DNA from: Verrucomicrobium sp. BvORR034
Lineage (GTDB): Bacteria; Verrucomicrobiota; Verrucomicrobiia; Verrucomicrobiales; Verrucomicrobiaceae
DNA: 64,000 bases
Direction: 5' to 3'
Assembly: GCF_000739635.1 (NCBI RefSeq)
Contig: NZ_BATQ01000110.1
Location: 1-64,000 of the forward strand
Below, one piece after another: positions 1 through 64,000 of the stretch; position 1 is the stretch's first letter; each line of letters starts with the position of its first letter. A model generated the notes under the pieces. The model was not told the DNA's origin and did not search any database. It saw nothing but the letters and a program-made list of their open reading frames with translations. The position numbers and the translations under genes were made by a program.

Positions 1-500
1 ATGGTGAAATCATCGAACACACGGCGAAGCTGGGCCATGGCCTCCGGGCGAGGCTCGTACTTCTTCATTCCCTGGGTCGGCAGTTCCAGCTCCTGCCCCA
101 GCATCTCCAGCGCCATCTCCTGCAGGTACTCCCGGGATACCTGCGTTGCCACCCAGTGGGTGTCGCGCTCCGCCCGGTAGGCCAGTTCGGAATGCTCTGC
201 AAAGACGACGATCTGGCCGGTCCGCACTTCGGTCCCATTGATCCAGCATGGACTCAGGAGGTCCCGGATGAACCCGATGCAGAGGCGGTCGTCACTGAAT
301 TCACCACGCACCCACGCCTTGAAGCTGTACTTCGCGTGATCCAGGAGCACCACTCCATCCTCCCAGTGCTCATGAAGCACATCGCAAGGCTCATTGCCCA
401 TGAGAAAATGCTCCAGCTTGCTCTGCGAGACTACGTCCGCGAGCATTTCGGGATCAAACCGATGCAGCCGAAGGGTACGGTAGAGTGTTGTTCCGCCCAT
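1..500 (-). CDS. AraC-family regulator, N-terminal part only (cut by window edge)
   Basis: Reading the minus strand from the ATG at 500-498 gives an open frame of 166 codons that runs off the left edge without a stop. The product begins MGGTTLYRTLRLHRFDPEML and stays aligned with the neighbouring AraC-type protein for its whole visible length. Shared segments include LHEHWEDG versus LHEHRDYG, DDRLCIGF versus ADRLCIGF, and SPCWING in both. This is the N-terminal sensing domain; the C-terminal helix-turn-helix lies outside the window. The two genes are co-directional, about 62 bp apart, and look like a tandem duplication. The start is supported by alignment with the paralogue, since no clear ribosome binding site is visible. 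The AraC assignment comes from the paralogue, not from a visible DNA-binding domain. Confidence 0.75.
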   Translation of the reverse strand, partial: MGGTTLYRTLRLHRFDPEMLADVVSQSKLEHFLMGNEPCDVLHEHWEDGVVLLDHAKYSFKAWVRGEFSDDRLCIGFIRDLLSPCWINGTEVRTGQIVVFAEHSELAYRAERDTHWVATQVSREYLQEMALEMLGQELELPTQGMKKYEPRPEAMAQLRRVFDDFT

Positions 501-562
501 CGCGTGGAAAAATAACGAATGTTTCGGCTTATGTCCATACGACTTTAGGCCAATTACCCTGG

Positions 563-1561
563 CTAATACACAAGGGATCTGAATATCGACTCCTGTTGAT
601 CAATTGCGCGCCGTTCGTGTTGGCGGGTCCGAACCGGCAGCTCGCCAAACAGATCGCGGTATACGGCAGAAAACCTGCCAGGATGGGCAAATCCGCAAGC
701 GGCCGCCACCTCAGCCACCATCCCAGCCCGCTCCGTGCCGCGTCCCAGTTTGCGGTGGGCGATGTTTAAGCCCATGTACTGGCGCCACTTTTTTGGGCTC
801 ATCCCAAAGATCTTCTTAAACTGCAATTCCAGGCTTCGTTCGGATAAACCGACTGCTCTGGCGAACTCGTCACTTGAGTAGCTTTCCGACAAGTGAGCCG
901 CGAGATAGAGCTCTGCGAGCTTCACCATCTGCAAAGCCTGCTGGCTCCGACGATCATCCTGCTTGGGACGAGACACGCAGGCACCACGGATGGCCCGCAC
1001 CAAAGTCTGCAAAAGGATCTCGATGCCCTGGTCCGCAAGCTGGCCCCCTTTTTCGAGCAGACTACCACAGAGGTCAAAGGCCTCACCCACATCCCGCCGT
1101 GCTTCTTCACCAGGGTAAAGGTTAACCATCCCATGCGCAGGCAGCCAGAGAGCATGCCCGAGGTGCCGCTTTGCCGCCATCTCCAGCACAGAACGTGAGA
1201 TCTGCACCAACGCGCATCGGGAATGGGGGTAGATCCTGCAAGCAAGATCTGCGGACTCCGCATAGATCTGCAGGTCTGAAGTGGTCACTGCAAAGCCGTT
1301 GATCCAGCAGGGGCTCTCAAGCTCCCTGAAGAAGCCGATGCACAATCGGTCGGCACGAAACTGTCCCCGCACCCACTCACCAAAGCTGAACCGCATGTCG
1401 TCGAGCACCAACCCTCCATAGTCCCGGTGCTCATGCAGAAACTCATGGGCCGCACCTTCCAGCAAAAAGTAGTCGAACACCCCGTGAGAGACAGCCATGC
1501 CCATCTGCTCGGGAGCGAAGTGATTAAGCCGGACCAACCGGTAGGTAAAAGGCGTCTTCAT
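563..1561 (-). CDS. AraC-family transcriptional regulator
   Basis: The 332-residue protein has an N-terminal effector domain and a C-terminal AraC-type double helix-turn-helix. The helix-turn-helix region contains SSDEFARAVGLSERSLELQF, followed by MSPKKWRQYMGLNIAHRKL and then VAAACGFAHPGRFSAVYRDL, all typical of the family. The frame is open 17 codons further upstream, but I place the start at MKTPFTYRLVRLNHF because the paralogue at the left edge begins at the same place. It points away from the large plus-strand block of exported proteins, so it may control that block or itself; this is inference. The ligand cannot be read from the sequence. Confidence 0.88.
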   Translation of the reverse strand: MKTPFTYRLVRLNHFAPEQMGMAVSHGVFDYFLLEGAAHEFLHEHRDYGGLVLDDMRFSFGEWVRGQFRADRLCIGFFRELESPCWINGFAVTTSDLQIYAESADLACRIYPHSRCALVQISRSVLEMAAKRHLGHALWLPAHGMVNLYPGEEARRDVGEAFDLCGSLLEKGGQLADQGIEILLQTLVRAIRGACVSRPKQDDRRSQQALQMVKLAELYLAAHLSESYSSDEFARAVGLSERSLELQFKKIFGMSPKKWRQYMGLNIAHRKLGRGTERAGMVAEVAAACGFAHPGRFSAVYRDLFGELPVRTRQHERRAIDQQESIFRSLVY

Positions 1562-1936
1562 GACCCGATGGCCAATGTCACACAGAGGAGTTTTTCCACT
1601 CGCCTTCCACACTCACACCAGCCTGGGTGTGGATGCAAAAGCTCGCCTCAGAGTGCCGGGAGATCATCGCCCGGTTCCTCAAGAATGGAATAGTCCAACG
1701 TGACTCACTCGTCACCGGAAATCCCCCTTCTCCTCCCACAATTTCGGAAATTGGCTAGAATTCTGGCTAATCGTTTTGTTAAGATGCATGCGCCTGATGA
1801 AGCCATCGGGACCGCCGCGTGTTGGCTTATCCTACGATGGAATCTTCACCTCCCCGGCGGGAGTAACACTAATCTGGGTGAATTGCCACAGGCGTACTGC
1901 GCAACCGCACCCTCGACCAACAAACATAGTACAACC
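1562..1936. promoter_or_regulatory. Divergent intergenic region with repeated TGGCTA motif
   Basis: About 375 bp separate the AraC gene from the first plus-strand barrel gene, and I see no convincing gene here. The plus-strand frame of the barrel gene stays open back to 1700, but that extension lacks a signal peptide and looks non-coding. The stretch holds two copies of TGGCTA at 1752-1757 and 1764-1769, twelve bases apart, in the context TTGGCTAGAATTCTGGCTAAT. A similar sequence, TAGGCCAATTACCCTGGCTAAT, lies at 546-567 next to the other AraC gene. These could be AraC-type half-sites spaced by about one helical turn. An imperfect hairpin lies at 1607-1632. Confidence 0.35.
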
Positions 1937-2599
1937 ATGAAGATCAAGACCTTCCTGCTGGCAGTTGGCCTCACCCTGGGCCTCTTTGCCACCGATGCAA
2001 TGGCCGGACCCGTCTCCTACAGTGGGAAGGGCCCTGTGAATCCTCCTGTCACTCCTCCCCCTCCGGTGGGATTCTGGTACGGCCAGATACACGGGGGTGT
2101 CTCCTGGCTGGAAGATGTGGAAGCTGAGGGCGCAAGCCTCAGCTTTGATGAGGGCTGGGCGGTCAGCGGTGCCGTCGGCTATGAATGGGCATCAGGCTTT
2201 GCCCTCGAACTTGAGGTCGGCTACCTTCAGTCCGAGACGGGAGACTTCCACTATCGCGGTCTTGACCTCGGGGTGGATACAGACTTCCGCCAGGTGCCGA
2301 TCCTCTTCAGCGGCCTCTATAGAATCAAGTTCACGGATCGCCTCTCATTGCAAATCGGTGCCGGTGCGGGCATCGCCTGGAGCGAGGTAGACGGTAATTC
2401 CATAGAGGGCATTCCGGTCCGCTTTTTGGAAGATGACTGGAACTTTGCTTTTCAGGCCAAGGCGGTGCTTGCGTATGCGATCACTGAAACCATCAATCTC
2501 GATCTCTCCTACCGGTTCCTCTACACGGCGGACGCATTTGCCGGTGCAGACGATGGGATTGCCAACATTCTTGGCGCAGGTCTGACCTTCAAGTTCTGA
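1937..2599 (+). CDS. Exported outer-membrane beta-barrel protein
   Basis: The 220-residue product starts at ATG 1937 with a clear signal peptide (MKIKTFLLAVGLTLGLFATDAMA) and a Pro-rich linker. The body alternates hydrophobic and polar residues, as in eight-stranded OmpA/Opa-like barrels. Examples are WAVSGAVGYEWASGFALELE, the strand LSLQIGAGAGIAW, and the C-terminal INLDLSYRFLYTADAF. The protein ends in ILGAGLTFKF, a typical terminal aromatic residue for BAM-dependent assembly. It is the first gene of the long plus-strand block. No enzymatic motif is visible. A porin-like or structural envelope role is likely but unproven. Confidence 0.8.
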   Translation: MKIKTFLLAVGLTLGLFATDAMAGPVSYSGKGPVNPPVTPPPPVGFWYGQIHGGVSWLEDVEAEGASLSFDEGWAVSGAVGYEWASGFALELEVGYLQSETGDFHYRGLDLGVDTDFRQVPILFSGLYRIKFTDRLSLQIGAGAGIAWSEVDGNSIEGIPVRFLEDDWNFAFQAKAVLAYAITETINLDLSYRFLYTADAFAGADDGIANILGAGLTFKF

Positions 2600-2693
2600 T
2601 CGCCAGTATTGCTTCCGTTCCGGAGGGCCGGGTGCCCTGACTCCTGACCCTCCGGAATCCCCCCCGATCTCAAGATGTGCCAGAGGTTGTCTC

Positions 2694-3452
2694 ATGAACC
2701 CCCGCATGCTGCACATTCCCCGTTTCAGCATAGCGGCCCTGGCCGCAGTGTTTTCGGCGTGTAGTGCCCCGGTGGGAGAACCAGCCCTGAGGGACAAGAA
2801 GAGTGCCACCGTGCTCAAGGCCATGTCCGCGAAACTGGCGGCAGCAGACACGCTCGGCTTTGAGGCAACCCGGTCTGTGTACCCTAGCTCTCACGGAAGG
2901 CTGGGTGTCCCAGAGCATGCCCAGTTGAACGGTGTCGTGAAGCGCCCGGGCAGCCTATGGCTTGATGGGCATTCCAGCGAAGGACGTCGCACCGTGGTCT
3001 ATGACGGCCGGCAGATTGTGTTCATCGATCATCGCGCCGGAACCCATGCCCGTACTGCCGCCTCGCCCACACTGGATGCTGTCTGCTATTGGTTCGCCTC
3101 CCAGTATGGCTTTCTCCCCCCTTTGGCGGAACTTCTGGTAAACGATCCCGCCCGTTTTCTGCTGGATGGCGTCAAGCGGGGATCCCATGTGGGAACAGAG
3201 TGGATATCCGGGGTCAAATGTGACCACCTCACCTTTCGCCAGCCAGGCCTGACCTGGGAACTCTGGGTGGGGGTGGACGACTCGCTGCCCCGTCAATTTG
3301 TCCAACGCTACTTCTCCGGAGCGAGCGGAGCACGAACTGTTTCCACCACCATTCACCGTTGGATCCTGAATCCTCGCGTGCCCGCAGACAGGTTCCAGAT
3401 TCGAATTCCATCCGGCAGCCGCAAAGTGGATCTGACCTCTTTGAAACCGTGA
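2694..3452 (+). CDS. DUF2092-type periplasmic lipoprotein
   Basis: The 252-residue protein has a short N-terminal export signal ending in a lipobox-like VFSAC at about residues 20-24, so it is probably lipid-anchored. The rest matches the DUF2092 pattern: an antiparallel sheet in which RRTVVYDGRQIVFIDHRAGT is followed by a segment like YGFLPPLAELLVNDP and then GVKCDHLTFRQPGLTWELWV. DUF2092 proteins share a LolA/LppX-like half-barrel fold, which suggests binding of a lipid or other hydrophobic ligand; that is family-level inference. A second, clearly related copy lies at 4768-5589, with the barrel gene at 3723 between them. Confidence 0.8.
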   Translation: MNPRMLHIPRFSIAALAAVFSACSAPVGEPALRDKKSATVLKAMSAKLAAADTLGFEATRSVYPSSHGRLGVPEHAQLNGVVKRPGSLWLDGHSSEGRRTVVYDGRQIVFIDHRAGTHARTAASPTLDAVCYWFASQYGFLPPLAELLVNDPARFLLDGVKRGSHVGTEWISGVKCDHLTFRQPGLTWELWVGVDDSLPRQFVQRYFSGASGARTVSTTIHRWILNPRVPADRFQIRIPSGSRKVDLTSLKP

Positions 3453-3722
3453 CCTGCCCAAACATGCATCACGCGTCTCACCTCCTTCGTCCCCATCGCC
3501 GTGGAGATGCTCCTGCATCATTTCATTCGCGGCTCTCGCCCAGATTTTTTCCAACCCTTTTTCGGAATCTGGATAGATGCATCCACCCGCATATGCTAAT
3601 ATCACCATGCTTTTGATTAATAGGCGTAATTCCAGGAGCTTTCTGGCAGTACAGATGAGGCGCACTATCCAGGAAAAGATCAGGGTCAGGAAGCATCTGG
3701 CAGCAGTCCAATTATTCTCCCC

Positions 3723-4517
3723 ATGAAATCCACTCTCCTCCCCGTCCTGGCCCTGGCATTGGCCGCCGCATTACCTGCCTTTGCTGGCAGCCCCGTCACC
3801 TCGGAAAAATCCGTCGTGGTCCCTCCCGCTCCGCCCCAACAAGATGAATGGTACTTTACCGTTGCGGTCTATGGCTGGTTGTCTGCTGTGGATGGCACCA
3901 CGGGAGTGGGACCCACCTCCGTCAGCGCCGACACCAGCATCTCCGATCTCATTGACGAGTTTGAATTTAGCTACATGTCCTACTTTGAACTGGGCAAAGG
4001 GCGCTGGAGCCTGGGAGTAGACGCCATCTATGGCAAACTCTCCGACGACGCAGCCTTCGCCTTCGGAGAGGTGACCGGCAGTGCCGACGTGGAGCAGGAG
4101 CAGGCATGGATCACCGCCCGTCTCCAGTACACGGTCTGCAAGACCGACCGTCACAAGCTGGATTTGTTCGCGGGAGTCAGATGGACCTATGTGGATGTGG
4201 ATATCGACATCAACACCAACCTCGGACCCGGTGTCAATCTGGGCCTGACCCGCGACTGGTTCGATCCCATTGTTGGCTTTCGCTCCGTATGTGACCTGAG
4301 CGACAAATGTTTCCTCCAACTCATGGGAGATATCGGTGGATTCGGTGTGGAGTCAGACCTCACCTGGCAGGCCCTTGCGGGATTTGGATATCGCTTCACA
4401 CCGAAGCTGAACGGCCTGCTCGGCTACCGTGCCCTGGGAGTGGACTACGAGAAGGACGGCTTCAAGCTCGATACCACCTCCTACGGGCCCGTCATCGGCC
4501 TCTCCTACACCTTCTAG
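3723..4517 (+). CDS. Exported outer-membrane beta-barrel protein
   Basis: The 264-residue product begins with signal peptide MKSTLLPVLALALAAALPAFA and a short Pro-rich linker. Long amphipathic strands follow, such as EWYFTVAVYGWLSAVDG, SMGYF-like segments near FSYMSYFELGKGRWSLGVDA, and the terminal SYGPVIGLSYTF. The final Phe and strand pattern indicate an outer-membrane barrel. One Cys pair (CDLSDKC, around residues 194-200) could form a disulfide-closed loop. Flanking genes are DUF2092 proteins on both sides. No specific substrate can be inferred. Confidence 0.8.
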   Translation: MKSTLLPVLALALAAALPAFAGSPVTSEKSVVVPPAPPQQDEWYFTVAVYGWLSAVDGTTGVGPTSVSADTSISDLIDEFEFSYMSYFELGKGRWSLGVDAIYGKLSDDAAFAFGEVTGSADVEQEQAWITARLQYTVCKTDRHKLDLFAGVRWTYVDVDIDINTNLGPGVNLGLTRDWFDPIVGFRSVCDLSDKCFLQLMGDIGGFGVESDLTWQALAGFGYRFTPKLNGLLGYRALGVDYEKDGFKLDTTSYGPVIGLSYTF

Positions 4518-4681
4518 CCCCTCTTGCCAGATCAAGTGGCCGCCAGGTCCACGACCACGCTGCCACCTGATAACTGGACTCATCTTCGTACTCAGTTGCT
4601 GAAACTTTTCGAGTCAGACCAGGAGTAACCTTTTGTAGTTCATCGCTGTGAACCACCCGACCTCCGGGCGGTTCCACCTTC

Positions 4682-4703
4682 GCCCCTCGCAAAGGAGAGG
4701 GGC
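4682..4703 (+). terminator. Possible GC hairpin after barrel gene
   Basis: Within the 250-bp gap 4518-4767, the arms GCCCCTC (4682-4688) and GAGGGGC (4697-4703) can pair around an eight-base loop. There is no clear T tract, so a terminator role is weak. The remainder of the gap shows nothing I can name. Confidence 0.3.
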
Positions 4704-4767
4704 TTCGGCTCATTTAGGTTATTTCCTATAACGCCATTTTACCCCCCCCTCTCCCGCTTCACCTACT

Positions 4768-5589
4768 ATGAAACCCACCCTGTTCACCTGCGGCCTCCTG
4801 CTCCTGTCCGGCACTGTGCCGGGCCTTTGGTCACAGGAAGCCCCCCCTTCCGCGGCCAAACCGGCTGCCAGCCCTGATCCCAGAGCCCTGGCCATCATCT
4901 CGCGTGCCTCAGACTATCTGGCGGGCACCAAACAATTCTCGACCAGCATCGATCTCTCCCAGGATCTGGTGAACGACAAGGGCAGCAAGGTCCAGTTTAC
5001 CAAGCAGGTGGATGTGAAGTTACGGCGTCCCAACCGTCTCCAGGTGGACATCTCCACCACCATCCCCAAGCGAAGCTTTTGGTACGATGGGAAAAGCGTC
5101 ACGCTCCTGGATCATCGGGAGAACTTCTACGGCACCAGCCCGGCCCCGGACCAGATTGACGCCATGATTGATCAACTGGAGGAGTCACTGGGCGTGGTCT
5201 TTCCCCTGGATGACCTTCTGCTCACCAAGCCTCTGGTGACCCCTGCGGCAGCCGCCAAATCTGCCTCGTATCTGGGCAAGGAGCGCATCCTTGGCAAGAC
5301 CTGTCATCACGTGGCCTTCCAGCATGACGCCATCGACTGGCAGGCATGGGTGGAGGATGGGCCCAAGCCCCTGCTCAGGAAGGTCATCATCAACTTCAAG
5401 CTCGATGATGGCAGCCCCCAGATCACCGCTCTGCTGACGAACTGGGATCTCGGCACCAAGCTTCCGGATTTTGTCTTCGCCTTCGATCCCCCAGTGGGTG
5501 CCAAGAAGATCAACTTTCTTCCACCAGACAAATCCAAGGCCGCCGCCATTCCCGGGGAGGCTGCGGATAAAGAAACTCCCTCCAAGTAA
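4768..5589 (+). CDS. DUF2092-type exported protein
   Basis: The 273-residue protein begins with signal peptide MKPTLFTCGLLLLSGTVPGLWSQ. The mature part carries DUF2092 features in the same order as the copy at 2694: RALAIISRASDYLAG, a KVQFTKQVDVKLRRPNRLQV strand pair, SFWYDGKSVTLLDHRENFYG, FPLDDLLL, and GKTCHHVAFQHDAIDWQAWV. The C-terminal 25 residues are Lys/Ala/Pro-rich and probably disordered. It is followed after 18 bp by the DUF6515-like gene, so the two may be co-transcribed. By family it should be a periplasmic half-barrel protein; a ligand is unknown. Confidence 0.85.
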   Translation: MKPTLFTCGLLLLSGTVPGLWSQEAPPSAAKPAASPDPRALAIISRASDYLAGTKQFSTSIDLSQDLVNDKGSKVQFTKQVDVKLRRPNRLQVDISTTIPKRSFWYDGKSVTLLDHRENFYGTSPAPDQIDAMIDQLEESLGVVFPLDDLLLTKPLVTPAAAAKSASYLGKERILGKTCHHVAFQHDAIDWQAWVEDGPKPLLRKVIINFKLDDGSPQITALLTNWDLGTKLPDFVFAFDPPVGAKKINFLPPDKSKAAAIPGEAADKETPSK

Positions 5590-5607
5590 ACCCTGCCTGC
5601 GCATCAT

Positions 5608-6285
5608 ATGAAATCCATTTCTTCCTCCCGCCCCCATGGCCTCCCGCTGCTGGTCACCATTGTCGGGGTTTCCGTTCTGAGTGCGCCTCCAGCGAGATCG
5701 GACTGGCATGGCCATGCCAGCATCCACCGCTCTGCCAACGTGGATGTCCACGGCTGGCGGGGCGGAAACGTTGACATCCACCGGGATGTGCACCGTGACG
5801 TGGACGTTCATCGCGACTATGACTGGGATCACCATGATCACTTCTGGGGCGGAGTTGCGGTGGGTGCAGCCGCCACCGTCGTGACCGGTGCCATCGTGCA
5901 CTCCCTGCCGCCCGTGCACGGTACCGTGGTGGTGGCCAACACGCCCTACTACTATTCGTCGGGCGTGTACTACAAAACAGCACCGTCGGGAGGTTATGTC
6001 GCCGTCGCTGCCCCGGTGGGAGCCATCCTCGCCGCTCTCCCTCCGGGCTCGCTTCCTGTCCCGTTTGGTGCGCAGACCTTCTTCTACAACAACGGCTGCT
6101 ACTACGTGCAGCAGGGCACCACCTTCGTGGTCCAGCCCACCCCCATTGGCATCGTCGTTCCCACACTGCCGCCGGGAGCCAGTGCCAGCGTGATCAACGG
6201 ACAGACTTATTTCCTCCACCAGGGGGTGTACTACCAGCCGGTCTTCCAGAATGGCGTCACGGTGTACACCACGGTGAAGATCTGA
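5608..6285 (+). CDS. DUF6515-like exported protein with His/Asp-rich N-terminus
   Basis: The 225-residue product has an N-terminal hydrophobic signal (about residues 10-31). A segment rich in His, Asp and Arg (about residues 32-80) follows, with repeats such as DIHRDVHRDVDVHRDYDWDH. A Gly/Ala hydrophobic stretch comes next. The C-terminal half has tandem short modules of the form YYYSSGVYYK, TFFYNNGCYYV and TYFLHQGVYYQP, each followed by a Pro/Val-rich strand, which is the pattern I associate with DUF6515. The His/Asp segment might bind metal; this is inference. It is 18 bp downstream of DUF2092 and 21 bp upstream of X1. Confidence 0.65.
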   Translation: MKSISSSRPHGLPLLVTIVGVSVLSAPPARSDWHGHASIHRSANVDVHGWRGGNVDIHRDVHRDVDVHRDYDWDHHDHFWGGVAVGAAATVVTGAIVHSLPPVHGTVVVANTPYYYSSGVYYKTAPSGGYVAVAAPVGAILAALPPGSLPVPFGAQTFFYNNGCYYVQQGTTFVVQPTPIGIVVPTLPPGASASVINGQTYFLHQGVYYQPVFQNGVTVYTTVKI

Positions 6286-6306
6286 CTTTCGTCCTCCCAC
6301 GTGCTC

Positions 6307-7575
6307 ATGCAAACCCTCTCCCTACTCTGCATCTCCTGGGGCTCCCTCGCTGCGCTGGCACTCCTGCCAGCCAGCGCCCAATCGCCCGTCCCCCCACCGC
6401 CGTTCGAGTCCCCTCCCGTGCTGGATGCGGCCACCATCCTGCTACCCCAGTATGTTCAGGGGCCCTACCACACGGTACGGCCCCAAGTGCCCACCTACGC
6501 AGGACGCAATGCCTACACGCTGGACTCCGAGTTTGGCACCTTCTACGCCACGGGCAATTCGGAGCTCCTCATTCGCATCTCCGAGATCAACGCCATCGCC
6601 CAACTCCAGTCCATCTCCAAATCGGACGAGTACGCCAAGGCCCTGGAAAAGGCCGCCAAAAGCCCGGTCAACTTTGCCAAGAACCTGGCCACTCACCCGG
6701 TGGAAACCATCTCTGGCGTTCCCAAAGGGATCTTCAAGTTCATCAATCGCACCGGCCAGGCTGTAAAGGAGGCCACTGAGGACCGCCCGCACAACCCCTA
6801 TGAGGACAGCAAGGTGGAGGGAGCCATCGGCTTCTCCAAGGCCAAGCGCGACCTGGCAGTGCGGCTGGGCGTGGATCCGTATTCCTCGAACCCGACCTTC
6901 CAGAAAGCGCTCAACGGAGTCGCCTGGGCCTCCTACGGTGGCAACATGACCCTCACGGCCGCCCTAGCCCCTGTCGGCGGAGGCGCCGGGACCGCCATCA
7001 CCACCGTGCAGGTGAGTGATACGGCCATCCATGCCATCCGTGACAGCAGTCCCAATGACCTCCGTCGCGCCCACTCAGAGACGCTTGGGAAGATGGGAAT
7101 CTCGGCCCCCCTCATCACCGCCTTCCTCAACAACCCAGCTTACTCCCCCACCCGACAGGCCGAGTTGGTGATCGCCCTGCAGCAGCTCCAGGGCGTCGCC
7201 GGCCGCGATGGTTTCCTCGACGCTGCCAGCACCGCTGATGATGAAGATGATGCCTTCTTCTACCAGCGCAGCGCCCACCTCATGGCCCAGCTCCATTCCG
7301 GCACCCCGCTGGCCACCATCTACACCTCTCAAGATCTCCCTGTCTGTCACGCCAAAGACGGCACGGTGATCGTGCCTCTGGAGTGGGACTATGCCTGCTG
7401 GACTGTCAATGCGGAGAATTTTCTGGAGCACTTGAGAACAGCCAATTACCGGGGCGCGCCGGTCACAGGACACCGCCTGGTCATCACTGGAATCGCCTCG
7501 CCTCGCGTTCATGAGGAACTCGCCCGCAGGCAGGTCGGACTTGTGGAGAAGGCTCTACCCAGTCCCCTCCGCTAA
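6307..7575 (+). CDS. Exported protein of unrecognised family X, copy 1
   Basis: The 422-residue protein starts at ATG 6307 (a GTG two codons upstream is possible) with signal peptide MQTLSLLCISWGSLAALALL ending near ASAQ. I do not recognise the family. It shares an ordered set of blocks with the genes at 9783 and 16444: NAYTLDSEFGTFYATGNSEL near residues 65-85, KAKRDLAVRLGVDPY in the middle, FLNNPAYSPTRQAELV, an acidic DDEDDAFFYQRSAHLMAQL block, and a C-terminal KDGTVIVPLEWDYACW. Copy 1 is the most diverged and lacks a HAD gene directly upstream. The mature protein should be periplasmic or outer-surface. No catalytic motif is visible. Confidence 0.75.
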   Translation: MQTLSLLCISWGSLAALALLPASAQSPVPPPPFESPPVLDAATILLPQYVQGPYHTVRPQVPTYAGRNAYTLDSEFGTFYATGNSELLIRISEINAIAQLQSISKSDEYAKALEKAAKSPVNFAKNLATHPVETISGVPKGIFKFINRTGQAVKEATEDRPHNPYEDSKVEGAIGFSKAKRDLAVRLGVDPYSSNPTFQKALNGVAWASYGGNMTLTAALAPVGGGAGTAITTVQVSDTAIHAIRDSSPNDLRRAHSETLGKMGISAPLITAFLNNPAYSPTRQAELVIALQQLQGVAGRDGFLDAASTADDEDDAFFYQRSAHLMAQLHSGTPLATIYTSQDLPVCHAKDGTVIVPLEWDYACWTVNAENFLEHLRTANYRGAPVTGHRLVITGIASPRVHEELARRQVGLVEKALPSPLR

Positions 7576-7616
7576 CCTGCAACCCGCCTTCATTCACCCA
7601 CAACGTTACTCCCATC

Positions 7617-8492
7617 ATGCTCATGTCCTGCCGCCCCTACACCTCCCTGACCGTTGTGGCTGCCCTTTCGCTGGCCACAGGCTGTCTTCAGGCCGCGCCA
7701 ACTGCGCCGCCATCCGCGCCGGATGGCTCGATCCAGGCATCCCTCGCGCCGTCTCATGATGCAGGCGACATGGCAGAGATTGCCAAGAAGCTGAACGATC
7801 CCACGGCGTCCCTCATCAGCCTCCCCTTCCAAAACAACTTCGACTTTGGTGCTGGACCTGACGGTGATGGATTCCAGTACAAGCTGAACATCCAGCCGGT
7901 CATCCCCATTGAGTTGAATGACGACTGGAAGATCATCTGGCGCACCATTCTGCCCTTCATCACGCAGAAGGACATCATCGGCACCACCGATCAAACGGGC
8001 CTCGGTGATCTGAACACCACCATCTGGCTCGCTCCTCAGAAGAAGCACGAAGGCCAGCCCACCATTGGCTTCGGCCCCGTCATCCAGTTTCCCACGGCCA
8101 CAGATGACCTGCTGGGCACAGAGAAGTGGGCCCTTGGTCCTTCCTTCATCTTTGTCCACCAGTCCCATGGCTGGACTGTCGGCATTCTTGCCAATCATCT
8201 GTGGTCTGTGGCTGGGGAAGACGACCGGCAAGACCTCAGCGTCACCTTCCTACAGCCTTTCCTGAGCTACACCACGCCCAAGCACACCACGGTCGGCTTC
8301 AATCTCGAGTCGGGTTACGACTGGGAGAACGAGCAGTGGACCGTGCCCATCAATGTCTTCATCACCCAACTGGTGAAGATAGGCAAAGTGCCGGTCAGTT
8401 TCCAACTCGGCGGCCGATACTATGCCGAGGCTCCAGATGAGGGACCTGAGTGGGGCCTTCGCTTCTCCGCCACCGTCGTGCTCCCGGAATAG
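7617..8492 (+). CDS. Neuromedin-U / MetA-pathway-like outer-membrane barrel protein
   Basis: The 291-residue product has a signal peptide (to about residue 26) and then a barrel-like body. Diagnostic-looking segments are NDPTASLISLPFQNNFDFGA, LNIQPVIPIELNDDWKIIWR, GLGDLNTTIWLAP and GPVIQFPTATDDLLGTEKWA, followed by GRYYAEAPDEGPEWGLRF near the end. This is the pattern of proteins often annotated as transporter or neuromedin U (Phenol_MetA_deg superfamily). Such proteins are frequent neighbours of DUF1254 genes, as here. It is probably an outer-membrane channel; the substrate is unknown. Confidence 0.8.
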   Translation: MLMSCRPYTSLTVVAALSLATGCLQAAPTAPPSAPDGSIQASLAPSHDAGDMAEIAKKLNDPTASLISLPFQNNFDFGAGPDGDGFQYKLNIQPVIPIELNDDWKIIWRTILPFITQKDIIGTTDQTGLGDLNTTIWLAPQKKHEGQPTIGFGPVIQFPTATDDLLGTEKWALGPSFIFVHQSHGWTVGILANHLWSVAGEDDRQDLSVTFLQPFLSYTTPKHTTVGFNLESGYDWENEQWTVPINVFITQLVKIGKVPVSFQLGGRYYAEAPDEGPEWGLRFSATVVLPE

Positions 8493-8519
8493 TCCATCCT
8501 TTTTCGAACTGCATTGCCA

Positions 8520-8743
8520 TGAAACCTGAGGTCATCCTTCGCATCAGGCATCTCCTTCTCGTTGGGCTGGCTGCATACACCCCTTTGGTTCAGGAAACAC
8601 CCCCAGTGCGGGACACCCATGTTTCAGACGAGCGCACCTCCTCCAGCCCACCGGGACGACGGCCCGGCCCTCTAGCCTACTTGTGCTCAAGTCACTCCAG
8701 TACGCAGGAGCTGACCGACGCCCATACTCTTCTTCAAATCTAG
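8520..8743 (+). CDS. Possible small ORF of unknown function
   Basis: A 74-codon frame with an ATG at 8520 lies in the 284-bp gap between the barrel gene and the HAD gene. It starts with a weakly hydrophobic stretch (RHLLLVGLAAYTPLV), then becomes Ser/Pro/Arg-rich with no recognisable domain. It could be a decayed or spurious frame. The rest of the gap holds no other feature I can support. Confidence 0.25.
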
Positions 8744-8776
8744 CCCCCGAAACAAACACCCAGTGCCCTCCCGCAC

Positions 8777-9754
8777 ATGAAAACGTTCCTCGCACTCCTC
8801 ATCTGGTGTTGCACCGCGAACCTGATCCAGGCTCAAGCCCCCCTGCCCTCCTGGAATGATACTGCTGCAAAAAAGGCCATTGTTGCCTTTGTCGAGAAGG
8901 TCACGACAGAAGGAGCCCCCACCTTCGTGCCCGTGCCTGAGCGGATCGCCGTCTTCGACAACGACGGCACTCTGTGGGCCGAGCAGCCGCTCTACTTTCA
9001 GGCATTCTTCGTGTTTGACCGCATCAAGGCACTGGCACCGGAGCATCCCGAATGGCAAACCAAGGAACCCTTCGCCTCGATCTTGAAGGGGGACCACAAG
9101 GGAATCGCGGCCGCCGGTGAAAAGGGCATGGCGGCCGCCTTGGCAGCCACCCACTCGGGCATGACGACAGAGGAGTTCAGCAAGGCAGTGACGGACTGGA
9201 TCACCACTGCCAAACACCCGAAGACCGGCAAACTGTACACCGAGATGGTGTACCAGCCCATGCTGGAAGTCCTCGCTTACTTGAAGTCCAAGGGGTTCAA
9301 GACCTTCATCGTCTCCGGTGGCGGCATCGAGTTCATGCGCCCCTGGACGGAGCGTGTTTATGGCATTCCCCCTGAGCAGGTGGTGGGCTCCAGCGGAAAG
9401 CTCAAGTATGAGCTTCGCGACGGCATCCCAGTCCTGGTGAAGCTGCCCGAGATTGAACTCGTGGATGACAAGGAGGGTAAGCCCGTGGGCATCCAGAGCC
9501 ACATTGGTCGCCGTCCCTTGATGGCGTTTGGAAACTCGGATGGCGACCTCCAGATGCTCCAGTGGACGGCTGCCGGCCCAGGCAACAGGTTTGCCCTGCT
9601 GGTCCACCATACAGACGCCGAACGCGAGTACGCCTATGATCGCACCTCTCACATCGGCAAGCTCGACAAGGCCCTGGACGAAGCCGCTGCCAAAGGCTGG
9701 ACGGTCGTCAGCATGAAGGACGACTGGGCCCCCATCTTCCCAACGCAAAAGTAA
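8777..9754 (+). CDS. Exported HAD-family phosphatase, copy 1
   Basis: The 325-residue protein starts with a signal peptide (MKTFLALLIWCCTANLIQAQ). HAD motif I is AVFDNDGTLW, with Asp61 and Asp63 as nucleophile and acid/base. Motif II lies in FKTFIVSGGGIEFMRPW, and motif IV is in MAFGNSDGDLQML. The overall layout resembles SerB-like HAD phosphatases, but export to the periplasm makes a phosphoserine role uncertain. By eye it is more than 80% identical to the HAD protein at 15447. Each copy is directly followed by a family X gene (28 bp here), so the pair probably works together. The substrate is unknown. Confidence 0.88.
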   Translation: MKTFLALLIWCCTANLIQAQAPLPSWNDTAAKKAIVAFVEKVTTEGAPTFVPVPERIAVFDNDGTLWAEQPLYFQAFFVFDRIKALAPEHPEWQTKEPFASILKGDHKGIAAAGEKGMAAALAATHSGMTTEEFSKAVTDWITTAKHPKTGKLYTEMVYQPMLEVLAYLKSKGFKTFIVSGGGIEFMRPWTERVYGIPPEQVVGSSGKLKYELRDGIPVLVKLPEIELVDDKEGKPVGIQSHIGRRPLMAFGNSDGDLQMLQWTAAGPGNRFALLVHHTDAEREYAYDRTSHIGKLDKALDEAAAKGWTVVSMKDDWAPIFPTQK

Positions 9755-9782
9755 TCGAGCCACCTTCGCCAAAGCCCCTGCC

Positions 9783-11099
9783 ATGAGAAGTCCCATCACC
9801 GCCGTTCTCTCCTGTTGCATTGTCGCCTGCTCGTGGACGGCACCCTCACTCTTCGCCCAGCAACCGGCTCCTGCGTTGCCAGCACCGATTCCTGGGCCGC
9901 CCTCTGTTCAGCAGTACGAATCTGCGGTGTCCCTCAAAGCGAGCCAGATCCTGCAGCCCGCCCTGCTCACCGGACCGCTCTACCGCGTGCGCGAGGACGT
10001 GGTGACCGACTGGGGCATGAACACCTATGCCGTGGACAGCTACCTCTATGGGACCTTTCTCGCCCATGGGAACAGTCAGTTGTTGGAGCGTATCGCCGAG
10101 CTGAACGCCTTGAAGCGCCTTGATGAACTGATGCAGACGGAGAAGTTCCGCGATGCCGTGGAAGAGGCTGCGGATGAAGAAGAGGACGCCGCAGAAGATG
10201 TGGTGCCCCCGTCCACAGACAGCATCAGAGAAGTCCACAGCACAGGCATCGGCAAGTTTTTCCAACGCCTTGGCGACAACATCCGTTCCGACCGAAACGA
10301 GGAAAAACAGAAAGATCTTCAACGCTTCCAACGCAAGAGCTCCGCGGGTGTGGCGGAGGCCAAACGCAACCTGTGCCGCAATTTGGGCGTCAACCCCTAC
10401 ACTACAAATATCGCCCTCCAGGGACGGCTGGACGGCATGAGCAGGGCGCTGGGCATCGGAGGCTTCACCATGGTGCCAGGTGCAGCCTCCTCAGATCTGA
10501 GCCCCGCCGCACTGCTGAACCGTGCCCGCATCACTCCACAACTGAGCGCGCTGATCTACGACAAAGATGCGAATGCGTTGCGTGAGGCCAATCAACTGGC
10601 CCTTCAGCAATCGGGATTGAAGCCAGCAGACGCTTCTGCCTTTCTGACCAACCCGATCTTCTCCCCGTGGCAGCAAACGCAGTTCGTGCTCGCCATGCAA
10701 AGCCTCAGCACCGTGCTGGGCATGGATGCCTTTGTCCGTGATGCCACTACCTCCACCACCGAGGAGCAGGACGGAATTTTCTACACGGAGACCGCCAATC
10801 TCATGGCCCAACTCAAAGCAGCCCAGTGGCCGATCTCCCGCATCGAACTGCACAACAATGCCCCCTACTGCGTGCTCAAAGACGGGTCCGTCCTCCTCGC
10901 CCTGCATTGGGACTACGCCCAGTGGTCCACGACGGCGGAGAAGTGCGCAAACTGGCTGCAAAGCCTGAAGGTGAATGGAAACAAGCCACCTGCCATCACC
11001 ATCGCCATCAGCGGCGTGGCCACGCAACGCTGCCGCCAGGAGATGGAGAAGCGCGGCCTGCGCCTCCAGGACCGCCAGGATCGCGGCCCGCTGAACTGA
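9783..11099 (+). CDS. Exported protein of unrecognised family X, copy 2
   Basis: The 438-residue product has a signal peptide to about residue 25 (ends SLFAQ) and a Pro-rich linker. Family blocks are present: VTDWGMNTYAVDSYLYGTFL, RIAELNALKRLDEL, an acidic EEAADEEEDAAEDVV stretch, AEAKRNLCRNLGVNPYTTN, FLTNPIFSPWQQTQFVLAM, TTEEQDGIFYTETANLMAQL and the C-terminal PYCVLKDGSVLLALHWDYA. The protein ends in a basic tail, DRQDRGPLN, nearly the same as copy 3. No known domain is recognised. It lies 28 bp after HAD copy 1 and 23 bp before a DUF1254 gene, suggesting one transcript. Confidence 0.8.
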   Translation: MRSPITAVLSCCIVACSWTAPSLFAQQPAPALPAPIPGPPSVQQYESAVSLKASQILQPALLTGPLYRVREDVVTDWGMNTYAVDSYLYGTFLAHGNSQLLERIAELNALKRLDELMQTEKFRDAVEEAADEEEDAAEDVVPPSTDSIREVHSTGIGKFFQRLGDNIRSDRNEEKQKDLQRFQRKSSAGVAEAKRNLCRNLGVNPYTTNIALQGRLDGMSRALGIGGFTMVPGAASSDLSPAALLNRARITPQLSALIYDKDANALREANQLALQQSGLKPADASAFLTNPIFSPWQQTQFVLAMQSLSTVLGMDAFVRDATTSTTEEQDGIFYTETANLMAQLKAAQWPISRIELHNNAPYCVLKDGSVLLALHWDYAQWSTTAEKCANWLQSLKVNGNKPPAITIAISGVATQRCRQEMEKRGLRLQDRQDRGPLN

Positions 11100-11122
11100 A
11101 CCCAAAAAATCAACAACGGTTT

Positions 11123-12541
11123 ATGAAACGCACTTCACCCAGACTGCGATCGATCATCTTTGCCATCTCAGCTCTCGCGCTGGGTTCGACAGCTTTCGCG
11201 GAGAACCTCACTGTTGAAGAACTTCACAAACGATCCATCCATCGCCGGGCGGTCGAGGCTGTCATCTGGGGAATACCAGCGGTGAACTACGAACGCATGC
11301 TCCAGGCCACCATCGCCAATGGCGGCAATGTAAACCAGGTCGTCTATTGGTCGCGGCCGGTGAACTGGAAGAACCAAACGCTCACGCCCAATCCGGACAC
11401 CATCTACCTCAATCCATTTTACGACACATCGAAGGGCCCAGTCGTCGTGGAGATCCCACCGGCCGATGCAGACCATGTCATCGTGGGCAGCTTTGACGTC
11501 GCATGGCAGAACGCGCTGGAGGATGTTGGCCCAGCCGGAGCAGACAAGGGTAAGGGTGCGAAGTACCTCCTTACGCCTCCCGGTTACAAGGAGAAAGCAC
11601 CAGACGGATACATCGTGCTGTCATCGGAGACTTACCGGGGCTTCGTGATCCTCCGGTCGAACTTCAAGAGTCGTAGCGACGCCGACATCAAATCCGCCGT
11701 CGAGCACGGCAAACGAGTCAAGATATACCCACTGGGCGGCAACCCCGATTCCACCGTCTTCGTGGACGCGTATGACAAGCCTTTCGACGCGAAGATTCCT
11801 TACGACGCAACGTTCTTCGAGCACCTCGACCGCTTCGTCCAGGCAGAGCCGTGGCTCACGCGGGACAAGGTGATGATCGACTCACTGAAGACCATCGGCA
11901 TCGAAAAAGGCAAGGTGTTTAAACCCGACGCCAAGACGAAGGAGATCCTGGAGAATGCAGCGCGTGAAGCTCACGCAGTGATCGCGTGGAAGTATGAGAA
12001 CGGATTCGTTCCTCCATTCTTCGAGGGCACACATTGGTCAGTTCCGGTCCCACCAGAGACAAGAGACGGTCTGGGCTCCATGTTCGCCGATCCGAACGAG
12101 TACGGGCTTGATGGCCGAGCGGTGATGTACCACATGGCCTACTTCAGCCCGAAGGTCCTGGGGGCGGGCCAGTTCTATCTCATGAATCCCTTCGACCACG
12201 CGGGAAAAGCGCTGGAGGGAAATAGGACCTATCGCCTGGCGGTGCCACCGAACGCGCCTATCGAGCAATACTGGTCGGTGACGGCTTACGACCGCGAGAC
12301 GCATGCTCTGATTGTCGGCATGTCACGCCCGAGCCTCGCGTCGAACGACACCGCAGTTAAGAAGAATCCAGACGGTTCTACTGACGTCTATTTCGGTCCC
12401 GAGGCTCCTGCCGGGAAGGAATCCAACTGGGTGCCCACGGACCCGAAGAGACAGTTCGAACTGCTTTTCCGCCTCTACGGCCCGAAGAAGGGGCTCTTCG
12501 AGAAGGCATGGAAGCTCTCGGATGTGGAGAAGGTCGAGTGA
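11123..12541 (+). CDS. DUF1254/DUF1214 exported protein, copy A
   Basis: I place the start at ATG 11123, giving 472 residues with a signal peptide ending near GSTAFA. The N-terminal DUF1254 part has AVEAVIWGIPAVNYERML and NPDTIYLNPFYDTSKGPVVV. The C-terminal DUF1214 part has YRLAVPPNAPIEQYWSVTAY and ends with ESNWVPTDPKRQFELLFRLY before the closing helix. DUF1254 proteins are widespread periplasmic proteins without established biochemistry. Three of them lie in tandem here (11123, 12593, 14034), all between the two HAD-X pairs. Confidence 0.9.
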   Translation: MKRTSPRLRSIIFAISALALGSTAFAENLTVEELHKRSIHRRAVEAVIWGIPAVNYERMLQATIANGGNVNQVVYWSRPVNWKNQTLTPNPDTIYLNPFYDTSKGPVVVEIPPADADHVIVGSFDVAWQNALEDVGPAGADKGKGAKYLLTPPGYKEKAPDGYIVLSSETYRGFVILRSNFKSRSDADIKSAVEHGKRVKIYPLGGNPDSTVFVDAYDKPFDAKIPYDATFFEHLDRFVQAEPWLTRDKVMIDSLKTIGIEKGKVFKPDAKTKEILENAAREAHAVIAWKYENGFVPPFFEGTHWSVPVPPETRDGLGSMFADPNEYGLDGRAVMYHMAYFSPKVLGAGQFYLMNPFDHAGKALEGNRTYRLAVPPNAPIEQYWSVTAYDRETHALIVGMSRPSLASNDTAVKKNPDGSTDVYFGPEAPAGKESNWVPTDPKRQFELLFRLYGPKKGLFEKAWKLSDVEKVE

Positions 12542-12592
12542 GGCTCCGTGCAGTCCCATTTTCACACATCGTAGAACCTCCCCAAGCTATCT

Positions 12593-14011
12593 ATGTTAAC
12601 CTCTCGTATTCATCACGCATCTAAGGCGTTGTTTGCCGTGCTGCTGGCACTTCTTGTGTCTGGCACGGCACATGCCCGTGGTCCTGCTACGCTCGATGAA
12701 GTTCGGGCCATCGCAAAGGAGGCCTACGTCTACGGCTTCCCGCTGGTGGATAACTATCGAATCCAGCACTCCTACTTCATCGACAAGGGTGGCAAGGAGT
12801 ACAAGGCGGACTGGAACACACTTGTGAACAATGCACGAGTCTACACGCCTGAGGACAAGGCCATCCAAACACCAAACTCGGACACGCCGTATTCCTACGT
12901 GGGCGCGGACCTGCGTGCCGAGCCGCTCGTTTTCACCGTGCCGCAGGTGGAAAAAGGGCGCTACTACTCCCTGCAATTCATTGACCAGTACACCTTCAAT
13001 TTCGCCTACGTCGGCAGTCGGGCGACTGGCAATGAGGCGGGTAGCTACCTACTAGCCGGCCCCGGCTGGAAAGGTTCCAAGCCCGCAGGAATCAAGTCCG
13101 TGATTCCCTGCGAGACCGAGTATGCCTTCATCTTGTATCGCACCCAGCTCTTCAATCCGGAAGACATTGAAGCCGTCAAAAAAATCCAAGCTGGCTACAA
13201 AGTCCAACCTCTCTCTCATTTCCTCGGTCAGCCTGCCCCTCCCCCTTCGCCCAAGGTGGACTTCATCACACCTCTGACTCCGGAGGCTCAAAGGACCTCG
13301 ATGGAGTTCTTCAAGGTGCTGGATTTCGTTTTGCGATTCTGTCCCGAGCACCCCTCGGAGCAAAAGCTGCGCGCCGAGTTCGCCCGCGTCGGACTTGGCA
13401 CGAGCACACCGTTCAGCCTGGACACATTGAAGCCAGAGGTGCGGAAAGCGATGGAAGATGGCATCGCAGACGCGTGGGCCGCCTTCAAAGAGTACAAGGA
13501 AACCCAGATCGATACCGGAAAACGGTCCAGCGCAGACTCCTTTGGCACGCGCGAGTTTTTGGACGGTCGTTACATCGATCGCATGTCCGCCGCCGTGCTG
13601 GGCATCTACGGCAACTCCAAGGATGAAGCGATCTACCCCGCCTACTTCATCGATTCCGACAAGAACAAACTGGATGGTGCCCATGCCTACACCTTGCGTT
13701 TTGCTTCGGGTCAGCTGCCACCCGTGCATGCGTTCTGGTCACTCACTTTGTACGAGCTCCCTGCCAGCCTGCTCTCTGCGAATGCTCTGAACCGCTATCT
13801 CATCAATACGCCGATGCTTCCCTCCCTGACGAAGGACCAAGACGGCGGCATCACCCTTTACATTCAACATGAGACCCCGGGCAAGGACAAGGAGCCCAAC
13901 TGGCTTCCCGCCCCCAAGGGCTCCTTCTTCATGGCCATGCGCCTCTACTGGCCCAAGCCAGAGGCCCTGAAGGGCGAGTGGAGGGCTCCGGCCCTGGAGA
14001 ATAAGGACTAA
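12593..14011 (+). CDS. DUF1254/DUF1214 exported protein, copy B
   Basis: The product is 472 residues with a signal peptide ending near SGTAHA. Copy B has the more canonical DUF1254 features: EAYVYGFPLVDNYRIQ, TPNSDTPYSYVGADLRAEPL and the VEKGRYYSLQFIDQYTFNFA strand region. DUF1214 features follow, with PPVHAFWSLTLYELPASLLS and then NALNRYLINT. The C-terminus EPNWLPAPKGSFFMAMRLYW is typical. It starts 51 bp after copy A. By eye it is clearly diverged from copies A and C, so this is an old family expansion rather than a recent duplication. Confidence 0.92.
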   Translation: MLTSRIHHASKALFAVLLALLVSGTAHARGPATLDEVRAIAKEAYVYGFPLVDNYRIQHSYFIDKGGKEYKADWNTLVNNARVYTPEDKAIQTPNSDTPYSYVGADLRAEPLVFTVPQVEKGRYYSLQFIDQYTFNFAYVGSRATGNEAGSYLLAGPGWKGSKPAGIKSVIPCETEYAFILYRTQLFNPEDIEAVKKIQAGYKVQPLSHFLGQPAPPPSPKVDFITPLTPEAQRTSMEFFKVLDFVLRFCPEHPSEQKLRAEFARVGLGTSTPFSLDTLKPEVRKAMEDGIADAWAAFKEYKETQIDTGKRSSADSFGTREFLDGRYIDRMSAAVLGIYGNSKDEAIYPAYFIDSDKNKLDGAHAYTLRFASGQLPPVHAFWSLTLYELPASLLSANALNRYLINTPMLPSLTKDQDGGITLYIQHETPGKDKEPNWLPAPKGSFFMAMRLYWPKPEALKGEWRAPALENKD

Positions 14012-14033
14012 AATCCAAGCAAAAAAGTCGCCA

Positions 14034-15065
14034 ATGAAACACCCACATGCATTGCACGTTATCGGCACACTGTTCGCCGTCTTTACAGCCATCGCAGCTG
14101 CTGCAGACACCGTTCCCGTGACCGTGGACAACTTTGTCCGGGCCGAGTCTGACTTGTACTTCAGCAACCTCCTCAAAGACAGCGGCGGAGCGCTTGGCAA
14201 ATTCAACCACCGTCGCGAGCCGGCGTCTATCGAGAAACAGACTATCATCCGGCTGAACCGTGACACACTCTATTCCTCAGCCTTGGTCGACCTCGATGCG
14301 GGACCCGTGACCGTCACGCTGCCGGACGCAGGGAAACGCTTCCGGTCCCTCATGGTGGTGAATCAAGACCACTATGTGCCGGACGTCAGCTATGAGTCCG
14401 GGACCTACAAGCTGGACAAGGACGAGGCTGGCACGCGTTACGCCGTGATAGGCATTCGCACGCTGGTGGATCCCGCTGATCCAAAGGACATCGCGGCTGT
14501 GCATGCCCTTCAGGACGGCCTGAAAATCGAACAGCCAGGTGGTCCAGGCAAGTTCGAAGTGCCCCAGTGGGATCCCGTGAGCCAGAAGAAGGTGCGTGAA
14601 GCGCTGCTGGTGCTGAGCTCCACCATGCCTGACTTTAAAAACGCCTTCGGCACGAAGGCGACGGTGGATCCGGTTCGCCATCTCGTGGCCAGCGCCGCCG
14701 CCTGGGGCGGCAATCCCGACAAGGATGCCGTCTATCTGAACGTGACCCCCAAACAGAATGACGGCACAACGGCCTACAAGCTTGTCGTCAAGGATGTACC
14801 GGTGGACGCCTTCTGGTCAGTGAGTGTGTACAACGCTGAAGGTTACTACGAGAAAAACGAGCACAACGCCTACACGATCAACAGCCTCACCGGGAAGAAA
14901 GCGGCCGACGGCTCCATCACGATCCAGTTCGGCGGGTACGATGGCAAGACACCCAACTGCATCCCCATCACCAAGGGATGGAACTACACAGTGCGACTCT
15001 ATCGCCCGCGCAAAGAGATCCTTGATGGCACCTGGACCTTCCCCGCTCCGGAACCGGTGAAGTAA
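14034..15065 (+). CDS. DUF1254/DUF1214 exported protein, copy C (short form)
   Basis: The 343-residue product is shorter than copies A and B by about 130 residues but has a complete signal peptide (ends AIAAAA). It carries the DUF1254 core (IIRLNRDTLYSSALVDLDAG, then PVTVTLPDAGKRFRSLMVVN with DHYV) and the DUF1214 core (VDAFWSVSVYNAEGYYEKNE, HNAYTINSLTG, IPITKGWNYTVRLYRPRKEI). The N-terminal helical extension of the longer copies is missing, so this is a natural short form rather than a broken gene. It lies 22 bp downstream of copy B. Confidence 0.9.
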   Translation: MKHPHALHVIGTLFAVFTAIAAAADTVPVTVDNFVRAESDLYFSNLLKDSGGALGKFNHRREPASIEKQTIIRLNRDTLYSSALVDLDAGPVTVTLPDAGKRFRSLMVVNQDHYVPDVSYESGTYKLDKDEAGTRYAVIGIRTLVDPADPKDIAAVHALQDGLKIEQPGGPGKFEVPQWDPVSQKKVREALLVLSSTMPDFKNAFGTKATVDPVRHLVASAAAWGGNPDKDAVYLNVTPKQNDGTTAYKLVVKDVPVDAFWSVSVYNAEGYYEKNEHNAYTINSLTGKKAADGSITIQFGGYDGKTPNCIPITKGWNYTVRLYRPRKEILDGTWTFPAPEPVK

Positions 15066-15091
15066 ACGGCCCACTTCTATCCCCCCCTCTT

Positions 15092-15382
15092 ATGGCAACC
15101 CTGTATTTGCTTTCACTCGCGGCATCCCTCCTTGGCAGCCCTACAGCCCCTCTGGAAGGTGCCAGCTTCACCACGCCTGCCTACCATCACGGGATCCCGA
15201 ACACCGTGACCGGGCTACAGCGCGATCTTACTCATGCGCCGGTGTTCAGACTGCTCTACGGCGCCCCTGGGAACGCGGCAGTGCGAGTGGAGGCCTTCCT
15301 CCACTTTTACAGCCCCATCAAATCACAGTCGGAGGATCACCGCGATGCCTCCCGCTACTTCAGGCTCCTGAGAACCTGCTGA
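15092..15382 (+). CDS. Possible small exported protein
   Basis: A 96-codon frame begins 26 bp after copy C in an otherwise empty 381-bp gap. It starts with a short hydrophobic segment (MATLYLLSLAASLLG) that could serve as a signal peptide. The rest has no recognised domain. Its position, tightly behind the preceding gene, is the main argument for it being real. It occupies the same relative position (just before a HAD copy) as the small frame at 8520, but the two are not similar. Confidence 0.35.
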   Translation: MATLYLLSLAASLLGSPTAPLEGASFTTPAYHHGIPNTVTGLQRDLTHAPVFRLLYGAPGNAAVRVEAFLHFYSPIKSQSEDHRDASRYFRLLRTC

Positions 15383-15446
15383 GGTCCATCAGACGCTGTT
15401 TCCTGAACCCCCATCGAGTTCCGCCCTCCACCTAGTCCATCACCTT

Positions 15447-16424
15447 ATGAAGCCTCTGTTCCTCCTGCTTGCCCTGGCAGCAAGCGTCCCTCACCTGCTT
15501 GCCAATGAGCCTCTCCCCTCCTGGAAAGACACCGGGCCCAAGAAGGCGATCCTGGCTTTTGTGGAAAAGGTGACCAAGGATGGATCAGCCGACTTTGTAC
15601 CTGTGCCCGAACGGATCGCCGTCTTCGACAACGACGGCACGCTCTGGGCAGAGCAGCCCCTCTACTTTCAGGCCTTCTTTGTCTTTGACCGCATCAAGGC
15701 TCTGGCGCCGCAGCACCCGGAATGGCAGACGCAGGAGCCCTTTGCCTCCGTACTGAAGAATGACCTCAAGGGCGTCGCGGCAGCGGGCGAGAAGGGCCTG
15801 CTGGCCACCATGGCCGCCACCCACACCGGCATGACCACGGAGGAGTTCAGCCAGACGGTCACAGACTGGATCACCACGGCCAAACATCCCAAATCAGGAA
15901 AGCTGTACACGGAGATGACCTATCAGCCGATGCTGGAACTCCTCACCTACCTGCGGGCCAACGGGTTCAAGACCTTCATCGTCTCAGGCGGAGGCATCGA
16001 GTTCATGCGCCCATGGACGGAGCGAGTCTATGGCATTCCGCCAGAGCAGGTCGTGGGCTCAAGTGGCAAACTCAAGTACGAGATCCGAGATGGCAAACCT
16101 GTCTTGCTGAAACTCCCAGAGGTCGAGTTGATCGACGACAAGGAGGGCAAACCAGCGGGTATACAGAGCCACATCGGTCGTCGTCCGCTCATGGCGTTCG
16201 GCAACTCAGACGGCGATCTGCAAATGCTACAGTGGACCACGGCAGGTGCAGGATTGCGCTTTGCCCTGCTCGTCCACCACACCGACGCTGATCGCGAGTG
16301 GGCCTATGACCGGCAGTCCCACATCGGCAAGCTGGACAAGGCTCTGGACGAAGCCAGTGCCAAGGGCTGGACGGTGGTCAGCATGAAGGACGACTGGGCC
16401 ACCATTTATCCGGGCGAAAATTGA
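15447..16424 (+). CDS. Exported HAD-family phosphatase, copy 2
   Basis: At 325 residues it has the same length as copy 1 at 8777 and near-identical sequence after the signal peptide (MKPLFLLLALAASVPHLLA). The HAD motifs are intact: IAVFDNDGTLWAEQ (motif I), KTFIVSGGGIEFMRPWTERV (motif II region) and RRPLMAFGNSDGDLQMLQW (motif IV). It is followed after 19 bp by family X copy 3. The repeated HAD-X order argues for a two-gene duplication. Its phosphatase activity is a family-level inference and the substrate is unknown. Confidence 0.88.
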   Translation: MKPLFLLLALAASVPHLLANEPLPSWKDTGPKKAILAFVEKVTKDGSADFVPVPERIAVFDNDGTLWAEQPLYFQAFFVFDRIKALAPQHPEWQTQEPFASVLKNDLKGVAAAGEKGLLATMAATHTGMTTEEFSQTVTDWITTAKHPKSGKLYTEMTYQPMLELLTYLRANGFKTFIVSGGGIEFMRPWTERVYGIPPEQVVGSSGKLKYEIRDGKPVLLKLPEVELIDDKEGKPAGIQSHIGRRPLMAFGNSDGDLQMLQWTTAGAGLRFALLVHHTDADREWAYDRQSHIGKLDKALDEASAKGWTVVSMKDDWATIYPGEN

Positions 16425-16443
16425 GTACTAAGCCCCACCCCAC

Positions 16444-17784
16444 ATGATCACTTCCCACACCTTTCTCATCGCCTGCGGCTTCACCCTGGCCACCGGGGTC
16501 GTCATGATCAGCGCCCAATCTCCCCTGCCCCAGAGGGCAGTGGATCCGCCGCTCCCGCCGCCGATTCCCGCTCCCGTGCCACCCGATTCGGGAGAGTACG
16601 AAAACGTCCTCACATTGAAGGCAAGCCAGATCCTTCAGTCCGTGTTCGTGTCGGGCCCTCACTTCCAGGTGCGGGAGGGTGTGACGACCAACTGGGGTGT
16701 GAACACCTATGCCATCGACAGCACCTTCTACGGTACCTATCTCGCCTTCGGCAACGGCCAGCTCCTGGACCGCATTGCGGAGATCAGTGCCATCAAGCGC
16801 CTGGATGATGTCATGAGGACGGAAGACTATCGCGATGCCTTGCATGAGGCCTCCGACGAAGAAGAAGATGCCGCTGAAGACTACGTGCCCCCCACTCAAG
16901 ACTCCCTGCAGGAGGTGCACACCACCGGCATCGGAAAGTTCTTCCAACGCCTTGGTCAGGATATCAAGAAAGAGCACAACGACGAGAAGCGTCGCGACTA
17001 CCAGTCATTCGCAATCAAAAGCACAGCTGGCGTTGCCAAGGCCAAGCGTGACCTCTGTCGAAAGCTGGGCATCAATCCCTACACGACCAATGCGGCACTC
17101 CAGAGCCGCTTGGATGGCATGAGCCGGGCGCTCGCGCTGGGTGGGTTTAAGTTTGTCATGGGCGAAGCTTCAGCAGATCCCGTTGCGGCCGCTGCAGCGC
17201 TCAATCGTGGTACCGCCGCCGCCCAGATCGCCCTGGAGATCTACGACAAGGATGAGAACACGCTGCGCACGGGCAACCTGACCGAGCTGCAACTTCTGGG
17301 CGTAGGCCCTCCGGATTCCACCGCCTTCCTCGCCAACAGACAGTTCACCCCGTGGCGGCAGACGCAGGTTGCCAAGTCCCTCCGCGCTCTTGCAGGCGTC
17401 ACCGGACTGGAGAACTTCCTGCGCGATGCCACTGCCTCCACCACGGAGGAGACGGACGCCATCTTCTACGCCGAAACAGCCCAGCTCATGGCCCAGCTCC
17501 AACAGGCGCAGTGGCAGATCGCACGCATCGAACGCCATGAAAACGCCCCCTACTGCGTTCTCAAGGATGGCTCCATCCTCCTCGCCCTGCATTGGGACTA
17601 CGCGAGCTGGACTCCGCTGGCTGACCGGTGCACCCGATGGCTGCAGACCATTCAAATCAATGGCAAGCAGCCAACTACGATCACCATCGCCATCACCGGA
17701 GCGGCCTCTCCGCGCTGCCGTCAGGAGATGGAAAAACGCCGCATTCGGCTGCTGGACCGCCAGAACAAGGGTCCGCTGAACTGA
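16444..17784 (+). CDS. Exported protein of unrecognised family X, copy 3
   Basis: The 446-residue protein starts with a signal peptide (to about residue 22, ending SAQ) and a Pro-rich linker. It is closest to copy 2. It shares GVNTYAIDSTFYGTYLAFGN, an acidic EASDEEEDAAEDYVPP segment, GIGKFFQRLGQDI, KAKRDLCRKLGINPYTTNA, LANRQFTPWRQTQVAKSL, TEETDAIFYAETAQLMAQL and PYCVLKDGSILLALHWDYA, and ends DRQNKGPLN. No known fold or active site is recognised. It is paired with HAD copy 2 immediately upstream. Confidence 0.8.
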   Translation: MITSHTFLIACGFTLATGVVMISAQSPLPQRAVDPPLPPPIPAPVPPDSGEYENVLTLKASQILQSVFVSGPHFQVREGVTTNWGVNTYAIDSTFYGTYLAFGNGQLLDRIAEISAIKRLDDVMRTEDYRDALHEASDEEEDAAEDYVPPTQDSLQEVHTTGIGKFFQRLGQDIKKEHNDEKRRDYQSFAIKSTAGVAKAKRDLCRKLGINPYTTNAALQSRLDGMSRALALGGFKFVMGEASADPVAAAAALNRGTAAAQIALEIYDKDENTLRTGNLTELQLLGVGPPDSTAFLANRQFTPWRQTQVAKSLRALAGVTGLENFLRDATASTTEETDAIFYAETAQLMAQLQQAQWQIARIERHENAPYCVLKDGSILLALHWDYASWTPLADRCTRWLQTIQINGKQPTTITIAITGAASPRCRQEMEKRRIRLLDRQNKGPLN

Positions 17785-17871
17785 TTCCAACGAAAAGCCC
17801 CGCAGCCCCTCACCCCATTCCCCCGTGAACTGACCTGCAACCACCATCTCATACCGAAGGAGGACACCGCC

Positions 17872-18744
17872 ATGGACTGGGAAAAAGGTGAACAAAGCTC
17901 GAATCTGGAAGATCGCCGTCGGATGCGCCCCAAGGCCGCCGTGGGCGGGGGGCTGGGACTTCTGGCGATCCTGGCCATCGGTTATTTCCTAGGCGTGGAT
18001 CCGCAGCAGCTCAGCCAGCTCATGGAGGGCGTGCAGAACAGCCCGACCGGGCAGACCACAGAGACCCAGGGACCGCTCACCCCGGAGGAGGAGCGCAGCC
18101 GCCGTTTTGCCGCGACCATACTGGGCTTCACTGAGAAGGTGTGGGAGCAGCAGTTCCGCACCATCGGCCGCCAGTACGATCCCCCACGCATGGTCCTGTT
18201 TACAGAGGGTGTTGAAACCCGGTGCGGGCTGGCCCCTGCAGCCGTGGGGCCGTTCTATTGTCCCGCTGATCAGACGGTCTATCTCGATCCCACCTTCTTC
18301 AATGAACTGCAGCAGCAGCTGGGTGGCTCGGCGGCTGACTTCTCCCAGGCCTACGTCATCGCCCATGAAGTCGGTCACCACGTGCAGAATCTGCTGGGCT
18401 ACAGCAGTCTCGTGGACCAGAAGCGGGACTCGGTCCCGGAGGCGGAGTTCAACCGCTGGTCCGTGCGCCTGGAACTACAGGCCGACTACCTCGCGGGCGT
18501 CTGGGCGCACTACGGCCAGCAACAGTTCAACTTTATAGAAGAGGGCGATGTGGAGTCCGCCATCAAGTCCGCCAACGCCATCGGCGATGACCGCCTGCAG
18601 CGGCGCGCGGGCCGGTTCAACTCTCCCGAGAAATACACGCACGGCACTTCGGAGCAGCGCGTGAAGTGGTTCATTCAAGGGCTCAAGACCGGGGACATGG
18701 GCACGGTCAAGCGCATGTTCGAAATGCCCTACGAGGATCTCTAG
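17872..18744 (+). CDS. Neutral zinc metallopeptidase, membrane-anchored (YpfJ-like)
   Basis: The 290-residue protein has one N-terminal transmembrane segment (about residues 21-41) and a periplasmic peptidase domain. The zinc site is in YVIAHEVGHHVQ (His165, Glu166, His169). A further conserved LELQADYLAGVWAHY segment probably supplies the third ligand. CGLA and FYCPADQTVYLDPTFF are also typical of the family. An unusually good ribosome binding site, AAGGAGG, precedes the start. The natural substrate of this family is not established. It follows family X copy 3 by 87 bp and may belong to the same transcript. Confidence 0.92.
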   Translation: MDWEKGEQSSNLEDRRRMRPKAAVGGGLGLLAILAIGYFLGVDPQQLSQLMEGVQNSPTGQTTETQGPLTPEEERSRRFAATILGFTEKVWEQQFRTIGRQYDPPRMVLFTEGVETRCGLAPAAVGPFYCPADQTVYLDPTFFNELQQQLGGSAADFSQAYVIAHEVGHHVQNLLGYSSLVDQKRDSVPEAEFNRWSVRLELQADYLAGVWAHYGQQQFNFIEEGDVESAIKSANAIGDDRLQRRAGRFNSPEKYTHGTSEQRVKWFIQGLKTGDMGTVKRMFEMPYEDL

Positions 18745-18790
18745 CAGCGATGCCCCCGCGCATGAGGGAAACACAAACGCAAACAGTGCC

Positions 18791-19234
18791 ATGCAATCCA
18801 AAACCATGAAAACGATCTCATTTTCAGCCGTCATCGGCACCCTGCTGAGCCTCTGTTGCCTGGCAGGTCTATCCAGCTGCGCCAGCATGGATGCCTCCAA
18901 CCAGGAAGCGCTGCTCTCCGCCGCTGGCTTTAGAGTGAAGACCCCATCAACTCCGCAACAGCAGGCTGCCTATGCCGCCGCGCCCTCTTACAAAGTGCAC
19001 CGGGCCACGGTGAACGGAAGGACCTTCTACGCGTACAAGGACGAGGACAAAGGCGTGGCTTACGTAGGTGGGGACGACGAGTACCAGAGATACCAGCAGC
19101 TCGCCATCCAGAAGAAGATCGCACAGGACAACTACTCCGCCGCGCAGATGAACCAGGCCGCCGCCATGAACTGGTACGGTGCCTGGGGCTATGGCGGCTA
19201 CCGGTACGGAGCTCCGGGGAGATTCTGGTGGTGA
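18791..19234 (+). CDS. Small exported lipoprotein of unknown function
   Basis: The 147-residue product has a signal peptide and lipobox (LSSC, residues 27-30; the start could also be the ATG at 18806). The mature part contains a YKVHRATVNGRTFYAYKDED strand region resembling the small beta motif of many short lipoproteins. It ends in a Gly/Tyr/Trp-rich tail (GAWGYGGYRYGAPGRFWW). No domain is recognised. It lies between the metallopeptidase and the HdeD-like gene. Confidence 0.65.
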   Translation: MQSKTMKTISFSAVIGTLLSLCCLAGLSSCASMDASNQEALLSAAGFRVKTPSTPQQQAAYAAAPSYKVHRATVNGRTFYAYKDEDKGVAYVGGDDEYQRYQQLAIQKKIAQDNYSAAQMNQAAAMNWYGAWGYGGYRYGAPGRFWW

Positions 19235-19270
19235 GAGTTGCGCCACGAACCATCTGACCCGCTGTACACT

Positions 19271-19834
19271 ATGAACACATCCCTCCTCCATCTGTTGTCT
19301 CGGAACTGGGGCTGGCTGCTCCTGCGCGGCATCCTGTCCCTGATCTTCGGCGTCCTGGCCTTCACATGGCCCCTGCTCACGTTGAAGGTGCTCGTGCTCC
19401 TCTACGGGGCCTATGCCCTGGTGGACGGAGTGTTCGCTCTTGTCGGGGCGATCACGGGCGGCTCCGCCGTCCCCCGCTGGTGGCTGGCCTTGATCGGGGT
19501 TGTGAGCATCGCCGCAGGTGTCGCAGTCCTACTTTGGCCGGGCCTGAGCGCCCTGGCACTGCTCATCTTCATGGGGGCCACCGCCGTGGTGCGTGGCCTC
19601 TTTGAGATCGCAGGGGCCATCGCCCTGCGCAAGGAAATAACCAACGAATGGCTGCTCATCCTTTCCGGCCTGGCTTCAGTCGTCTTTGGCGCCCTGGTCA
19701 TCCTCTTCCCGGGCGGTGGGGCCATTGCCATGGTCTGGATCATTGCCGGCTATTCCATCGCGCTGGGGATCATTCTCTCTGTGCTCGCCTTCAGACTACG
19801 GAAGCACAGCCACAGCCACCCGCTTCGCGCGTGA
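19271..19834 (+). CDS. HdeD-like integral membrane protein (DUF308)
   Basis: Starting at ATG 19271, the product is 187 residues and almost entirely made of about six transmembrane segments in three repeated pairs. Examples are LLRGILSLIFGVLAFTWPLL, LALIGVVSIAAGVAVLLWPG and ILSGLASVVFGALVILFPGG; the repeated helix-FG-ALVLWPG pattern is typical of HdeD/DUF308. In Escherichia coli HdeD contributes to acid resistance at high cell density. Here the neighbours are a lipoprotein and an exported sulfatase, consistent with an envelope-stress setting. Confidence 0.85.
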   Translation: MNTSLLHLLSRNWGWLLLRGILSLIFGVLAFTWPLLTLKVLVLLYGAYALVDGVFALVGAITGGSAVPRWWLALIGVVSIAAGVAVLLWPGLSALALLIFMGATAVVRGLFEIAGAIALRKEITNEWLLILSGLASVVFGALVILFPGGGAIAMVWIIAGYSIALGIILSVLAFRLRKHSHSHPLRA

Positions 19835-19892
19835 AACGGCCCGGTCACTCACTCACTCAATCACTTCATTTAGTCGCAAAACCAAAGATGCC

Positions 19893-21446
19893 ATGAAACG
19901 ATATACCCCTAAACTCAGAGCCGTCCTCCTCCTGGCAGGGCTGCTCGTTCCCTGCCTGCTCCAGGCACAGGGCTCTGCAAAGAAGCCCAACATCCTCGTC
20001 ATCTTTGGTGACGACATCGGCCAGTCCAACGTCAGCGCCTATAGTCGCGGCCTGATGGGATTCACCACGCCCAACATTGATCGCATTGGCAACGAGGGGG
20101 GCGTTTTTGTCAGCTACTACGGCCAGCAGAGTTGCACGGCTGGACGGGCGGCATTCATCTTGGGTCAAAGTCCGTTCCGCACCGGCCTCACCAAAGTGGG
20201 CCTGCCAGGAGCGAATGTGGGCCTGCAAAAGGAAGACCCGACCATTGCCGAGTTCCTCAAGCCGCTCGGCTACCAAACCGGGCAGTTTGGCAAGAATCAC
20301 CTGGGAGACCGGGATGAATTCCTCCCCACCGCTCATGGGTTCGATGAATTCTTCGGCAACCTCTACCACCTCAATGCGGAGGAGGAACCGGAGAATCCTG
20401 ACTACCCCAAGGATCCGGAGTTCAAAAAGAAGTTTGGTCCACGCGGTGTATTGAAGTGCACCTCCGACGGCAAGATCGAAGACACGGGACCACTCACCAA
20501 GAAGCGCATGGAGACCGTGGATGAAGAGTTCCTCGCCGGAGCGAAGGACTTCATCGACCGTAGCCACAAGGCGGGGAAACCCTTTTTCTGCTGGTACAAT
20601 TCCACCCGCATGCACATCTACACCCACCTGAAGCCAGCCTCAGTGGGCAAGACAAACGCAGGCACTCAGGGAGACGGCATGGTGGAGCATGACGGCATGG
20701 TGGGCGATCTGCTCAAGCAACTCGACGACCTCAAGATTGCCGACAACACCATCGTGATCTACACCACCGACAACGGTGCCATGAAGAGCATGTGGCCCGA
20801 TGGCGGCGCCTCTCCGTTCCGCTCGGAAAAGGACACCAACTGGGAAGGTGCCTTCCGCGTGCCCGCCCTCATCCGCTGGCCCGGGAAGATCAAGCCGGGG
20901 ACGAACTTCACGGGCCTCTTCAGCGCGGAAGACTGGCTGGTCACCTTGGTGGCCGCAGCAGGTGGCGATCCCAAACTCCGCGAAAACGCCACCAAAGGCG
21001 TCACCGCCGGGGACAAGACCTTCAAGGTGCATCTGGATGGCTACAACCAGCTCGACTACCTCACCGGCAAAAGCGAGAAGAGCGCCCGCCCAGAGTTCGC
21101 CTACTTCAGTGACGATGGGGACCTGATGGCCTACCGTGACGAGCGCTTCAAGTACATCTACCAGGTGCAACGCTCTGTCGGTGTGCAGGTATGGATCGAT
21201 CCCCTGACGACTCTGCGCACGCCCCAGATCATCGACCTGAACAGCGATCCGTACGAGTACGCCATTGATGGCTCAGCCTACTACGACAACTTCATGGTCA
21301 CTCACGCCTTCCTTCTGCTGCCTTCGGCAGCCAAAGTAGGGGCGTATTTGCAGACCTACAAGGACTTCCCTCCCCGCCAACGTCCAGCTTCATTCTCGGT
21401 TGATCAAATCATCGAGAAACTCGAGGCCGGATCCAAGGGCAAGTAA
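19893..21446 (+). CDS. Exported arylsulfatase-family sulfatase
   Basis: The start at ATG 19893 gives 517 residues with a signal peptide ending LLQAQ. The sulfatase fold is clear: metal-binding KPNILVIFGDDIGQ (Asp40, Asp41), the catalytic signature CTAGR with Cys81 as the formylglycine precursor and Arg85, GQFGKNHLGD, and VIYTTDNGAM for the second metal-site Asp/Asn. Conversion of the Cys requires a formylglycine-generating enzyme, not seen in the window. The natural substrate cannot be deduced. It follows HdeD by 58 bp and precedes moxR. Confidence 0.93.
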   Translation: MKRYTPKLRAVLLLAGLLVPCLLQAQGSAKKPNILVIFGDDIGQSNVSAYSRGLMGFTTPNIDRIGNEGGVFVSYYGQQSCTAGRAAFILGQSPFRTGLTKVGLPGANVGLQKEDPTIAEFLKPLGYQTGQFGKNHLGDRDEFLPTAHGFDEFFGNLYHLNAEEEPENPDYPKDPEFKKKFGPRGVLKCTSDGKIEDTGPLTKKRMETVDEEFLAGAKDFIDRSHKAGKPFFCWYNSTRMHIYTHLKPASVGKTNAGTQGDGMVEHDGMVGDLLKQLDDLKIADNTIVIYTTDNGAMKSMWPDGGASPFRSEKDTNWEGAFRVPALIRWPGKIKPGTNFTGLFSAEDWLVTLVAAAGGDPKLRENATKGVTAGDKTFKVHLDGYNQLDYLTGKSEKSARPEFAYFSDDGDLMAYRDERFKYIYQVQRSVGVQVWIDPLTTLRTPQIIDLNSDPYEYAIDGSAYYDNFMVTHAFLLLPSAAKVGAYLQTYKDFPPRQRPASFSVDQIIEKLEAGSKGK

Positions 21447-21468
21447 GTTATCCACCACAAATCTGCGG

Positions 21469-21505
21469 CATCGTCTTCGGCGGGCAACAACCGTCGAAGA
21501 CGATG
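21469..21505 (+). terminator. Hairpin after sulfatase gene
   Basis: The arms CATCGTCTTCGGCGG (21469-21483) and CCGTCGAAGACGATG (21491-21505) pair over 15 positions with one G-T pair and a seven-base loop. There is no T tract after it. It separates the sulfatase from the MoxR/Bat operon and may act as a weak terminator or an mRNA-stabilising element. Confidence 0.5.
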
Positions 21506-21545
21506 TCCGGCAGCAGGGTTCTAGAGCATCCACAACATCAGCGCC

Positions 21546-22514
21546 ATGAGCAGCCGCGATCAGATCCTCGATCTCAAAAAGCGCATCTCCGCATCCGTGA
21601 TTGGCCAGGAGGCGGTGGTAGACCAGTTGCTCATCGCCCTGCTGGCCAATGGCCACCTCCTCATGGAGGGGCTCCCTGGGCTCGCAAAAACCCGGACCAT
21701 CAAGACACTGGCCAAGAATCTTGAGAGCCAATTCAGCCGCATTCAGTTTACTCCGGATCTGCTTCCGAGTGACATCACCGGTACGGAGATGTACACCGGT
21801 GAAGGCGCGGGCGGCAAATTTGTCTTCCAGCCCGGCCCCGTCTTTGGCAACCTCATCCTCGCAGATGAAATCAACCGCGCCCCTGCCAAGGCGCAAGCGG
21901 CCCTGCTGGAGGCCATGGAAGAGCGGCAGGTCACCGTCGCAGGCACCACGCATCCCCTGCCGGAGTTATTCCTCGTACTCGCCACGCAGAACCCCATCGA
22001 GCAGGAGGGCACCTATCCCCTGCCGGAGGCCCAGATGGATCGCTTTCTCCTGCACGTCTTCGTCGGTTACTCCAGCGACGAGGATGAGCGCAAGATCCTC
22101 CGCCTCGTACGTGGTGAGGACGCGGGTCAGTCCCCGGCATCCAATGGCCAGGTGGCCGCCCAATCCGTGCTGGATGCCCGCAAGGAAGTGCTCTCCGTCC
22201 AGATCTCTGAGGCTGTGGAAAAGTACATCGTGGCGCTAATTGCCGCGACCCGCCGTCCAGCGGATTTCAAGGGCTCCAAGCTCTCAGAATGGATCCGCGT
22301 GGGCGCCAGTCCCCGCGGCACTCTGGCGCTGGACCGCGCAGCCCGGGCCAAGGCCTGGCTGGATGGACGTGACACTGCCACACCGGAGGATGTGCAGAAG
22401 ATGACTCATGCCTGTTTGCGGCACCGGCTGATCCTCACCTATGAAGCGGAGGCGGAAGGCACCACCAAGGACACGGTCCTGGACGAACTGCTCAAGCAGG
22501 TTGCCGTCATCTAG
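21546..22514 (+). CDS. MoxR-family AAA+ ATPase
   Basis: The 322-residue cytosolic ATPase has Walker [16 protein letters not shown] (about residues 39-53), Walker [21 protein letters not shown], and a sensor region [20 protein letters not shown] followed by MDRF with the arginine finger. MoxR ATPases act as chaperone-like partners of VWA proteins. The downstream DUF58, DUF4381 and VWA genes form the usual MoxR/Bat set. The phosphoketolase gene 32 bp downstream separates it from those partners, which is unusual. Confidence 0.95.
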
Positions 22515-22546
22515 CATCGCCGCCTTCCCACCAGCCATCCCCCACC

Positions 22547-25060
22547 ATGAGCAAAACTTCCCGCAAATCCTCATCCGCCAAAACAGCTGCGGCAGCGTCT
22601 GCCAGGCAAAACACCCGGGCGCAAAAGCCGACACCTCGCACGGAAAAAGGACCGCTCTCTGATGACCAGCTTGCACGAATGGATGCCTGGTGGCGTGCGG
22701 CCAACTATCTCTCTGTCGGCCAGATCTATCTCCGGGACAATCCCTTGCTGACGAAGCGTCTCAAGCGGGAACACATCAAGCCCCGCCTGCTGGGCCACTG
22801 GGGCACCACGCCGGGCTTGAACTTCATCTACGTTCATCTCAACCGGATCATCAAAGAGCAGGACCTGAACATGCTGCTGGTCACCGGTCCCGGTCACGGT
22901 GGACCGGGCATTGTGGCCAACACTTACCTGGAAGGCACCTACAGCGAAGTGTATCCGGAGATCACAGAGGATGAAGTCGGCATGCAGCGCCTCTTCAAGC
23001 AGTTCTCGTTCCCCGGCGGCATCCCCAGCCATGTGGCCCCGGAGACACCGGGCTCGATCCACGAGGGGGGCGAGTTGGGCTACTCTCTCTCTCACGCGTA
23101 CGGCGCTGCATTCGACAATCCTGACCTCATCATTCCCACCATCGTGGGCGATGGAGAGGCGGAGACGGGCCCCCTTGCCACCGGCTGGCATGGCAACAAG
23201 TTCATCAACCCTGTGCGCGACGGTGCCGTGCTGCCCATCCTGCACCTCAATGGCTACAAGATCGCCAACCCTTGTTTCCTCGCCCGCATTCCTCACGAAG
23301 AGCTCCAAAAGTTCTTTGAAGGCATGGGCTACCGCCCGTGGTTTGTCGAAGGCGATGACCCTGCCCTCCTCCACCAGCAGATGGCATCGACCCTGGACGA
23401 GGTGACGGCAGAGATTCGATCCATCTGGAAGAGCGCGCGGAAACACGGCTTCCAGGGACGCCCCGCCTGGCCCATGATCGTCCTGCGTACCCCCAAAGGC
23501 TGGACATGTCCCAAGGAAATCGACGGCCTCAAGTGCGAAGGCTATTGGCGGGCGCATCAGGTGCCCATGGGAGACATGGACAAGCCTGAGCACGTAAAGG
23601 TGCTGGAAGGCTGGATGAAAAGCTACCGGCCCGAAGAACTCTTCGACGCCACCGGTCATCTCCATGCGGACATCGCCAGCCTCGCTCCGAGTGGCACACG
23701 TCGCATGAGTGCCAATCCGCACACCAATGGCGGACTGCTCTTGCGGGATCTGCGTCTGCCGGACTTCCGCGACTACGCCATCAAGTGCCCCGCCCCCGGC
23801 GAGAACTTTGCCGAGGCCACCCGGGAGATGGGCCGCTTTCTCCGGGACGTGATGAAGCTCAACCTGGAGATGCAGAACTTCCGCCTCTTCAGCCCGGATG
23901 AAAACAACTCGAACCGCTGGCAGGACGCTCTACAGGTGACCAGTCGCGCCTATGCCGCAGAGATCCTCTCCAAGGACGATCATTTGTCCCCAGACGGACG
24001 GGTCATGGAGGTGCTCTCCGAGCACCAGTGCCAGGGCTGGCTGGAGGGTTATCTCCTGACGGGACGCCACGGCTTCTTCAGTTGCTACGAGGCCTTCATC
24101 CACATCATCGACTCCATGTTCAACCAGCATGCGAAGTGGTTGAAAGTCTGCCGACACATCCCGTGGCGACGCCCCATTGCTTCCTTGAACTATCTGCTCA
24201 GCTCCCACGTCTGGCGGCAGGATCACAATGGCTTCAGCCACCAGGACCCCGGCTTCCTGGACCACGTCATCAACAAGAAGTCGGAGGTCATCCGTGTGTA
24301 CCTCCCCCCGGATGCCAACACCCTGCTAAGCGTGACCGATCACTGCCTGCGCAGCCGTAACTACGTGAATGTGGTGGTCGCAGGCAAGCAGCCCGCCCCA
24401 GTCTGGCTTTCCATGCAGGACGCCGCCCAACATTGCGCCGCCGGGGTGGGCATCTGGGACTGGGCCAGCAATGACCAAGGCGGTGAGCCGGATGTCGTCA
24501 TGGCCTGCTGTGGAGACGTGCCCACGCTGGAGACGCTCGCCGCCGTCGAGCTCATTCATCAGCATGCGCCGGACGTCAAAGTCCGCGTGGTGAATGTGGT
24601 GGACCTTATGAAACTTCAGCCGGTGGAAGAGCATCCTCACGGACTGCACGACCGCGAGTTTGACGCCATCTTCACCAAGGACAAGCCGGTCATCTTTGCT
24701 TTTCACGGCTACCCCTGGCTCATCCACCGCCTCACCTATCGACGCACCAACCACTGCAACCTGCATGTGCGTGGCTACAAAGAGGAAGGCACCACCACCA
24801 CACCCTTTGACATGTGCGTGCTCAATCAACTGGACCGCTTCACCCTCATGGGAGACGCGCTGAGCCGCGTCACCAGGCTGGGCAGCCGTTTGGGCTACAT
24901 TCTGCAATTCGTCCACGAGCAGCTCCACCACCACCGGGTGTACATCTGCGAGCACGGCGATGATGTGCCAGAGATTCGTGACTGGAAGTGGAACGCGAAA
25001 CTCAACGGTGCCACCAGCCGTGGCTCCCGCCGGGCGGATACTTCCGCCGACAACGTTTGA
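22547..25060 (+). CDS. xfp: Xylulose-5-phosphate/fructose-6-phosphate phosphoketolase
   Basis: The 837-residue thiamine-diphosphate enzyme splits xylulose 5-phosphate (often also fructose 6-phosphate) with phosphate into acetyl phosphate and a sugar phosphate. The family signature [15 protein letters not shown] and the cofactor-binding [20 protein letters not shown] are intact, as are [20 protein letters not shown] and [21 protein letters not shown] Lys/Ala/Ser-rich tail of about 35 residues precedes the catalytic start at [20 protein letters not shown]. The gene lies in the MoxR/Bat operon (32 bp after moxR, 11 bp before the DUF58 gene). Acetate kinase and phosphotransacetylase are not in the window. 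Confidence 0.97.
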
Positions 25061-25071
25061 CCTCCCTTTAC

Positions 25072-26040
25072 ATGTCAGAACCGCAACCGCCATCGCAACC
25101 CGATCCCGTGAACCCTCCGGCAGCGCCCGGGGTGTATGCGAATCTGGCCGATCTCGTGGCGTTGCAATACCAGGCACGTGGTTTCAGCCTCCTGCCGCGT
25201 CAGCCCGTCCACTCCCTCCTGGCAGGTCGGCATGCTTCACGGCTGCGCGGTCGTGGGCTCAACTTCGAGGAAATCCGCCGCTACCAGCCCGGAGACGACA
25301 TCAGGCAGATCGACTGGAAGGTCACTGTGCGCACCCGCAAGACCCACAGCCGCGTCTATACGGAGGAGCGGGAGCGCAGCGTCTTCCTGCTCGTGGATCA
25401 GAGGTCAAGCATGTTCTTCGGCAGTGTGCAGAACATGAAGTCCGTCACCGCCACAGAGGCCGCCGCGCTGGCCGCCTGGCGTGTGATCACCCAGAAGGAC
25501 CGCGTGGGCGCCCTTGTCTTCGATGACCAGAGCATCGAGGAAATACCCCCCCACCGGAGTCGGAGTGGCGTCATGCGGATTCTCAATGCCATCCTCCAGA
25601 AGAATCACGCACTGAGCGTCGCCGCAACCGCTCAAGCCAACGCCGGGATGTTCAATGAGGTCCTTCGCCGTTGCGTCAATCTCGCCCGCCATGACTGTCT
25701 CGTCTGCATCATCAGCGACGGTGCCGGCCATGACGAGGAATCCCAACACCTGCTCACCCGCATCTCCCAGCACAACGACGTGCTCTTCGTCTTTGTGAAT
25801 GATCCCCTGGAGTGTGAGTTGCCCGATGCCGGACCATTGATCTTTGGTGACAAGACGGGGCAGATGGAAATCAACACCAGCAACCGGTCGCTGCGTGAGC
25901 GCTATAGGGAAACGTTCGCGGAGCAACGCGAAGCAGGAAGAAAATTCCTGCTTCACCGTGAAACGCCTGTCCTGTCCCTCACTACCACACTGGGGGTCGC
26001 CACCCAGATCCGCCATCACCTCGGCTCCCGCAAATTGTAG
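25072..26040 (+). CDS. DUF58 domain protein of the MoxR/Bat system
   Basis: The ATG at 25072 gives a 322-residue protein without a signal peptide. The DUF58 core is seen in GRGLNFEEIRRYQPGDDIRQ followed by IDWKVTVRTRKTHSRVY, then a VWA-like strand with ERSVFLLVDQRSSMFFG. The VWA-like DxSxS motif is degenerate (DQRSS), as is common for DUF58. DUF58 proteins usually partner MoxR ATPases. It is 11 bp downstream of phosphoketolase and 2 bp upstream of the DUF4381 gene. Confidence 0.92.
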   Translation: MSEPQPPSQPDPVNPPAAPGVYANLADLVALQYQARGFSLLPRQPVHSLLAGRHASRLRGRGLNFEEIRRYQPGDDIRQIDWKVTVRTRKTHSRVYTEERERSVFLLVDQRSSMFFGSVQNMKSVTATEAAALAAWRVITQKDRVGALVFDDQSIEEIPPHRSRSGVMRILNAILQKNHALSVAATAQANAGMFNEVLRRCVNLARHDCLVCIISDGAGHDEESQHLLTRISQHNDVLFVFVNDPLECELPDAGPLIFGDKTGQMEINTSNRSLRERYRETFAEQREAGRKFLLHRETPVLSLTTTLGVATQIRHHLGSRKL

Positions 26041-26042
26041 CC

Positions 26043-26561
26043 GTGAAACCCGATCCCACCAGTCTGGACCGACTGCATGACCTGGTACTGCCCCCTGCAG
26101 TACCCTGGTGGCCTCCCTCCCCGGCGTGGTACTGGGTGCTGGGGCTCCTTGCTGTTCTGGCACTGGTGTACCTGGTAAGGGCGCTTCTCCACTGGCAGCA
26201 CAACCGCTACCGCCGGGAGGCTCTGCACCTCGCCACCCTGGAGCAACAGCGTTTGCATGATCCCGCCACCCGGGTCGAGGCATTGGTGAAGCTCGGGGAA
26301 ATATTGAAACGGACGGCCATCACCGCCTTTCCGCGGGAGCAGACCGCCTCTCTCACCGGCCCGTCATGGCTGGCCTTCCTGGATCGCACCAGCCCCACGC
26401 CTGGCTCACTGCCTGCAGACCTCGCCGCCCTGGAGACCGCCGCGTATGATCCTCGAACCGCCGGCAAGATCGATGCCCCACAGGCCGCCCGCCTCGCAGA
26501 GGCCGTGCGGGACTGGTTGGCTCATCACCGCATCCCAGTCACCCCCGGAGGGCCCACGTGA
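26043..26561 (+). CDS. DUF4381 membrane protein of the Bat operon
   Basis: The 172-residue product starts with GTG, two bases after the DUF58 stop. A short N-terminal LHDLVLPPAVPWWPPSPAWY segment leads into one transmembrane helix (YWVLGLLAVLALVYLVRALL), followed by a helical cytoplasmic domain containing ALVKLGEILKRTAITAFPRE and LTGPSWLAFLDR. This is the DUF4381 pattern found between DUF58 and BatA genes. Its stop overlaps the ATG of the next gene (TGATG), so translation is probably coupled. Confidence 0.88.
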   Translation: MKPDPTSLDRLHDLVLPPAVPWWPPSPAWYWVLGLLAVLALVYLVRALLHWQHNRYRREALHLATLEQQRLHDPATRVEALVKLGEILKRTAITAFPREQTASLTGPSWLAFLDRTSPTPGSLPADLAALETAAYDPRTAGKIDAPQAARLAEAVRDWLAHHRIPVTPGGPT

Positions 26562-27595
26562 TGCCTGTTCTCGCCCATCCCTGGCTCCTCTGCCTGCTGC
26601 CCCTTCCCCTTCTGGTGGGCTGGCTGCTGCCACCTCACCGCGAACACCGCAAGGCCCTCACGGTGCCTTTCCTGAACCGCCTGCTGACCTACTCGGGCCA
26701 GCATCCCCATGAGGGGGCTCTCGTGCCCCAGGGCCGGGCCTTGCGCAAGGCCTCCCTCATTCTGGGCTGGGTCTTGATCGTACTGGCCATGGCCCGCCCG
26801 CAACTCATTGAACCACCGATCCAGAAGGAAGTGGCTGTGCGCGACCTGCTCCTGGCGGTGGACCTCTCCGGCTCGATGGAAACCAAGGATTTCAAAAACG
26901 CCAAAGGTGAGATGGTGGACCGCCTCACCGCCGTGAAGGAGGTGCTGGGTGATTTCCTCTCCAGGCGCAAAGGAGACCGTGTGGGGCTCATCTTCTTCGG
27001 CACCGCGCCATTCGTCCAGGCCCCCTTCACAGAGGATCTCAACGTCTGCCGCCAACTCCTTGACGAGGCTCAGACAAAAATGGCCGGCCCTCAGACCGCG
27101 TTTGGCGATGCTCTCGGCCTGGCCATCAATGTCTTCGAACGCAGCACGGTGAAGGAGCGGGTTCTTATCGCCCTCACCGATGGGAACGACACCTCCAGTC
27201 AAGTGCCCCCGGCCAAGGCGGCCTCCATTGCCAGGGACAAGGGCATCGTCATCCACACCGTGGCCGTCGGCGATCCCCGGGCGGCCGGAGAGGACGCGCT
27301 GGATGTGGCCACGCTTCAGAGTGTGGCCAGCACCACCGGTGGCGTCTTTTCCCACGCCACCGATCGCAAGCAACTGGAGCAGATCTACCGGCAACTGGAC
27401 GAGCTTGAGACCCGCAAAGCCCAGACCATCAGTCACCGCCCCCGGCGGGACGTGTACTGGTGGCCACTGGCCATTGCCTTTGTCCTGTCATTGGCGCAGC
27501 AACTGGTGCAGCTCGCCTTGCAGCATCGGAGAAAGCGAAGCAACACCGCGACATCACATGCTGCGGAGCGTTCCCCTCTGGAGGCCGCGTCATGA
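26561..27595 (+). CDS. BatA-like VWA membrane protein
   Basis: The 344-residue protein begins with two hydrophobic segments (about residues 5-24 and 63-78) and has a VWA domain with an intact MIDAS motif: DLLLAVDLSGSM places Asp101, Ser103 and Ser105. Further metal-site elements lie in FFGTAPFVQAPFTED and RVLIALTDGND. A C-terminal transmembrane helix (about WWPLAIAFVLSLAQQLVQLA) completes the BatA layout. It overlaps both neighbours (TGATG upstream, ATGA downstream). VWA Bat proteins have been linked to aerotolerance in Bacteroides; the role here is inferred. Confidence 0.93.
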   Translation: MPVLAHPWLLCLLPLPLLVGWLLPPHREHRKALTVPFLNRLLTYSGQHPHEGALVPQGRALRKASLILGWVLIVLAMARPQLIEPPIQKEVAVRDLLLAVDLSGSMETKDFKNAKGEMVDRLTAVKEVLGDFLSRRKGDRVGLIFFGTAPFVQAPFTEDLNVCRQLLDEAQTKMAGPQTAFGDALGLAINVFERSTVKERVLIALTDGNDTSSQVPPAKAASIARDKGIVIHTVAVGDPRAAGEDALDVATLQSVASTTGGVFSHATDRKQLEQIYRQLDELETRKAQTISHRPRRDVYWWPLAIAFVLSLAQQLVQLALQHRRKRSNTATSHAAERSPLEAAS

Positions 27596-28512
27596 TGGGA
27601 GACTTCCATTTCATCCGTCCCCTTTGGCTGCTGGCACTGGCACCGGCCCTGCTGGTGTGGTGGCTGCTGCGTCACCACACTGATCCTGCCCAACCCTGGC
27701 GCGGCATCATTGCCCCTCATCTGCTACCCCACCTGCTTGGCGGCAGGGATCATCAGGCCAGATTCATTCCGCTGGATCTCATCGCCATCGGCTGGGTGCT
27801 CAGCGCATTCATCATCGCCGGACCCAGTTGGCGGCGCGAACCCACCCCCTTCGCTGAGGACACGGCGGCACTGGCCATCGTCATCCGTGTGTCTCCTTCC
27901 ATGGAGACGGAGGACGTCCTGCCCTCCCGCCTGGCCCGCGCCACGGAGAAAGTCCACGACCTTCTGGCCCTGCGACCGGGTGCCAAGACCAGCCTCATCG
28001 CCTATTCTGGCACCGCCCATGTCGTGATGCCTCTCACGTCCGATGCTGGCATCATCAACACCTTCGCCCAGGCCCTCAATGCCAAAGTCATGCCCCGAGA
28101 AGGAGACGTCGCCGCCGAGGCCCTTCAGCTGGCCGAGAAATCGCTCGAAGAGGCAGGATCCGGATCCATCCTCTGGCTTACCGACAGCATAGCCCCAGAA
28201 CAATCGACGTCACTCACACAATGGCGGTCAAAATCCGACTACGACGTTCGGGTGCTCGCCCCGTTGTTACCCGGAACAGAACTGACCGCATTAAAAGCCA
28301 ACGCGCGGCCCGTGCGCGCAGACTTCACCGCCCTGGCGGCTGATGACAGTGACGTGCAATCCCTCGCCCGGCTGGCGAAGTTCTCTGACGTGAGCGCGCA
28401 TGACACCACCGGGCGCTGGCGTGAGAGCGGCTATTTCCTCACCCCCATCCTCGCCCTGCTCATGCTGCCCTTCTTCCGCCGTGGGTGGATGGTGCCCACC
28501 GCTGCCCGCTGA
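27592..28512 (+). CDS. BatB-like VWA membrane protein with degenerate MIDAS
   Basis: The start at ATG 27592 overlaps the previous stop and gives 306 residues. The N-terminus has a membrane segment (LWLLALAPALLVWWLL), a second follows at about residues 61-78, and one more lies at the C-terminus (ILALLMLPFF). The VWA domain is recognisable (SRLARATEKVHDLLALRPGA, LIAYSGTAHVVMPLTSDAG, SGSILWLTDS). The DxSxS metal motif, however, reads Arg99-Val-Ser-Pro-Ser, so the metal-coordinating Asp is replaced by Arg. It probably acts with the BatA-like protein but may not bind metal. Confidence 0.9.
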   Translation: MMGDFHFIRPLWLLALAPALLVWWLLRHHTDPAQPWRGIIAPHLLPHLLGGRDHQARFIPLDLIAIGWVLSAFIIAGPSWRREPTPFAEDTAALAIVIRVSPSMETEDVLPSRLARATEKVHDLLALRPGAKTSLIAYSGTAHVVMPLTSDAGIINTFAQALNAKVMPREGDVAAEALQLAEKSLEEAGSGSILWLTDSIAPEQSTSLTQWRSKSDYDVRVLAPLLPGTELTALKANARPVRADFTALAADDSDVQSLARLAKFSDVSAHDTTGRWRESGYFLTPILALLMLPFFRRGWMVPTAAR

Positions 28513-29165
28513 TGCACCTGCCCCGACACCTCTGGACCATGCGGAACGCCCTCCTGGCGGGCCTGGGGCTGTTTTTGCTCGTGCAGTCCCTGCGGGAGCC
28601 CCACTTCTGGATCACAGCAGATCAGAAGGGCTCCCGTCTCTTCCATCAAGGCAGGTACGCGGAGGCCGCTAAGGCCTTCACCGATCCCTGGTGGATCGCC
28701 ACCTCCCAGTATCGACACGGGGACTTTGAGGTCGCAGCCAAGACCTTTGCCCGCGTGCCCGGAGCCAAGGGTGCCTATGATCAAGGCAACGCCTGGCTTA
28801 TGAATGGGAAGTACGACGCGGCCATTGCAAGCTACGACCGGGCCCTTGGCTTCCAGCCGGGCTGGAAGGAGGCAGAGGAAAACAAGGCGCTCGCCGTAGC
28901 AAGGAAACAACGCCTCGACGCCTCCGGCAAAGACCGCGACCAGGAATCTACGGAAGCCTACAAGCCGGACGAGATCGTGTTTGATCAGAAGGGCGAGGAC
29001 AAGCAGGGCAAGCCCATGGAGCTGGGGTCCGAAAAGATGTCCGATGACGAACTGCGCGCCTCCTGGCTGCGCCGTGTGCAGACCACCCCATCTGATTTCC
29101 TCAAAGCCAAGTTTGCCTCCCAGGCGGCGTCATCCGCAAAAGCTGAAGAGAGACCCAGGGAGTGA
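28512..29165 (+). CDS. BatC-like TPR protein
   Basis: The 217-residue product starts at ATG 28512, overlapping the previous stop (TGATG). A first hydrophobic helix (about NALLAGLGLFLLVQSL) anchors it. Tetratricopeptide-like helices follow: GSRLFHQGRYAEAAKAF, QYRHGDFEVAAKTFARV and GNAWLMNGKYDAAIASYDRA. The C-terminal third is charged, rich in Lys, Glu and Asp, and contains DDELRASWLRRVQTTPSDFL followed by KAKF, a motif common at the end of Bat operon TPR proteins. It likely scaffolds the VWA proteins at the membrane. Confidence 0.88.
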   Translation: MHLPRHLWTMRNALLAGLGLFLLVQSLREPHFWITADQKGSRLFHQGRYAEAAKAFTDPWWIATSQYRHGDFEVAAKTFARVPGAKGAYDQGNAWLMNGKYDAAIASYDRALGFQPGWKEAEENKALAVARKQRLDASGKDRDQESTEAYKPDEIVFDQKGEDKQGKPMELGSEKMSDDELRASWLRRVQTTPSDFLKAKFASQAASSAKAEERPRE

Positions 29166-29215
29166 ACGACTTTACCCACGTGATGTAACCCTCAATCTGC
29201 CAACCCCCGAAGAGA

Positions 29216-31630
29216 ATGAAAGCGCTCCTTCTGGTCCCCATCCTTCTGGGTGCGATCGCATCCCCGGCCCTGCAAGGGGCACCCGCTCCTGCCAGGTCAA
29301 CGGCATCCACCCCTGGTGGACCTGGCTGGCCCAGGGAAGCCACCAAGGACGGTGTAAAACTCACCGTGTACCAGCCACAAATCGATGTCTGGAAAGGCTA
29401 CCGCGACCTCAAGGCACGCGCCGCCTTCGTGCTGACAACGAAGGACGGCAAGCCAGCCATCGGCGTGTTGGAAGTATCGGGCAATACGACCGCAGATGTT
29501 GAGAACCGCACGGTGTTGATCAGCGATCTGCAAATCACTGCGGCGCGATTCCCCTCCCTTCCCGAGGCGGAGGTCGCCCCCATGGAGGCGCTCTTGAAGA
29601 AGACCTTTCCCGGGAAATCCATGGTGGTCTCACTGGACCGCCTTGCGGCCGGTGCCGAGCACACCAAAGAGACCGCAAAGCCGCTCGATCTCAAGATGGA
29701 TCCACCCAGGATCTTCGTCAGCAACAAGGCTGCCGTGTTGCTCATGGTGCAGGGCAAGCCCGTGAAGGCTCCCATTGCTGGCACCATGCTGGAGTTTGTG
29801 GTCAACACCAACTGGGACCTGCTGCATGATCCCGCATCAGGAGCCTACTACCTGCTGAGCGACAAGACCTGGCTCACCACCAGTGACCTTGCCGGGGAAT
29901 GGACTCTGGCCAGCGCACTGCCCAAGGACTTCTCAGCCCTGCCCAAGGGAGACCAGTGGGATCATGTGAAAAAGGCCGTCCCTCCCAAGATTGAGCACGG
30001 CATGTCCGTGCCGCAGGTGTTCTACTCGGAAGAGCCCGCCGAGCTGATCGTCTTTGAAGGCAGCCCTGTCTGGCAGGAGGTCGAAGACACCCATCTTCTC
30101 TGGGCAAAGAATACTGAAAGCTGGGTTCTGGAGGATGCCCGGGATCACAAGATTTACTTTCTAGTAAGCGGAAGGTGGTTCACCTCTGAAAAGTGGGAGG
30201 GGCCCTGGACATTTGCGAGCGGCAATCTGCCGGAGGACTTCAAGAACATCCCGCCAGATTGCGAGTGCGCGGACGTTCTCGCCTCTGTGCCCGGCACGCC
30301 AGAGGCCGCAGATGCCGTGCTGCTTGCACAAGTACCGCAAGAGGCTGTGGTCAATCGCAAAGAGGCCGAAGGCAAGGCAAAGGTGACCTACGACGGGGAG
30401 CCGAAGTTTGAGGGCATGGAAGGCACCTCCATGACCTATGCGGTGAACACGAGCTCCGACGTCGTCTTCACTGGCGGAAGTTATTACCTCTGCCAGAATG
30501 CCGTCTGGTTCGTTTCCACCGCTCCCATAGGACCATGGGCGATCTGTCTGGACGTGCCTGCGGTGATCTACACCATCCCGCCGGCCTACCCGGTGCATCG
30601 TGTCACCTATGTGCGGGTGCACAGTGGCAGCACCAGTGATGCGGTGGTCTGCAGCTATACCGAGGGCTACTTCGGAGCCTTTGTTGCCGGGGTCGCCACG
30701 ACAGCCGCGCTGGTCTGGGGATCCGGCTGGTATTACCCGCCTTACGTTGCCTGGGGCGGGCCTGTTCCGATCTACCGCCCCTGGCCCGCCACCTATGGAG
30801 TGGCCGCAGCTTACAATCCGTGGACTGGCGGCTACGCCATCGGCGGCCGGGTCTATGGGCCCTATGCCTCTGCCGGGCGAGCCGCCTGGTACAATCCTGT
30901 GACCGGGAACTACGGCCGCGCCGCGCGTGTGGAGGGCCCGTACGGTGCTCGCACGTGGGCCGCTGGGTACAATCCCCGCACGGACACCGGCTGGGCCACC
31001 CATCAAGGAAACAACGGCTACGCCCAGTGGGGCAGCAGCGCGGTACGCCGGGGCGATGACTGGGTGCGCGCCGGCCACGTGGCGACCGATCACGGCGGCG
31101 CCGCCCGCTGGCGGGGCTCAGAAGGCGGCGGCAGGGTCTGGCGCGGGGAGGACCACCATGGTGGAGCCGCCGTTCACGACGGCAACTTCTACGCCGGGCG
31201 GGACGGCAACGTTTACCGGCGCGATGACAACGGCAGCTGGGCCAAGTACGACCATGGGGACTGGAACTCAGTGGACAGAAAGGATGAACTCCATGATGCC
31301 CGCAACCGCTACCAGGACCATCACCCCGACCCGAACCTTCATGCGGGTGAACACATCAGCAGATCCAGCTCCACCGAAATCAAGCACACGGAACACGCGG
31401 CCGTCACCAGACGCTCTGCCGTCCAGCCATCTGATGAAGTCCAGCACCACTTGGACAGGGAATCCTTCAACCGCCAGCGCAGTGATTTCCAGGCCCACCA
31501 GCAGCGGACCTACCAGTCGTCCCAGCATCGAGCCTCCGCCCCGGCCTTCCACCGGTCCAGCTCCGCCTCCTTCAGTTCTCGATCTTTCAGCGCAGGCCAT
31601 GCCAGAGGTGGGGGCATGCGCCGTCGTTAA
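29216..31630 (+). CDS. Large exported protein with three W/Y modules and a His/Arg-rich tail
   Basis: The 804-residue product has a signal peptide (ends PALQG). Residues about 50-460 hold three copies of a module of the form YYLLSDKTWL...GEWTLA...P, starting near bases 29839, 30149 and 30472. The centre (about 495-640) is Gly/Tyr/Trp-rich with AAAYNPWTGGYAIGGRVYGP-type repeats. The last 160 residues are rich in His, Arg, Ser and Asp and probably disordered. I do not recognise a characterised family. It sits between the BatC-like and BatD-like genes, 50 bp from the first and 19 bp from the second, so it is probably an extracytoplasmic Bat component. Confidence 0.8.
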   Translation: MKALLLVPILLGAIASPALQGAPAPARSTASTPGGPGWPREATKDGVKLTVYQPQIDVWKGYRDLKARAAFVLTTKDGKPAIGVLEVSGNTTADVENRTVLISDLQITAARFPSLPEAEVAPMEALLKKTFPGKSMVVSLDRLAAGAEHTKETAKPLDLKMDPPRIFVSNKAAVLLMVQGKPVKAPIAGTMLEFVVNTNWDLLHDPASGAYYLLSDKTWLTTSDLAGEWTLASALPKDFSALPKGDQWDHVKKAVPPKIEHGMSVPQVFYSEEPAELIVFEGSPVWQEVEDTHLLWAKNTESWVLEDARDHKIYFLVSGRWFTSEKWEGPWTFASGNLPEDFKNIPPDCECADVLASVPGTPEAADAVLLAQVPQEAVVNRKEAEGKAKVTYDGEPKFEGMEGTSMTYAVNTSSDVVFTGGSYYLCQNAVWFVSTAPIGPWAICLDVPAVIYTIPPAYPVHRVTYVRVHSGSTSDAVVCSYTEGYFGAFVAGVATTAALVWGSGWYYPPYVAWGGPVPIYRPWPATYGVAAAYNPWTGGYAIGGRVYGPYASAGRAAWYNPVTGNYGRAARVEGPYGARTWAAGYNPRTDTGWATHQGNNGYAQWGSSAVRRGDDWVRAGHVATDHGGAARWRGSEGGGRVWRGEDHHGGAAVHDGNFYAGRDGNVYRRDDNGSWAKYDHGDWNSVDRKDELHDARNRYQDHHPDPNLHAGEHISRSSSTEIKHTEHAAVTRRSAVQPSDEVQHHLDRESFNRQRSDFQAHQQRTYQSSQHRASAPAFHRSSSASFSSRSFSAGHARGGGMRRR

Positions 31631-31649
31631 ACATCGAACCCTCCCAACC

Positions 31650-32675
31650 ATGAGGTTTCCCACTCTATATCTGCTGCTGGCATGCGCCTTCGTGGGACCG
31701 ACACCGACGTTGGCCCAGGAGACAAAAGTGCGTTCAGCGCTCGCTTCACCGCCACCCTGCTATGCAGGCCAGAAGCTCACCCTGGCAGTGGAGCTTCTGG
31801 CCCCAGGCTATTTCGCGAGTGCCCCCACGTTTGACATGCCAGATCCCCACGGTCTGGTCATCATCCCTCCGATAGGCAGCCCCATTGTAAGCAGTGAGAC
31901 TGTCGGTGCCATCACCTACACGGTGCAGCGGCACGAGGTGTCCGTGCTCGCCCCTGAAGCCGGTGAGAAAGTGATCCCTCCCCTGACCATTCGCTTTCGA
32001 TACAAGCGTGCGCCGCTCGATAAAGAAAGCATCGCCGCGACCGTGCATACTCCGGAGCTGAAGTTCCAGGCCGTACAGCCTCCCGGCACGGAAGCACTGG
32101 GACAGATCATCAGTGCCAGGGAGCTCACCGTGACCGAAACATGGAAACCCGACCCCGCCACAACCAAGGCGAAGGCGGGCGATGCTTTCACCCGCACCAT
32201 CACCTTCTCCGCCCAAGACATGCCCGGCATGATGTTCCCCCCCTTCCCGGACGGCAAGATCGATGGTGTCGCGATCTATCCCAAAGATCCCGTAGTCAAA
32301 GACCACAGCGAGCGCGGAAACCTGACAGGCCAGCGGGTGGACACCATCACCTACCTTGTCCAGCACCCCGGGCATTACACCTTGCCCGGAGCCAAGCTCT
32401 CCTGGTGGGATCTGGACGCAGCGCAAGTTCGCGCCATTGAACTCCCCTCCCATGCCATCAACGTGGCGCCCAATCCTGCCCTCGCATCGACTCAAGCGGC
32501 GGTCGCGGTGGCACCAGGCCCACGCTGGTCCGCTCCCTTCATCGCGATTGCGTTGGTTGTTACCACGACTCTTGCGCTGCTCCTGGCTAGCCATCGTTCT
32601 CGCCGATGGGTCCTCCACTGGATCAGCGCACTGCGACCGGTGCATCTCCAGCCGCTGAATCCACCCGGCCCTTGA
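31650..32675 (+). CDS. BatD-like protein (short form)
   Basis: From ATG 31650 the product is 341 residues with a signal peptide ending TLAQ. Two Ig-like domains follow, with BatD-type features: QKLTLAVELLAPGYFASAPT, ITYTVQRHEVSVLAPEAGEK then VIPPLTIRF, and RTITFSAQDMPGMMFPPFPD. A C-terminal transmembrane helix (FIAIALVVTTTLALLLAS) and a short basic tail end the protein. Typical BatD proteins are longer, so this is a compact version. It closes the Bat operon, 26 bp before a DUF3302 gene. Confidence 0.8.
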   Translation: MRFPTLYLLLACAFVGPTPTLAQETKVRSALASPPPCYAGQKLTLAVELLAPGYFASAPTFDMPDPHGLVIIPPIGSPIVSSETVGAITYTVQRHEVSVLAPEAGEKVIPPLTIRFRYKRAPLDKESIAATVHTPELKFQAVQPPGTEALGQIISARELTVTETWKPDPATTKAKAGDAFTRTITFSAQDMPGMMFPPFPDGKIDGVAIYPKDPVVKDHSERGNLTGQRVDTITYLVQHPGHYTLPGAKLSWWDLDAAQVRAIELPSHAINVAPNPALASTQAAVAVAPGPRWSAPFIAIALVVTTTLALLLASHRSRRWVLHWISALRPVHLQPLNPPGP

Positions 32676-32701
32676 CTCCTCCGGGACAACCCTTGCAACC
32701 G

Positions 32702-33025
32702 ATGAGACACGACCCCTTGGAATGGCTGGCCCTGACACTCCTGTTGGGGATGCCCGTGTTCCTGATCTACCTGATCATCTTCATCCATGACATCCCCTAC
32801 CAGATGGCGAAAAAGCGCCAGCATCCGCAGCAGGACGCCATCTTTGTCGGGTGTTGGCTGAGTCTCTTCACCCTGCATCTGATGTGGCCGCTGCTCTTCA
32901 TCTGGGCAGTCAGTCGTCGGGCCCCGCTCGCACCGCCACCAGGGTCGGAGGACGCCACACTCACTCCTCCCCAGCAAAGCCGTGGCGGTGGAGCAGGTGG
33001 ACACCGCACGCGACCAGCGGGATGA
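32702..33025 (+). CDS. DUF3302 membrane protein with foreign C-terminal tail
   Basis: From ATG 32702 the frame is 107 codons. The first 73 residues form two transmembrane helices and the DUF3302 pattern (DPLEWLALTLLLGMPVFLIY, IFIHDIPYQMAKKRQHPQQD, LHLMWPLLFIWAVSRR), as in YiaW/YibI proteins. The last part is Gly/Pro/Arg-rich and is simply the +1 reading of the hlyD remnant that begins at about 32982. In other bacteria DUF3302 genes sit directly upstream of an HlyD-type gene. Here the end of one and the beginning of the other have been lost together, so the tail is probably not native. Confidence 0.8.
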   Translation: MRHDPLEWLALTLLLGMPVFLIYLIIFIHDIPYQMAKKRQHPQQDAIFVGCWLSLFTLHLMWPLLFIWAVSRRAPLAPPPGSEDATLTPPQQSRGGGAGGHRTRPAG

Positions 33026-33569
33026 GGCCCGGGACAAGGTCCAGGCTGTAGAGGCCCAGCTTGCCATTGCCCAGCACAATCTCAATCACAGCGTCATCAC
33101 CGCCCCTACGGATGGCTACGTGGCGCAGCTCCTGGTCCGGCCGGGTTTTATGACGGTGCCCCTCCCCTTTGCTCCGCTCATGGTCTTTGTACATCAGGAG
33201 CCAGACGCCTTTGTGGCCGCATTCCCTCAAAACGTGATTCAGTCGGTCAAGCCCGGCGCCCCTGTGGAGGTCTTCTTCCCGTTTTCACCGGGGCACGTGT
33301 TCAAGGCAAAGGTCAAGCAGGTCGCCGCCGTCATCGCCGAAGGCCAGATTCTCGCCAACGGCGAATTGAAGTCCTTCACTGCTCATGTGCCACCTGGAAA
33401 GGTGCCCGTCCTGCTTGAATTCGAAGCCGGAGAGCTGGATCCCCTGGCACTCCCGGGTGGCGCAGCCGGGGAGGCTACCGTCTACACCGGCCAGTTCCCC
33501 TTTACCAACATCCTGCGCCGCATCCTCTTCCGCATGCGGAGCTGGGAAAACTACGTTTTTGCAGGCTGA
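32982..33569 (+). pseudogene. HlyD-family membrane fusion protein, N-terminal half deleted
   Basis: The remaining 195 codons match the second half of an HlyD/EmrA-type adaptor: the end of the coiled coil (DTARDQRDEARDKVQAVEAQ), the second lipoyl half (NHSVITAPTDGYVAQLLVRP) and the beta-barrel region, ending NILRRILFRMRSWENYVFAG. The membrane anchor, first lipoyl half and first coiled-coil arm are absent, and the frame runs into the overlapping DUF3302 gene. A GTG at 32982 could start translation, but the product would lack export and assembly parts. I call it a deletion remnant. Its 3' end overlaps the convergent LysR gene by 19 bp. Confidence 0.8.
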
Positions 33570-34477
33570 TCCTGTTTCATCGCACCCTGTGCATCGAGCC
33601 CCACCACCGCCTCCACGAACCGGCGGGTGAAAGGAGACGGCTCATCCCGCCGCCACGCCACGCCAAAGGAGAAGTCATGAGTCCCATCATCGATGCTCCG
33701 CAGACAGAGCCGGAATCCAGACATGGCATTAAATCCATCGTGGACCAGGGCCACGCCGCAGCCAGAGTCGATGGCAGCCACCAGACTGGTGGAACTGTCG
33801 TACTCCCCGACAATGCGCGGGCGCGGACTCACCCCCTTCAATACGGATTCAATCCACGAATGATGCTCTGGATAGTGTTCCCGGCTGTAAACAAGGAGAT
33901 TCTTTCCAGCCAGGGTGCTCGCGGAGATCGCCCCGTGGCCAGCCAGTTCATGAGTCACAGACATCGCCACACACGGCCGGTGTCTTACGATCTCCCGATA
34001 CTCCAGGCCACTGGCCAGCGAACCAGCCGCCGGTCTCACCAGCAATGCCGCATGCAGAGTGCCATTCCTCAATTGCACAATCATTTCCTCGGTCGTCAGA
34101 TCCTGGAGTTGCATCTTCACATTGGGGCACTTCATCTGGAAACGACGCAATGCCTGCGGCAGGATCTCCATAGAAAGTGATGGAGCGTAGCCAACTTGCA
34201 GCTCGCCTGTCTGAGCCCCGGCAAATCGCTTCACCGTCTCCACCGCTTCATGAACCCGCTGAAGCGCCATTTGAGCCTCCTCATAGAACACATGCCCCGC
34301 TGCCGTGAGCTTCACGGACCTGGCATGATGCTCAAACAGGCCAACCTCCAGCTCCTCCTCCAAATCGCGGATCTGCCGGCTCAGCGCAGGCTGGGAAACG
34401 TGAAGCTGCGCGGCTGCCTTAGTAACGCTCTCCTGTCGTGCGACCTCAACGAAATACCTCAAGTGGCGAAGTTCCAT
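33551..34477 (-). CDS. LysR-family transcriptional regulator
   Basis: The start at MELRHLRYFVEVARQESVTK (34477) gives 308 residues with the standard layout. The N-terminal winged helix contains AAAQLHVSQPALSRQIRDLE and FEHHARSVKLTAAG. A linker helix and a periplasmic-binding-like effector domain follow, with GELQVGYAPSLSMEILPQAL. It is divergent from the YcaC-like genes at 34659, so by LysR convention it likely regulates them and itself from the 181-bp shared region. The effector is unknown. Confidence 0.93.
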   Translation of the reverse strand: MELRHLRYFVEVARQESVTKAAAQLHVSQPALSRQIRDLEEELEVGLFEHHARSVKLTAAGHVFYEEAQMALQRVHEAVETVKRFAGAQTGELQVGYAPSLSMEILPQALRRFQMKCPNVKMQLQDLTTEEMIVQLRNGTLHAALLVRPAAGSLASGLEYREIVRHRPCVAMSVTHELAGHGAISASTLAGKNLLVYSREHYPEHHSWIESVLKGVSPRPRIVGEYDSSTSLVAAIDSGCGVALVHDGFNAMSGFRLCLRSIDDGTHDFSFGVAWRRDEPSPFTRRFVEAVVGLDAQGAMKQDQPAKT

Positions 34478-34658
34478 TGCGTGAAGAGCATAACCGCAAG
34501 GCATGCTCAGCGGAAGCAGGAAGTATTGTCTTTTTTCCTTCCAGACTCCGATGCTTGAAAACCAGGCAACTTCACCCCAGAAGCGGTGCCCAGCCCCCCC
34601 AAGCCGACATCCGCTCTGGAACCGCTGCATGGCAGCCAAACCAAATACCAGACCCAAT
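34478..34658. promoter_or_regulatory. Divergent LysR / isochorismatase promoter region
   Basis: The 181-bp region lies between two divergent starts and should contain both promoters and the LysR binding site. I could not pick out a confident T-N11-A palindrome or promoter hexamers by eye. Confidence 0.4.
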
Positions 34659-35333
34659 ATGAGCACCCCTCAAGAACAAGTCATGATCAATCCCAAGGAT
34701 GTCACCATGCTCCTCATCGATCACCAGAGCGGCTTGTTCAACCTCGTCCAGGATATCCCAGTGGCCGATCTTCGCCGCAATGTGAGTGCCCTCGCCAAGG
34801 TTGCCACCCTGCTTAAGCTCCCGGTTATCACCACCGCTTCCGTGCCGGATGGTCCCAATGGGCCCTTGATTCCCGAGATCCACAACTACGCCCCCCATGC
34901 CAGGTATGTCGCCCGCCAGGGGCAGATCAACGCCTGGGACATGCCTGCATTTGTGCAGGCGATTGAAGAGACAGGTCGCAAGACCCTGGTCATCGCCGCC
35001 ACCCTTACCAGCGTCTGTCTCGCGTTCCCCACGATCTGCGCCCTGGCCGCAGGCTATAAGGTCTATGCCGTGGTCGATGCCTGCGGCAACTGGAGTAAAA
35101 TGGCGACGGATCTCACCCTCGCCCGCATCACTCAGGCGGGTGCCGTCCCCATCGACACCCTGGCCGTCATTTCAGAAATGCAGCAGACCTGGAACCGGCC
35201 GGACGCCCTGGAGTATGCCAACATCTTCGCCGACCACATGATGCCCGGCTACCGGCTGCTGATGGAGAGCTATGACAAGGCGCAAAGTGTTGCCGTCCAC
35301 GGACGGGAAACCGTCTTGGACGCTCAAGGCTGA
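34659..35333 (+). CDS. Isochorismatase-family hydrolase (YcaC-like), copy 1
   Basis: The 224-residue cytosolic hydrolase of the cysteine-hydrolase superfamily has the catalytic Asp in [16 protein letters not shown] and the catalytic Cys in [37 protein letters not shown] is a further conserved stretch. It is clearly related to the next gene, 41 bp downstream, and both lie under the divergent LysR gene. The LysR-YcaC-pirin arrangement is seen in many bacteria, often induced by stress or aromatic compounds, but a substrate is not known for YcaC proteins. Confidence 0.92.
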
Positions 35334-35374
35334 TCCTCCTTCCCCTTTCAAACCAAACCACAATCACCACCCAC

Positions 35375-36007
35375 ATGAGCTCCTTCAAATACAACCGCCT
35401 CGACAAGAACGACGTCGCAGTCCTCCTGGTAGACCACCAGTCCGGACTCACCAATCTGGTTCACGATTTCTCACCGGATGACTTCAAGAACAACGTTCTG
35501 GCCCTTGGTGACCTCGCCAAGTACTTCAAGCTGCCGACCATCCTCACCACCAGCTTTGAAGACGGCCCCAATGGCCCTCTCGTGCCGGAACTGAAAGAGT
35601 TGTTTCCAGATGCCCCCTATATCGCCCGTCCCGGCAACATCAACGCATGGGACAACGAGGACTTCGTCAAAGCTGTCAAAGCCACCGGCAAAAAACAACT
35701 CCTTATCGCCGGCATTGTCACCGAGGTCTGCGTCGCTTTCCCCACCCTCTCCGCCTTGGAAGAAGGCTACGAAGTGTTTATCGTCACCGATGCATCAGGG
35801 ACCTTCAACCTCACCACGCGCAATGCCGCATGGTCCCGGATGGAGGCGGCAGGCGCCCAGTTGATGTCCTGGTTCGGCGTGGCCTGCGAGCTGCACCGCG
35901 ACTGGCGCAACGACATCGAAGGGCTGGGCACGCTCTTCTCCAATCACCTTCCCTCCTATCGGTGTCTCATGACGAGCTACAGCGCCGCAGCATCTCGCAA
36001 CAAGTAG
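35375..36007 (+). CDS. ycaC: YcaC-like isochorismatase-family hydrolase, copy 2
   Basis: The 210-residue protein matches the YcaC type closely: VAVLLVDHQSGLTNLVHDFS with the catalytic Asp, GNINAWDNEDFVKAVKATGK, GIVTEVCVAFPTLSALEEGY with the catalytic Cys, and the C-terminal AGAQLMSWFGVACELHRDWR. YcaC proteins assemble into octamers or higher rings in known structures; activity on a physiological substrate is not established. It follows copy 1 by 41 bp and is probably co-transcribed with it. Confidence 0.93.
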   Translation: MSSFKYNRLDKNDVAVLLVDHQSGLTNLVHDFSPDDFKNNVLALGDLAKYFKLPTILTTSFEDGPNGPLVPELKELFPDAPYIARPGNINAWDNEDFVKAVKATGKKQLLIAGIVTEVCVAFPTLSALEEGYEVFIVTDASGTFNLTTRNAAWSRMEAAGAQLMSWFGVACELHRDWRNDIEGLGTLFSNHLPSYRCLMTSYSAAASRNK

Positions 36008-36175
36008 CAAGAGACGGCCCGCCCCGGGGGTCCCACGACAGATCCGAACTGAGTCGCGGGGTCGCCCCGGTTTTCGTCCGGCGAGCACACGAGGCAGCGC
36101 AGGCATCATGTTTGAGCATGCTCAGCAGATCGGCAAAGCATTTTCCCTCCCCTAATAGGACACGAAGATATCTTC

Positions 36176-37036
36176 ATGAAACAACTCAAATCCATTTTCC
36201 AAAGTACCGGCACCCACTGGGTGGGCAACGGCTTCCCCGTGCGCTCCGTGTTCTCCTATGACGCCTTGGGTGAGGAGCTTGATCCCTTCCTTCTGCTCGA
36301 CTATGCCGCTCCTCACCTCTTTCCTCCCGGCACGGAAAAGCGCGGCGTGGGTGCCCACCCCCATCGTGGGTTCGAGACGGTGACCATCAGCTATCAGGGT
36401 GAAATCGAACACCGGGATTCCAGTGGTGGCGGTGGCAAGATCGGCCCCGGCGATGTCCAATGGATGACCGCCGCAAGCGGCCTGCTGCACGAGGAGTTTC
36501 ACTCCGCGGAGTTCACCCGCACCGGTGGCATGTTTGAAATGGCCCAGTTGTGGGTCAACCTCCCTGCCCGTGCCAAGAGTGCCCCTCCTGGCTACCAGAC
36601 ACTGCTCAAGCAGGACATTCCCGTGGTGTCACTGCCAGAGGGTGCAGGCGAGGCGCGAGTGATTGCCGGTCAACTGCATAGGACGCAGGGCCCGGGCCGC
36701 ACCTTCACTCCTATCAACCTTTGGGATGTGAAGATCCACTCTGGCAAATCAGCAACATTCCCATTGACCGATGGACACACGGTGGCCCTGCTGGTGATGA
36801 ACGGTGACCTCAGCTTTCAGGAAAACCATCACGCAAGTGAAGGTGCCCTCGTCCTTTTTGAACGCGAAGGCAACGATGTGCAGATCGCAGCTACGGAAGA
36901 TACCAGACTCCTGTTGATGAGTGGCGAGCCTCTGAACGAACCCATTGTCGGCAGCGGCCCCTTTGTGATGAACAGCGAGTCGGAGATCCAGCAGGCCTTT
37001 CGCGATGTGCGAGCCGGACGCATGGGATCGCTTTGA
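36176..37036 (+). CDS. Pirin-family bicupin protein
   Basis: The 286-residue cytosolic protein has the pirin N-terminal cupin with the metal-binding pattern VGAHPHRGFETVTISYQGEI and ASGLLHEEFHS, which supply the His/His/His/Glu ligands. FEMAQLWVNLPARAKSAPPG is the conserved pirin linker. The second cupin carries the conserved GHTVALLVMNGDL. Some pirins (YhhW type) have quercetin 2,3-dioxygenase activity; others act as redox-sensing cofactors. It is 168 bp downstream of ycaC and may have its own promoter. That gap is GC-rich with no gene. Confidence 0.92.
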   Translation: MKQLKSIFQSTGTHWVGNGFPVRSVFSYDALGEELDPFLLLDYAAPHLFPPGTEKRGVGAHPHRGFETVTISYQGEIEHRDSSGGGGKIGPGDVQWMTAASGLLHEEFHSAEFTRTGGMFEMAQLWVNLPARAKSAPPGYQTLLKQDIPVVSLPEGAGEARVIAGQLHRTQGPGRTFTPINLWDVKIHSGKSATFPLTDGHTVALLVMNGDLSFQENHHASEGALVLFEREGNDVQIAATEDTRLLLMSGEPLNEPIVGSGPFVMNSESEIQQAFRDVRAGRMGSL

Positions 37037-37193
37037 TCCTCTGTTGAGAGCGCCCCACCGCCATCTGTCCTGACTGGACCCGAGTTGGAGGAACATCCGC
37101 TTTGCCGGATTGACAAGGCATTGAGTTTTGCTCCACCATGCCTTGTGAACCAACCCGAGGAAGGTTGCACATTGAACTCACGACAGGACCATA

Positions 37194-39011
37194 ATGCTGC
37201 ACTCACTGACGACTTGCATCGTGACACTGGTGCTCTTGGGCCATTTGGCGGCCCCAATTGTGTCCGCGGATCCGTTGTCACCTGCAACGCGAGCCACCCT
37301 GCTGGAGCATGCGACGCGTTGGCAGGTTCCTCAACCCAGCCCGAAAGCGACACTCATCAGGATCTGGGTGTTCCAATCTGAATCCGCCGACAGTTACGCG
37401 CTTGGCTTCGTCGAGCCGGGCGGCCCAAAACAGGCGCTGGTGGGGTTTGACCACTGGGACATCACTCAAACCGTGAAAACCCAAAATGTTCCCAATCCTG
37501 AAGCGCTTTCACTCAAGGACATCTCACCCACAAGCCCCTTTGACGGAGCCCAAGACGTCAACTTTGGGCTCGTCACCGGCATCCAACTGGTCCTCGCAGG
37601 ACACGAGAAGCTCGGAAGTGCCTTGATTGAAAAATCACTTAAAAACGCGGCCGGGCATTCGCGTTCCCCGTTCCGGTCGCCTGCAAACGAAGAACCGGTT
37701 CTGATGCTCGCCCGCAGCTGTCTGGCCGCAGCACTCAACGATATCACGTCAGCCAAACCAGACTTTGCCAGCATCAAACAACGGATTGACCGTCTTCTAG
37801 CTGATCAACCTGGGCTAAAGAGTGCCGCTACCGATTGGATCGTTGACGGCCTCGCCGAGACAGTAAAACACAAACCTGGCGCTTCAGGATCGATCGAGAG
37901 GATCATCGACGACTATCTTGTCAGCAACGGAGAGGATGGGGCCATGCAACCGAAAACGGGCGAATTCAAACCGGCGGAACGAGCCCTCATTCTCAAAGGC
38001 TTCGAAGCCGTGCCTGCTCTCCTCGCGCAACGTCACTCTCGACGCCTGACCAATCATCTCATGCAGGGATTCAACAATTTCACAAGCTATCCCATGAACG
38101 CGGGCCAGGTCGTCAACGCCTATCTCCAGCGTCTGGCCAATGACGACTTTGATTCCAACTGGCTTGATCGCCAAAAGGGGCAGACGTCAAAAGACGAAAA
38201 CGTGCTGGCCTGGTGGAAACAGGCTTCCGAGTCCGGGGAAGAGACCTATGTCAGGCTGAACACGGTGAAAGGGACAAAGAAGGATGTGAACCTCAGTTTA
38301 GAACTGCTGCTGATCGCCAGGGAGCGATATCCAGATCTGATCCCCACCTTCTATCAAACCCTGCTCAAAACCGACGAGCCAAGCTGGCCGGTTGCCGACG
38401 CCCTTTTAAAGGGCCATACCACTCCTCAATCCCAGAAAATTGAGCTCCTTCTGGCCGGGATAAAAACTAACAAGGAGGCCCACCGCAACACCGCTCTGGA
38501 GGCACTTCAGCAGTTGGATCCGGGGCTCGCAGATGAACAGCTTCTCCGGCTGCTCAAAAAGGCCCCCAAGACTTCAAAAGGAGAGTACTGGACGGATCAG
38601 GACGCCACCCTTGGCAGCCTTGTATCAAGTTCCGCCGCTCCCTTGGTCTGGCAGGAATTGCACAACCTTCTAGACCGATGCGACCTGGGGATGCGCATGG
38701 AACTGATCCACAACCTCAGCCCTTCACCCAAGGCGCCTCCCGGAATCTTGCAGTCCTATTTCGCGATCTATGATCGCTATCAAAGCTCAACCGAAATCCG
38801 TGACGAATCCACCAGTGAGAAGTTTTCCGGCCCAGGGGCGGGTTTCCCTCACACCAAGATCGTCATGCGGGACTTCCTCCACCAGCACTGGGCCCGCTGG
38901 CTCAAGCTAGAGCTTGAAGATCCCGAAGAGGGCTCAACGGCAGACGAGTGGCAGGTCTACCGGAATGCAGTTAGCCGCGCCGTCCAGCGCTACCGAGCGG
39001 GCCTAAAATGA
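37194..39011 (+). CDS. Exported protein of unknown function with helical repeats
   Basis: The 605-residue product has a signal peptide (ending near APIVSA). I do not recognise the family. The N-terminal 170 residues contain a segment about export or load (RIWVFQSESADSYALGFVEP, QDVNFGLVTGIQLVLAGHEK). The remainder is mainly alpha-helical with spaced Leu/Ala patterns such as NTALEALQQLDPGLADEQLL, resembling HEAT-like repeats of Planctomycetes and Verrucomicrobia exported proteins. No catalytic motif is seen. It stands alone on the plus strand between pirin and a convergent nucleoid-protein gene. Confidence 0.7.
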   Translation: MLHSLTTCIVTLVLLGHLAAPIVSADPLSPATRATLLEHATRWQVPQPSPKATLIRIWVFQSESADSYALGFVEPGGPKQALVGFDHWDITQTVKTQNVPNPEALSLKDISPTSPFDGAQDVNFGLVTGIQLVLAGHEKLGSALIEKSLKNAAGHSRSPFRSPANEEPVLMLARSCLAAALNDITSAKPDFASIKQRIDRLLADQPGLKSAATDWIVDGLAETVKHKPGASGSIERIIDDYLVSNGEDGAMQPKTGEFKPAERALILKGFEAVPALLAQRHSRRLTNHLMQGFNNFTSYPMNAGQVVNAYLQRLANDDFDSNWLDRQKGQTSKDENVLAWWKQASESGEETYVRLNTVKGTKKDVNLSLELLLIARERYPDLIPTFYQTLLKTDEPSWPVADALLKGHTTPQSQKIELLLAGIKTNKEAHRNTALEALQQLDPGLADEQLLRLLKKAPKTSKGEYWTDQDATLGSLVSSSAAPLVWQELHNLLDRCDLGMRMELIHNLSPSPKAPPGILQSYFAIYDRYQSSTEIRDESTSEKFSGPGAGFPHTKIVMRDFLHQHWARWLKLELEDPEEGSTADEWQVYRNAVSRAVQRYRAGLK

Positions 39012-39063
39012 TGCGGCAAAGGAATGCAGGGGCACTTTTCACCTCCTGCAGGTTATTTCCTTC

Positions 39064-39138
39064 ACCGCCCGGGCCCCGGCGGGGGGGTGAAGAACCGACC
39101 TTGAAAAGACGCTCCCCCACCCCCTGTTTCCGGGCGGT
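39064..39138. terminator. Possible long-loop inverted repeat between convergent genes
   Basis: ACCGCCCGG (39064-39072) and CCGGGCGGT (39130-39138) form a nine-base inverted repeat enclosing a G-rich stretch that can itself fold. It lies between convergent genes and may serve as a bidirectional terminator. There is no clear T tract. Confidence 0.35.
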
Positions 39139-39154
39139 CTGAAGTACCAGGAAC

Positions 39155-40225
39155 CTACTGCCCGGCCTCCTCCTTGTGGAAGTACACCTTGATGAACTTC
39201 ATGCCCTTGTCTTCATCAAAGCCGCGCTCAAGAAGCGGGTTGTTCTCCTTCGCCCCGAAGGCGGGCTTGAGGTGAACCTCAATGCCGGCATCCAGCTTGA
39301 GCACGCTGCCGATTTTTTTCTTCGCTTTGGACACCTGCTTCTTCGCAATGGCGAAGGACTTCTCCAGGGGCTGTCCCTGCTCCTCCTCCACCTTTGCACG
39401 GTGCTCGGCAAACTTCGCCACCACATCCGGCTTCTTCAGCACTTCTTCCTCGAACTCCTTGAGATCAAATGTCTCGCGGGTCTCAAAGAAGCTGATCGCA
39501 TCGTGGGCGGCCGTCGTTTTGGATTCCGCCGCCTCGCTCTCCTTGGGCACCTCCTGCTTGAGAAACGCCACTGCCATGTCGGCATAGGACTTGGTCAGGA
39601 AGGCAGCATCTGTCACCGCCTGCAGCCCCAGAAAGTCCCGCACCCAGAACCGTGAATCGGTGCCCGTGCGGTCAAAGGTGAGCACATAGTAGCCCTCGTC
39701 CGCGGAGAAATCCACGATCAGGCAGCCCTTGTCGATCTTCTCGGGATTGATGCCGTGCTCCGTGGACAGCTTCAAATCACCATCACGCGTGGAGATGCTC
39801 AGGAAGGGCACCACGCTCTCAGACTTGAGGATGCAAATGGCCTGCACCTTGCTGCTCTCCATCTCAATGTCCTTGATCAACGAGATGCACAAGTCCCCCT
39901 CCTTGATGTTCGGGTGGTAGGATTTCGAGTACAACCTTTTGGCAATATCGCACCCCTTCTCCAGCAACCCATCACTGGAGGCAAAGATCGCCTTCGCGAT
40001 CGTGTTCATCTCGTGCTGGTCCAGCGACGAATGATGCGTGAAACGATGCGGAATCAGGTTCTTGAAGGGCTTGAGGAAAATGCCGGTGAGCGTGGGCTGG
40101 TCGCCCTCTTCAATGTGAAAAACCTCCTTGGACGTCTGCAATGGCTCATCACGCTGGGGGTTGCCTACCTTGGCAAGCACCAGACCGGTGGCGACGGCGG
40201 AGTTGAAACGAATCTTGATCGACAT
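39155..40225 (-). CDS. Nucleoid-associated protein (NdpA/YejK family)
   Basis: The 356-residue cytosolic protein fits the 37-kDa nucleoid-associated family. Conserved stretches include the N-terminal HIEEGDQPTLTGIFLKPFKN, MNTIAKAIFASSDGLLEKGC, CISLIKDIEMESSKVQAICI and GCLIVDFSADEGYYVLTFDR, with a WVRDFLGLQ segment near the middle. Family members associate with DNA; a precise role is not settled. It is 94 bp downstream of the histidine kinase, on the same strand, with its own likely promoter. Confidence 0.88.
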   Translation of the reverse strand: MSIKIRFNSAVATGLVLAKVGNPQRDEPLQTSKEVFHIEEGDQPTLTGIFLKPFKNLIPHRFTHHSSLDQHEMNTIAKAIFASSDGLLEKGCDIAKRLYSKSYHPNIKEGDLCISLIKDIEMESSKVQAICILKSESVVPFLSISTRDGDLKLSTEHGINPEKIDKGCLIVDFSADEGYYVLTFDRTGTDSRFWVRDFLGLQAVTDAAFLTKSYADMAVAFLKQEVPKESEAAESKTTAAHDAISFFETRETFDLKEFEEEVLKKPDVVAKFAEHRAKVEEEQGQPLEKSFAIAKKQVSKAKKKIGSVLKLDAGIEVHLKPAFGAKENNPLLERGFDEDKGMKFIKVYFHKEEAGQ

Positions 40226-40319
40226 GGGGTCGCGAACCTAGGAAGGAACCCGGGTTTGCAAACAACTATAATTCCCTTAAAAACACCGCCGGGCATTGAC
40301 AAGCCCTTTCCCCCACCTC

Positions 40320-42113
40320 CTAGAGGGCGACATCCCTCGCGATCGCCGCCCGCATTGCCTCGGCCACTTTCCCGTCGTCCGGATTGCACACGTTCTGGGA
40401 CACGATGCATTCGGCAATGGTGCCTCCCTCAGAATGATTGCGGGGCCGGATGCTCACAAATGCCCCGATGGCATTCGCACGGTAGCGAATGATCTTCAGC
40501 CCCATGCCTGGTGCATTCTCCGGCTCCTTGAAGGGCACGCCGTCATTGGTGACCGTCAGACTCACCGACTCCCAGTCGGTCTCCAACGTCATGTCGATCC
40601 GGGTGGGATGACCGTGACGGGCCGCGTTGTTGATAAACTCCTGTGCGATGCGGTAGATGTGGTTGGCGGCGTCCGTGTTGCTGACCAGCACCGTGTGCTC
40701 GCACTCAAAGAAGCACGGCACCTCGTAGATGGTCTCGGCGAGATCGGCCAGCTTGCGCAGTGCCAGCATCAATCCCTCGCCATCCATTTCCACCGGTGAG
40801 AGACCGCGGGCGATGTCTCGCAGCAAGGCGGAAGTCCCGGTGAGCTGCGTCTTCAACTCCTGCGCGAGCGGCAGGCTGGCGGAATGCTCGTTGCGAAGGG
40901 AGGCCACGAGCACCTCACACCGCATCTTGAGTGACGCCAGTCGCTGGCAGGCATCATCATGAAGGTCATGCCCCAGCCGCCGCCGCTCCTGCTCGCTGAT
41001 GTTGAGAAACTGTTCCTCCAGCGCCTTGCGATCAGTGACATCGCGACTGATGCCCACGACCCGATGGATGCCTCCCCCGGGCGCCATCACCGGAAAGGCG
41101 CTGGCCTCGATCCAGCCACGCTCTCCGCCCTTCCGAATGATCGGGTACTCAAAATGGACCGCTTTGCCATCACTGTAGAGCGTCTCGAACAGCACCTTCA
41201 GCTTCTGCAGATGTTCCTGCGGAATGTACTGGTTCCACAACGGGTTCCCCTTCACCGTACCGTCCCGCTCCCTGCCCCATACCCGCTCATAGGCCGGGCT
41301 CACGTAGATCACCTGACGATTGCCGTCCAGAACCCACACCACCTCATTGATGTTGTCCACGATTTGGCGAAAGAGAGCCTCCTGCTCCTGCAACGCGGCG
41401 GAGAGCCGGGAAAACTCATCCGCCCCCGGCAGCACGCTGACGGGTGTGAGACTGTCCTGACGATTTCGGATAAGGTCCAGCACCCGGTCCATGCGCTTGC
41501 GCAGGAAATTGCGCAGCCACCACCAGAAAATCGCACACAACACCAGCAAAACCCCAGCTGACGCGCCGGCTTCCCAGATGGTGTTCTCCCTCTGCCCCGC
41601 CAGCACATCCCGCATGTCGCGCTCCAGCACCGCCACGCGCATCTCCTTGGCTACGGGTCCTTGAGCCGAGACCGGATACGCCAGGACCAGACCGACGGAG
41701 GAAATGCGGTCCTTGTGCGGCGATCCCGTGTTCAGCGTCTTGATCACCACTGCCCCGGCAGCAGGTCCTTCGGCATCGCTGACCGTCTTGCCCGCCATGG
41801 ACTCATCGGTGCAAGCCACCAGCACCCCTCGCTCATCGCAGACGCCCGCCCACTTCACCCGGCTATAGCTCGCCAGTATCTCCAGGTGGGAATTGAGCTG
41901 ATCCTTTTTCTCAAGTGAGGCCCGGCTTGCCACCTTGGCCAGTCGGGCCACCTGCTTTCCCCCGAGCAGCGCCTGATCCCGGAGCTCCTTGTTATCCCCC
42001 AGATGCAGCAAGACCAGCGTGTTCACCACGATGAACACCATGCAGCACACCAGCACACTCAGCGGCAGGCTGATGTGCAGAGGGAGCGGCAAGTACTCTC
42101 GGAATCGTTTCAT
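40320..42113 (-). CDS. PAS-domain sensor histidine kinase (HisKA_3, NarX-like)
   Basis: The 597-residue membrane kinase has transmembrane helices at about residues 12-38 and 180-201 flanking a periplasmic sensor. A PAS domain (about 245-365) contains DNINEVVWVLDGNRQVIYVS. The HisKA_3 dimerisation part has RRRLGHDLHDDACQRLASLK with His385 as phospho-acceptor. The ATPase domain has EFINNAARHGHPT (N box) and GMGLKIIRYRANAIGA. No response regulator gene is in the window. It begins 53 bp after the SulP stop, so it may be co-transcribed with the transporter. Confidence 0.92.
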   Translation of the reverse strand: MKRFREYLPLPLHISLPLSVLVCCMVFIVVNTLVLLHLGDNKELRDQALLGGKQVARLAKVASRASLEKKDQLNSHLEILASYSRVKWAGVCDERGVLVACTDESMAGKTVSDAEGPAAGAVVIKTLNTGSPHKDRISSVGLVLAYPVSAQGPVAKEMRVAVLERDMRDVLAGQRENTIWEAGASAGVLLVLCAIFWWWLRNFLRKRMDRVLDLIRNRQDSLTPVSVLPGADEFSRLSAALQEQEALFRQIVDNINEVVWVLDGNRQVIYVSPAYERVWGRERDGTVKGNPLWNQYIPQEHLQKLKVLFETLYSDGKAVHFEYPIIRKGGERGWIEASAFPVMAPGGGIHRVVGISRDVTDRKALEEQFLNISEQERRRLGHDLHDDACQRLASLKMRCEVLVASLRNEHSASLPLAQELKTQLTGTSALLRDIARGLSPVEMDGEGLMLALRKLADLAETIYEVPCFFECEHTVLVSNTDAANHIYRIAQEFINNAARHGHPTRIDMTLETDWESVSLTVTNDGVPFKEPENAPGMGLKIIRYRANAIGAFVSIRPRNHSEGGTIAECIVSQNVCNPDDGKVAEAMRAAIARDVAL

Positions 42114-42166
42114 TCTATGGGAAATTCATCCTCACCCGATCAGCGTCAGCCGCAACAAAATAGTGA

Positions 42167-44038
42167 CTAGCCTGCGGGCGAACCCGCAGAACCGCCGCCC
42201 TCTCCCTTGCGACTGTGCCTTGGATCGTAATAAATGTGCACATCGGCCTCCCGGAAGCCAAGGATTTCCTGCGCGCGTTTTAGCGCATCCCGAGTTGAAA
42301 GGTTGGGATTGGAAGCATTTCCCATAAAAAGGTTCTCCCTCCCGAGCACCTCAATCAAGCCGCTGTTCTTCAGCACGCGCACCACATCCCGCATCGCACC
42401 GCTGATGATGAGGTGCCTGTCGGCCTTTTTCATGATCCGAATCAGCTCCTCCAGGGCCATCACACTGGTCGCATCCAGGTGCCGGGCATTCTTCAACCGC
42501 AAGATAATGATCTTGAGATTGGGATCAGAGCAGGTTCTCTGGATTTGCGTGCGGAAGAGTTCAGCCGCCCCAAAGAAGAGGTCGCCCTCCACATGCACGA
42601 TGGAGATGGAGGGGTTCTGCCGCTCCTTGCCCTGCGCCTCGGCAAGGTTCCCTTCCTTGTTGAACTCATACTCCACCAGCGAAGGCTGGCTGGCCTTCCT
42701 CAGGTAGAGCATGATGGACACGCCTACGCCGGTGAAGATCGCAACGTGGAGCGGCACCAGCAGCGTGGACGCCAGGGTGACGACGAAGACAAAGGCATCT
42801 GACTTGGTGGCCCGGAGGGAAATGCGGATCTGACGCCGGTGAATGAGGGAGATCGCAATGCAGATCACCAGGGTAGCCAGCACTGCCCGTGGGATGTACG
42901 CCACCAGGGGACCTATGGTGAGGGCCCCCACCAGACAGATTGAGCCATTGATCATGCTCGAAAGCGGCGTCCTCGCGCCGCTCTCGAAGTTCAGGGCCGA
43001 GCGGGTCAGGGACCCGCTCGCGGGCATGCCGCTCAGGTAGGCACACGCCAAGTTCGCCGTTCCGAGGGACAGCATGTCCTGGTTGGCATCGACCCGGTAA
43101 TTTCCACGGGACGCGATCGTCTTCGACATGGCACTCTGCTCCAGCGTGGCCACGAAAGCGATGGCCACCGCCAGACCAAACAACTGGCTGAACTGAATGG
43201 CCACATCCTTGGAAAGGAAGTCAGGGAACGGCGGAAGCAAATCGTAAACGGTGAACTTCGCATCGGCATAGGTGACCACATGGAAGCCAGAAGATTTCAT
43301 CCAGACTGCCAGCCCGGACATGGCCACCAGCACAATCACAAACGTGGGCAACTGGGGGCGCCATCGCTTCAACAAAACAAACAATGCGACTGTCGCTGCC
43401 GTCAGGACCACGGAGGTCCATTGCACCTCCGCCAACCGGTCCAGGAGAGCCCCGAGCGTGCCAAAGAGCGTTCGTGAAGCTCCGCCCTTGGGTATCGTGA
43501 CTCCCAGCAGGGCCGGAAGCTGATTCACCATGATCAGCAAGGCGGCGCCTGTCACATAGGCCACAATCACCGTCCGGCTGATGTACTGCGCCAGATCGGC
43601 CACGCGGAAGTAGCCTCCCGGCAACAACAGCGCTCCCACCAGGAAAACCAGCATCGGCATCAGCGCGAGCTGATTGATGTTCGGGTGCGATGCAAAGTAG
43701 GAAAACGTGATGAAGGCGGTCGCGTTCGTCGGCCCCAGGATGGTGTGCCGGGAACTGGCCAGCAGCGGCCCGATCAGGGCAGCCACGGCAGAACAAGTGG
43801 CCCCATACCACAGGGGCAGGCCCGCAATCACCGCATAGGCCATGCCTTGAGGCAGGTCCAGCAACGCCACCGTCACGCCCGCCTTCAGGTCAGCCTTGGC
43901 TTTGACGGTATTGTAGCCGCGCAGCGTGTGACGCAGCGGAAAGGGATCCAGTGGATGATCCAGGGCGAACGACTTCACCTGTTCCCAAACACCTGCCAAG
44001 GTGCCCCAGGTCCGAAGTATGCTCTTGTTCAAGTCCAA
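42167..44038 (-). CDS. SulP-family anion transporter with STAS domain
   Basis: The 623-residue protein has about 10-14 membrane helices. It contains the SulP signature region ADLKAGVTVALLDLPQGMAY followed by AVIAGLPLWYG, and SGMPASGSLTRSALNFESGA. A C-terminal STAS domain has VHVEGDLFFGAAELFRTQIQ and NARHLDATSVMALEEL. SulP proteins move sulfate, bicarbonate or other anions with a cation; the substrate cannot be fixed here. The annotated start is TTG at 44038, with a plausible CAGGAG six bases upstream. A GTG at 43978 is an alternative. The 5' end overlaps the Nudix frame by 149 bp. Confidence 0.93.
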   Translation of the reverse strand: MDLNKSILRTWGTLAGVWEQVKSFALDHPLDPFPLRHTLRGYNTVKAKADLKAGVTVALLDLPQGMAYAVIAGLPLWYGATCSAVAALIGPLLASSRHTILGPTNATAFITFSYFASHPNINQLALMPMLVFLVGALLLPGGYFRVADLAQYISRTVIVAYVTGAALLIMVNQLPALLGVTIPKGGASRTLFGTLGALLDRLAEVQWTSVVLTAATVALFVLLKRWRPQLPTFVIVLVAMSGLAVWMKSSGFHVVTYADAKFTVYDLLPPFPDFLSKDVAIQFSQLFGLAVAIAFVATLEQSAMSKTIASRGNYRVDANQDMLSLGTANLACAYLSGMPASGSLTRSALNFESGARTPLSSMINGSICLVGALTIGPLVAYIPRAVLATLVICIAISLIHRRQIRISLRATKSDAFVFVVTLASTLLVPLHVAIFTGVGVSIMLYLRKASQPSLVEYEFNKEGNLAEAQGKERQNPSISIVHVEGDLFFGAAELFRTQIQRTCSDPNLKIIILRLKNARHLDATSVMALEELIRIMKKADRHLIISGAMRDVVRVLKNSGLIEVLGRENLFMGNASNPNLSTRDALKRAQEILGFREADVHIYYDPRHSRKGEGGGSAGSPAG

Positions 44039-44642
44039 CGCCTGCTCCTGAATCTGGGTCCGGTGGTCCGGTCCGTAAGGTTGCGATCGAGGGGGCTATT
44101 TCTCCATGCCAAAAAATGTCTCGAAACACACGCAAATAGACGTCGCGTTTGAAGCGCGGCACCCACTCCATGTCAAACTTCTCCGGTTTGATCCACCGCC
44201 AGCGGTCAAACTCACGGTGTTCCGTATCGAGATTAATGTCCCGGTCTTTACCAAGGAAACGGCACAGGTAATACACCTGCTCCTGTCCTCCGTAGATCCC
44301 GTACTTGAGACGCCCCTTGGGAAAATCGTAACGGTAGCCCCCTTTGCGGTCGAGGAGCTGGATGTTTTCTGGTCGGATTCCCACCTCCTCCTCCACTTCG
44401 CGGAAGAGAGCTTCCTCCAGGCCTTCCCCGGGGTCCACCCCTCCTTGAGGGAACTGCCAGGCGCTCCGGAGTCCGGAACGTTGCGCCACGAGCATGGAGT
44501 TGTCCATGTTGAGAATGATGGCCGCCACGTTAGGGCGGTAGATCACCGGCGGCACGACTTTCACCTCGGCCGCAGGCACAATACTGCCAGTCTCGGCCTT
44601 CGCCTGACTTGCAGAATGGACATCTGGAAAAGGCGCAGCCAT
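43890..44642 (-). CDS. rppH: Nudix hydrolase, RppH-like
   Basis: From ATG 44642 the product is 250 residues. The Nudix box is complete: GGVDPGEGLEEALFREVEEE followed by VGI. It is preceded by QRSGLRSAWQFPQ, and the downstream GGYRYDFPKG, GQEQVYYLCRF and EFDRWRWIKPEKF resemble the RNA pyrophosphohydrolase (RppH) subgroup, which removes pyrophosphate from mRNA 5' ends. The family normally ends soon after FKRDVYLRVFRDIF. Here about 55 extra residues of low-complexity type continue over the SulP start. A late frameshift or a long natural tail are both possible. Confidence 0.82.
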   Translation of the reverse strand: MAAPFPDVHSASQAKAETGSIVPAAEVKVVPPVIYRPNVAAIILNMDNSMLVAQRSGLRSAWQFPQGGVDPGEGLEEALFREVEEEVGIRPENIQLLDRKGGYRYDFPKGRLKYGIYGGQEQVYYLCRFLGKDRDINLDTEHREFDRWRWIKPEKFDMEWVPRFKRDVYLRVFRDIFWHGEIAPSIATLRTGPPDPDSGAGVGLEQEHTSDLGHLGRCLGTGEVVRPGSSTGSLSAASHAARLQYRQSQG

Positions 44643-44815
44643 TTGTGGGTTCCTTAATTGATGCTTGTAACAGGAGACTTTTGCAACGGTTTTATCAAGA
44701 GATGTGAAGCTTTTGAGCGAGAGTCGTGCCAACCTTGTCACCCCCATCGCTCCCCCACCAGCCTTTTCGGTTGGCATTTTGCCCTGTCTGCGCTTGGTGA
44801 GGGAATCCGACTCTC

Positions 44816-45472
44816 ATGAAAGCATTCATCTTCGACCTGGACGGCACCCTCATCGACTCTCTCGCAGACCTGGCTGAAGCCATCAACCGTATGCTTGAGG
44901 CCCGGGGCTACCCCCGGCAACCGTTGGGCGTCTTTCCTAAATACGTCGGTGACGGCGTCCGGGCGCTCGTCGAACGCGCCCTTCCACCAGAAACGCTCGC
45001 TACTGAGGACATCGAGGCCCGGGTCAACGAGTACCAGAAGCACTATCACGACACCTGGAAGAGTGAAACCCGACCCTACGTGGGCATAGAAGAAGCCCTC
45101 CAGGGACTGCACGAACGGGGCATGAAGCTCGCGGTTCTTTCCAACAAGCCCCACGCTTTCACGTTGCTCTGCTGCAAACACTTCTTTCCTGACACCCCCT
45201 TCGAAATCGTGTTGGGTGCCCGGTCCGGCGTGCCTAAGAAGCCCGACCCTGCAGGAGCTTTTGAGATCTGCAAGGCCCTCGGCGTGGAACCCTCTGAATG
45301 CGCCTACATCGGCGACTCGGGGATCGACATGCAACTCGCGGTGAATGCTGGCATGCTCGCCGTCGGCGTCAAATGGGGCTTCCGCGGAGAGACCGAACTT
45401 CGCGACAATGGCGCAGCAGAGATCGTGACCACGCCCGATGACATCGTGTGCCTGGTCAGCGGGGTATGCTGA
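44816..45472 (+). CDS. gph: Phosphoglycolate-phosphatase-like HAD hydrolase
   Basis: The 218-residue cytosolic enzyme has HAD motif I FIFDLDGTLIDSLADLAEAI (catalytic Asp7, Asp9), motif II LAVLSNKPHAFT, and motif III/IV KKPDPAGA and CAYIGDSGIDMQLAVNAGML. The alpha-helical cap between motifs I and II is the Gph type (YVGDGVRALVERAL), so hydrolysis of phosphoglycolate or a similar small phosphate is likely. It diverges from the Nudix gene. The gene ends just before a strong bidirectional terminator. Confidence 0.9.
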   Translation: MKAFIFDLDGTLIDSLADLAEAINRMLEARGYPRQPLGVFPKYVGDGVRALVERALPPETLATEDIEARVNEYQKHYHDTWKSETRPYVGIEEALQGLHERGMKLAVLSNKPHAFTLLCCKHFFPDTPFEIVLGARSGVPKKPDPAGAFEICKALGVEPSECAYIGDSGIDMQLAVNAGMLAVGVKWGFRGETELRDNGAAEIVTTPDDIVCLVSGVC

Positions 45473-45478
45473 AGACAA

Positions 45479-45601
45479 AGACAGAAGACTTTAAGACTCC
45501 AGACAAAAGACCTGAGTCAGATCAGACTTCTCTAAGCTGTAACAAAAAGACGAAAGACCTCATCTCAGGTCTTTCGTCTTTTGTCTTAAAGTCTTCTGTC
45601 T
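45479..45601. terminator. Nested double inverted repeat, bidirectional terminator
   Basis: An outer perfect 19-base inverted repeat, AGACAGAAGACTTTAAGAC at 45479-45497 with its complement at 45583-45601, encloses an inner perfect 16-base hairpin. The inner arms are AAAAGACGAAAGACCT (45545-45560) and AGGTCTTTCGTCTTTT (45567-45582) around loop CATCTC. A/T runs flank the inner stem on both sides, as expected for a terminator working in both directions. It lies between convergent genes. The repeated AAGAC/GTCTT core makes alternative pairings possible. Confidence 0.85.
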
Positions 45602-45614
45602 GCGCCGCAGGCGC

Positions 45615-46262
45615 TCAGAGTTCGGTGACCTTGATGTTTTTCCACCAGACCTCGTCGCCATGGTCGGTCAGCATGAAGCGGCCTTTGCCTGGGGCGAAGC
45701 CTTCCACGGCCTTGAACTTGCTCTTGGCAACGCCTGCCTTCCATTCTTCGGATTTGGTGTCCACCTCGCCAGCCAGTTTGCCGTTCAACCAGTGCTGAAT
45801 CTTGCCGTCCTTCGACACCACCTTGCTGTGGTTCCACTCACCCGCGGGCTTCACAGCCTTGTCCGCTGCCGGTGCTTTGATGTCGTAGAAGGAAGCGGTG
45901 CTGTGGGTACCAGCCCCCTTGGTTGCATCGGCGTGTTTGACGTCATCGATCATCTGATATTCCACGCCCAGCCAGCCGCCTTTGGGGAACTCATTGACCC
46001 AATACTTGATGCCGCTGTTGCCGCCTGCGGCCAGCTTCCATTCCCACTCCACTTCGAAGTTGGAGTACTCCTTCTTCGAGATGATGTTGCCGGCTTTTTC
46101 CACCCGATGGATGGTGCCATCGTCTTCGGTCTTCCAGCCTGCCGGGACGGGGTTGCCTTTACCATCCGTAAAGTCAGCCACCGTGAGCTTCACGGGGTCG
46201 GCGGCATGCACAAGGGTGGCACCAAGCAGGGCGGTCAGTAACAACAGAGGAAGAGGACGCAT
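45615..46262 (-). CDS. DUF1080 exported protein (3-keto-disaccharide hydrolase fold)
   Basis: The 215-residue product has signal peptide MRPLPLLLLTALLGATLVHA. The DUF1080 jellyroll shows the classical order: DGTIHRVEKAGNIISKKEYS, FEVEWEWKLAAGGNSGIKYW, GVEYQMIDD, AGEWNHSKVVSKDGKIQHWL followed by NG, and a final VWWKNIKVTEL strand. Members of this family, abundant in Verrucomicrobia, Planctomycetes and Bacteroidetes, include 3-keto-disaccharide hydrolases; many are untested. It stands between a terminator and an exported methyltransferase gene. Confidence 0.92.
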   Translation of the reverse strand: MRPLPLLLLTALLGATLVHAADPVKLTVADFTDGKGNPVPAGWKTEDDGTIHRVEKAGNIISKKEYSNFEVEWEWKLAAGGNSGIKYWVNEFPKGGWLGVEYQMIDDVKHADATKGAGTHSTASFYDIKAPAADKAVKPAGEWNHSKVVSKDGKIQHWLNGKLAGEVDTKSEEWKAGVAKSKFKAVEGFAPGKGRFMLTDHGDEVWWKNIKVTEL

Positions 46263-46335
46263 GAAGGTCAGTGGTTGAAGAATATCGATGCTATGGGGGA
46301 AGGATCACCTAATCAGAATCTCCAACCGGAAACTT

Positions 46336-47094
46336 TCACGATTTGTTCGGATTGCCCGAGCTTTCTGCCTTGCCGTACCAGAGCATGTGTTGCCAGGGCA
46401 GGCCATCGAAGGACTTCACCAGCTTGTACCCGTTGGCTGTCATCTCTTTGTCAATCTGGGCCTTCGTCATCTTGTGCTCAGGCTTGATGGGCACCGTGTC
46501 ATCCTCCGCACGAAATTCCACCAGCACCACCACGCCATCGGGTTTCAATGCCTTACGCATGGCCGCCAGCATCTGCTCTGGGTGCGAAAACTCGTGGTAA
46601 ACGTCCACCAGCAGCATGAGGTCAAAGGTGGCATCCGGCAGCCCCGGATCGTAGAGTTTACCCAACACCGGGACAAAGTTCGTCACTCCGGCTTTTATTG
46701 CGCCCTCCTCAAGCATGCGCAGGTAAGGCTCCTGAATCTCCACGCCATAGACTTTACCGCCAGGAGCCACCGCCTTGCCCATGGGAAAGGTGTGATAGCC
46801 GTTCCCGCAGCCCAGGTCGCACACCACCATGCCCGGCTTGAGTTCCAGCTTTTCGCGCATCAGGCTCGCCGCCTCCTCCCGCTCCCGTTTGTGACGGATG
46901 AGCCAGCCCGATCCACTCCAATGCATGGTCTGGGCCACCGTACGCCCCAGATACTCCTTCACGGCAGGCGGCGCGAACGCCTCGGCGGGATCAACGGTCT
47001 GAGCCCGCGCAGCATCGCGCCCAAGGATCAGAATGAGCGACAGCAGGGCCGCACTGGCAAGAGTGAGAGGGTAAAGGCGCATGAGGCGGAGCAT
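46336..47094 (-). CDS. Class I SAM-dependent methyltransferase with N-terminal export signal
   Basis: The 252-residue product has a methyltransferase core with VVCDLGCGNGYHTFPMGKAV (SAM-binding motif I), YGVEIQEPYLRMLEEGAI, FDLMLLVDVYHEFSHPEQML and KPDGVVVLVEF. Unusually, the first 32 residues form a signal peptide or membrane anchor (LYPLTLASAALLSLILILGR, then DAARAQ). SAM is not expected outside the cytoplasm, so the protein is either anchored inward or acts as a non-classical periplasmic protein. Related exported methyltransferases occur in several phyla. The 97-bp gap upstream is empty. Confidence 0.88.
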   Translation of the reverse strand: MLRLMRLYPLTLASAALLSLILILGRDAARAQTVDPAEAFAPPAVKEYLGRTVAQTMHWSGSGWLIRHKREREEAASLMREKLELKPGMVVCDLGCGNGYHTFPMGKAVAPGGKVYGVEIQEPYLRMLEEGAIKAGVTNFVPVLGKLYDPGLPDATFDLMLLVDVYHEFSHPEQMLAAMRKALKPDGVVVLVEFRAEDDTVPIKPEHKMTKAQIDKEMTANGYKLVKSFDGLPWQHMLWYGKAESSGNPNKS

Positions 47095-47191
47095 TCATCT
47101 CATCAAACGCAGATCCCCGCCGGTTTCCCAGCAGAAAACGACGCAACACCCCTGCCCCGCGTTCCAGTGCGTGGAAACTAACGTGCCCCCT

Positions 47192-47956
47192 CTACCATCG
47201 AGAATCTCGCAGGGCCGGAAAGGCTTCCCGCCAAGCCAGCAAATCTGCGAGGTCCAATCGGGCTGAGACAGAACCGGCCGATTCTCCCGCATCGGCGATG
47301 ATGTGCCCGTGGGGACTCACCACCACGCTTCGGCCGTTGTAGTGCAGGTGGGGATCACTCCCCGCCCGATTAACGCCCACCACATAGGCCAGGTTTTCGA
47401 TCGCCCGGGCCTTCAGGAGCGTCAGCCAGTGGTGGTACCGTTTCACCGGCCAGCTGGCGATTACCACCAGCAGATTCGCCCCCACCATGGTTGCGTCACG
47501 GAACAGCTCGGGAAATCGGAGGTCATAGCAGACGAAGGGGGCCACCATGAACCCTTGCAATGGAAAGGCCATCACCGCCTCACCCGGCGTGTGGCAGTCC
47601 GCCTCACCCCCCAAGTTGAACAATTGCTGTTTCGCATAGCGGGTCAAAAGCTCCCCATCCAGCCCGAAGGTCACGGATTCATTTCGGGCTTTGCCCTCCT
47701 CAAGGGGTGAGACGACCCCTCCCATGACGGCACAGCGGTGTTCCACGGCCAATCGGGCCAAAAAGGCCTCATCCTCCCGGGCCTCCGTCTGGGCTGTCAC
47801 CGCCACATTCATGCTGAAACCCGTGGCAAACATCTCCGGCAACACCAAAAGGCTCCCGGGAACCGGAGGGCAACGCTCCAGCATCGAGACGACTCCCGCC
47901 TGGCTCGCCAACTTGTCCTCCCACACGGGGTTCGTCTGCAAGATCTGTACAATCAT
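47192..47956 (-). CDS. Carbon-nitrogen hydrolase, omega-amidase-like (YafV type)
   Basis: From ATG 47956 (GGGAAG lies just upstream; another ATG at 47968 is possible) the product is 254 residues. The nitrilase-superfamily triad is present: Glu in LLVLPEMFATGFSM, Lys in TRYAKQQLFNLGGE, and Cys in VAPFVCYDLRFPELFRDA. The pattern and length are those of omega-amidases (YafV/Nit2 type) that deaminate 2-oxoglutaramate or 2-oxosuccinamate. It diverges from the gene at 48103; the 146-bp region between them should hold both promoters. Confidence 0.9.
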   Translation of the reverse strand: MIVQILQTNPVWEDKLASQAGVVSMLERCPPVPGSLLVLPEMFATGFSMNVAVTAQTEAREDEAFLARLAVEHRCAVMGGVVSPLEEGKARNESVTFGLDGELLTRYAKQQLFNLGGEADCHTPGEAVMAFPLQGFMVAPFVCYDLRFPELFRDATMVGANLLVVIASWPVKRYHHWLTLLKARAIENLAYVVGVNRAGSDPHLHYNGRSVVVSPHGHIIADAGESAGSVSARLDLADLLAWREAFPALRDSRW

Positions 47957-48102
47957 GTCGCTTCCCATCTTATTTACGCGCAAGCTCCCGTTTGTGTGAG
48001 ATTCAAGCTGTATGGAATCAACGTCCGCAAAACGGTTGCACCTCAACTATTCTGCGCTTCGTTATGACAGCCTCTTGCATGTCGCTGTCTGAGATTGCCT
48101 GA

Positions 48103-48915
48103 ATGACCATGAAAGTGAAGACTTTTTATCTTTTTGCCTCCTTGATGCTGGCGGGTTCCGCCTTCTCCCAGGGGACCGCTCAGAAGTTCGACCCGGCTCA
48201 GTTCCCTGGCTATGTCATGGATGAAGTGGTGGTGCCTGTGCCCAGCGAGATCTTTGCCGTTCTAGACAAATTGGGTGATCCCAACTGGAAGGACGAACTT
48301 CGCAAGCTCTCCACCCCCGACTCCTCCGACCGGATGGAACTCTCCCTGGTGTTTGGCACCGTCGTTGCCGAAGGTTTTGTGGCCGTGCAGGCACAGGACA
48401 AGCAAGCAGTGGAGGAAATCGGTCGCGAAGTCATCAATATCGCCCAGAGCCTCGGCTTGACCAAGGCCGTTCGTCCCCATGCGCAGAGCATTCTTGATGC
48501 GGTGCAGAAGGATGACTGGAAGGCCGTCCGCAAGGAGTTCGACCAGACTCAGGCCACCGTCCGCGCTGAAATGGAGCGCATGCGTGATAATGATCTGGCC
48601 CAGTGCGTCAGCCTCGGCGGCTGGTTGCGAGGCACCTCCTCCGCCACCTCCGTGGTGTCCAAGGCCTACACCAACGATCGGGCTGAGCTTCTCAACCAGC
48701 CTATGCTGGTGGATCACTTCGCCAAGTCGGTAAATGGGATGTCGGATTCGGCCAAGAACAACCGTCTTGTGACCGCGATCTCCAAGGGCCTCGTCACCAT
48801 CCGCAAGTCCATGGACTCGCCTGATGGCAGCTTCACGCCTGAGAAGATCAACACCATTCACACGACCTGCGAAGAACTGCTGGCTTTGATCCTTCAAGTC
48901 AAAAAGTCCCGGTAG
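48103..48915 (+). CDS. Exported protein of unknown function, 270 residues
   Basis: The product has a signal peptide (MKVKTFYLFASLMLAGSAFS; start at 48103 or 48109). The mature part is mostly alpha-helical, with VVPVPSEIFAVLDKLGDPNW near the start, ELSLVFGTVVAEGFVAVQAQ in the middle and CVSLGGWLRGTSSATSVVSK about two-thirds along. I do not recognise a named family. It precedes another small exported protein and then phoH, but with separate spacing (32 bp and 152 bp). Confidence 0.7.
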   Translation: MTMKVKTFYLFASLMLAGSAFSQGTAQKFDPAQFPGYVMDEVVVPVPSEIFAVLDKLGDPNWKDELRKLSTPDSSDRMELSLVFGTVVAEGFVAVQAQDKQAVEEIGREVINIAQSLGLTKAVRPHAQSILDAVQKDDWKAVRKEFDQTQATVRAEMERMRDNDLAQCVSLGGWLRGTSSATSVVSKAYTNDRAELLNQPMLVDHFAKSVNGMSDSAKNNRLVTAISKGLVTIRKSMDSPDGSFTPEKINTIHTTCEELLALILQVKKSR

Positions 48916-48947
48916 TCATCCGGTCCTCCAGTTTCCCGCTTCCTCAG

Positions 48948-49382
48948 ATGAACAAGTTCAAGCTTCAGTGCGCAGTATTCTGCGCCCTCTTTGTGGCCCT
49001 GACCAGTGCCTATGCCCTCGTGGACGAGGCACATGATTATGCCATGGAGGCGGCTACGCCGTTCGTGGAGCAGGGCTACACTGTTCGTGAGGATTACTGG
49101 AATGGCGAGGTGGAGTCCGGTCAGAAGCTGGCCGTCCGCCACCAACTCTTCAAGGGCAATGAGTATGCTTTCTGGCTCGGTACCGCCAACGAAGACTGCG
49201 AGCTTGAACTCGCTGTCTTCGATTCCAAGGGCCAGCCAGTCCACATGGAACGCAAGACCGGGAAGTTTACATGCTCTGTGCGTGTGAATCCGCCAGCCAC
49301 TGGCACCTACACGGTCGTATTTAGCGTGAAGAGCAAGAAAGAACGCGGAGTCACTTGGGCACTTGCCTACGGCTACCGTTGA
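48948..49382 (+). CDS. Small exported beta-sandwich-like protein
   Basis: The 144-residue product has a signal peptide ending near TSAYA. The mature part resembles the pre-peptidase C-terminal/PPC type beta sandwich: HQLFKGNEYAFWLGTANEDC, ELELAVFDSKGQPVHMERKT and NPPATGTYTVVFSVKSKK. Two Cys residues (in NEDCELEL and KFTCSVRV) could form a disulfide. No specific function is known. It is 32 bp downstream of the 270-residue exported protein, probably the same transcript, and a hairpin follows it. Confidence 0.65.
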   Translation: MNKFKLQCAVFCALFVALTSAYALVDEAHDYAMEAATPFVEQGYTVREDYWNGEVESGQKLAVRHQLFKGNEYAFWLGTANEDCELELAVFDSKGQPVHMERKTGKFTCSVRVNPPATGTYTVVFSVKSKKERGVTWALAYGYR

Positions 49383-49414
49383 GGATCCCCCCCATGTACA
49401 TCTTGATGCACTCC

Positions 49415-49446
49415 ACAGGAGACTGACGTCCAGTCTTTCCTGTTTT
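49415..49446 (+). terminator. Probable intrinsic terminator
   Basis: ACAGGAGACTG (49415-49425) pairs with CAGTC and TCCTGT (49431-49443, with a two-base bulge) around loop ACGTC. A short T run follows. It would end transcription of the two exported-protein genes before phoH. Confidence 0.5.
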
Positions 49447-49534
49447 GCTCGTGGCCTTGACAGAATTCTGGCGCTGTGACCAGAGTCTCATTCTGTAGCC
49501 ACATCCCTCAATCCGTTTCTTTCAATCTGACAAA

Positions 49535-50497
49535 ATGTCATCAGTCACCCTCACTTACGAAACTCCGCAGTTTCTCCATTCAGTCATCGGAAATGACATC
49601 ACCAGCCTTCGAAAGCTGGCTGAGGCCTTCGACATCCAGGTCACGTCTCGTGATGGCTGGATCAAACTCGATGGCCCGGAAGACCGCATCACCGCCGCCC
49701 AGGAGGTCCTGGCCGAACTCGAAAAAGTTCGCCGCGGTGGCGCTGAGGTCAGCCTTGGCATGCTCCAGATGGTCATCAGCAACACCCGCCAGCCCTGGAC
49801 AGAGGCCCCTGCGGAAAAGATCCTTCAGCTCAAGCTGCTTGGATCGTCCAGAAAACCTCCGGTACTGGCCAAGACCCGTGGTCAAATTGACTACCTCAAG
49901 GCCATGCGGGAAAACGAAGTCGTTTTCGGCATCGGTCCCGCCGGCACGGGCAAGACCTACCTCGCCATGGCGCAGGCACTTCAGTCCCTGCGGGATAAAA
50001 CGGTGCAGAGACTCGTCCTCACCCGCCCTGCGGTGGAGGCCGGCGAGGCCCTTGGCTTCCTGCCTGGCGACTTGAATGAGAAAGTCTTCCCCTACCTTCG
50101 TCCTCTCTATGATGCTCTCTATGAGATGCTGGAGACGGATGAGGCGGAGAAGATGATCGAGAGGGGCATCGTCGAGATCGCTCCCCTCGCCTACATGCGT
50201 GGTCGTACATTGAAGAACTCGTTCGTTATTCTGGACGAGGCTCAAAACACGACCACTGAACAGATGCTCATGTTCCTGACCCGTCTGGGAGAAGGATCAC
50301 GTTGCGTCGTCACTGGGGACCCCTCTCAGGTGGACCTGAAGCGCGGGGTTCGGTCCGGCTTGGCGGAAGCCATGCACATCCTTTCCGGCGTCGAAGGACT
50401 GTCGTTTATCCGTTTCGAACCTACGGATGTGGTGCGTCTGCCAATCGTTCAGAGGATCATCGAAGCCTACCGCATCCATCGGGGAACTGGGGAATAG
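49535..50497 (+). CDS. phoH: PhoH-family ATPase
   Basis: The 320-residue cytosolic ATPase has an N-terminal KH-like segment (about residues 20-75) and the PhoH core: Walker A VFGIGPAGTGKTYLAMAQAL, LVLTRPAVEAGEALGFLPGD, IAPLAYMRGRTLKNSFVILD with the Walker B DEAQN, and VTGDPSQVDLKRGVRSGL. PhoH family members with this context are linked to RNA metabolism and ribosome maturation. It starts the conserved phoH-HD-ybeY cluster; the next gene is 60 bp downstream. Confidence 0.95.
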   Translation: MSSVTLTYETPQFLHSVIGNDITSLRKLAEAFDIQVTSRDGWIKLDGPEDRITAAQEVLAELEKVRRGGAEVSLGMLQMVISNTRQPWTEAPAEKILQLKLLGSSRKPPVLAKTRGQIDYLKAMRENEVVFGIGPAGTGKTYLAMAQALQSLRDKTVQRLVLTRPAVEAGEALGFLPGDLNEKVFPYLRPLYDALYEMLETDEAEKMIERGIVEIAPLAYMRGRTLKNSFVILDEAQNTTTEQMLMFLTRLGEGSRCVVTGDPSQVDLKRGVRSGLAEAMHILSGVEGLSFIRFEPTDVVRLPIVQRIIEAYRIHRGTGE

Positions 50498-50557
50498 CAA
50501 GGAAAAGGTTGTGTTCGGAAGGGAATCCCTTAGAATCCCCCCGGCTAAGCCATCTCT

Positions 50558-52207
50558 ATGTTCGATTTCATCAAGCGGGCGCAGCTTACGCGCAAAGGTT
50601 TGTCTTGTGGCAAGACTCGCCGTAAGCATTTGCAGGGAGAGTTCTGGGAGACTCTGCGCTGCAATCCGATGGTTGGGCTCGGACTGTTTGTCTCCGCCTT
50701 CATCGGCATCACGGTGCTGATGAAGATTCTCGGGGCAAACCTCCCTGGTGCCACGGGTGCCAGTTTCATTTTCACCGCTGCGGTCTTCCTGCCCGCAGCG
50801 GTGCATTGGTACCTCAGCCTGCCAGCAGACGTCCGCCCTAACGGACATGTGCTGCTCGTGTTCTGCGCGGTCGTGCTTCATCTGGCCGCCGTGGGGGTGG
50901 TGCTGAGCTACGGTCACCATCGTGGTTGGCCGCCCTCGTACACGCTCCTGCTGGCTCCTCATGCCTTGGGCCCCGTCATCCTCTGCATGCTGGCGGGTCG
51001 GCGTATCTCTCTCTTTGGTGCCGTTTACGCGACGCTTCTCGGGTCCTGCCTGGTGCCGCAAGACACTATTCTTCCGTACATTGCGACAGGCCTTAGCGTC
51101 GGATTTGTCGGTGTGTATGTCACCCAGCGCATCCGTCGCCGGAGCCGTCTGCTCACCAGCGGTTTGTACATTGGCGCTGCAGCCTCGATTTTCATGGTGC
51201 TTTTCAGCCAGACCAGCGTGGCCTTGAACAGCGACCACCAGGCTCTGCTCTTTCTGTCCCCTCTTCTTTCCGGCATTCTTACCGCCATGCTGGCCGGTGC
51301 TCTTTTGCCAGCGCTTGAGTCTCTGTTCCAGATGACCACGACGATCTCCTGGTTGGAACTGGGAGATCTGAACCACCCGCTCATGAAGCGCCTCAGCATT
51401 GAGGCTCCGGGGACGTATCACCACTCTCTGGTGGTGGCCAATCTGGCCGAGGCGGCCGCAGAATCGATCGCGGCGAATGCCAGCATGTGCCGCGTGTGTG
51501 CTTATTTCCACGACATCGGCAAGCTCACCAAGCCGGAATATTTCATCGAGAACATGGATCCCGATGACAATCCGCATGATGACCTGACGGCGCGCATGAG
51601 TGCCCTCGTCCTCATCGCCCACGTGAAAGACGGCGTGGACATTGCCATCAAGCATGGCCTCAATTCCCGCATCATTGACGTCATCGAGCAGCATCACGGC
51701 AACTCACTCGTCTATTTCTTCTATCGCCGTGCTCTGGATCAGAAGAAGGAGATTCTGCGCCTGGTGGAAGAGGACAAGGCACGCGAAGACGATGTGCCGG
51801 AAGTGACCGAAGATGGTTTCCGCTATCCCGGCCCCCGCCCACAATTCAAAGAAGCCGCCATCATCTCCCTGGCGGATGCTGTGGAGAGTGCCAGCCGCAC
51901 CTTGGCCAAACCTTCTCTTACCCGCGTGGAGCAGCTTGTGGAAGAGATCGTGCGCAACCGCATTCTCGACCACCAACTCGACGAGTGCGACCTTACCCTG
52001 GCAGAACTGGGCGACATCAAAGCCAGCTTTGTGAAGACGCTCATGAGCATGCTTCACAGCCGCATTCACTATCCCAAGGCTCCGCGTGAGGAAACGCCAT
52101 CGGAAGTGGCGCGCAAACACGCCAAAGAGTCCAAGGAGCCCAAAGATTCTGAAGGATCCGGCACCAGCACGAAGCCTCAGCCGACCAAGGTTAATCACGC
52201 GGCCTGA
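50558..52207 (+). CDS. PgpH-like HD-domain membrane protein lacking the extracellular domain
   Basis: The 549-residue protein has about seven transmembrane helices (about residues 40-260) and a cytoplasmic HD domain with GTYHHSLVVANLAEAAAESI, YFHDIGKLTKPEYFIENM (His318, Asp319) and VIEQHHGNSLVYFFYRRALD. This is the 7TMR-HD type, which in Firmicutes hydrolyses c-di-AMP (PgpH). Canonical members are about 700-800 residues because of an N-terminal extracellular domain, absent here. The C-terminal tail is Glu/Lys/Pro-rich. It sits in the phoH-HD-ybeY operon, 17 bp before ybeY. Confidence 0.9.
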   Translation: MFDFIKRAQLTRKGLSCGKTRRKHLQGEFWETLRCNPMVGLGLFVSAFIGITVLMKILGANLPGATGASFIFTAAVFLPAAVHWYLSLPADVRPNGHVLLVFCAVVLHLAAVGVVLSYGHHRGWPPSYTLLLAPHALGPVILCMLAGRRISLFGAVYATLLGSCLVPQDTILPYIATGLSVGFVGVYVTQRIRRRSRLLTSGLYIGAAASIFMVLFSQTSVALNSDHQALLFLSPLLSGILTAMLAGALLPALESLFQMTTTISWLELGDLNHPLMKRLSIEAPGTYHHSLVVANLAEAAAESIAANASMCRVCAYFHDIGKLTKPEYFIENMDPDDNPHDDLTARMSALVLIAHVKDGVDIAIKHGLNSRIIDVIEQHHGNSLVYFFYRRALDQKKEILRLVEEDKAREDDVPEVTEDGFRYPGPRPQFKEAAIISLADAVESASRTLAKPSLTRVEQLVEEIVRNRILDHQLDECDLTLAELGDIKASFVKTLMSMLHSRIHYPKAPREETPSEVARKHAKESKEPKDSEGSGTSTKPQPTKVNHAA

Positions 52208-52224
52208 CCGGGCACCTACTGCCG

Positions 52225-52650
52225 ATGCGCATTCGCATTGACCGCCGCTACCGCCGCCCTCCCGCCGCGACGGCCCGCTGGAAAGCAACGGCTATCCAGG
52301 CCGTCCCCAAGTGTCTGGCGGCCGCCCGTGAACCCGAATCACCACTCTCGCAACTCGACGAGGTGGATTTCGTCCTTGTTTCAGACCGGACGATTGCCAA
52401 GGTCCACGGTGATTTCCTTGATGATCCGACCCCAACGGACGTGATCACCTTTCATCACGGCGAGATTCTCATCAGCCTCGACACCGCGGAAAAGCAAGCC
52501 GCCGAGCACCGCGAGAGCTATGAGCGCGAGGTGGCCCGCTACATGGTGCACGGCCTATTGCACCTGGCAGGCTGGAGCGACTATGAGCCCGCGGAGCGGA
52601 CTGAGATGCACCGCATCCAGGAGGAGATCCTGGATGCATGCTGGCCGTGA
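52225..52650 (+). CDS. ybeY: Endoribonuclease/rRNA maturation factor YbeY, variant zinc site
   Basis: The 141-residue protein has the YbeY signatures FLDDPTPTDVITFHHGEILI and RYMVHGLLHLAGWSDYEPAE. YbeY is a metal-dependent RNase needed for 16S rRNA 3' end processing and ribosome quality control. The usual zinc motif is H-x3-H-x5-H. Here His109 and His113 are kept, but the third ligand position (119) is Asp. Position in the phoH cluster supports the assignment. Function may be retained, because Asp is a known zinc ligand in other metalloproteases. Confidence 0.92.
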   Translation: MRIRIDRRYRRPPAATARWKATAIQAVPKCLAAAREPESPLSQLDEVDFVLVSDRTIAKVHGDFLDDPTPTDVITFHHGEILISLDTAEKQAAEHRESYEREVARYMVHGLLHLAGWSDYEPAERTEMHRIQEEILDACWP

Positions 52651-52676
52651 CCCTATGTCTCCAACAGGAGAACAGA

Positions 52677-53474
52677 TTACTTCCCGCCAGGGCCCGGTTC
52701 TGATCGCTTTTCTGGCCGACGATCATCAAAAGGCGGAGGTCCAGGAGGTCCCCCAGGGCCTGGCCCTGGACGCCAACCGCCCTCCTGGACCGGCATTTCC
52801 TTACGAGCCACTTCCTGCAGGGTGGACACCAGCTTGCCCCAGGCTTCCAGCCGTCCGGCAGGCGCGGCCTTCTCGAGCGCTTCTATCCCCGCTTTCACAG
52901 CAGGGTCGGCCTGCACCTTCTCCGCAATCTCCTTGGTCGGGAAACGGCGATTCTCGGCCCGGGAGAGGGCATGCAGCTCCATTCCGAGCCTGTTGACCGC
53001 CTTTTTGACAAATTCTGGATCATTTGGATCCGGCATCGGCATCATTCCAAAGGGGCCTCCCTTGGGCTTGTGCTTTTCCAGCAGCTCCACCGCGACGGGG
53101 TCAGCCTCCTTGAGCGCCTTTTGCAGCGTTTCACGGTACTCATCGTTCGCCTTCTGGTACCGTTCCCGAGCTGCCGTGACGGCCGGATTCTGCCAGGCCT
53201 TCTCAAAGGCGTCACGCACCCGCTGGCGTTCTTCGTCCGTCATGGTGCGGAAGGCATCCATGCGATCCCGGTCTCCGCCACGACCAAATCCTGAGCGCCC
53301 GTCCCTGTCACGATCCCTGCCGTCCATGCCGGATTTGGGGGGCCGCGGTCCCGGTCCGGGCCCGCCACCTTCGGCTCCCCCCTCAGGTGGACGTGGTCCC
53401 TGTGCAGGCAAGTTAGCGAGGCCTCCCAACATGAAGGTCATCCCAATGGCTGCTACTGCTGCCGCTCTTCTCAT
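52677..53474 (-). CDS. Exported Pro/Gly/Arg-rich protein with helical core
   Basis: Starting at MRRAAAVAAIGMTFMLGGLA (53474; the frame is open 26 codons further) the product is 265 residues with a signal peptide ending LPAQG. Low-complexity Pro/Gly/Arg/Asp segments flank a charged helical core (MTDEERQRVRDAFEKAWQNP, then KANDEYRETLQKALKEADPV). The core resembles the coiled-coil part of Spy/CpxP-like or periplasmic metal-sensor proteins, but the LTxxQ motifs are missing. Convergent with ybeY, 26 bp apart. Function unknown. Confidence 0.6.
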   Translation of the reverse strand: MRRAAAVAAIGMTFMLGGLANLPAQGPRPPEGGAEGGGPGPGPRPPKSGMDGRDRDRDGRSGFGRGGDRDRMDAFRTMTDEERQRVRDAFEKAWQNPAVTAARERYQKANDEYRETLQKALKEADPVAVELLEKHKPKGGPFGMMPMPDPNDPEFVKKAVNRLGMELHALSRAENRRFPTKEIAEKVQADPAVKAGIEALEKAAPAGRLEAWGKLVSTLQEVARKEMPVQEGGWRPGPGPGGPPGPPPFDDRRPEKRSEPGPGGK

Positions 53475-53631
53475 GGAGAAGACCATTAGCATGCTGGTGT
53501 AAAACGCAACGCTGGACAAGGGCAACTTCATCTTCACAAGTTGAGGAAACACGTCCCAATCCGAAAAGTTGCACTCTCGTCAAGGGTCTTGCGGGTTGCG
53601 GCGGCCCGGATTCTGCTCTAAGGGTTGGCCT

Positions 53632-54663
53632 ATGCCTATTGCTACACCTGCACAATATCGCGCCATGCTGGCTGCCGCCCAGGAAGGCGGTTATGCCTAT
53701 CCCGCCATCAACGTGACCTCCATCACGACCATCAATGGCGCGCTTAAGGCATTTGCAGACGCCAAGTCCGACGGCATCATCCAGGTCAGCACCGGTGGTG
53801 GCGAGTTTGCCTCCGGCACTTCGGTCAAAGACATGGCCTTGGGTGCCATCGTGCTGGCAGAAGCCGCCCACCGTTTGGCTGAGCGCTACAATGTGCTCGT
53901 GGCCCTGCACACGGATCACTGCCAGCCCAAGAAGGTGGATACATTCCTCAAACCCCTCATTGCCGCCACCGCCGCCCGTCGTGCCGCTGGCAATGGCAAC
54001 CTCTTCAACTCCCACATGCTGGACGCTTCCGAGCTGCCGCTTGAAGAGAACCTGAAACTTTCCAAGACTCTCCTCGCGGAGTGCGTGGCCAACGAAATCA
54101 TCCTCGAAGTGGAAGCCGGCGTCGTCGGTGGTGAGGAAGACGGCGTGGACCACGGCGATCAGCCCAATGAGAAGCTCTACACCACCCCGGAAGACATGGT
54201 GGAGGTGTACGAAGCCCTCAACGGCATCGGCCAGTTCATGTTTGCCGCCACTTTCGGCAACGTTCATGGCGCTTACAAGCCAGGCGCAGTGAAGCTCAAA
54301 CCCACCATCCTTCGTGACGGCCAGGCCGCTGTAACGGCCAAGTACGGTGCCGAAGCAGAGATGGACCTTGTGTTCCACGGTGGTTCCGGCACCCCTCTGG
54401 AAGAAATCCGTGAGACGCTCGACTACGGCGTCATCAAGATGAACATCGACACGGACACCCAGTACGCCTTCACCCGCCCGATCGCGGAGCATATGTTCAA
54501 GAACTACGACGGCGTCCTCAAGATCGACGGCGAAATGGGTGACAAGAAGATCTACGACCCCCGTGGCTACCTGAAGAAGGCTGAGATCGGTCTTGCCAAG
54601 CGCCTCCAGCAGGCCTGCGACGACCTTCGCAGCACGGGCCGTACCATCTACGGCACGGTGTAG
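53632..54663 (+). CDS. fbaA: Fructose-bisphosphate aldolase, class II
   Basis: The start MPIATPAQYRAMLAAAQEGG (53632) gives 343 residues. Class II zinc-enzyme features are ALHTDHCQPKKVDTFLKPLI (metal-binding His and Asp), LEVEAGVVGGEEDGVDH, FAATFGNVHGAYKPG (zinc His), LVFHGGSGTPLEEIRETLDY and KMNIDTDTQYAFTRPIAE. It catalyses the reversible aldol cleavage of fructose 1,6-bisphosphate in glycolysis and gluconeogenesis. The enzyme is monocistronic, with a clear terminator behind it. Confidence 0.96.
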   Translation: MPIATPAQYRAMLAAAQEGGYAYPAINVTSITTINGALKAFADAKSDGIIQVSTGGGEFASGTSVKDMALGAIVLAEAAHRLAERYNVLVALHTDHCQPKKVDTFLKPLIAATAARRAAGNGNLFNSHMLDASELPLEENLKLSKTLLAECVANEIILEVEAGVVGGEEDGVDHGDQPNEKLYTTPEDMVEVYEALNGIGQFMFAATFGNVHGAYKPGAVKLKPTILRDGQAAVTAKYGAEAEMDLVFHGGSGTPLEEIRETLDYGVIKMNIDTDTQYAFTRPIAEHMFKNYDGVLKIDGEMGDKKIYDPRGYLKKAEIGLAKRLQQACDDLRSTGRTIYGTV

Positions 54664-54696
54664 TTCGCACGAACCCGCCTCGTTTGCCTTTTGGAG

Positions 54697-54731
54697 CCCT
54701 GCTTCCTTCCTGGAAGCAGGGTTCTTTTTTT
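54697..54731 (+). terminator. Intrinsic terminator after fbaA
   Basis: Perfect ten-base arms CCCTGCTTCC (54697-54706) and GGAAGCAGGG (54712-54721) enclose loop TTCCT and are followed by TTCTTTTTTT. A textbook intrinsic terminator between the aldolase and the convergent ROK gene. Confidence 0.85.
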
Positions 54732-54759
54732 CCTGCGAGGCGCTCTGGCTGCTACACTC

Positions 54760-55676
54760 TCAACGCTCCAGCCGGACCCCGCCGCCCAGGCAGGCAGATC
54801 TCGCTGCACCGTATGCTCCCGCCCACTCACCCAACTTCGCCTGCACGATCCGGACACTCTCCCCGGTGGGACGCCACTCAAAGACGTCCAGATGCGGTTG
54901 GATACCCGCCATCACCAGCTCCCAGGCCCCTGCGGCGATACCTCCTCCCAAAATGAAATCCTGCGGATCAAAGGCATTCATCAGGGAGACCATTCCCGCC
55001 GTCAGGGCGCGCATGGAGCTGTCCCACGCCTCTCTGGCCACTTCGTCTCCCCCTTGCGCTGCTTCCAGCAGTTCGCGAGTGTTCTGGTAACGTCCCTGAG
55101 TGCGCAAGGCGACCGTGGCATTGCCCACGGCGTCTTCCAAGCTGCCCGGCGTCCCTACGATGTCGCCCGGCCCAGTATAGTTCACCGTAATATGCCCCAG
55201 GTGCCCAGCTCGTCCCAGGTGGCCGCGAAGCAGTCGCCCATCTGAAATGACCGCTCCCCCACGCCCGTACCCAGGGTCAGCATCACCACATCGCGTGATC
55301 CTTCTGCGGCTCCTTTCCAGACCTCGCCCACCAAGGCGGCATGGGCATCGTTGAGCACTTGCACTTCCCGACCAAGAAAAGAAGCCCAGGAAAATCCTTC
55401 CAAGCCTGCCATGCGACCGCGCATCCACTGAATGGTGCGCCCATCTCGCGCCGCCAATCCAGGAGCAGAGATCCCCACTGGCACCGCAGAGCGCCCTCTC
55501 GTGCTTTCGAAGCCTGCGATCAAAGTCTTCACCGCATCGGCCCAAGCTGGCACATCCGCCACCGTGATCCCGTCATTCGTGGGCAAGGTGGTGCGCTCCA
55601 GACACTGACCCGTTTCACTGTCAAAAAGTCCGGCCTTGATGTTGGTGCCGCCAATGTCGATTCCAATGAGATCCAT
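54760..55676 (-). pseudogene. ROK-family sugar kinase with one frameshift
   Basis: The first frame starts at 55676 and gives GIDIGGTNIKAGLFDSETGQ (phosphate-binding), LNDAHAALVGEVWKGAAEG and VMLTLGTGVG, then drifts off and stops at 55182. The second frame picks up GGAVISDGRLLRGHLGRAGH followed by LGHITVNYTGPGDIVGTPGS and continues to 54760. The switch lies at a run of five C (five G on the coding strand) at 55256-55260. One more G would restore a normal ROK kinase of about 305 residues. Either a real inactivating deletion, a phase-variable tract or a sequencing error. It follows the SDR gene by 30 bp. Confidence 0.85.
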
Positions 55677-55706
55677 GCTGGGAAGCTGCTGCGATGAGGG
55701 TGGGGA

Positions 55707-56516
55707 TCAGTCGGAGGCCCCGCCGTGCTGACCCTCCGTGACGGTCCATCCGCCGTCAACCGCGAGTACCTGACCGGTCACATAACGCGCCTGACGGGAG
55801 AGCAAAAAGACTGCGGCACCATCCAAGTCGCCTGGCACCCCCACCCGTCCCCCATCAAGCGGCTGCTTGCTGGAGACGAACTGAACAATCTCTTCATCTC
55901 CCACCGCCCGTCGGGACATTGGAGTCTCCACCAGAGCGGGAGCGATCACATTGATCCGGATGTTGTGGGACGCGTAATACGCAGCCGTGGCTTTGCTGAA
56001 CCCGACGATCCCGGCCTTCGCAGCTGCATAGGCATGACTGGCAAAATACTTGGGGGACGGCGACCACCCGAGCACACTCGCCATGTTCAGGATCGTGCCA
56101 CCGTCGCCTTGTTTCAAGAACTGCCTGATGGCCGCCCGATTGGAGTTGAACAAGGATTTCAGGTTGAGGTCGAGCGTGTAGTCCCATCCCTCATCCGTGA
56201 GTTCGTGGAGCGGTCCGTCACCTTTGGAGCGGCCGCTGCCCCCTGCGACATGATAGAGCGCGTCCAGCCGACCGAACTTCCCTACCGCCAGTTCCACAGC
56301 ACGCTCAGATGTCTCGGGAAGGATGGCGTCTCCCGCCAGTCCGCAGGCTCCCCGCCCCAGCATCGTCAGCGCCGATTCCAAGCTCTCCCCGGATCGTCCG
56401 ACCACAACCAGACGCGCCCCATTGTCCGCCAGTGCCCGGGCAGCCGAGAGCCCCAGGCCGGTCGTCCCGCCCACCACCACCACCACCAGATCCTTGACAT
56501 CACTTGCACCATTCAT
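55707..56516 (-). CDS. Short-chain dehydrogenase/reductase (SDR)
   Basis: The product is about 269 residues (start MNGASDV; another ATG lies two codons upstream). The Rossmann motif is VVVVVGGTTGLGLSAARALA (TGxxxGxG type with GGTTGLGL). Further features are LYHVAGGSGRSKG (NAG-like position) and ILNMASVLGWSPSPKYFASH leading to the catalytic AYAAAKAGIVGF with Tyr and Lys. The end, VTGQVLAVDGGWTV, is typical. It reads into the ROK kinase gene (30 bp gap), so the two may belong to one sugar-related operon. The substrate is unknown. Confidence 0.92.
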   Translation of the reverse strand: MNGASDVKDLVVVVVGGTTGLGLSAARALADNGARLVVVGRSGESLESALTMLGRGACGLAGDAILPETSERAVELAVGKFGRLDALYHVAGGSGRSKGDGPLHELTDEGWDYTLDLNLKSLFNSNRAAIRQFLKQGDGGTILNMASVLGWSPSPKYFASHAYAAAKAGIVGFSKATAAYYASHNIRINVIAPALVETPMSRRAVGDEEIVQFVSSKQPLDGGRVGVPGDLDGAAVFLLSRQARYVTGQVLAVDGGWTVTEGQHGGASD

Positions 56517-56623
56517 CAGCATGCACCCTAGCGGTCAGCCCGGAGCGTGGCAAGACGCTGGTTCCGCCAGTGGCCTCCGGTGCATGGTTCATCGCGCTTC
56601 ATTTGATTCACTTTCCTATCACC

Positions 56624-57088
56624 ATGCCCCCTCGTCTCAACCTGCTGATCCTCACCCTCACCGCCTGCGTCCTTTCAAGCTGCTCACTCGGCTACCAGAG
56701 TGACTGGAACAAGGCCGCCGCCCGTGATGCCCATCACCCACCCAAAGATCTGACCGGAGCCTGGGAAGGCCGCTGGTACAGTCGGAAGAACGGACATCAT
56801 GGGAAGCTCAAGGCCATCGTCAGCCGCGTGGAGGAGCAAGGAAAGAACACCGCCTACGATTTCCGCTACCACGCCACCTGGGCCAGGGTGCTGAGCGGAG
56901 GCTACACGGCACGGCATCTGGTGGACCGTCGGGGCAAGGTGACAGGCCATCAGGACCTTGGGGCCCTCGTCGGGGGCGTCTATCACTATGATGGAAAAGC
57001 CTCCCCTACGGAGTTTAGGGCAACCTACCGCTGCAACATCGACAACGGGGTGTTTGAGCTGCAAAGACCTGCTCCACCCAAGCGTTGA
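56624..57088 (+). CDS. Small exported lipoprotein of unknown function
   Basis: From ATG 56624 the product is 154 residues with a signal peptide and lipobox (VLSSC, residues 16-20). The mature part resembles small barrel-type lipoproteins: DLTGAWEGRWYSRKNGHHGK then LKAIVSRVEEQ and TAYDFRYHATWARVLSGGYT. This lipocalin-like strand order is also common among Planctomycetes/Verrucomicrobia proteins. A specific function cannot be assigned. A strong hairpin follows the stop. Confidence 0.65.
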   Translation: MPPRLNLLILTLTACVLSSCSLGYQSDWNKAAARDAHHPPKDLTGAWEGRWYSRKNGHHGKLKAIVSRVEEQGKNTAYDFRYHATWARVLSGGYTARHLVDRRGKVTGHQDLGALVGGVYHYDGKASPTEFRATYRCNIDNGVFELQRPAPPKR

Positions 57089-57091
57089 ACA

Positions 57092-57127
57092 ATGATGAAG
57101 GCGGTCCACCTAGACCGCCTTCATCAT
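57092..57127 (+). terminator. Perfect 15-base hairpin after lipoprotein gene
   Basis: ATGATGAAGGCGGTC (57092-57106) and GACCGCCTTCATCAT (57113-57127) pair perfectly around a six-base loop. It sits immediately behind the stop at 57088. The following sequence is ACACAA rather than a T run, so strength is uncertain. The remaining gap to 57332 is less G+C-rich and holds no gene I can support. Confidence 0.6.
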
Positions 57128-57332
57128 ACACAACACAACACCATTCGACACCTGACAAATCAGTTAGCTCGTCCCTGCGGCCACCCTCTATTCAGAGGAA
57201 TTTCGGATGGTTTTTCAGGACGCTTCATTATTATGAAACTGCATCGTCCGTGCCAAGACATTAATCAATCGAGCTGAACTTTTTACTCCAGTAAACAGTT
57301 GTTGGCAGCTGCAAATAATAAGAGACCATCCC

Positions 57333-58103
57333 TCAGGCTTTGCCTCCGGCCTTCGTCCACTCCTCTTTGATGACAGGCTCAATGATCGCGTTCCACTTCG
57401 CGTACCCGGCGTCGTTGAGATGCAGTTTGTCCTTACGGAAAAATTCGTTCTTGGGCGCGCCCTTCTCGTCCATCAGGTAGTTCATCGACTCCAGCCACCG
57501 CACCCAGTCTTTGCCCTCGCACCAGGCCTGCAACAGGCTGTTGAGCTGCTTCACGGCAGGAATCTGTTTGAGCCGGGACTCGGAGACCTTCACGGAATTG
57601 ATGATGATCCGGCAGTCAGGCAGCTTCTCGTGCACCAGGTTCAGGAAGGCAGTATAATCGGCCAGAACTTCTTCTGGCTTCAGCTTTGCATTCAAGTCAT
57701 TGCTGCCTGTGTAAACCACCAGTACCTTGGGTTCGTACCGTAACACCACCCGCTCTGCGTGCACCACCAGGTCATTGGCAACCGACCCGCCAAAGCCACG
57801 GTTCAACACCGGCAGCTTGGGAAACGCCTCCGCGGTCTTCCAGAGACGGATGCTGGAACTCCCTGTGAAGACGATCCCGCCCTTGACCGGCTTGGCCTTG
57901 AACTCGGCGTCAAACTTGGCCAGATCCTTCTCAAACCGGGCTGGGTCAGGCCGCTTGCCCGGGGTAGCGGGAGCTGTCTCCGCCGCAGAGTCAGGAGCAG
58001 TAGCCTGCGCCGCAAATGGGGTGCTGGCGAAAGAGATGGCAGCGGCCAGGCAGGCCACGGTGCTATGGAGAAGGCGGTGTCGGAGATACCCGGATTCGTT
58101 CAT
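57333..58103 (-). CDS. Exported SGNH/GDSL hydrolase
   Basis: The 256-residue product has a signal peptide (ending near FAAQA) and an Ala/Pro/Thr linker. The SGNH blocks are present: GGIVFTGSSSIRLWKTAEAF (block I Ser), VLNRGFGGSVANDLV (Gly), VVYTGSNDLNAKLKPEEVLA (Asn) and DKLHLNDAGYAKWNAIIEPV (Asp and His). The family includes periplasmic esterases and platelet-activating-factor acetylhydrolase-like enzymes. The natural ester substrate is unknown. Confidence 0.92.
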   Translation of the reverse strand: MNESGYLRHRLLHSTVACLAAAISFASTPFAAQATAPDSAAETAPATPGKRPDPARFEKDLAKFDAEFKAKPVKGGIVFTGSSSIRLWKTAEAFPKLPVLNRGFGGSVANDLVVHAERVVLRYEPKVLVVYTGSNDLNAKLKPEEVLADYTAFLNLVHEKLPDCRIIINSVKVSESRLKQIPAVKQLNSLLQAWCEGKDWVRWLESMNYLMDEKGAPKNEFFRKDKLHLNDAGYAKWNAIIEPVIKEEWTKAGGKA

Positions 58104-58169
58104 GGGCGTGATGCTAGGACCACGTCATAGCAGAGGCAAGTGTGATTGCGCCCGAGCAGACTCCGATCC

Positions 58170-58865
58170 CTATCGCCCCACCAGACTGAGCCTCATGCTC
58201 GCCGCCGCTTTCCTTGCGGCTTCCAGCTCCGATGCGCTCAGCACGGAGTCCAGTGTTTCCAAACTATCACGAGCCTGCTTCACGCCCTGCGCGGCGGATG
58301 CAGTGAGCCATTTGTAAGCCTCAACGTAGCTCTGCGACACCCCCTCACCACGACCGTACAGAATCCCCAGATAGTATTGGGCCATCGGCTCATTCCGCTC
58401 CGCCGATTCGCGGAACCACCTGGCCGCCTCGTTGAGGTCTCTGGTCACGCCGTGGCCATTGGCATAGCAGCTCGCAAGATTCAGCTGGGCCACAGGATGC
58501 CCCTGCTCGGAGGCCTGGCGAAACCACTTCGCCCCTTCCACGTAGTCCTCGGCGGTCCCCTCACCTCTCATATAAATGAGCCCCAATGCAGCTTGGGCTT
58601 CCGCATAGCCTTTGGTCGCAGCCTCTTTGTACCAATGGAAGGCCTTGGCGATATCGCGGTATTCAGAGCGCTCATGACCATCATAGCGGATTGCCAGCGC
58701 CAGCTGCGCTGCCCCTTCTCCAGCCAGAGCCTTGGCTTCAAGCTCTTTCAGCTCAACCACTGGATCCGCTGCAACCAACCTCAGCCCCATGCCCATCCAG
58801 CACACCACCACCACTTTCCATCCGGCGGCCGGACGGAAACATGTCACCCATCTACTAGCATCCAT
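58170..58865 (-). CDS. Exported Sel1-repeat protein
   Basis: The 231-residue protein has an N-terminal export signal (KVVVVCWMGMGLRLVA) and about four Sel1-like repeats: AAQLALAIRYDG, YAEAQAALGLIYMRGEGTAE, HPVAQLNLASCYANGHGVTR and EPMAQYYLGILYGRGEGVSQ. Each continues with a WYKEAAT/WFRQASE-type second helix. Sel1 repeats act as protein-binding scaffolds. It is 84 bp downstream of the MscS-type gene on the same strand. Confidence 0.9.
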   Translation of the reverse strand: MDASRWVTCFRPAAGWKVVVVCWMGMGLRLVAADPVVELKELEAKALAGEGAAQLALAIRYDGHERSEYRDIAKAFHWYKEAATKGYAEAQAALGLIYMRGEGTAEDYVEGAKWFRQASEQGHPVAQLNLASCYANGHGVTRDLNEAARWFRESAERNEPMAQYYLGILYGRGEGVSQSYVEAYKWLTASAAQGVKQARDSLETLDSVLSASELEAARKAAASMRLSLVGR

Positions 58866-58949
58866 AAAAACCTCAATTCAAAGTTCGGGAGTCATCAGAT
58901 GGGACATCGCCAGAACGATCTGCGTTGAGGGTAATTTTTTTCGCCGTCG

Positions 58950-61331
58950 TCAGAGCAGGGTTATCCCCTGCTCTGTGAGGGCTTTATGCACTGCGACGCT
59001 TAAGTCACTGCTGAGGGGACGGGCATCTTCGAACCGGTTTACCCAGACCCGGAGCTCGAACTTGATGCCCCCGGCCACGAACTCTGTGAGGCAGGTTTGC
59101 GGGGCAGGAGCCTCCGCCACCAACGGGTGACCCGCCGCAACCCCGTTGATGACCTCAATCACGCGTTGGGGGTCGGCGTCCTTCCCGACAGCTACCGCTA
59201 CTTCCAGACGCCTTTTACGGTCGGTCAGCGTCCAGTTCGTGAAGCGATCTGCGATGAGCTTGCCGTTGGGAACCACTACTTCAGAGCCATCTCCCACCTT
59301 GACGATGCTGGCCCGGATGCCGATATGCGTCACGACTCCGGTGATGGTTTCAAGTTGGATGATGTCCCCTACCTGCACCGGACGCTCGAAGAGCAGGATG
59401 AGGCCGGAGACAAAATTGTTCACGATGTTCTGCATCCCGAAGCCCAGGCCCACACCGAACGCACCTGCGAGGATGGTGAACTTCGTCATGTCATACCCCA
59501 GTGCCGCCACGGCCAGGACAAATCCCACCAGCAGAATCACATAGTGCAGCATGGTAGAGATCGCATAGGGGACGCCCCGTGCCAGACGCACGCGGGGATA
59601 GATGTCCTCCTCCAGCACGAAACGCAGGATCCGGGATAGCAGAAATGCCCCCGCCACCATCAATCCAAAGGTGACGACGCCGCCAATCGACAGGGTGGCA
59701 GATCCCAGAATCCAGTTGCTCGTCAGAGTGGTCTCAATGGCCTCAAACACCGGTCGCTTCAGGGAGAGGACATCCAGGGTGGAGGTGGCCCACCAGAGCC
59801 CGGCCAGCCAGCGCAGCAGCCGGCTGCTGCGACGACGCAACATGGGCCGGTGTCGCTGCACGGCGCGGAGTTTCGCCACCGGCCGGAAGTGGAGGAAACA
59901 ACCTACCAGCGCATCCACCACACTGACCGCTGCATTGAGGACCAGAGCCAGGTAGGTGCTCTTGAAAAGGCCGGCCGTCAGGAATCTCGCCAGCCCGACA
60001 TATCCCAGGGCATTCATCACAAATGCCACCCCAAACACCGCCATTGCCAGCCTCACCGCCAGCAGTGCAATGGACCAGAGCCGTGATGAGGCATCATCCG
60101 GCTTTGTCGCGCGGCGCAAGAACCAAAGGCAAAACAAGGTGCCCGCCAGCGTCTCCCCGAGGAAAAGGAACCGCGACATCACCGGCCAGGGTGCCGCGAG
60201 GTTCAAGACCACACCAAAGAGATAAAAGCCGGCCAGACCATAGAGGAGCTTCCGCAAGGAACCCGCCACCAGATGGTGCAGCACATAGAGCGTCGGCACG
60301 AGAGCGATGCCACCCACTACTGCCCAAAAGATCCGGGGAGGCTGGGGATAAATCCAGCCACTGACCAGGACGGAAAGTACCAGGGCTGTGCTCTTTGGCA
60401 CGCCAAAGACAACCGCCGCCCCCCGCAAGGACTCATCCCCCACCGCCCATTGCCCCACATGCCGGCGCATCCAGGTGATGAGCAGAAAGAAAGCGGTGAC
60501 AATCAATCCGTGCAGGACCAAAGCGCCACGTTGGCGAAGCAGGTAGCCCCCCAGAGCAGACCACTGTACCGGCAGAGCTTCGCCAGCATCCATCCTCATC
60601 ACATCTGCAGAACGCTGGAGCGCATCCGGCTTCCAGATCATCGGCGCATCCGGCTGCAACAGCATCCGCATGGCCCGGCTCTGCGCCTGAGTAATGGCCA
60701 CCTGTATCTCCCTGGCACGAGCATCTTCATTGCTCACCTTCGTCTGCAAGGCGACGATCCCGCTGCTGGCTTTTTGTCCCGCTGCACGCGCCTTCTGAAT
60801 CTGGTCCATGACGGCACCAATCCGCTTGAGCACCTCCGGCATGGCCCCAGCCTTCTTGGCTTCGTCCAAGGACTTCTGCCAGGTTTCCAACAGCTTGGCG
60901 AGCCGCTGGTCGCGTCGTTCCAAGAGATCCGCCCGGGCGGCCAGTTCGCTTTGCCAGGCGCCAAGCACCCGGCGCATTTCCGTCCACACCGACTCCTGGG
61001 ACTGCAATACATCCAGGCCAGGAGTCGCACCAAGGATGGCGGTTGTTTCCGTCGTTCGCGCGGAGATTTCTTTCGCCTGTTTGCCGAGTTGGGTCGCCAC
61101 CCCGCTTTCCACTTTTACCCCCTCTGCATCGGCCTGGAGCGCTTCCATCTCCTGGTCGGTGTTCTGGGCCTGCTCTGCCACCTGCGCCAGGGGGAAAAAA
61201 TCTGGCAGCACCGGTTCGACCGGTTCGGCGGGCTTCACCATGGTGCCGATGTCCGGAAGTTTGGGCGGCTGCTGGGCCACCCCTGCCATCGCAAACAGTA
61301 CCGTCCATAAGGCGATTGCCAGCAGCTTCAT
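58950..61331 (-). CDS. Large MscS-family mechanosensitive channel
   Basis: The 793-residue protein has a signal peptide (MKLLAIALWTVLFAMAGVAQ) and an alpha-helical, probably coiled-coil periplasmic region (about residues 40-270). About ten membrane helices follow, and then the MscS core. The pore helix and beta domain read GVGLGFGMQNIVNNFVSGLI, LLFERPVQVGDIIQLETITG and GVVTHIGIRASIVKVGDGSE, with VVPNGKLIADRFTNWT. This long form resembles MscK/YbdG-type or MscM channels, which open on membrane tension to release solutes. It diverges from the TetR gene, with 94 bp between the starts. Confidence 0.93.
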   Translation of the reverse strand: MKLLAIALWTVLFAMAGVAQQPPKLPDIGTMVKPAEPVEPVLPDFFPLAQVAEQAQNTDQEMEALQADAEGVKVESGVATQLGKQAKEISARTTETTAILGATPGLDVLQSQESVWTEMRRVLGAWQSELAARADLLERRDQRLAKLLETWQKSLDEAKKAGAMPEVLKRIGAVMDQIQKARAAGQKASSGIVALQTKVSNEDARAREIQVAITQAQSRAMRMLLQPDAPMIWKPDALQRSADVMRMDAGEALPVQWSALGGYLLRQRGALVLHGLIVTAFFLLITWMRRHVGQWAVGDESLRGAAVVFGVPKSTALVLSVLVSGWIYPQPPRIFWAVVGGIALVPTLYVLHHLVAGSLRKLLYGLAGFYLFGVVLNLAAPWPVMSRFLFLGETLAGTLFCLWFLRRATKPDDASSRLWSIALLAVRLAMAVFGVAFVMNALGYVGLARFLTAGLFKSTYLALVLNAAVSVVDALVGCFLHFRPVAKLRAVQRHRPMLRRRSSRLLRWLAGLWWATSTLDVLSLKRPVFEAIETTLTSNWILGSATLSIGGVVTFGLMVAGAFLLSRILRFVLEEDIYPRVRLARGVPYAISTMLHYVILLVGFVLAVAALGYDMTKFTILAGAFGVGLGFGMQNIVNNFVSGLILLFERPVQVGDIIQLETITGVVTHIGIRASIVKVGDGSEVVVPNGKLIADRFTNWTLTDRKRRLEVAVAVGKDADPQRVIEVINGVAAGHPLVAEAPAPQTCLTEFVAGGIKFELRVWVNRFEDARPLSSDLSVAVHKALTEQGITLL

Positions 61332-61405
61332 CCAGTCACCCTTAGAGACCTATCGGCATGGGGGCAAACTGGTTTTTCATCACTTGGCAGTTGACGAAAG
61401 CCGAT

Positions 61406-61423
61406 TTCAAACGTTTGTTTGAA
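61406..61423. promoter_or_regulatory. Likely TetR operator (inverted repeat)
   Basis: TTCAAAC (61406-61412) and GTTTGAA (61417-61423) form an inverted repeat with four-base spacer, and CAAACGTTTG within it is itself a perfect palindrome. It ends two bases before the GTG start of the TetR gene, so binding would block its expression and possibly that of the divergent MscS gene. The site fits the typical size of TetR operators; binding is inferred. Confidence 0.6.
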
Positions 61424-61425
61424 CG

Positions 61426-62151
61426 GTGTCCACCTTGCTCACACTCCCTGCCAAGAGCGCCCCGGCCGCTGTAGCAAAGGTCCCTTCCGCTGTAACCCGT
61501 CTCACCCTCCTGGACACCGCAGAGCGACTTTTCGCCGAGCGAGGCATTGACGGCACCTCCGTGCGGGACATCACCAAAGCCGCTGCGGCGAACGTCTCCG
61601 CGGTGAACTACCACTTCGGCGGCAAAGACGGGCTGGTGGAGGCCGTGTTCTTCCGCCGTCTGGCACCGCTCAACGACCGTCGGCTGACCCGGCTTGAGGC
61701 TGCCATCAAACATGCTGGCGCATCCCCCGTTCCACTGGAAGACATCCTCGATGCCTTCATACGCCCTTCAGTGGACGAGCTTCGCACCGGCGGCTACACA
61801 AACCACTTTCTCCGCCTGATGGGGCGATGCCTCCAAGAGCCCAATCCAAAGCTGGAAACATTCCTCGTAGGCGTCTTTGCAGAAGTGGTGGGCACGTTCA
61901 ATCCCCACTTTGTCCGGGCTCTTCCCGGCCTGCCCACTGGAGAATTGTTCTGGCGTACCAGCTTCATGTTTGGCACTCTGCACCATGCCCTGTACACCTG
62001 GAGTCGCTTTGAGACCTGCCAGTTTGCCAGCATGTCAGGCATGCCACAGACCACGCGGCTCACAGGAGAGCAGTTGGTCCGTTCCCTCATCCGCTACGCC
62101 GCTGCGGGCATGCGTGCCCCCTTTGGCTCTGAAGATCCCCTTCCTTCCTGA
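61426..62151 (+). CDS. TetR-family transcriptional regulator (CerR/CecR-like)
   Basis: The 241-residue protein starts at GTG 61426. The helix-turn-helix part is TLLDTAERLFAERGIDGTSV followed by RDITKAAAANVSAVNYHFGG and KDGLVEAVFFRR, the classical TetR pattern. The C-terminal ligand domain has DAFIRPSVDELRTGGYTNHF and LRLMGRCLQEPNPKLETFLV, resembling the CerR/CecR subgroup. It is divergent from the MscS-type channel and upstream of a barrel gene (64 bp), either of which could be a target. Confidence 0.92.
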   Translation: MSTLLTLPAKSAPAAVAKVPSAVTRLTLLDTAERLFAERGIDGTSVRDITKAAAANVSAVNYHFGGKDGLVEAVFFRRLAPLNDRRLTRLEAAIKHAGASPVPLEDILDAFIRPSVDELRTGGYTNHFLRLMGRCLQEPNPKLETFLVGVFAEVVGTFNPHFVRALPGLPTGELFWRTSFMFGTLHHALYTWSRFETCQFASMSGMPQTTRLTGEQLVRSLIRYAAAGMRAPFGSEDPLPS

Positions 62152-62215
62152 CCCTGACAAGGCAGGAAGAACGACAGAAAAACAACCACCCACTCCAACC
62201 TAAAGCAACCTCACT

Positions 62216-62827
62216 ATGAAGAACACCCTCCTCCTCCTCGCCACGCTTGGCGGCCTTGGCAGCACCGCCATGGCTGGCACCCCAGTGCCCACCGAGATCA
62301 CGCCTCCCCCGGCCCCGGTCTCTCTCTACAACGCGGGTGAACTCCAGTTTGACCTCTTTGGTCAATATGGCGTGACCAGCTCCGGCAACGAACGGCTCAT
62401 CGGTGATGACGCTTTCGGCGGCGGTATTGGGGTGAATTATTTCATCACCCGGTGGTTCGGTCTTGGTGGCGAAGGCTCGCTCTTCGACACGGAAGGTGAT
62501 GCGGTCGGCACCGCCACCTTCAATATCTTCCTCCGTGCTCCGCTCGGGGAGTCTGGCTTTGCGGTCTATGGGTTCACCGGCATCGGCATCACCTTCAATG
62601 CAGACGACATCGACAGCGACGACTTCGATGACTTTCAAGATCGCGTGGAGGACGACGATGATCCGAAAGACTCCGACGACGTCCTCCTCCAGGGCCACGT
62701 CGGTGTCGGCATCGAATACCGTTTCAGCCCGAACTTCGGTATCTTCACCGATGCCCGCTATACCTTCGTGGAACGCGATGACAGCGACTTCACGCTGATC
62801 CGCGCTGGCGTCCGTTTCGCTTTCTAA
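62216..62827 (+). CDS. Outer-membrane barrel protein with very acidic loop
   Basis: The 203-residue product has a signal peptide (MKNTLLLLATLGGLGSTAMA), a Pro-rich linker and an OmpA-like eight-strand barrel pattern (GGGIGVNYFITRWFGLGGEG, ESGFAVYGFTGIGITFNADD, GHVGVGIEYRFSPNFGIFTD), ending in RAGVRFAF with terminal Phe. Residues 130-155 contain 16 Asp or Glu, which likely form one long extracellular or periplasmic loop. It lies 64 bp after the TetR gene on the same strand. Confidence 0.85.
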   Translation: MKNTLLLLATLGGLGSTAMAGTPVPTEITPPPAPVSLYNAGELQFDLFGQYGVTSSGNERLIGDDAFGGGIGVNYFITRWFGLGGEGSLFDTEGDAVGTATFNIFLRAPLGESGFAVYGFTGIGITFNADDIDSDDFDDFQDRVEDDDDPKDSDDVLLQGHVGVGIEYRFSPNFGIFTDARYTFVERDDSDFTLIRAGVRFAF

Positions 62828-62852
62828 ACGAGCTGCGGCAAACGTCTTGCAC

Positions 62853-62890
62853 AGCCTCCGCCGCCCCCGGGCTGCGGAGGCTTCTTCGTT
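62853..62890 (+). terminator. Intrinsic-type terminator after barrel gene
   Basis: AGCCTCCGC (62853-62861) and GCGGAGGCT (62874-62882) pair perfectly around a 12-base G/C-rich loop and are followed by TCTTCGTTT. It separates the barrel gene from the convergent histidine kinase gene. Confidence 0.65.
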
Positions 62891-63913
62891 TCAAACCGGC
62901 AGGGTGAAGGAAAAAACACTTCCCCCGGTTTCAGGAAAGTCGCAGCTCACTGCTCCGCCCTGCATCTCCACCAGCCTCTGCACAATCGGCAGGCCCAGAC
63001 CATGCGGGCTGTTGGGCTGTTGCAGCAGGTGGAAGGGATAGAAGAGCTGACCTCGCTTGGTGGGAGGCACACCTCTTCCTGTATCGCGAACGCCAAAGCG
63101 CACTTCACGGGTACCCGCCAGCTCCCAGAACAGCTGTACTTCAGTTTCAGCCGTGGAGTGTTCAATGGCATTGCTCATCAGGTTGAGCCAGACCACTTCC
63201 AGCCACGCCGCCACACCGGACACCTCCGGCCAGCCAGCGGGATGGCGGATGGTAATCTTTTTCCGCATGAGCTGACGTTGTAGCCGCTGCTCTGCCGCCC
63301 ATACGATTTCCATCATCGCCACCGCGGATTTGGCAGGACGATCCGTCACCGCCCGCGCCATGAAGCTGATGCGGTCCATCAACCGGATCATGGATTGGGC
63401 CGAATCAAAGAGAGGGTCCGTCAGTGCGGCCAGTTCCGCATTGGACTCCCCAAGCAGTTCTTTGATCAGCTCTGCCGTAGTGGTGATGCCCCCCAAGGGA
63501 GAACGCAGATCATGGTTCACCCGCCGGGCCACGGCCTTGAGATCACCACGAAGCCGGGTGTATTCCCTCTCTCCCTGGTGGATTTTCCATGCATCCTTGA
63601 TCGCCCGGGCAAGGCCTGCGATCGAGGAAATGAGCGCGGGATCATCCACCACCATCACTGCCCACCGGGGAAGTTGCTGGGGGTCGAGAGCGCTCCTTGC
63701 GGCAGTGGCGGCACCCGCATCCGGGTTGACAAGGATCACCATTTGAGGATGAGCCGCAGCAGGTTCACTCAGCAAGTCATCCACGCCGCCCACTTCTCGC
63801 ACTGCTGCCTCACCAAATGCAGTGCGGCCTGCCACTGCCACCTGTGTTACAACCTCTGCGCCATCTGCGGCACTCACCAGCAACAGTTCCATAGTCTTGG
63901 GAGGGGCGGTCAT
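62891..63913 (-). CDS. Soluble histidine kinase with receiver-like N-terminus
   Basis: The frame is open up to 63994; I choose MTAPPKTMELLLVSAADGAE (63913), giving about 340 residues, but the start is uncertain. No transmembrane segment is seen. Residues 1-110 look like a degenerate receiver or sensor domain (WAVMVVDDPALISSIAGLAR). The kinase part has the H box RRVNHDLRSPLGGITTTAEL, the N box VWLNLMSNAIEHS, VRDTGRGVPPTKRGQ and HGLGLPIVQRLVEMQGG. A partner response regulator may lie outside the window. Confidence 0.85.
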   Translation of the reverse strand: MTAPPKTMELLLVSAADGAEVVTQVAVAGRTAFGEAAVREVGGVDDLLSEPAAAHPQMVILVNPDAGAATAARSALDPQQLPRWAVMVVDDPALISSIAGLARAIKDAWKIHQGEREYTRLRGDLKAVARRVNHDLRSPLGGITTTAELIKELLGESNAELAALTDPLFDSAQSMIRLMDRISFMARAVTDRPAKSAVAMMEIVWAAEQRLQRQLMRKKITIRHPAGWPEVSGVAAWLEVVWLNLMSNAIEHSTAETEVQLFWELAGTREVRFGVRDTGRGVPPTKRGQLFYPFHLLQQPNSPHGLGLPIVQRLVEMQGGAVSCDFPETGGSVFSFTLPV

Positions 63914-64000
63914 CAACATTCGACGGGCTGGAGCGAGGGTGGTTTTGCTTCGACGGATACTCGCTGCCAAATTCAAGTATCGAAGCCTACGCATGAACCG

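Follow-up and report, generated by a model that had tools for sequence, protein, structure and literature searches.

The P0001 gene and its Bat operon

The window analysed here is a stretch of 64,000 nucleotides of DNA from Verrucomicrobium sp. BvORR034. On its forward strand, an exact and intact open reading frame with an ATG start encodes a protein of 804 residues, named P0001 (Table 1). A MoxR-type AAA+ ATPase, VWA proteins, a TPR protein and BatD are all present together around this gene, and the Pfam assignments give the order MoxR, phosphoketolase, DUF58, DUF4381, VWA, VWA, TPR, P0001 gene and BatD. Bat operons are stress-related gene sets. An exported protein of this length between BatC- and BatD-like genes had been the starting point of a preliminary description of this DNA; the frame is exact, the start looks like a signal peptide by eye, and the Pfam neighbours agree with the location. 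P0001 is thus a putative Sec-exported protein. The gene starts 50 bp past batC and ends 19 bp ahead of the batD start, and a pattern scan of these two short gaps found no promoter-like or terminator-like pattern. In this arrangement the P0001 gene may be co-transcribed with the Bat genes.

The BatD Pfam score is barely above threshold (24.3 bits against a cut-off of 24.1). The first VWA protein does not match PF07584 (BatA), and the genome has ten PF07584 matches, none of them on the window contig. The label BatA therefore rests on gene order and the VWA domain. Because a relative of P0001 in the same operon of Verrucomicrobium sp. BvORR106 (L009) is 84% identical over a match spanning residues 1–804, and because dN/dS against L009 is 0.073 for the whole gene, a rough figure since dS is saturated, the open reading frame is a real gene. 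It is under strong purifying selection.

Table 1. Positions of genes and protein regions in the window
Feature	Position	Strand	Basis
Phenol_MetA_deg-type outer-membrane channel	7617..8492	+	Pfam
Three DUF1254 family proteins	11120..15065	+	PF06863 at three places; tblastn
Arylsulfatase directly upstream of MoxR (start by eye)	19893..21446	+	Pfam Sulfatase; conserved neighbour
MoxR-type AAA+ ATPase	21546..22514	+	Pfam AAA_3
Phosphoketolase XFP, apparently inserted in operon	22547..25060	+	Pfam XFP
DUF58 protein (start by eye)	25048..26040	+	Pfam; longer ORF from 24988
DUF4381 protein	26043..26561	+	Pfam
BatA-like VWA protein	26558..27595	+	Pfam VWA
BatB-like VWA protein (start by eye)	27592..28512	+	Pfam VWA_2; longer ORF from 27460
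BatC-like TPR protein (start by eye)	28530..29165	+	Pfam TPR; longer ORF from 28485
Putatively exported 804-residue protein P0001	29216..31630	+	ORF; dN/dS against L009; relatives
Signal peptide-like start and linker, residues 1–37	29216..29326	+	By eye; dN/dS 0.25
N-terminal domain, residues 38–155, YceB/DUF1439 TULIP-like	29327..29680	+	VIA Z 9.6 to 3l6i; hhalign 88.7%
Module I, residues 163–262	29702..30001	+	hhalign repeats; invariant G180, N197, W219
Module II, residues 265–372	30008..30331	+	hhalign repeats; invariant N299, G319 R320 W321, W331
Module III, residues 385–470	30368..30625	+	hhalign repeats; invariant G394, N411, W431
Gly/Tyr/Trp-rich centre, residues 480–620, short YNP-TG / GPY repeats (by eye)	30653..31075	+	Composition
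Basic tail, residues 651–804, DGNVYRR motif, ends -RRR	31166..31627	+	-RR count in members
BatD-like protein	31650..32675	+	Pfam BatD; longer ORF from 30927

Related operons with an empty batC/batD junction

Two genomes of a neighbouring genus (G289 and G297) carry the same cluster of genes, and their batC stop overlaps the batD start with no gene between, in line with the earlier statement that Bat operons normally have no component of the P0001 type. No member of the P0001 family was found in either genome. The batC stop also overlaps the batD start in G248, which belongs to another taxonomic family of the window's order and has its own P0001-family member some 22 kb ahead of MoxR rather than within the Bat operon. 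No XFP match lies between MoxR and DUF58 in G289, G297 or G248. Within the window's genus, G288 has neither BatC nor a P0001-type protein. Because batC and batD overlap in these related operons, which have neither the P0001 gene nor XFP at the corresponding places, both seem to have entered an older operon whose genes overlapped, a direction of change that we infer from the comparison.

That a phosphoketolase gene was likewise inserted into this operon favours the main rival explanation for the position of P0001, in which it is an independent envelope protein whose gene landed by chance between batC and batD and has no functional tie to Bat or to the cluster. However, the gene is under strong selection where it sits. 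XFP also lies 11 kb from the family member in L091, and acetate kinase and phosphate acetyltransferase lie near the member in L065; a link to the phosphoketolase/acetate pathway was set aside, one case of each being too few.

Modular repeats, centre and tail of P0001

The three W/Y modules of P0001 are confirmed as mutually homologous tandem repeats. In hhalign comparisons of slices cut from an alignment of 54 family members (<85% identity), the values are 99.8% between modules I and II, 99.4% between I and III and 99.3% between II and III, compared with at most 3.9% for module I against five column-shuffled module II profiles and at most 0.4% for the N-terminal slice against the modules. Three tandem modules had been described before, with starts near 29839, 30149 and 30472; the repeats hold and the starts do not, as these positions (residues 208, 312 and 419) mark only the Y/W half of each module. 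The full units comprise 86–108 residues, begin 34–47 residues earlier and follow a separate N-terminal domain. The positions of a G..N(T)..W..(G-P-)W pattern are kept in each module, and many of them are invariant in 43 sequences. Because mean coverage across members is 1.00 for each module, the presence of three modules is a constant of the family.

Prediction of a single repeat, a check proposed in the preliminary description, gave a pLDDT of 48.8 for module II modelled alone, too poor for a structure search. In the three-module model, ten-residue blocks of the modules are mostly at pLDDT 71–91. Propeller-type structure matches over the modules were discarded (TM about 0.1). Likewise, neither the likeness of module III to DUF6515, a neighbouring Y-rich protein represented by three sequences (hhalign 8.6%), nor DUF2793 matches in three members (best E 0.023) were accepted, the former specifically as homology.

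A Gly/Tyr/Trp-rich centre and a long His/Arg-rich tail, both noted previously, are borne out by composition: residues 480–600 contain 21 G, 15 Y and 8 W per 121, and residues 640–804 contain 17 H, 22 R and 21 S per 165. Against L009, dN/dS is 0.031 for residues 480–650, and the highest value among the slices tested is that of residues 1–37. The protein ends with -RR in 38 of the 50 full-length members, the window included, and Arg is the last residue in 47; in 2000 trials in which the last 40 residues were shuffled, the number of -RR endings averaged 1.8 and reached 6 at most. The three members without a terminal Arg are L036 and two related Pseudoalteromonas rows (L068 and L069). The tail is thus a feature of the family. 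By eye, -RR follows a Gly-rich tail without a hydrophobic stretch. To our knowledge, such an ending is unlike known C-terminal sorting signals.

A probable TULIP-like N-terminal domain

The N-terminal domain of P0001 likely resembles YceB/DUF1439, a TULIP (tubular lipid-binding) domain, a likeness new to this analysis. An AlphaFold2 model of residues 32–485, built from four sequences, has pLDDT 70.8 and pTM 0.50, with the N-terminal domain weaker at about 60. When this model was searched with VIA-align, E. coli YceB (3l6i) came first with Z 9.6, rmsd 3.7 and 106 aligned residues, followed by the next row at 7.0; models without a clear match typically score Z 7–8. The top 20 rows comprise what we take to be 15 TULIPs, four Aha1 proteins and one ToxS, the presumed TULIPs being YceB, juvenile hormone binding protein, mite group-7 allergens, OrfX2/OrfX3, BPI, CETP, BPIFA1 and relatives. 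Consistently, YceB is the best PDB row in Foldseek (E 1.0e-3). A Foldseek search of a viral structure library yielded no usable match (best E 2.4e-3, TM about 0.1).

Profile comparison agrees with the fold. Aligned with a profile of 16 DUF1439 proteins, the N-terminal domain reaches hhalign 88.7%, with E 2.6e-6 for one comparison. The controls remain at or below 0.5% for five shuffled N-terminal domains against DUF1439, 0.53% for the modules against DUF1439, 0.22% for the N-terminal domain against eight unrelated families of the cluster and 1.0% for DUF1439 against the same eight. At a limit of E 10 and with HMMER filters on, none of 43 members has a match to a TULIP model of Pfam. Because fold and profile agree, but the model is modest and a direct Pfam match is lacking, a TULIP-like domain is likely rather than proven.

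A sulfatase/DUF1254 cluster shared with rhizobial plasmids

The Bat operon of the window belongs to a cluster of about 30 kb around the P0001 gene, which comprises sulfatases, DUF1254 proteins, an outer-membrane channel, HAD proteins and the MoxR-Bat genes. PF06863 occurs at five places in the genome, three of which are those in Table 1. The upstream part (2694–21446) also holds, by Pfam, DUF2092 and DUF6515 proteins, a zinc peptidase and a DUF308 (HdeD-type) protein. Two HAD-type proteins at 8777–9754 and 15447–16424 are 84% identical to each other, and three related unknown proteins at 6301–7575, 9783–11099 and 16444–17784 are 33–61% identical.

Rhizobial plasmids carry the same cluster, along with a relative of P0001 that is 40% identical. 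Fully annotated rhizobial clusters contain DUF1254, arylsulfatase, MoxR, DUF58, DUF4381, VWA, VWA, BatD, formylglycine-generating enzyme, HAD, a 'transporter' and the family member. The window matches most of these genes, spread over 7.7 to 33.6 kb, and has no match to the formylglycine-generating enzyme. In G248, the stretch of about 30 kb after the family member contains a formylglycine-generating enzyme, a channel, sulfatases, HAD, a DUF308 protein, DUF1254 proteins and Bat genes. Because cluster and family member recur together on rhizobial plasmids, their association does not go back to one chance insertion alone, and their joint occurrence in Rhizobiaceae and G248 counts against a gene that merely landed in the operon.

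Downstream of batD, positions 32696–33569 hold a DUF3302-HlyD pair as in an Agrobacterium cluster. The HlyD match covers only 179 of 379 residues, and neither gene has a match in the sister-genome stretch L072, which suggests that the pair is decaying. In Rhizobium sp. RCAM05350 (L059), both the family member and the genes next to it are broken into several fragments and appear to be decaying.

Distribution of the family

Relatives of P0001 are found in Verrucomicrobiota and Proteobacteria. With a presence threshold of E <= 0.001, matches occur in 15 of 288 genomes of a phylum sample (own genome included, two of the 15 weak), in 6 of 59 genomes of the window's taxonomic family (own included), in 23 of 249 genomes of the order of Xanthobacter and in 14 of 250 of the order of Achromobacter; each of the last two counts takes in the genome at the centre of the sample as well as a few matches that are weak or partial. 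Genome G278 holds two members (L035 and L036). Of 72,556 plasmid records, 42 have a match, chiefly from Ensifer, Rhizobium and Paraburkholderia; in 30 of these the match covers 80% or more of the protein, and 20 of the 42 were examined. Weak, short or repeated matches (L025, L026, L112, L113, L117, L120–L123, L132 and L135–L138) were left uncounted, and L041 and L042 are duplicates of the loci L060 and L062.

Where the gene of a plasmid relative is annotated, it is called 'hypothetical protein', 'SH3 domain-containing protein', 'LysM peptidoglycan-binding domain-containing protein' or 'carbohydrate-binding family V/XII'. Pfam SH3_3 occurs in 11 of 43 members and LysM in one of 43, and an SH3-type stretch precedes the N-terminal domain in relatives by eye; P0001 itself has neither domain by Pfam. 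In bacteria, both types of domain generally bind to material of the cell wall. P0001 matches no model of Pfam, NCBIfam or PHROGs and no PDB sequence. A search of PDB with the 43-row profile returned only four FAM155A chains (E 0.04–0.43) over the low-complexity tail, which were ignored. No study of the family was found in the open-licence PMC literature.

In a tree of 63 rows with several long branches, the window groups with L009 and G248 in a single clade (100/100), and the sister clade (99/95) consists of rhizobial plasmids plus genomes of the order of Xanthobacter. The Bat label requires two changes on this tree, with 47 rows in no group and with L089 counted as Bat from MoxR alone.

Genomic context and alternative explanations

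Context was sampled at 68 loci with a family member, the window included, some of them from close strains. The flanks extend at least 17.5 kb on both sides at 30 loci, many reach 8–10 kb and 11 have less than 5 kb on one side, so that absences are partly limited by sequence length. At least three Bat genes occur within 18.5 kb at eight of the 68 loci and within 30 kb at nine, as far as the sequence reaches; among the 30 loci with long flanks, seven have Bat. The nine Bat loci are the window, its sister species, G248 and the rhizobial plasmid loci L060, L062, L064, L085, L086 and L088, and at L089 MoxR alone is seen at the end of its stretch. None of 27 loci from the orders of Xanthobacter and Achromobacter has a Bat match, and two have sulfatase/HAD or DUF1254 neighbours. 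At least two cluster genes (counting sulfatase, DUF1254, Phenol_MetA_deg channel, HAD, formylglycine-generating enzyme and u424/u438/u446) lie within 18.5 kb at 17 of the 68 loci. The sulfatase/DUF1254 cluster is therefore the steadier companion of the family, although it accompanies fewer than half of the loci, and in some lineages this cluster includes Bat.

These counts bear on the proposal that P0001 is a structural component of the Bat complex and joins it to the cell surface, as the preliminary description had suggested. The position in the operon and the SH3 and LysM domains of relatives speak for such a component, and an envelope role remains plausible on the latter ground. However, most examined members have no Bat nearby in the sequence sampled and Bat operons of the same cluster in G289 and G297 have no such gene, so that the family is neither constantly present in Bat operons nor constantly found in Bat context, and the Bat-specific part of the proposal is not supported in the form given. 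A structural role in the complex is very unlikely. Homologues occurring widely outside Bat context with an established unrelated function had been named as evidence against it; relatives are indeed widespread without Bat, and no established function was found for any of them.

The same counts favour chance placement of an independent envelope gene, with fewer than three Bat genes in the sequence examined at 59 of the 68 loci and with the sampled loci of the orders of Xanthobacter and Achromobacter nearly devoid of cluster neighbours. Against it, each of the seven members detected in the window's order has two or more genes of the cluster type nearby, although the sulfatase matches of genus g3 are only 26–33% identical. 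We regard chance placement as a real possibility, though on the doubtful side.

Sulfatases are numerous in the phylum of the window genome. Because proximity to them might be trivial, the occurrence of DUF1254 was counted. In genus g3, DUF1254 was found within about 5 kb in two of four genomes with the protein and in none of 26 tested without it, the 26 having been selected for completeness out of 35. Across all 50 genomes tested, 9 of the 17 that encode the protein also have DUF1254, as do 6 of the 33 that lack the protein; in five of the nine (G211, G194, G186, G189 and G278) DUF1254 lies far from the protein gene. The DUF1254 association is loose, and the count is small and mixed.

P0001 might instead be a glycan-binding partner that presents a (sulfated) polysaccharide to the clustered sulfatases. 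A sulfatase adjoins MoxR and sulfatases occur in many neighbourhoods, the modules are rich in Trp and Tyr, and the annotation of two plasmid relatives names a carbohydrate-binding family. However, no carbohydrate-binding (CBM) family of Pfam matches P0001 or any of the 43 members, and sulfatase proximity alone says little in a phylum so rich in them. Such a role is improbable.

A model for the function of P0001

We prefer, tentatively and short of an even chance, an explanation in which P0001 acts in the cell envelope on behalf of the sulfatase/DUF1254 cluster, holding a hydrophobic ligand, and may be assembled by MoxR-Bat. Upon export through Sec, the TULIP-like N-terminal domain would accommodate a lipid or another hydrophobic molecule, the three W/Y modules would form a binding scaffold and the basic Gly/His/Arg tail ending in -RR would hold the protein to anionic material of the envelope. 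P0001 may then work with the channel and the sulfatases of the cluster. Insertion of the gene at the batC/batD junction in the window's genus would allow P0001 to be made together with the MoxR-Bat proteins. We propose that MoxR-Bat acts as a folding machine, which would fold or assemble exported proteins of the cluster, including P0001.

A wider reading is that a previously undescribed family of large TULIP proteins, built of a TULIP domain, three W/Y modules, Gly/Tyr/Trp repeats and a nearly obligatory C-terminal Arg, carries the hydrophobic ligand in an envelope system that spans phyla. In this system, MoxR-Bat would mature FGly-dependent sulfatases, DUF1254 proteins and the carrier to process a sulfated hydrophobic substrate. 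We consider this reading rather unlikely. If the N-terminal domain is a TULIP, P0001 and its relatives would add one more to the lipid-binding families of bacteria, a large one that is widespread in Proteobacteria and Verrucomicrobiota and missed by Pfam, NCBIfam and PHROGs. Furthermore, the cluster ties MoxR-Bat to defined candidate clients, namely the sulfatase and P0001, so that what Bat acts on could be tested directly in soil bacteria that are not pathogenic.

Comparison with known systems

The Bat aerotolerance operon of Bacteroides and Leptospira has the same order of MoxR, DUF58, VWA, VWA, TPR and BatD, as described in part in PMC3557215; the same paper reports that bat deletion in Leptospira gives no oxidative-stress phenotype. 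In contrast to this operon, the set in the window adjoins a sulfatase/DUF1254 cluster, holds the phosphoketolase and P0001 genes as apparent insertions and has a first VWA gene without a PF07584 match. A DUF1254 gene appears in a regulon table in PMC6710368.

Proteins annotated as 'carbohydrate-binding family V/XII' or 'SH3 domain-containing', such as WP_118845259.1 and WP_231283975.1, belong to the same family as P0001, with 34–41% identity over 62–89% and three modules. However, the annotated relatives mostly lie outside Bat operons, and the rhizobial members have an extra N-terminal SH3 domain.

PMC6791001 lists P47/OrfX2, YceB/DUF1439, DUF4403, DUF2140 and DUF2993 among the known bacterial TULIP families. 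Among solved folds YceB is the best match to the modest model of the N-terminal domain, the DUF1439 profile is similar to that domain, and P0001 shares a signal-like N-terminus. In contrast to YceB and other bacterial TULIPs, P0001 has no Pfam TULIP match and, by eye, no N-terminal lipoprotein cysteine; lipid binding is predicted, and its TULIP-like part is one domain of a large modular protein.
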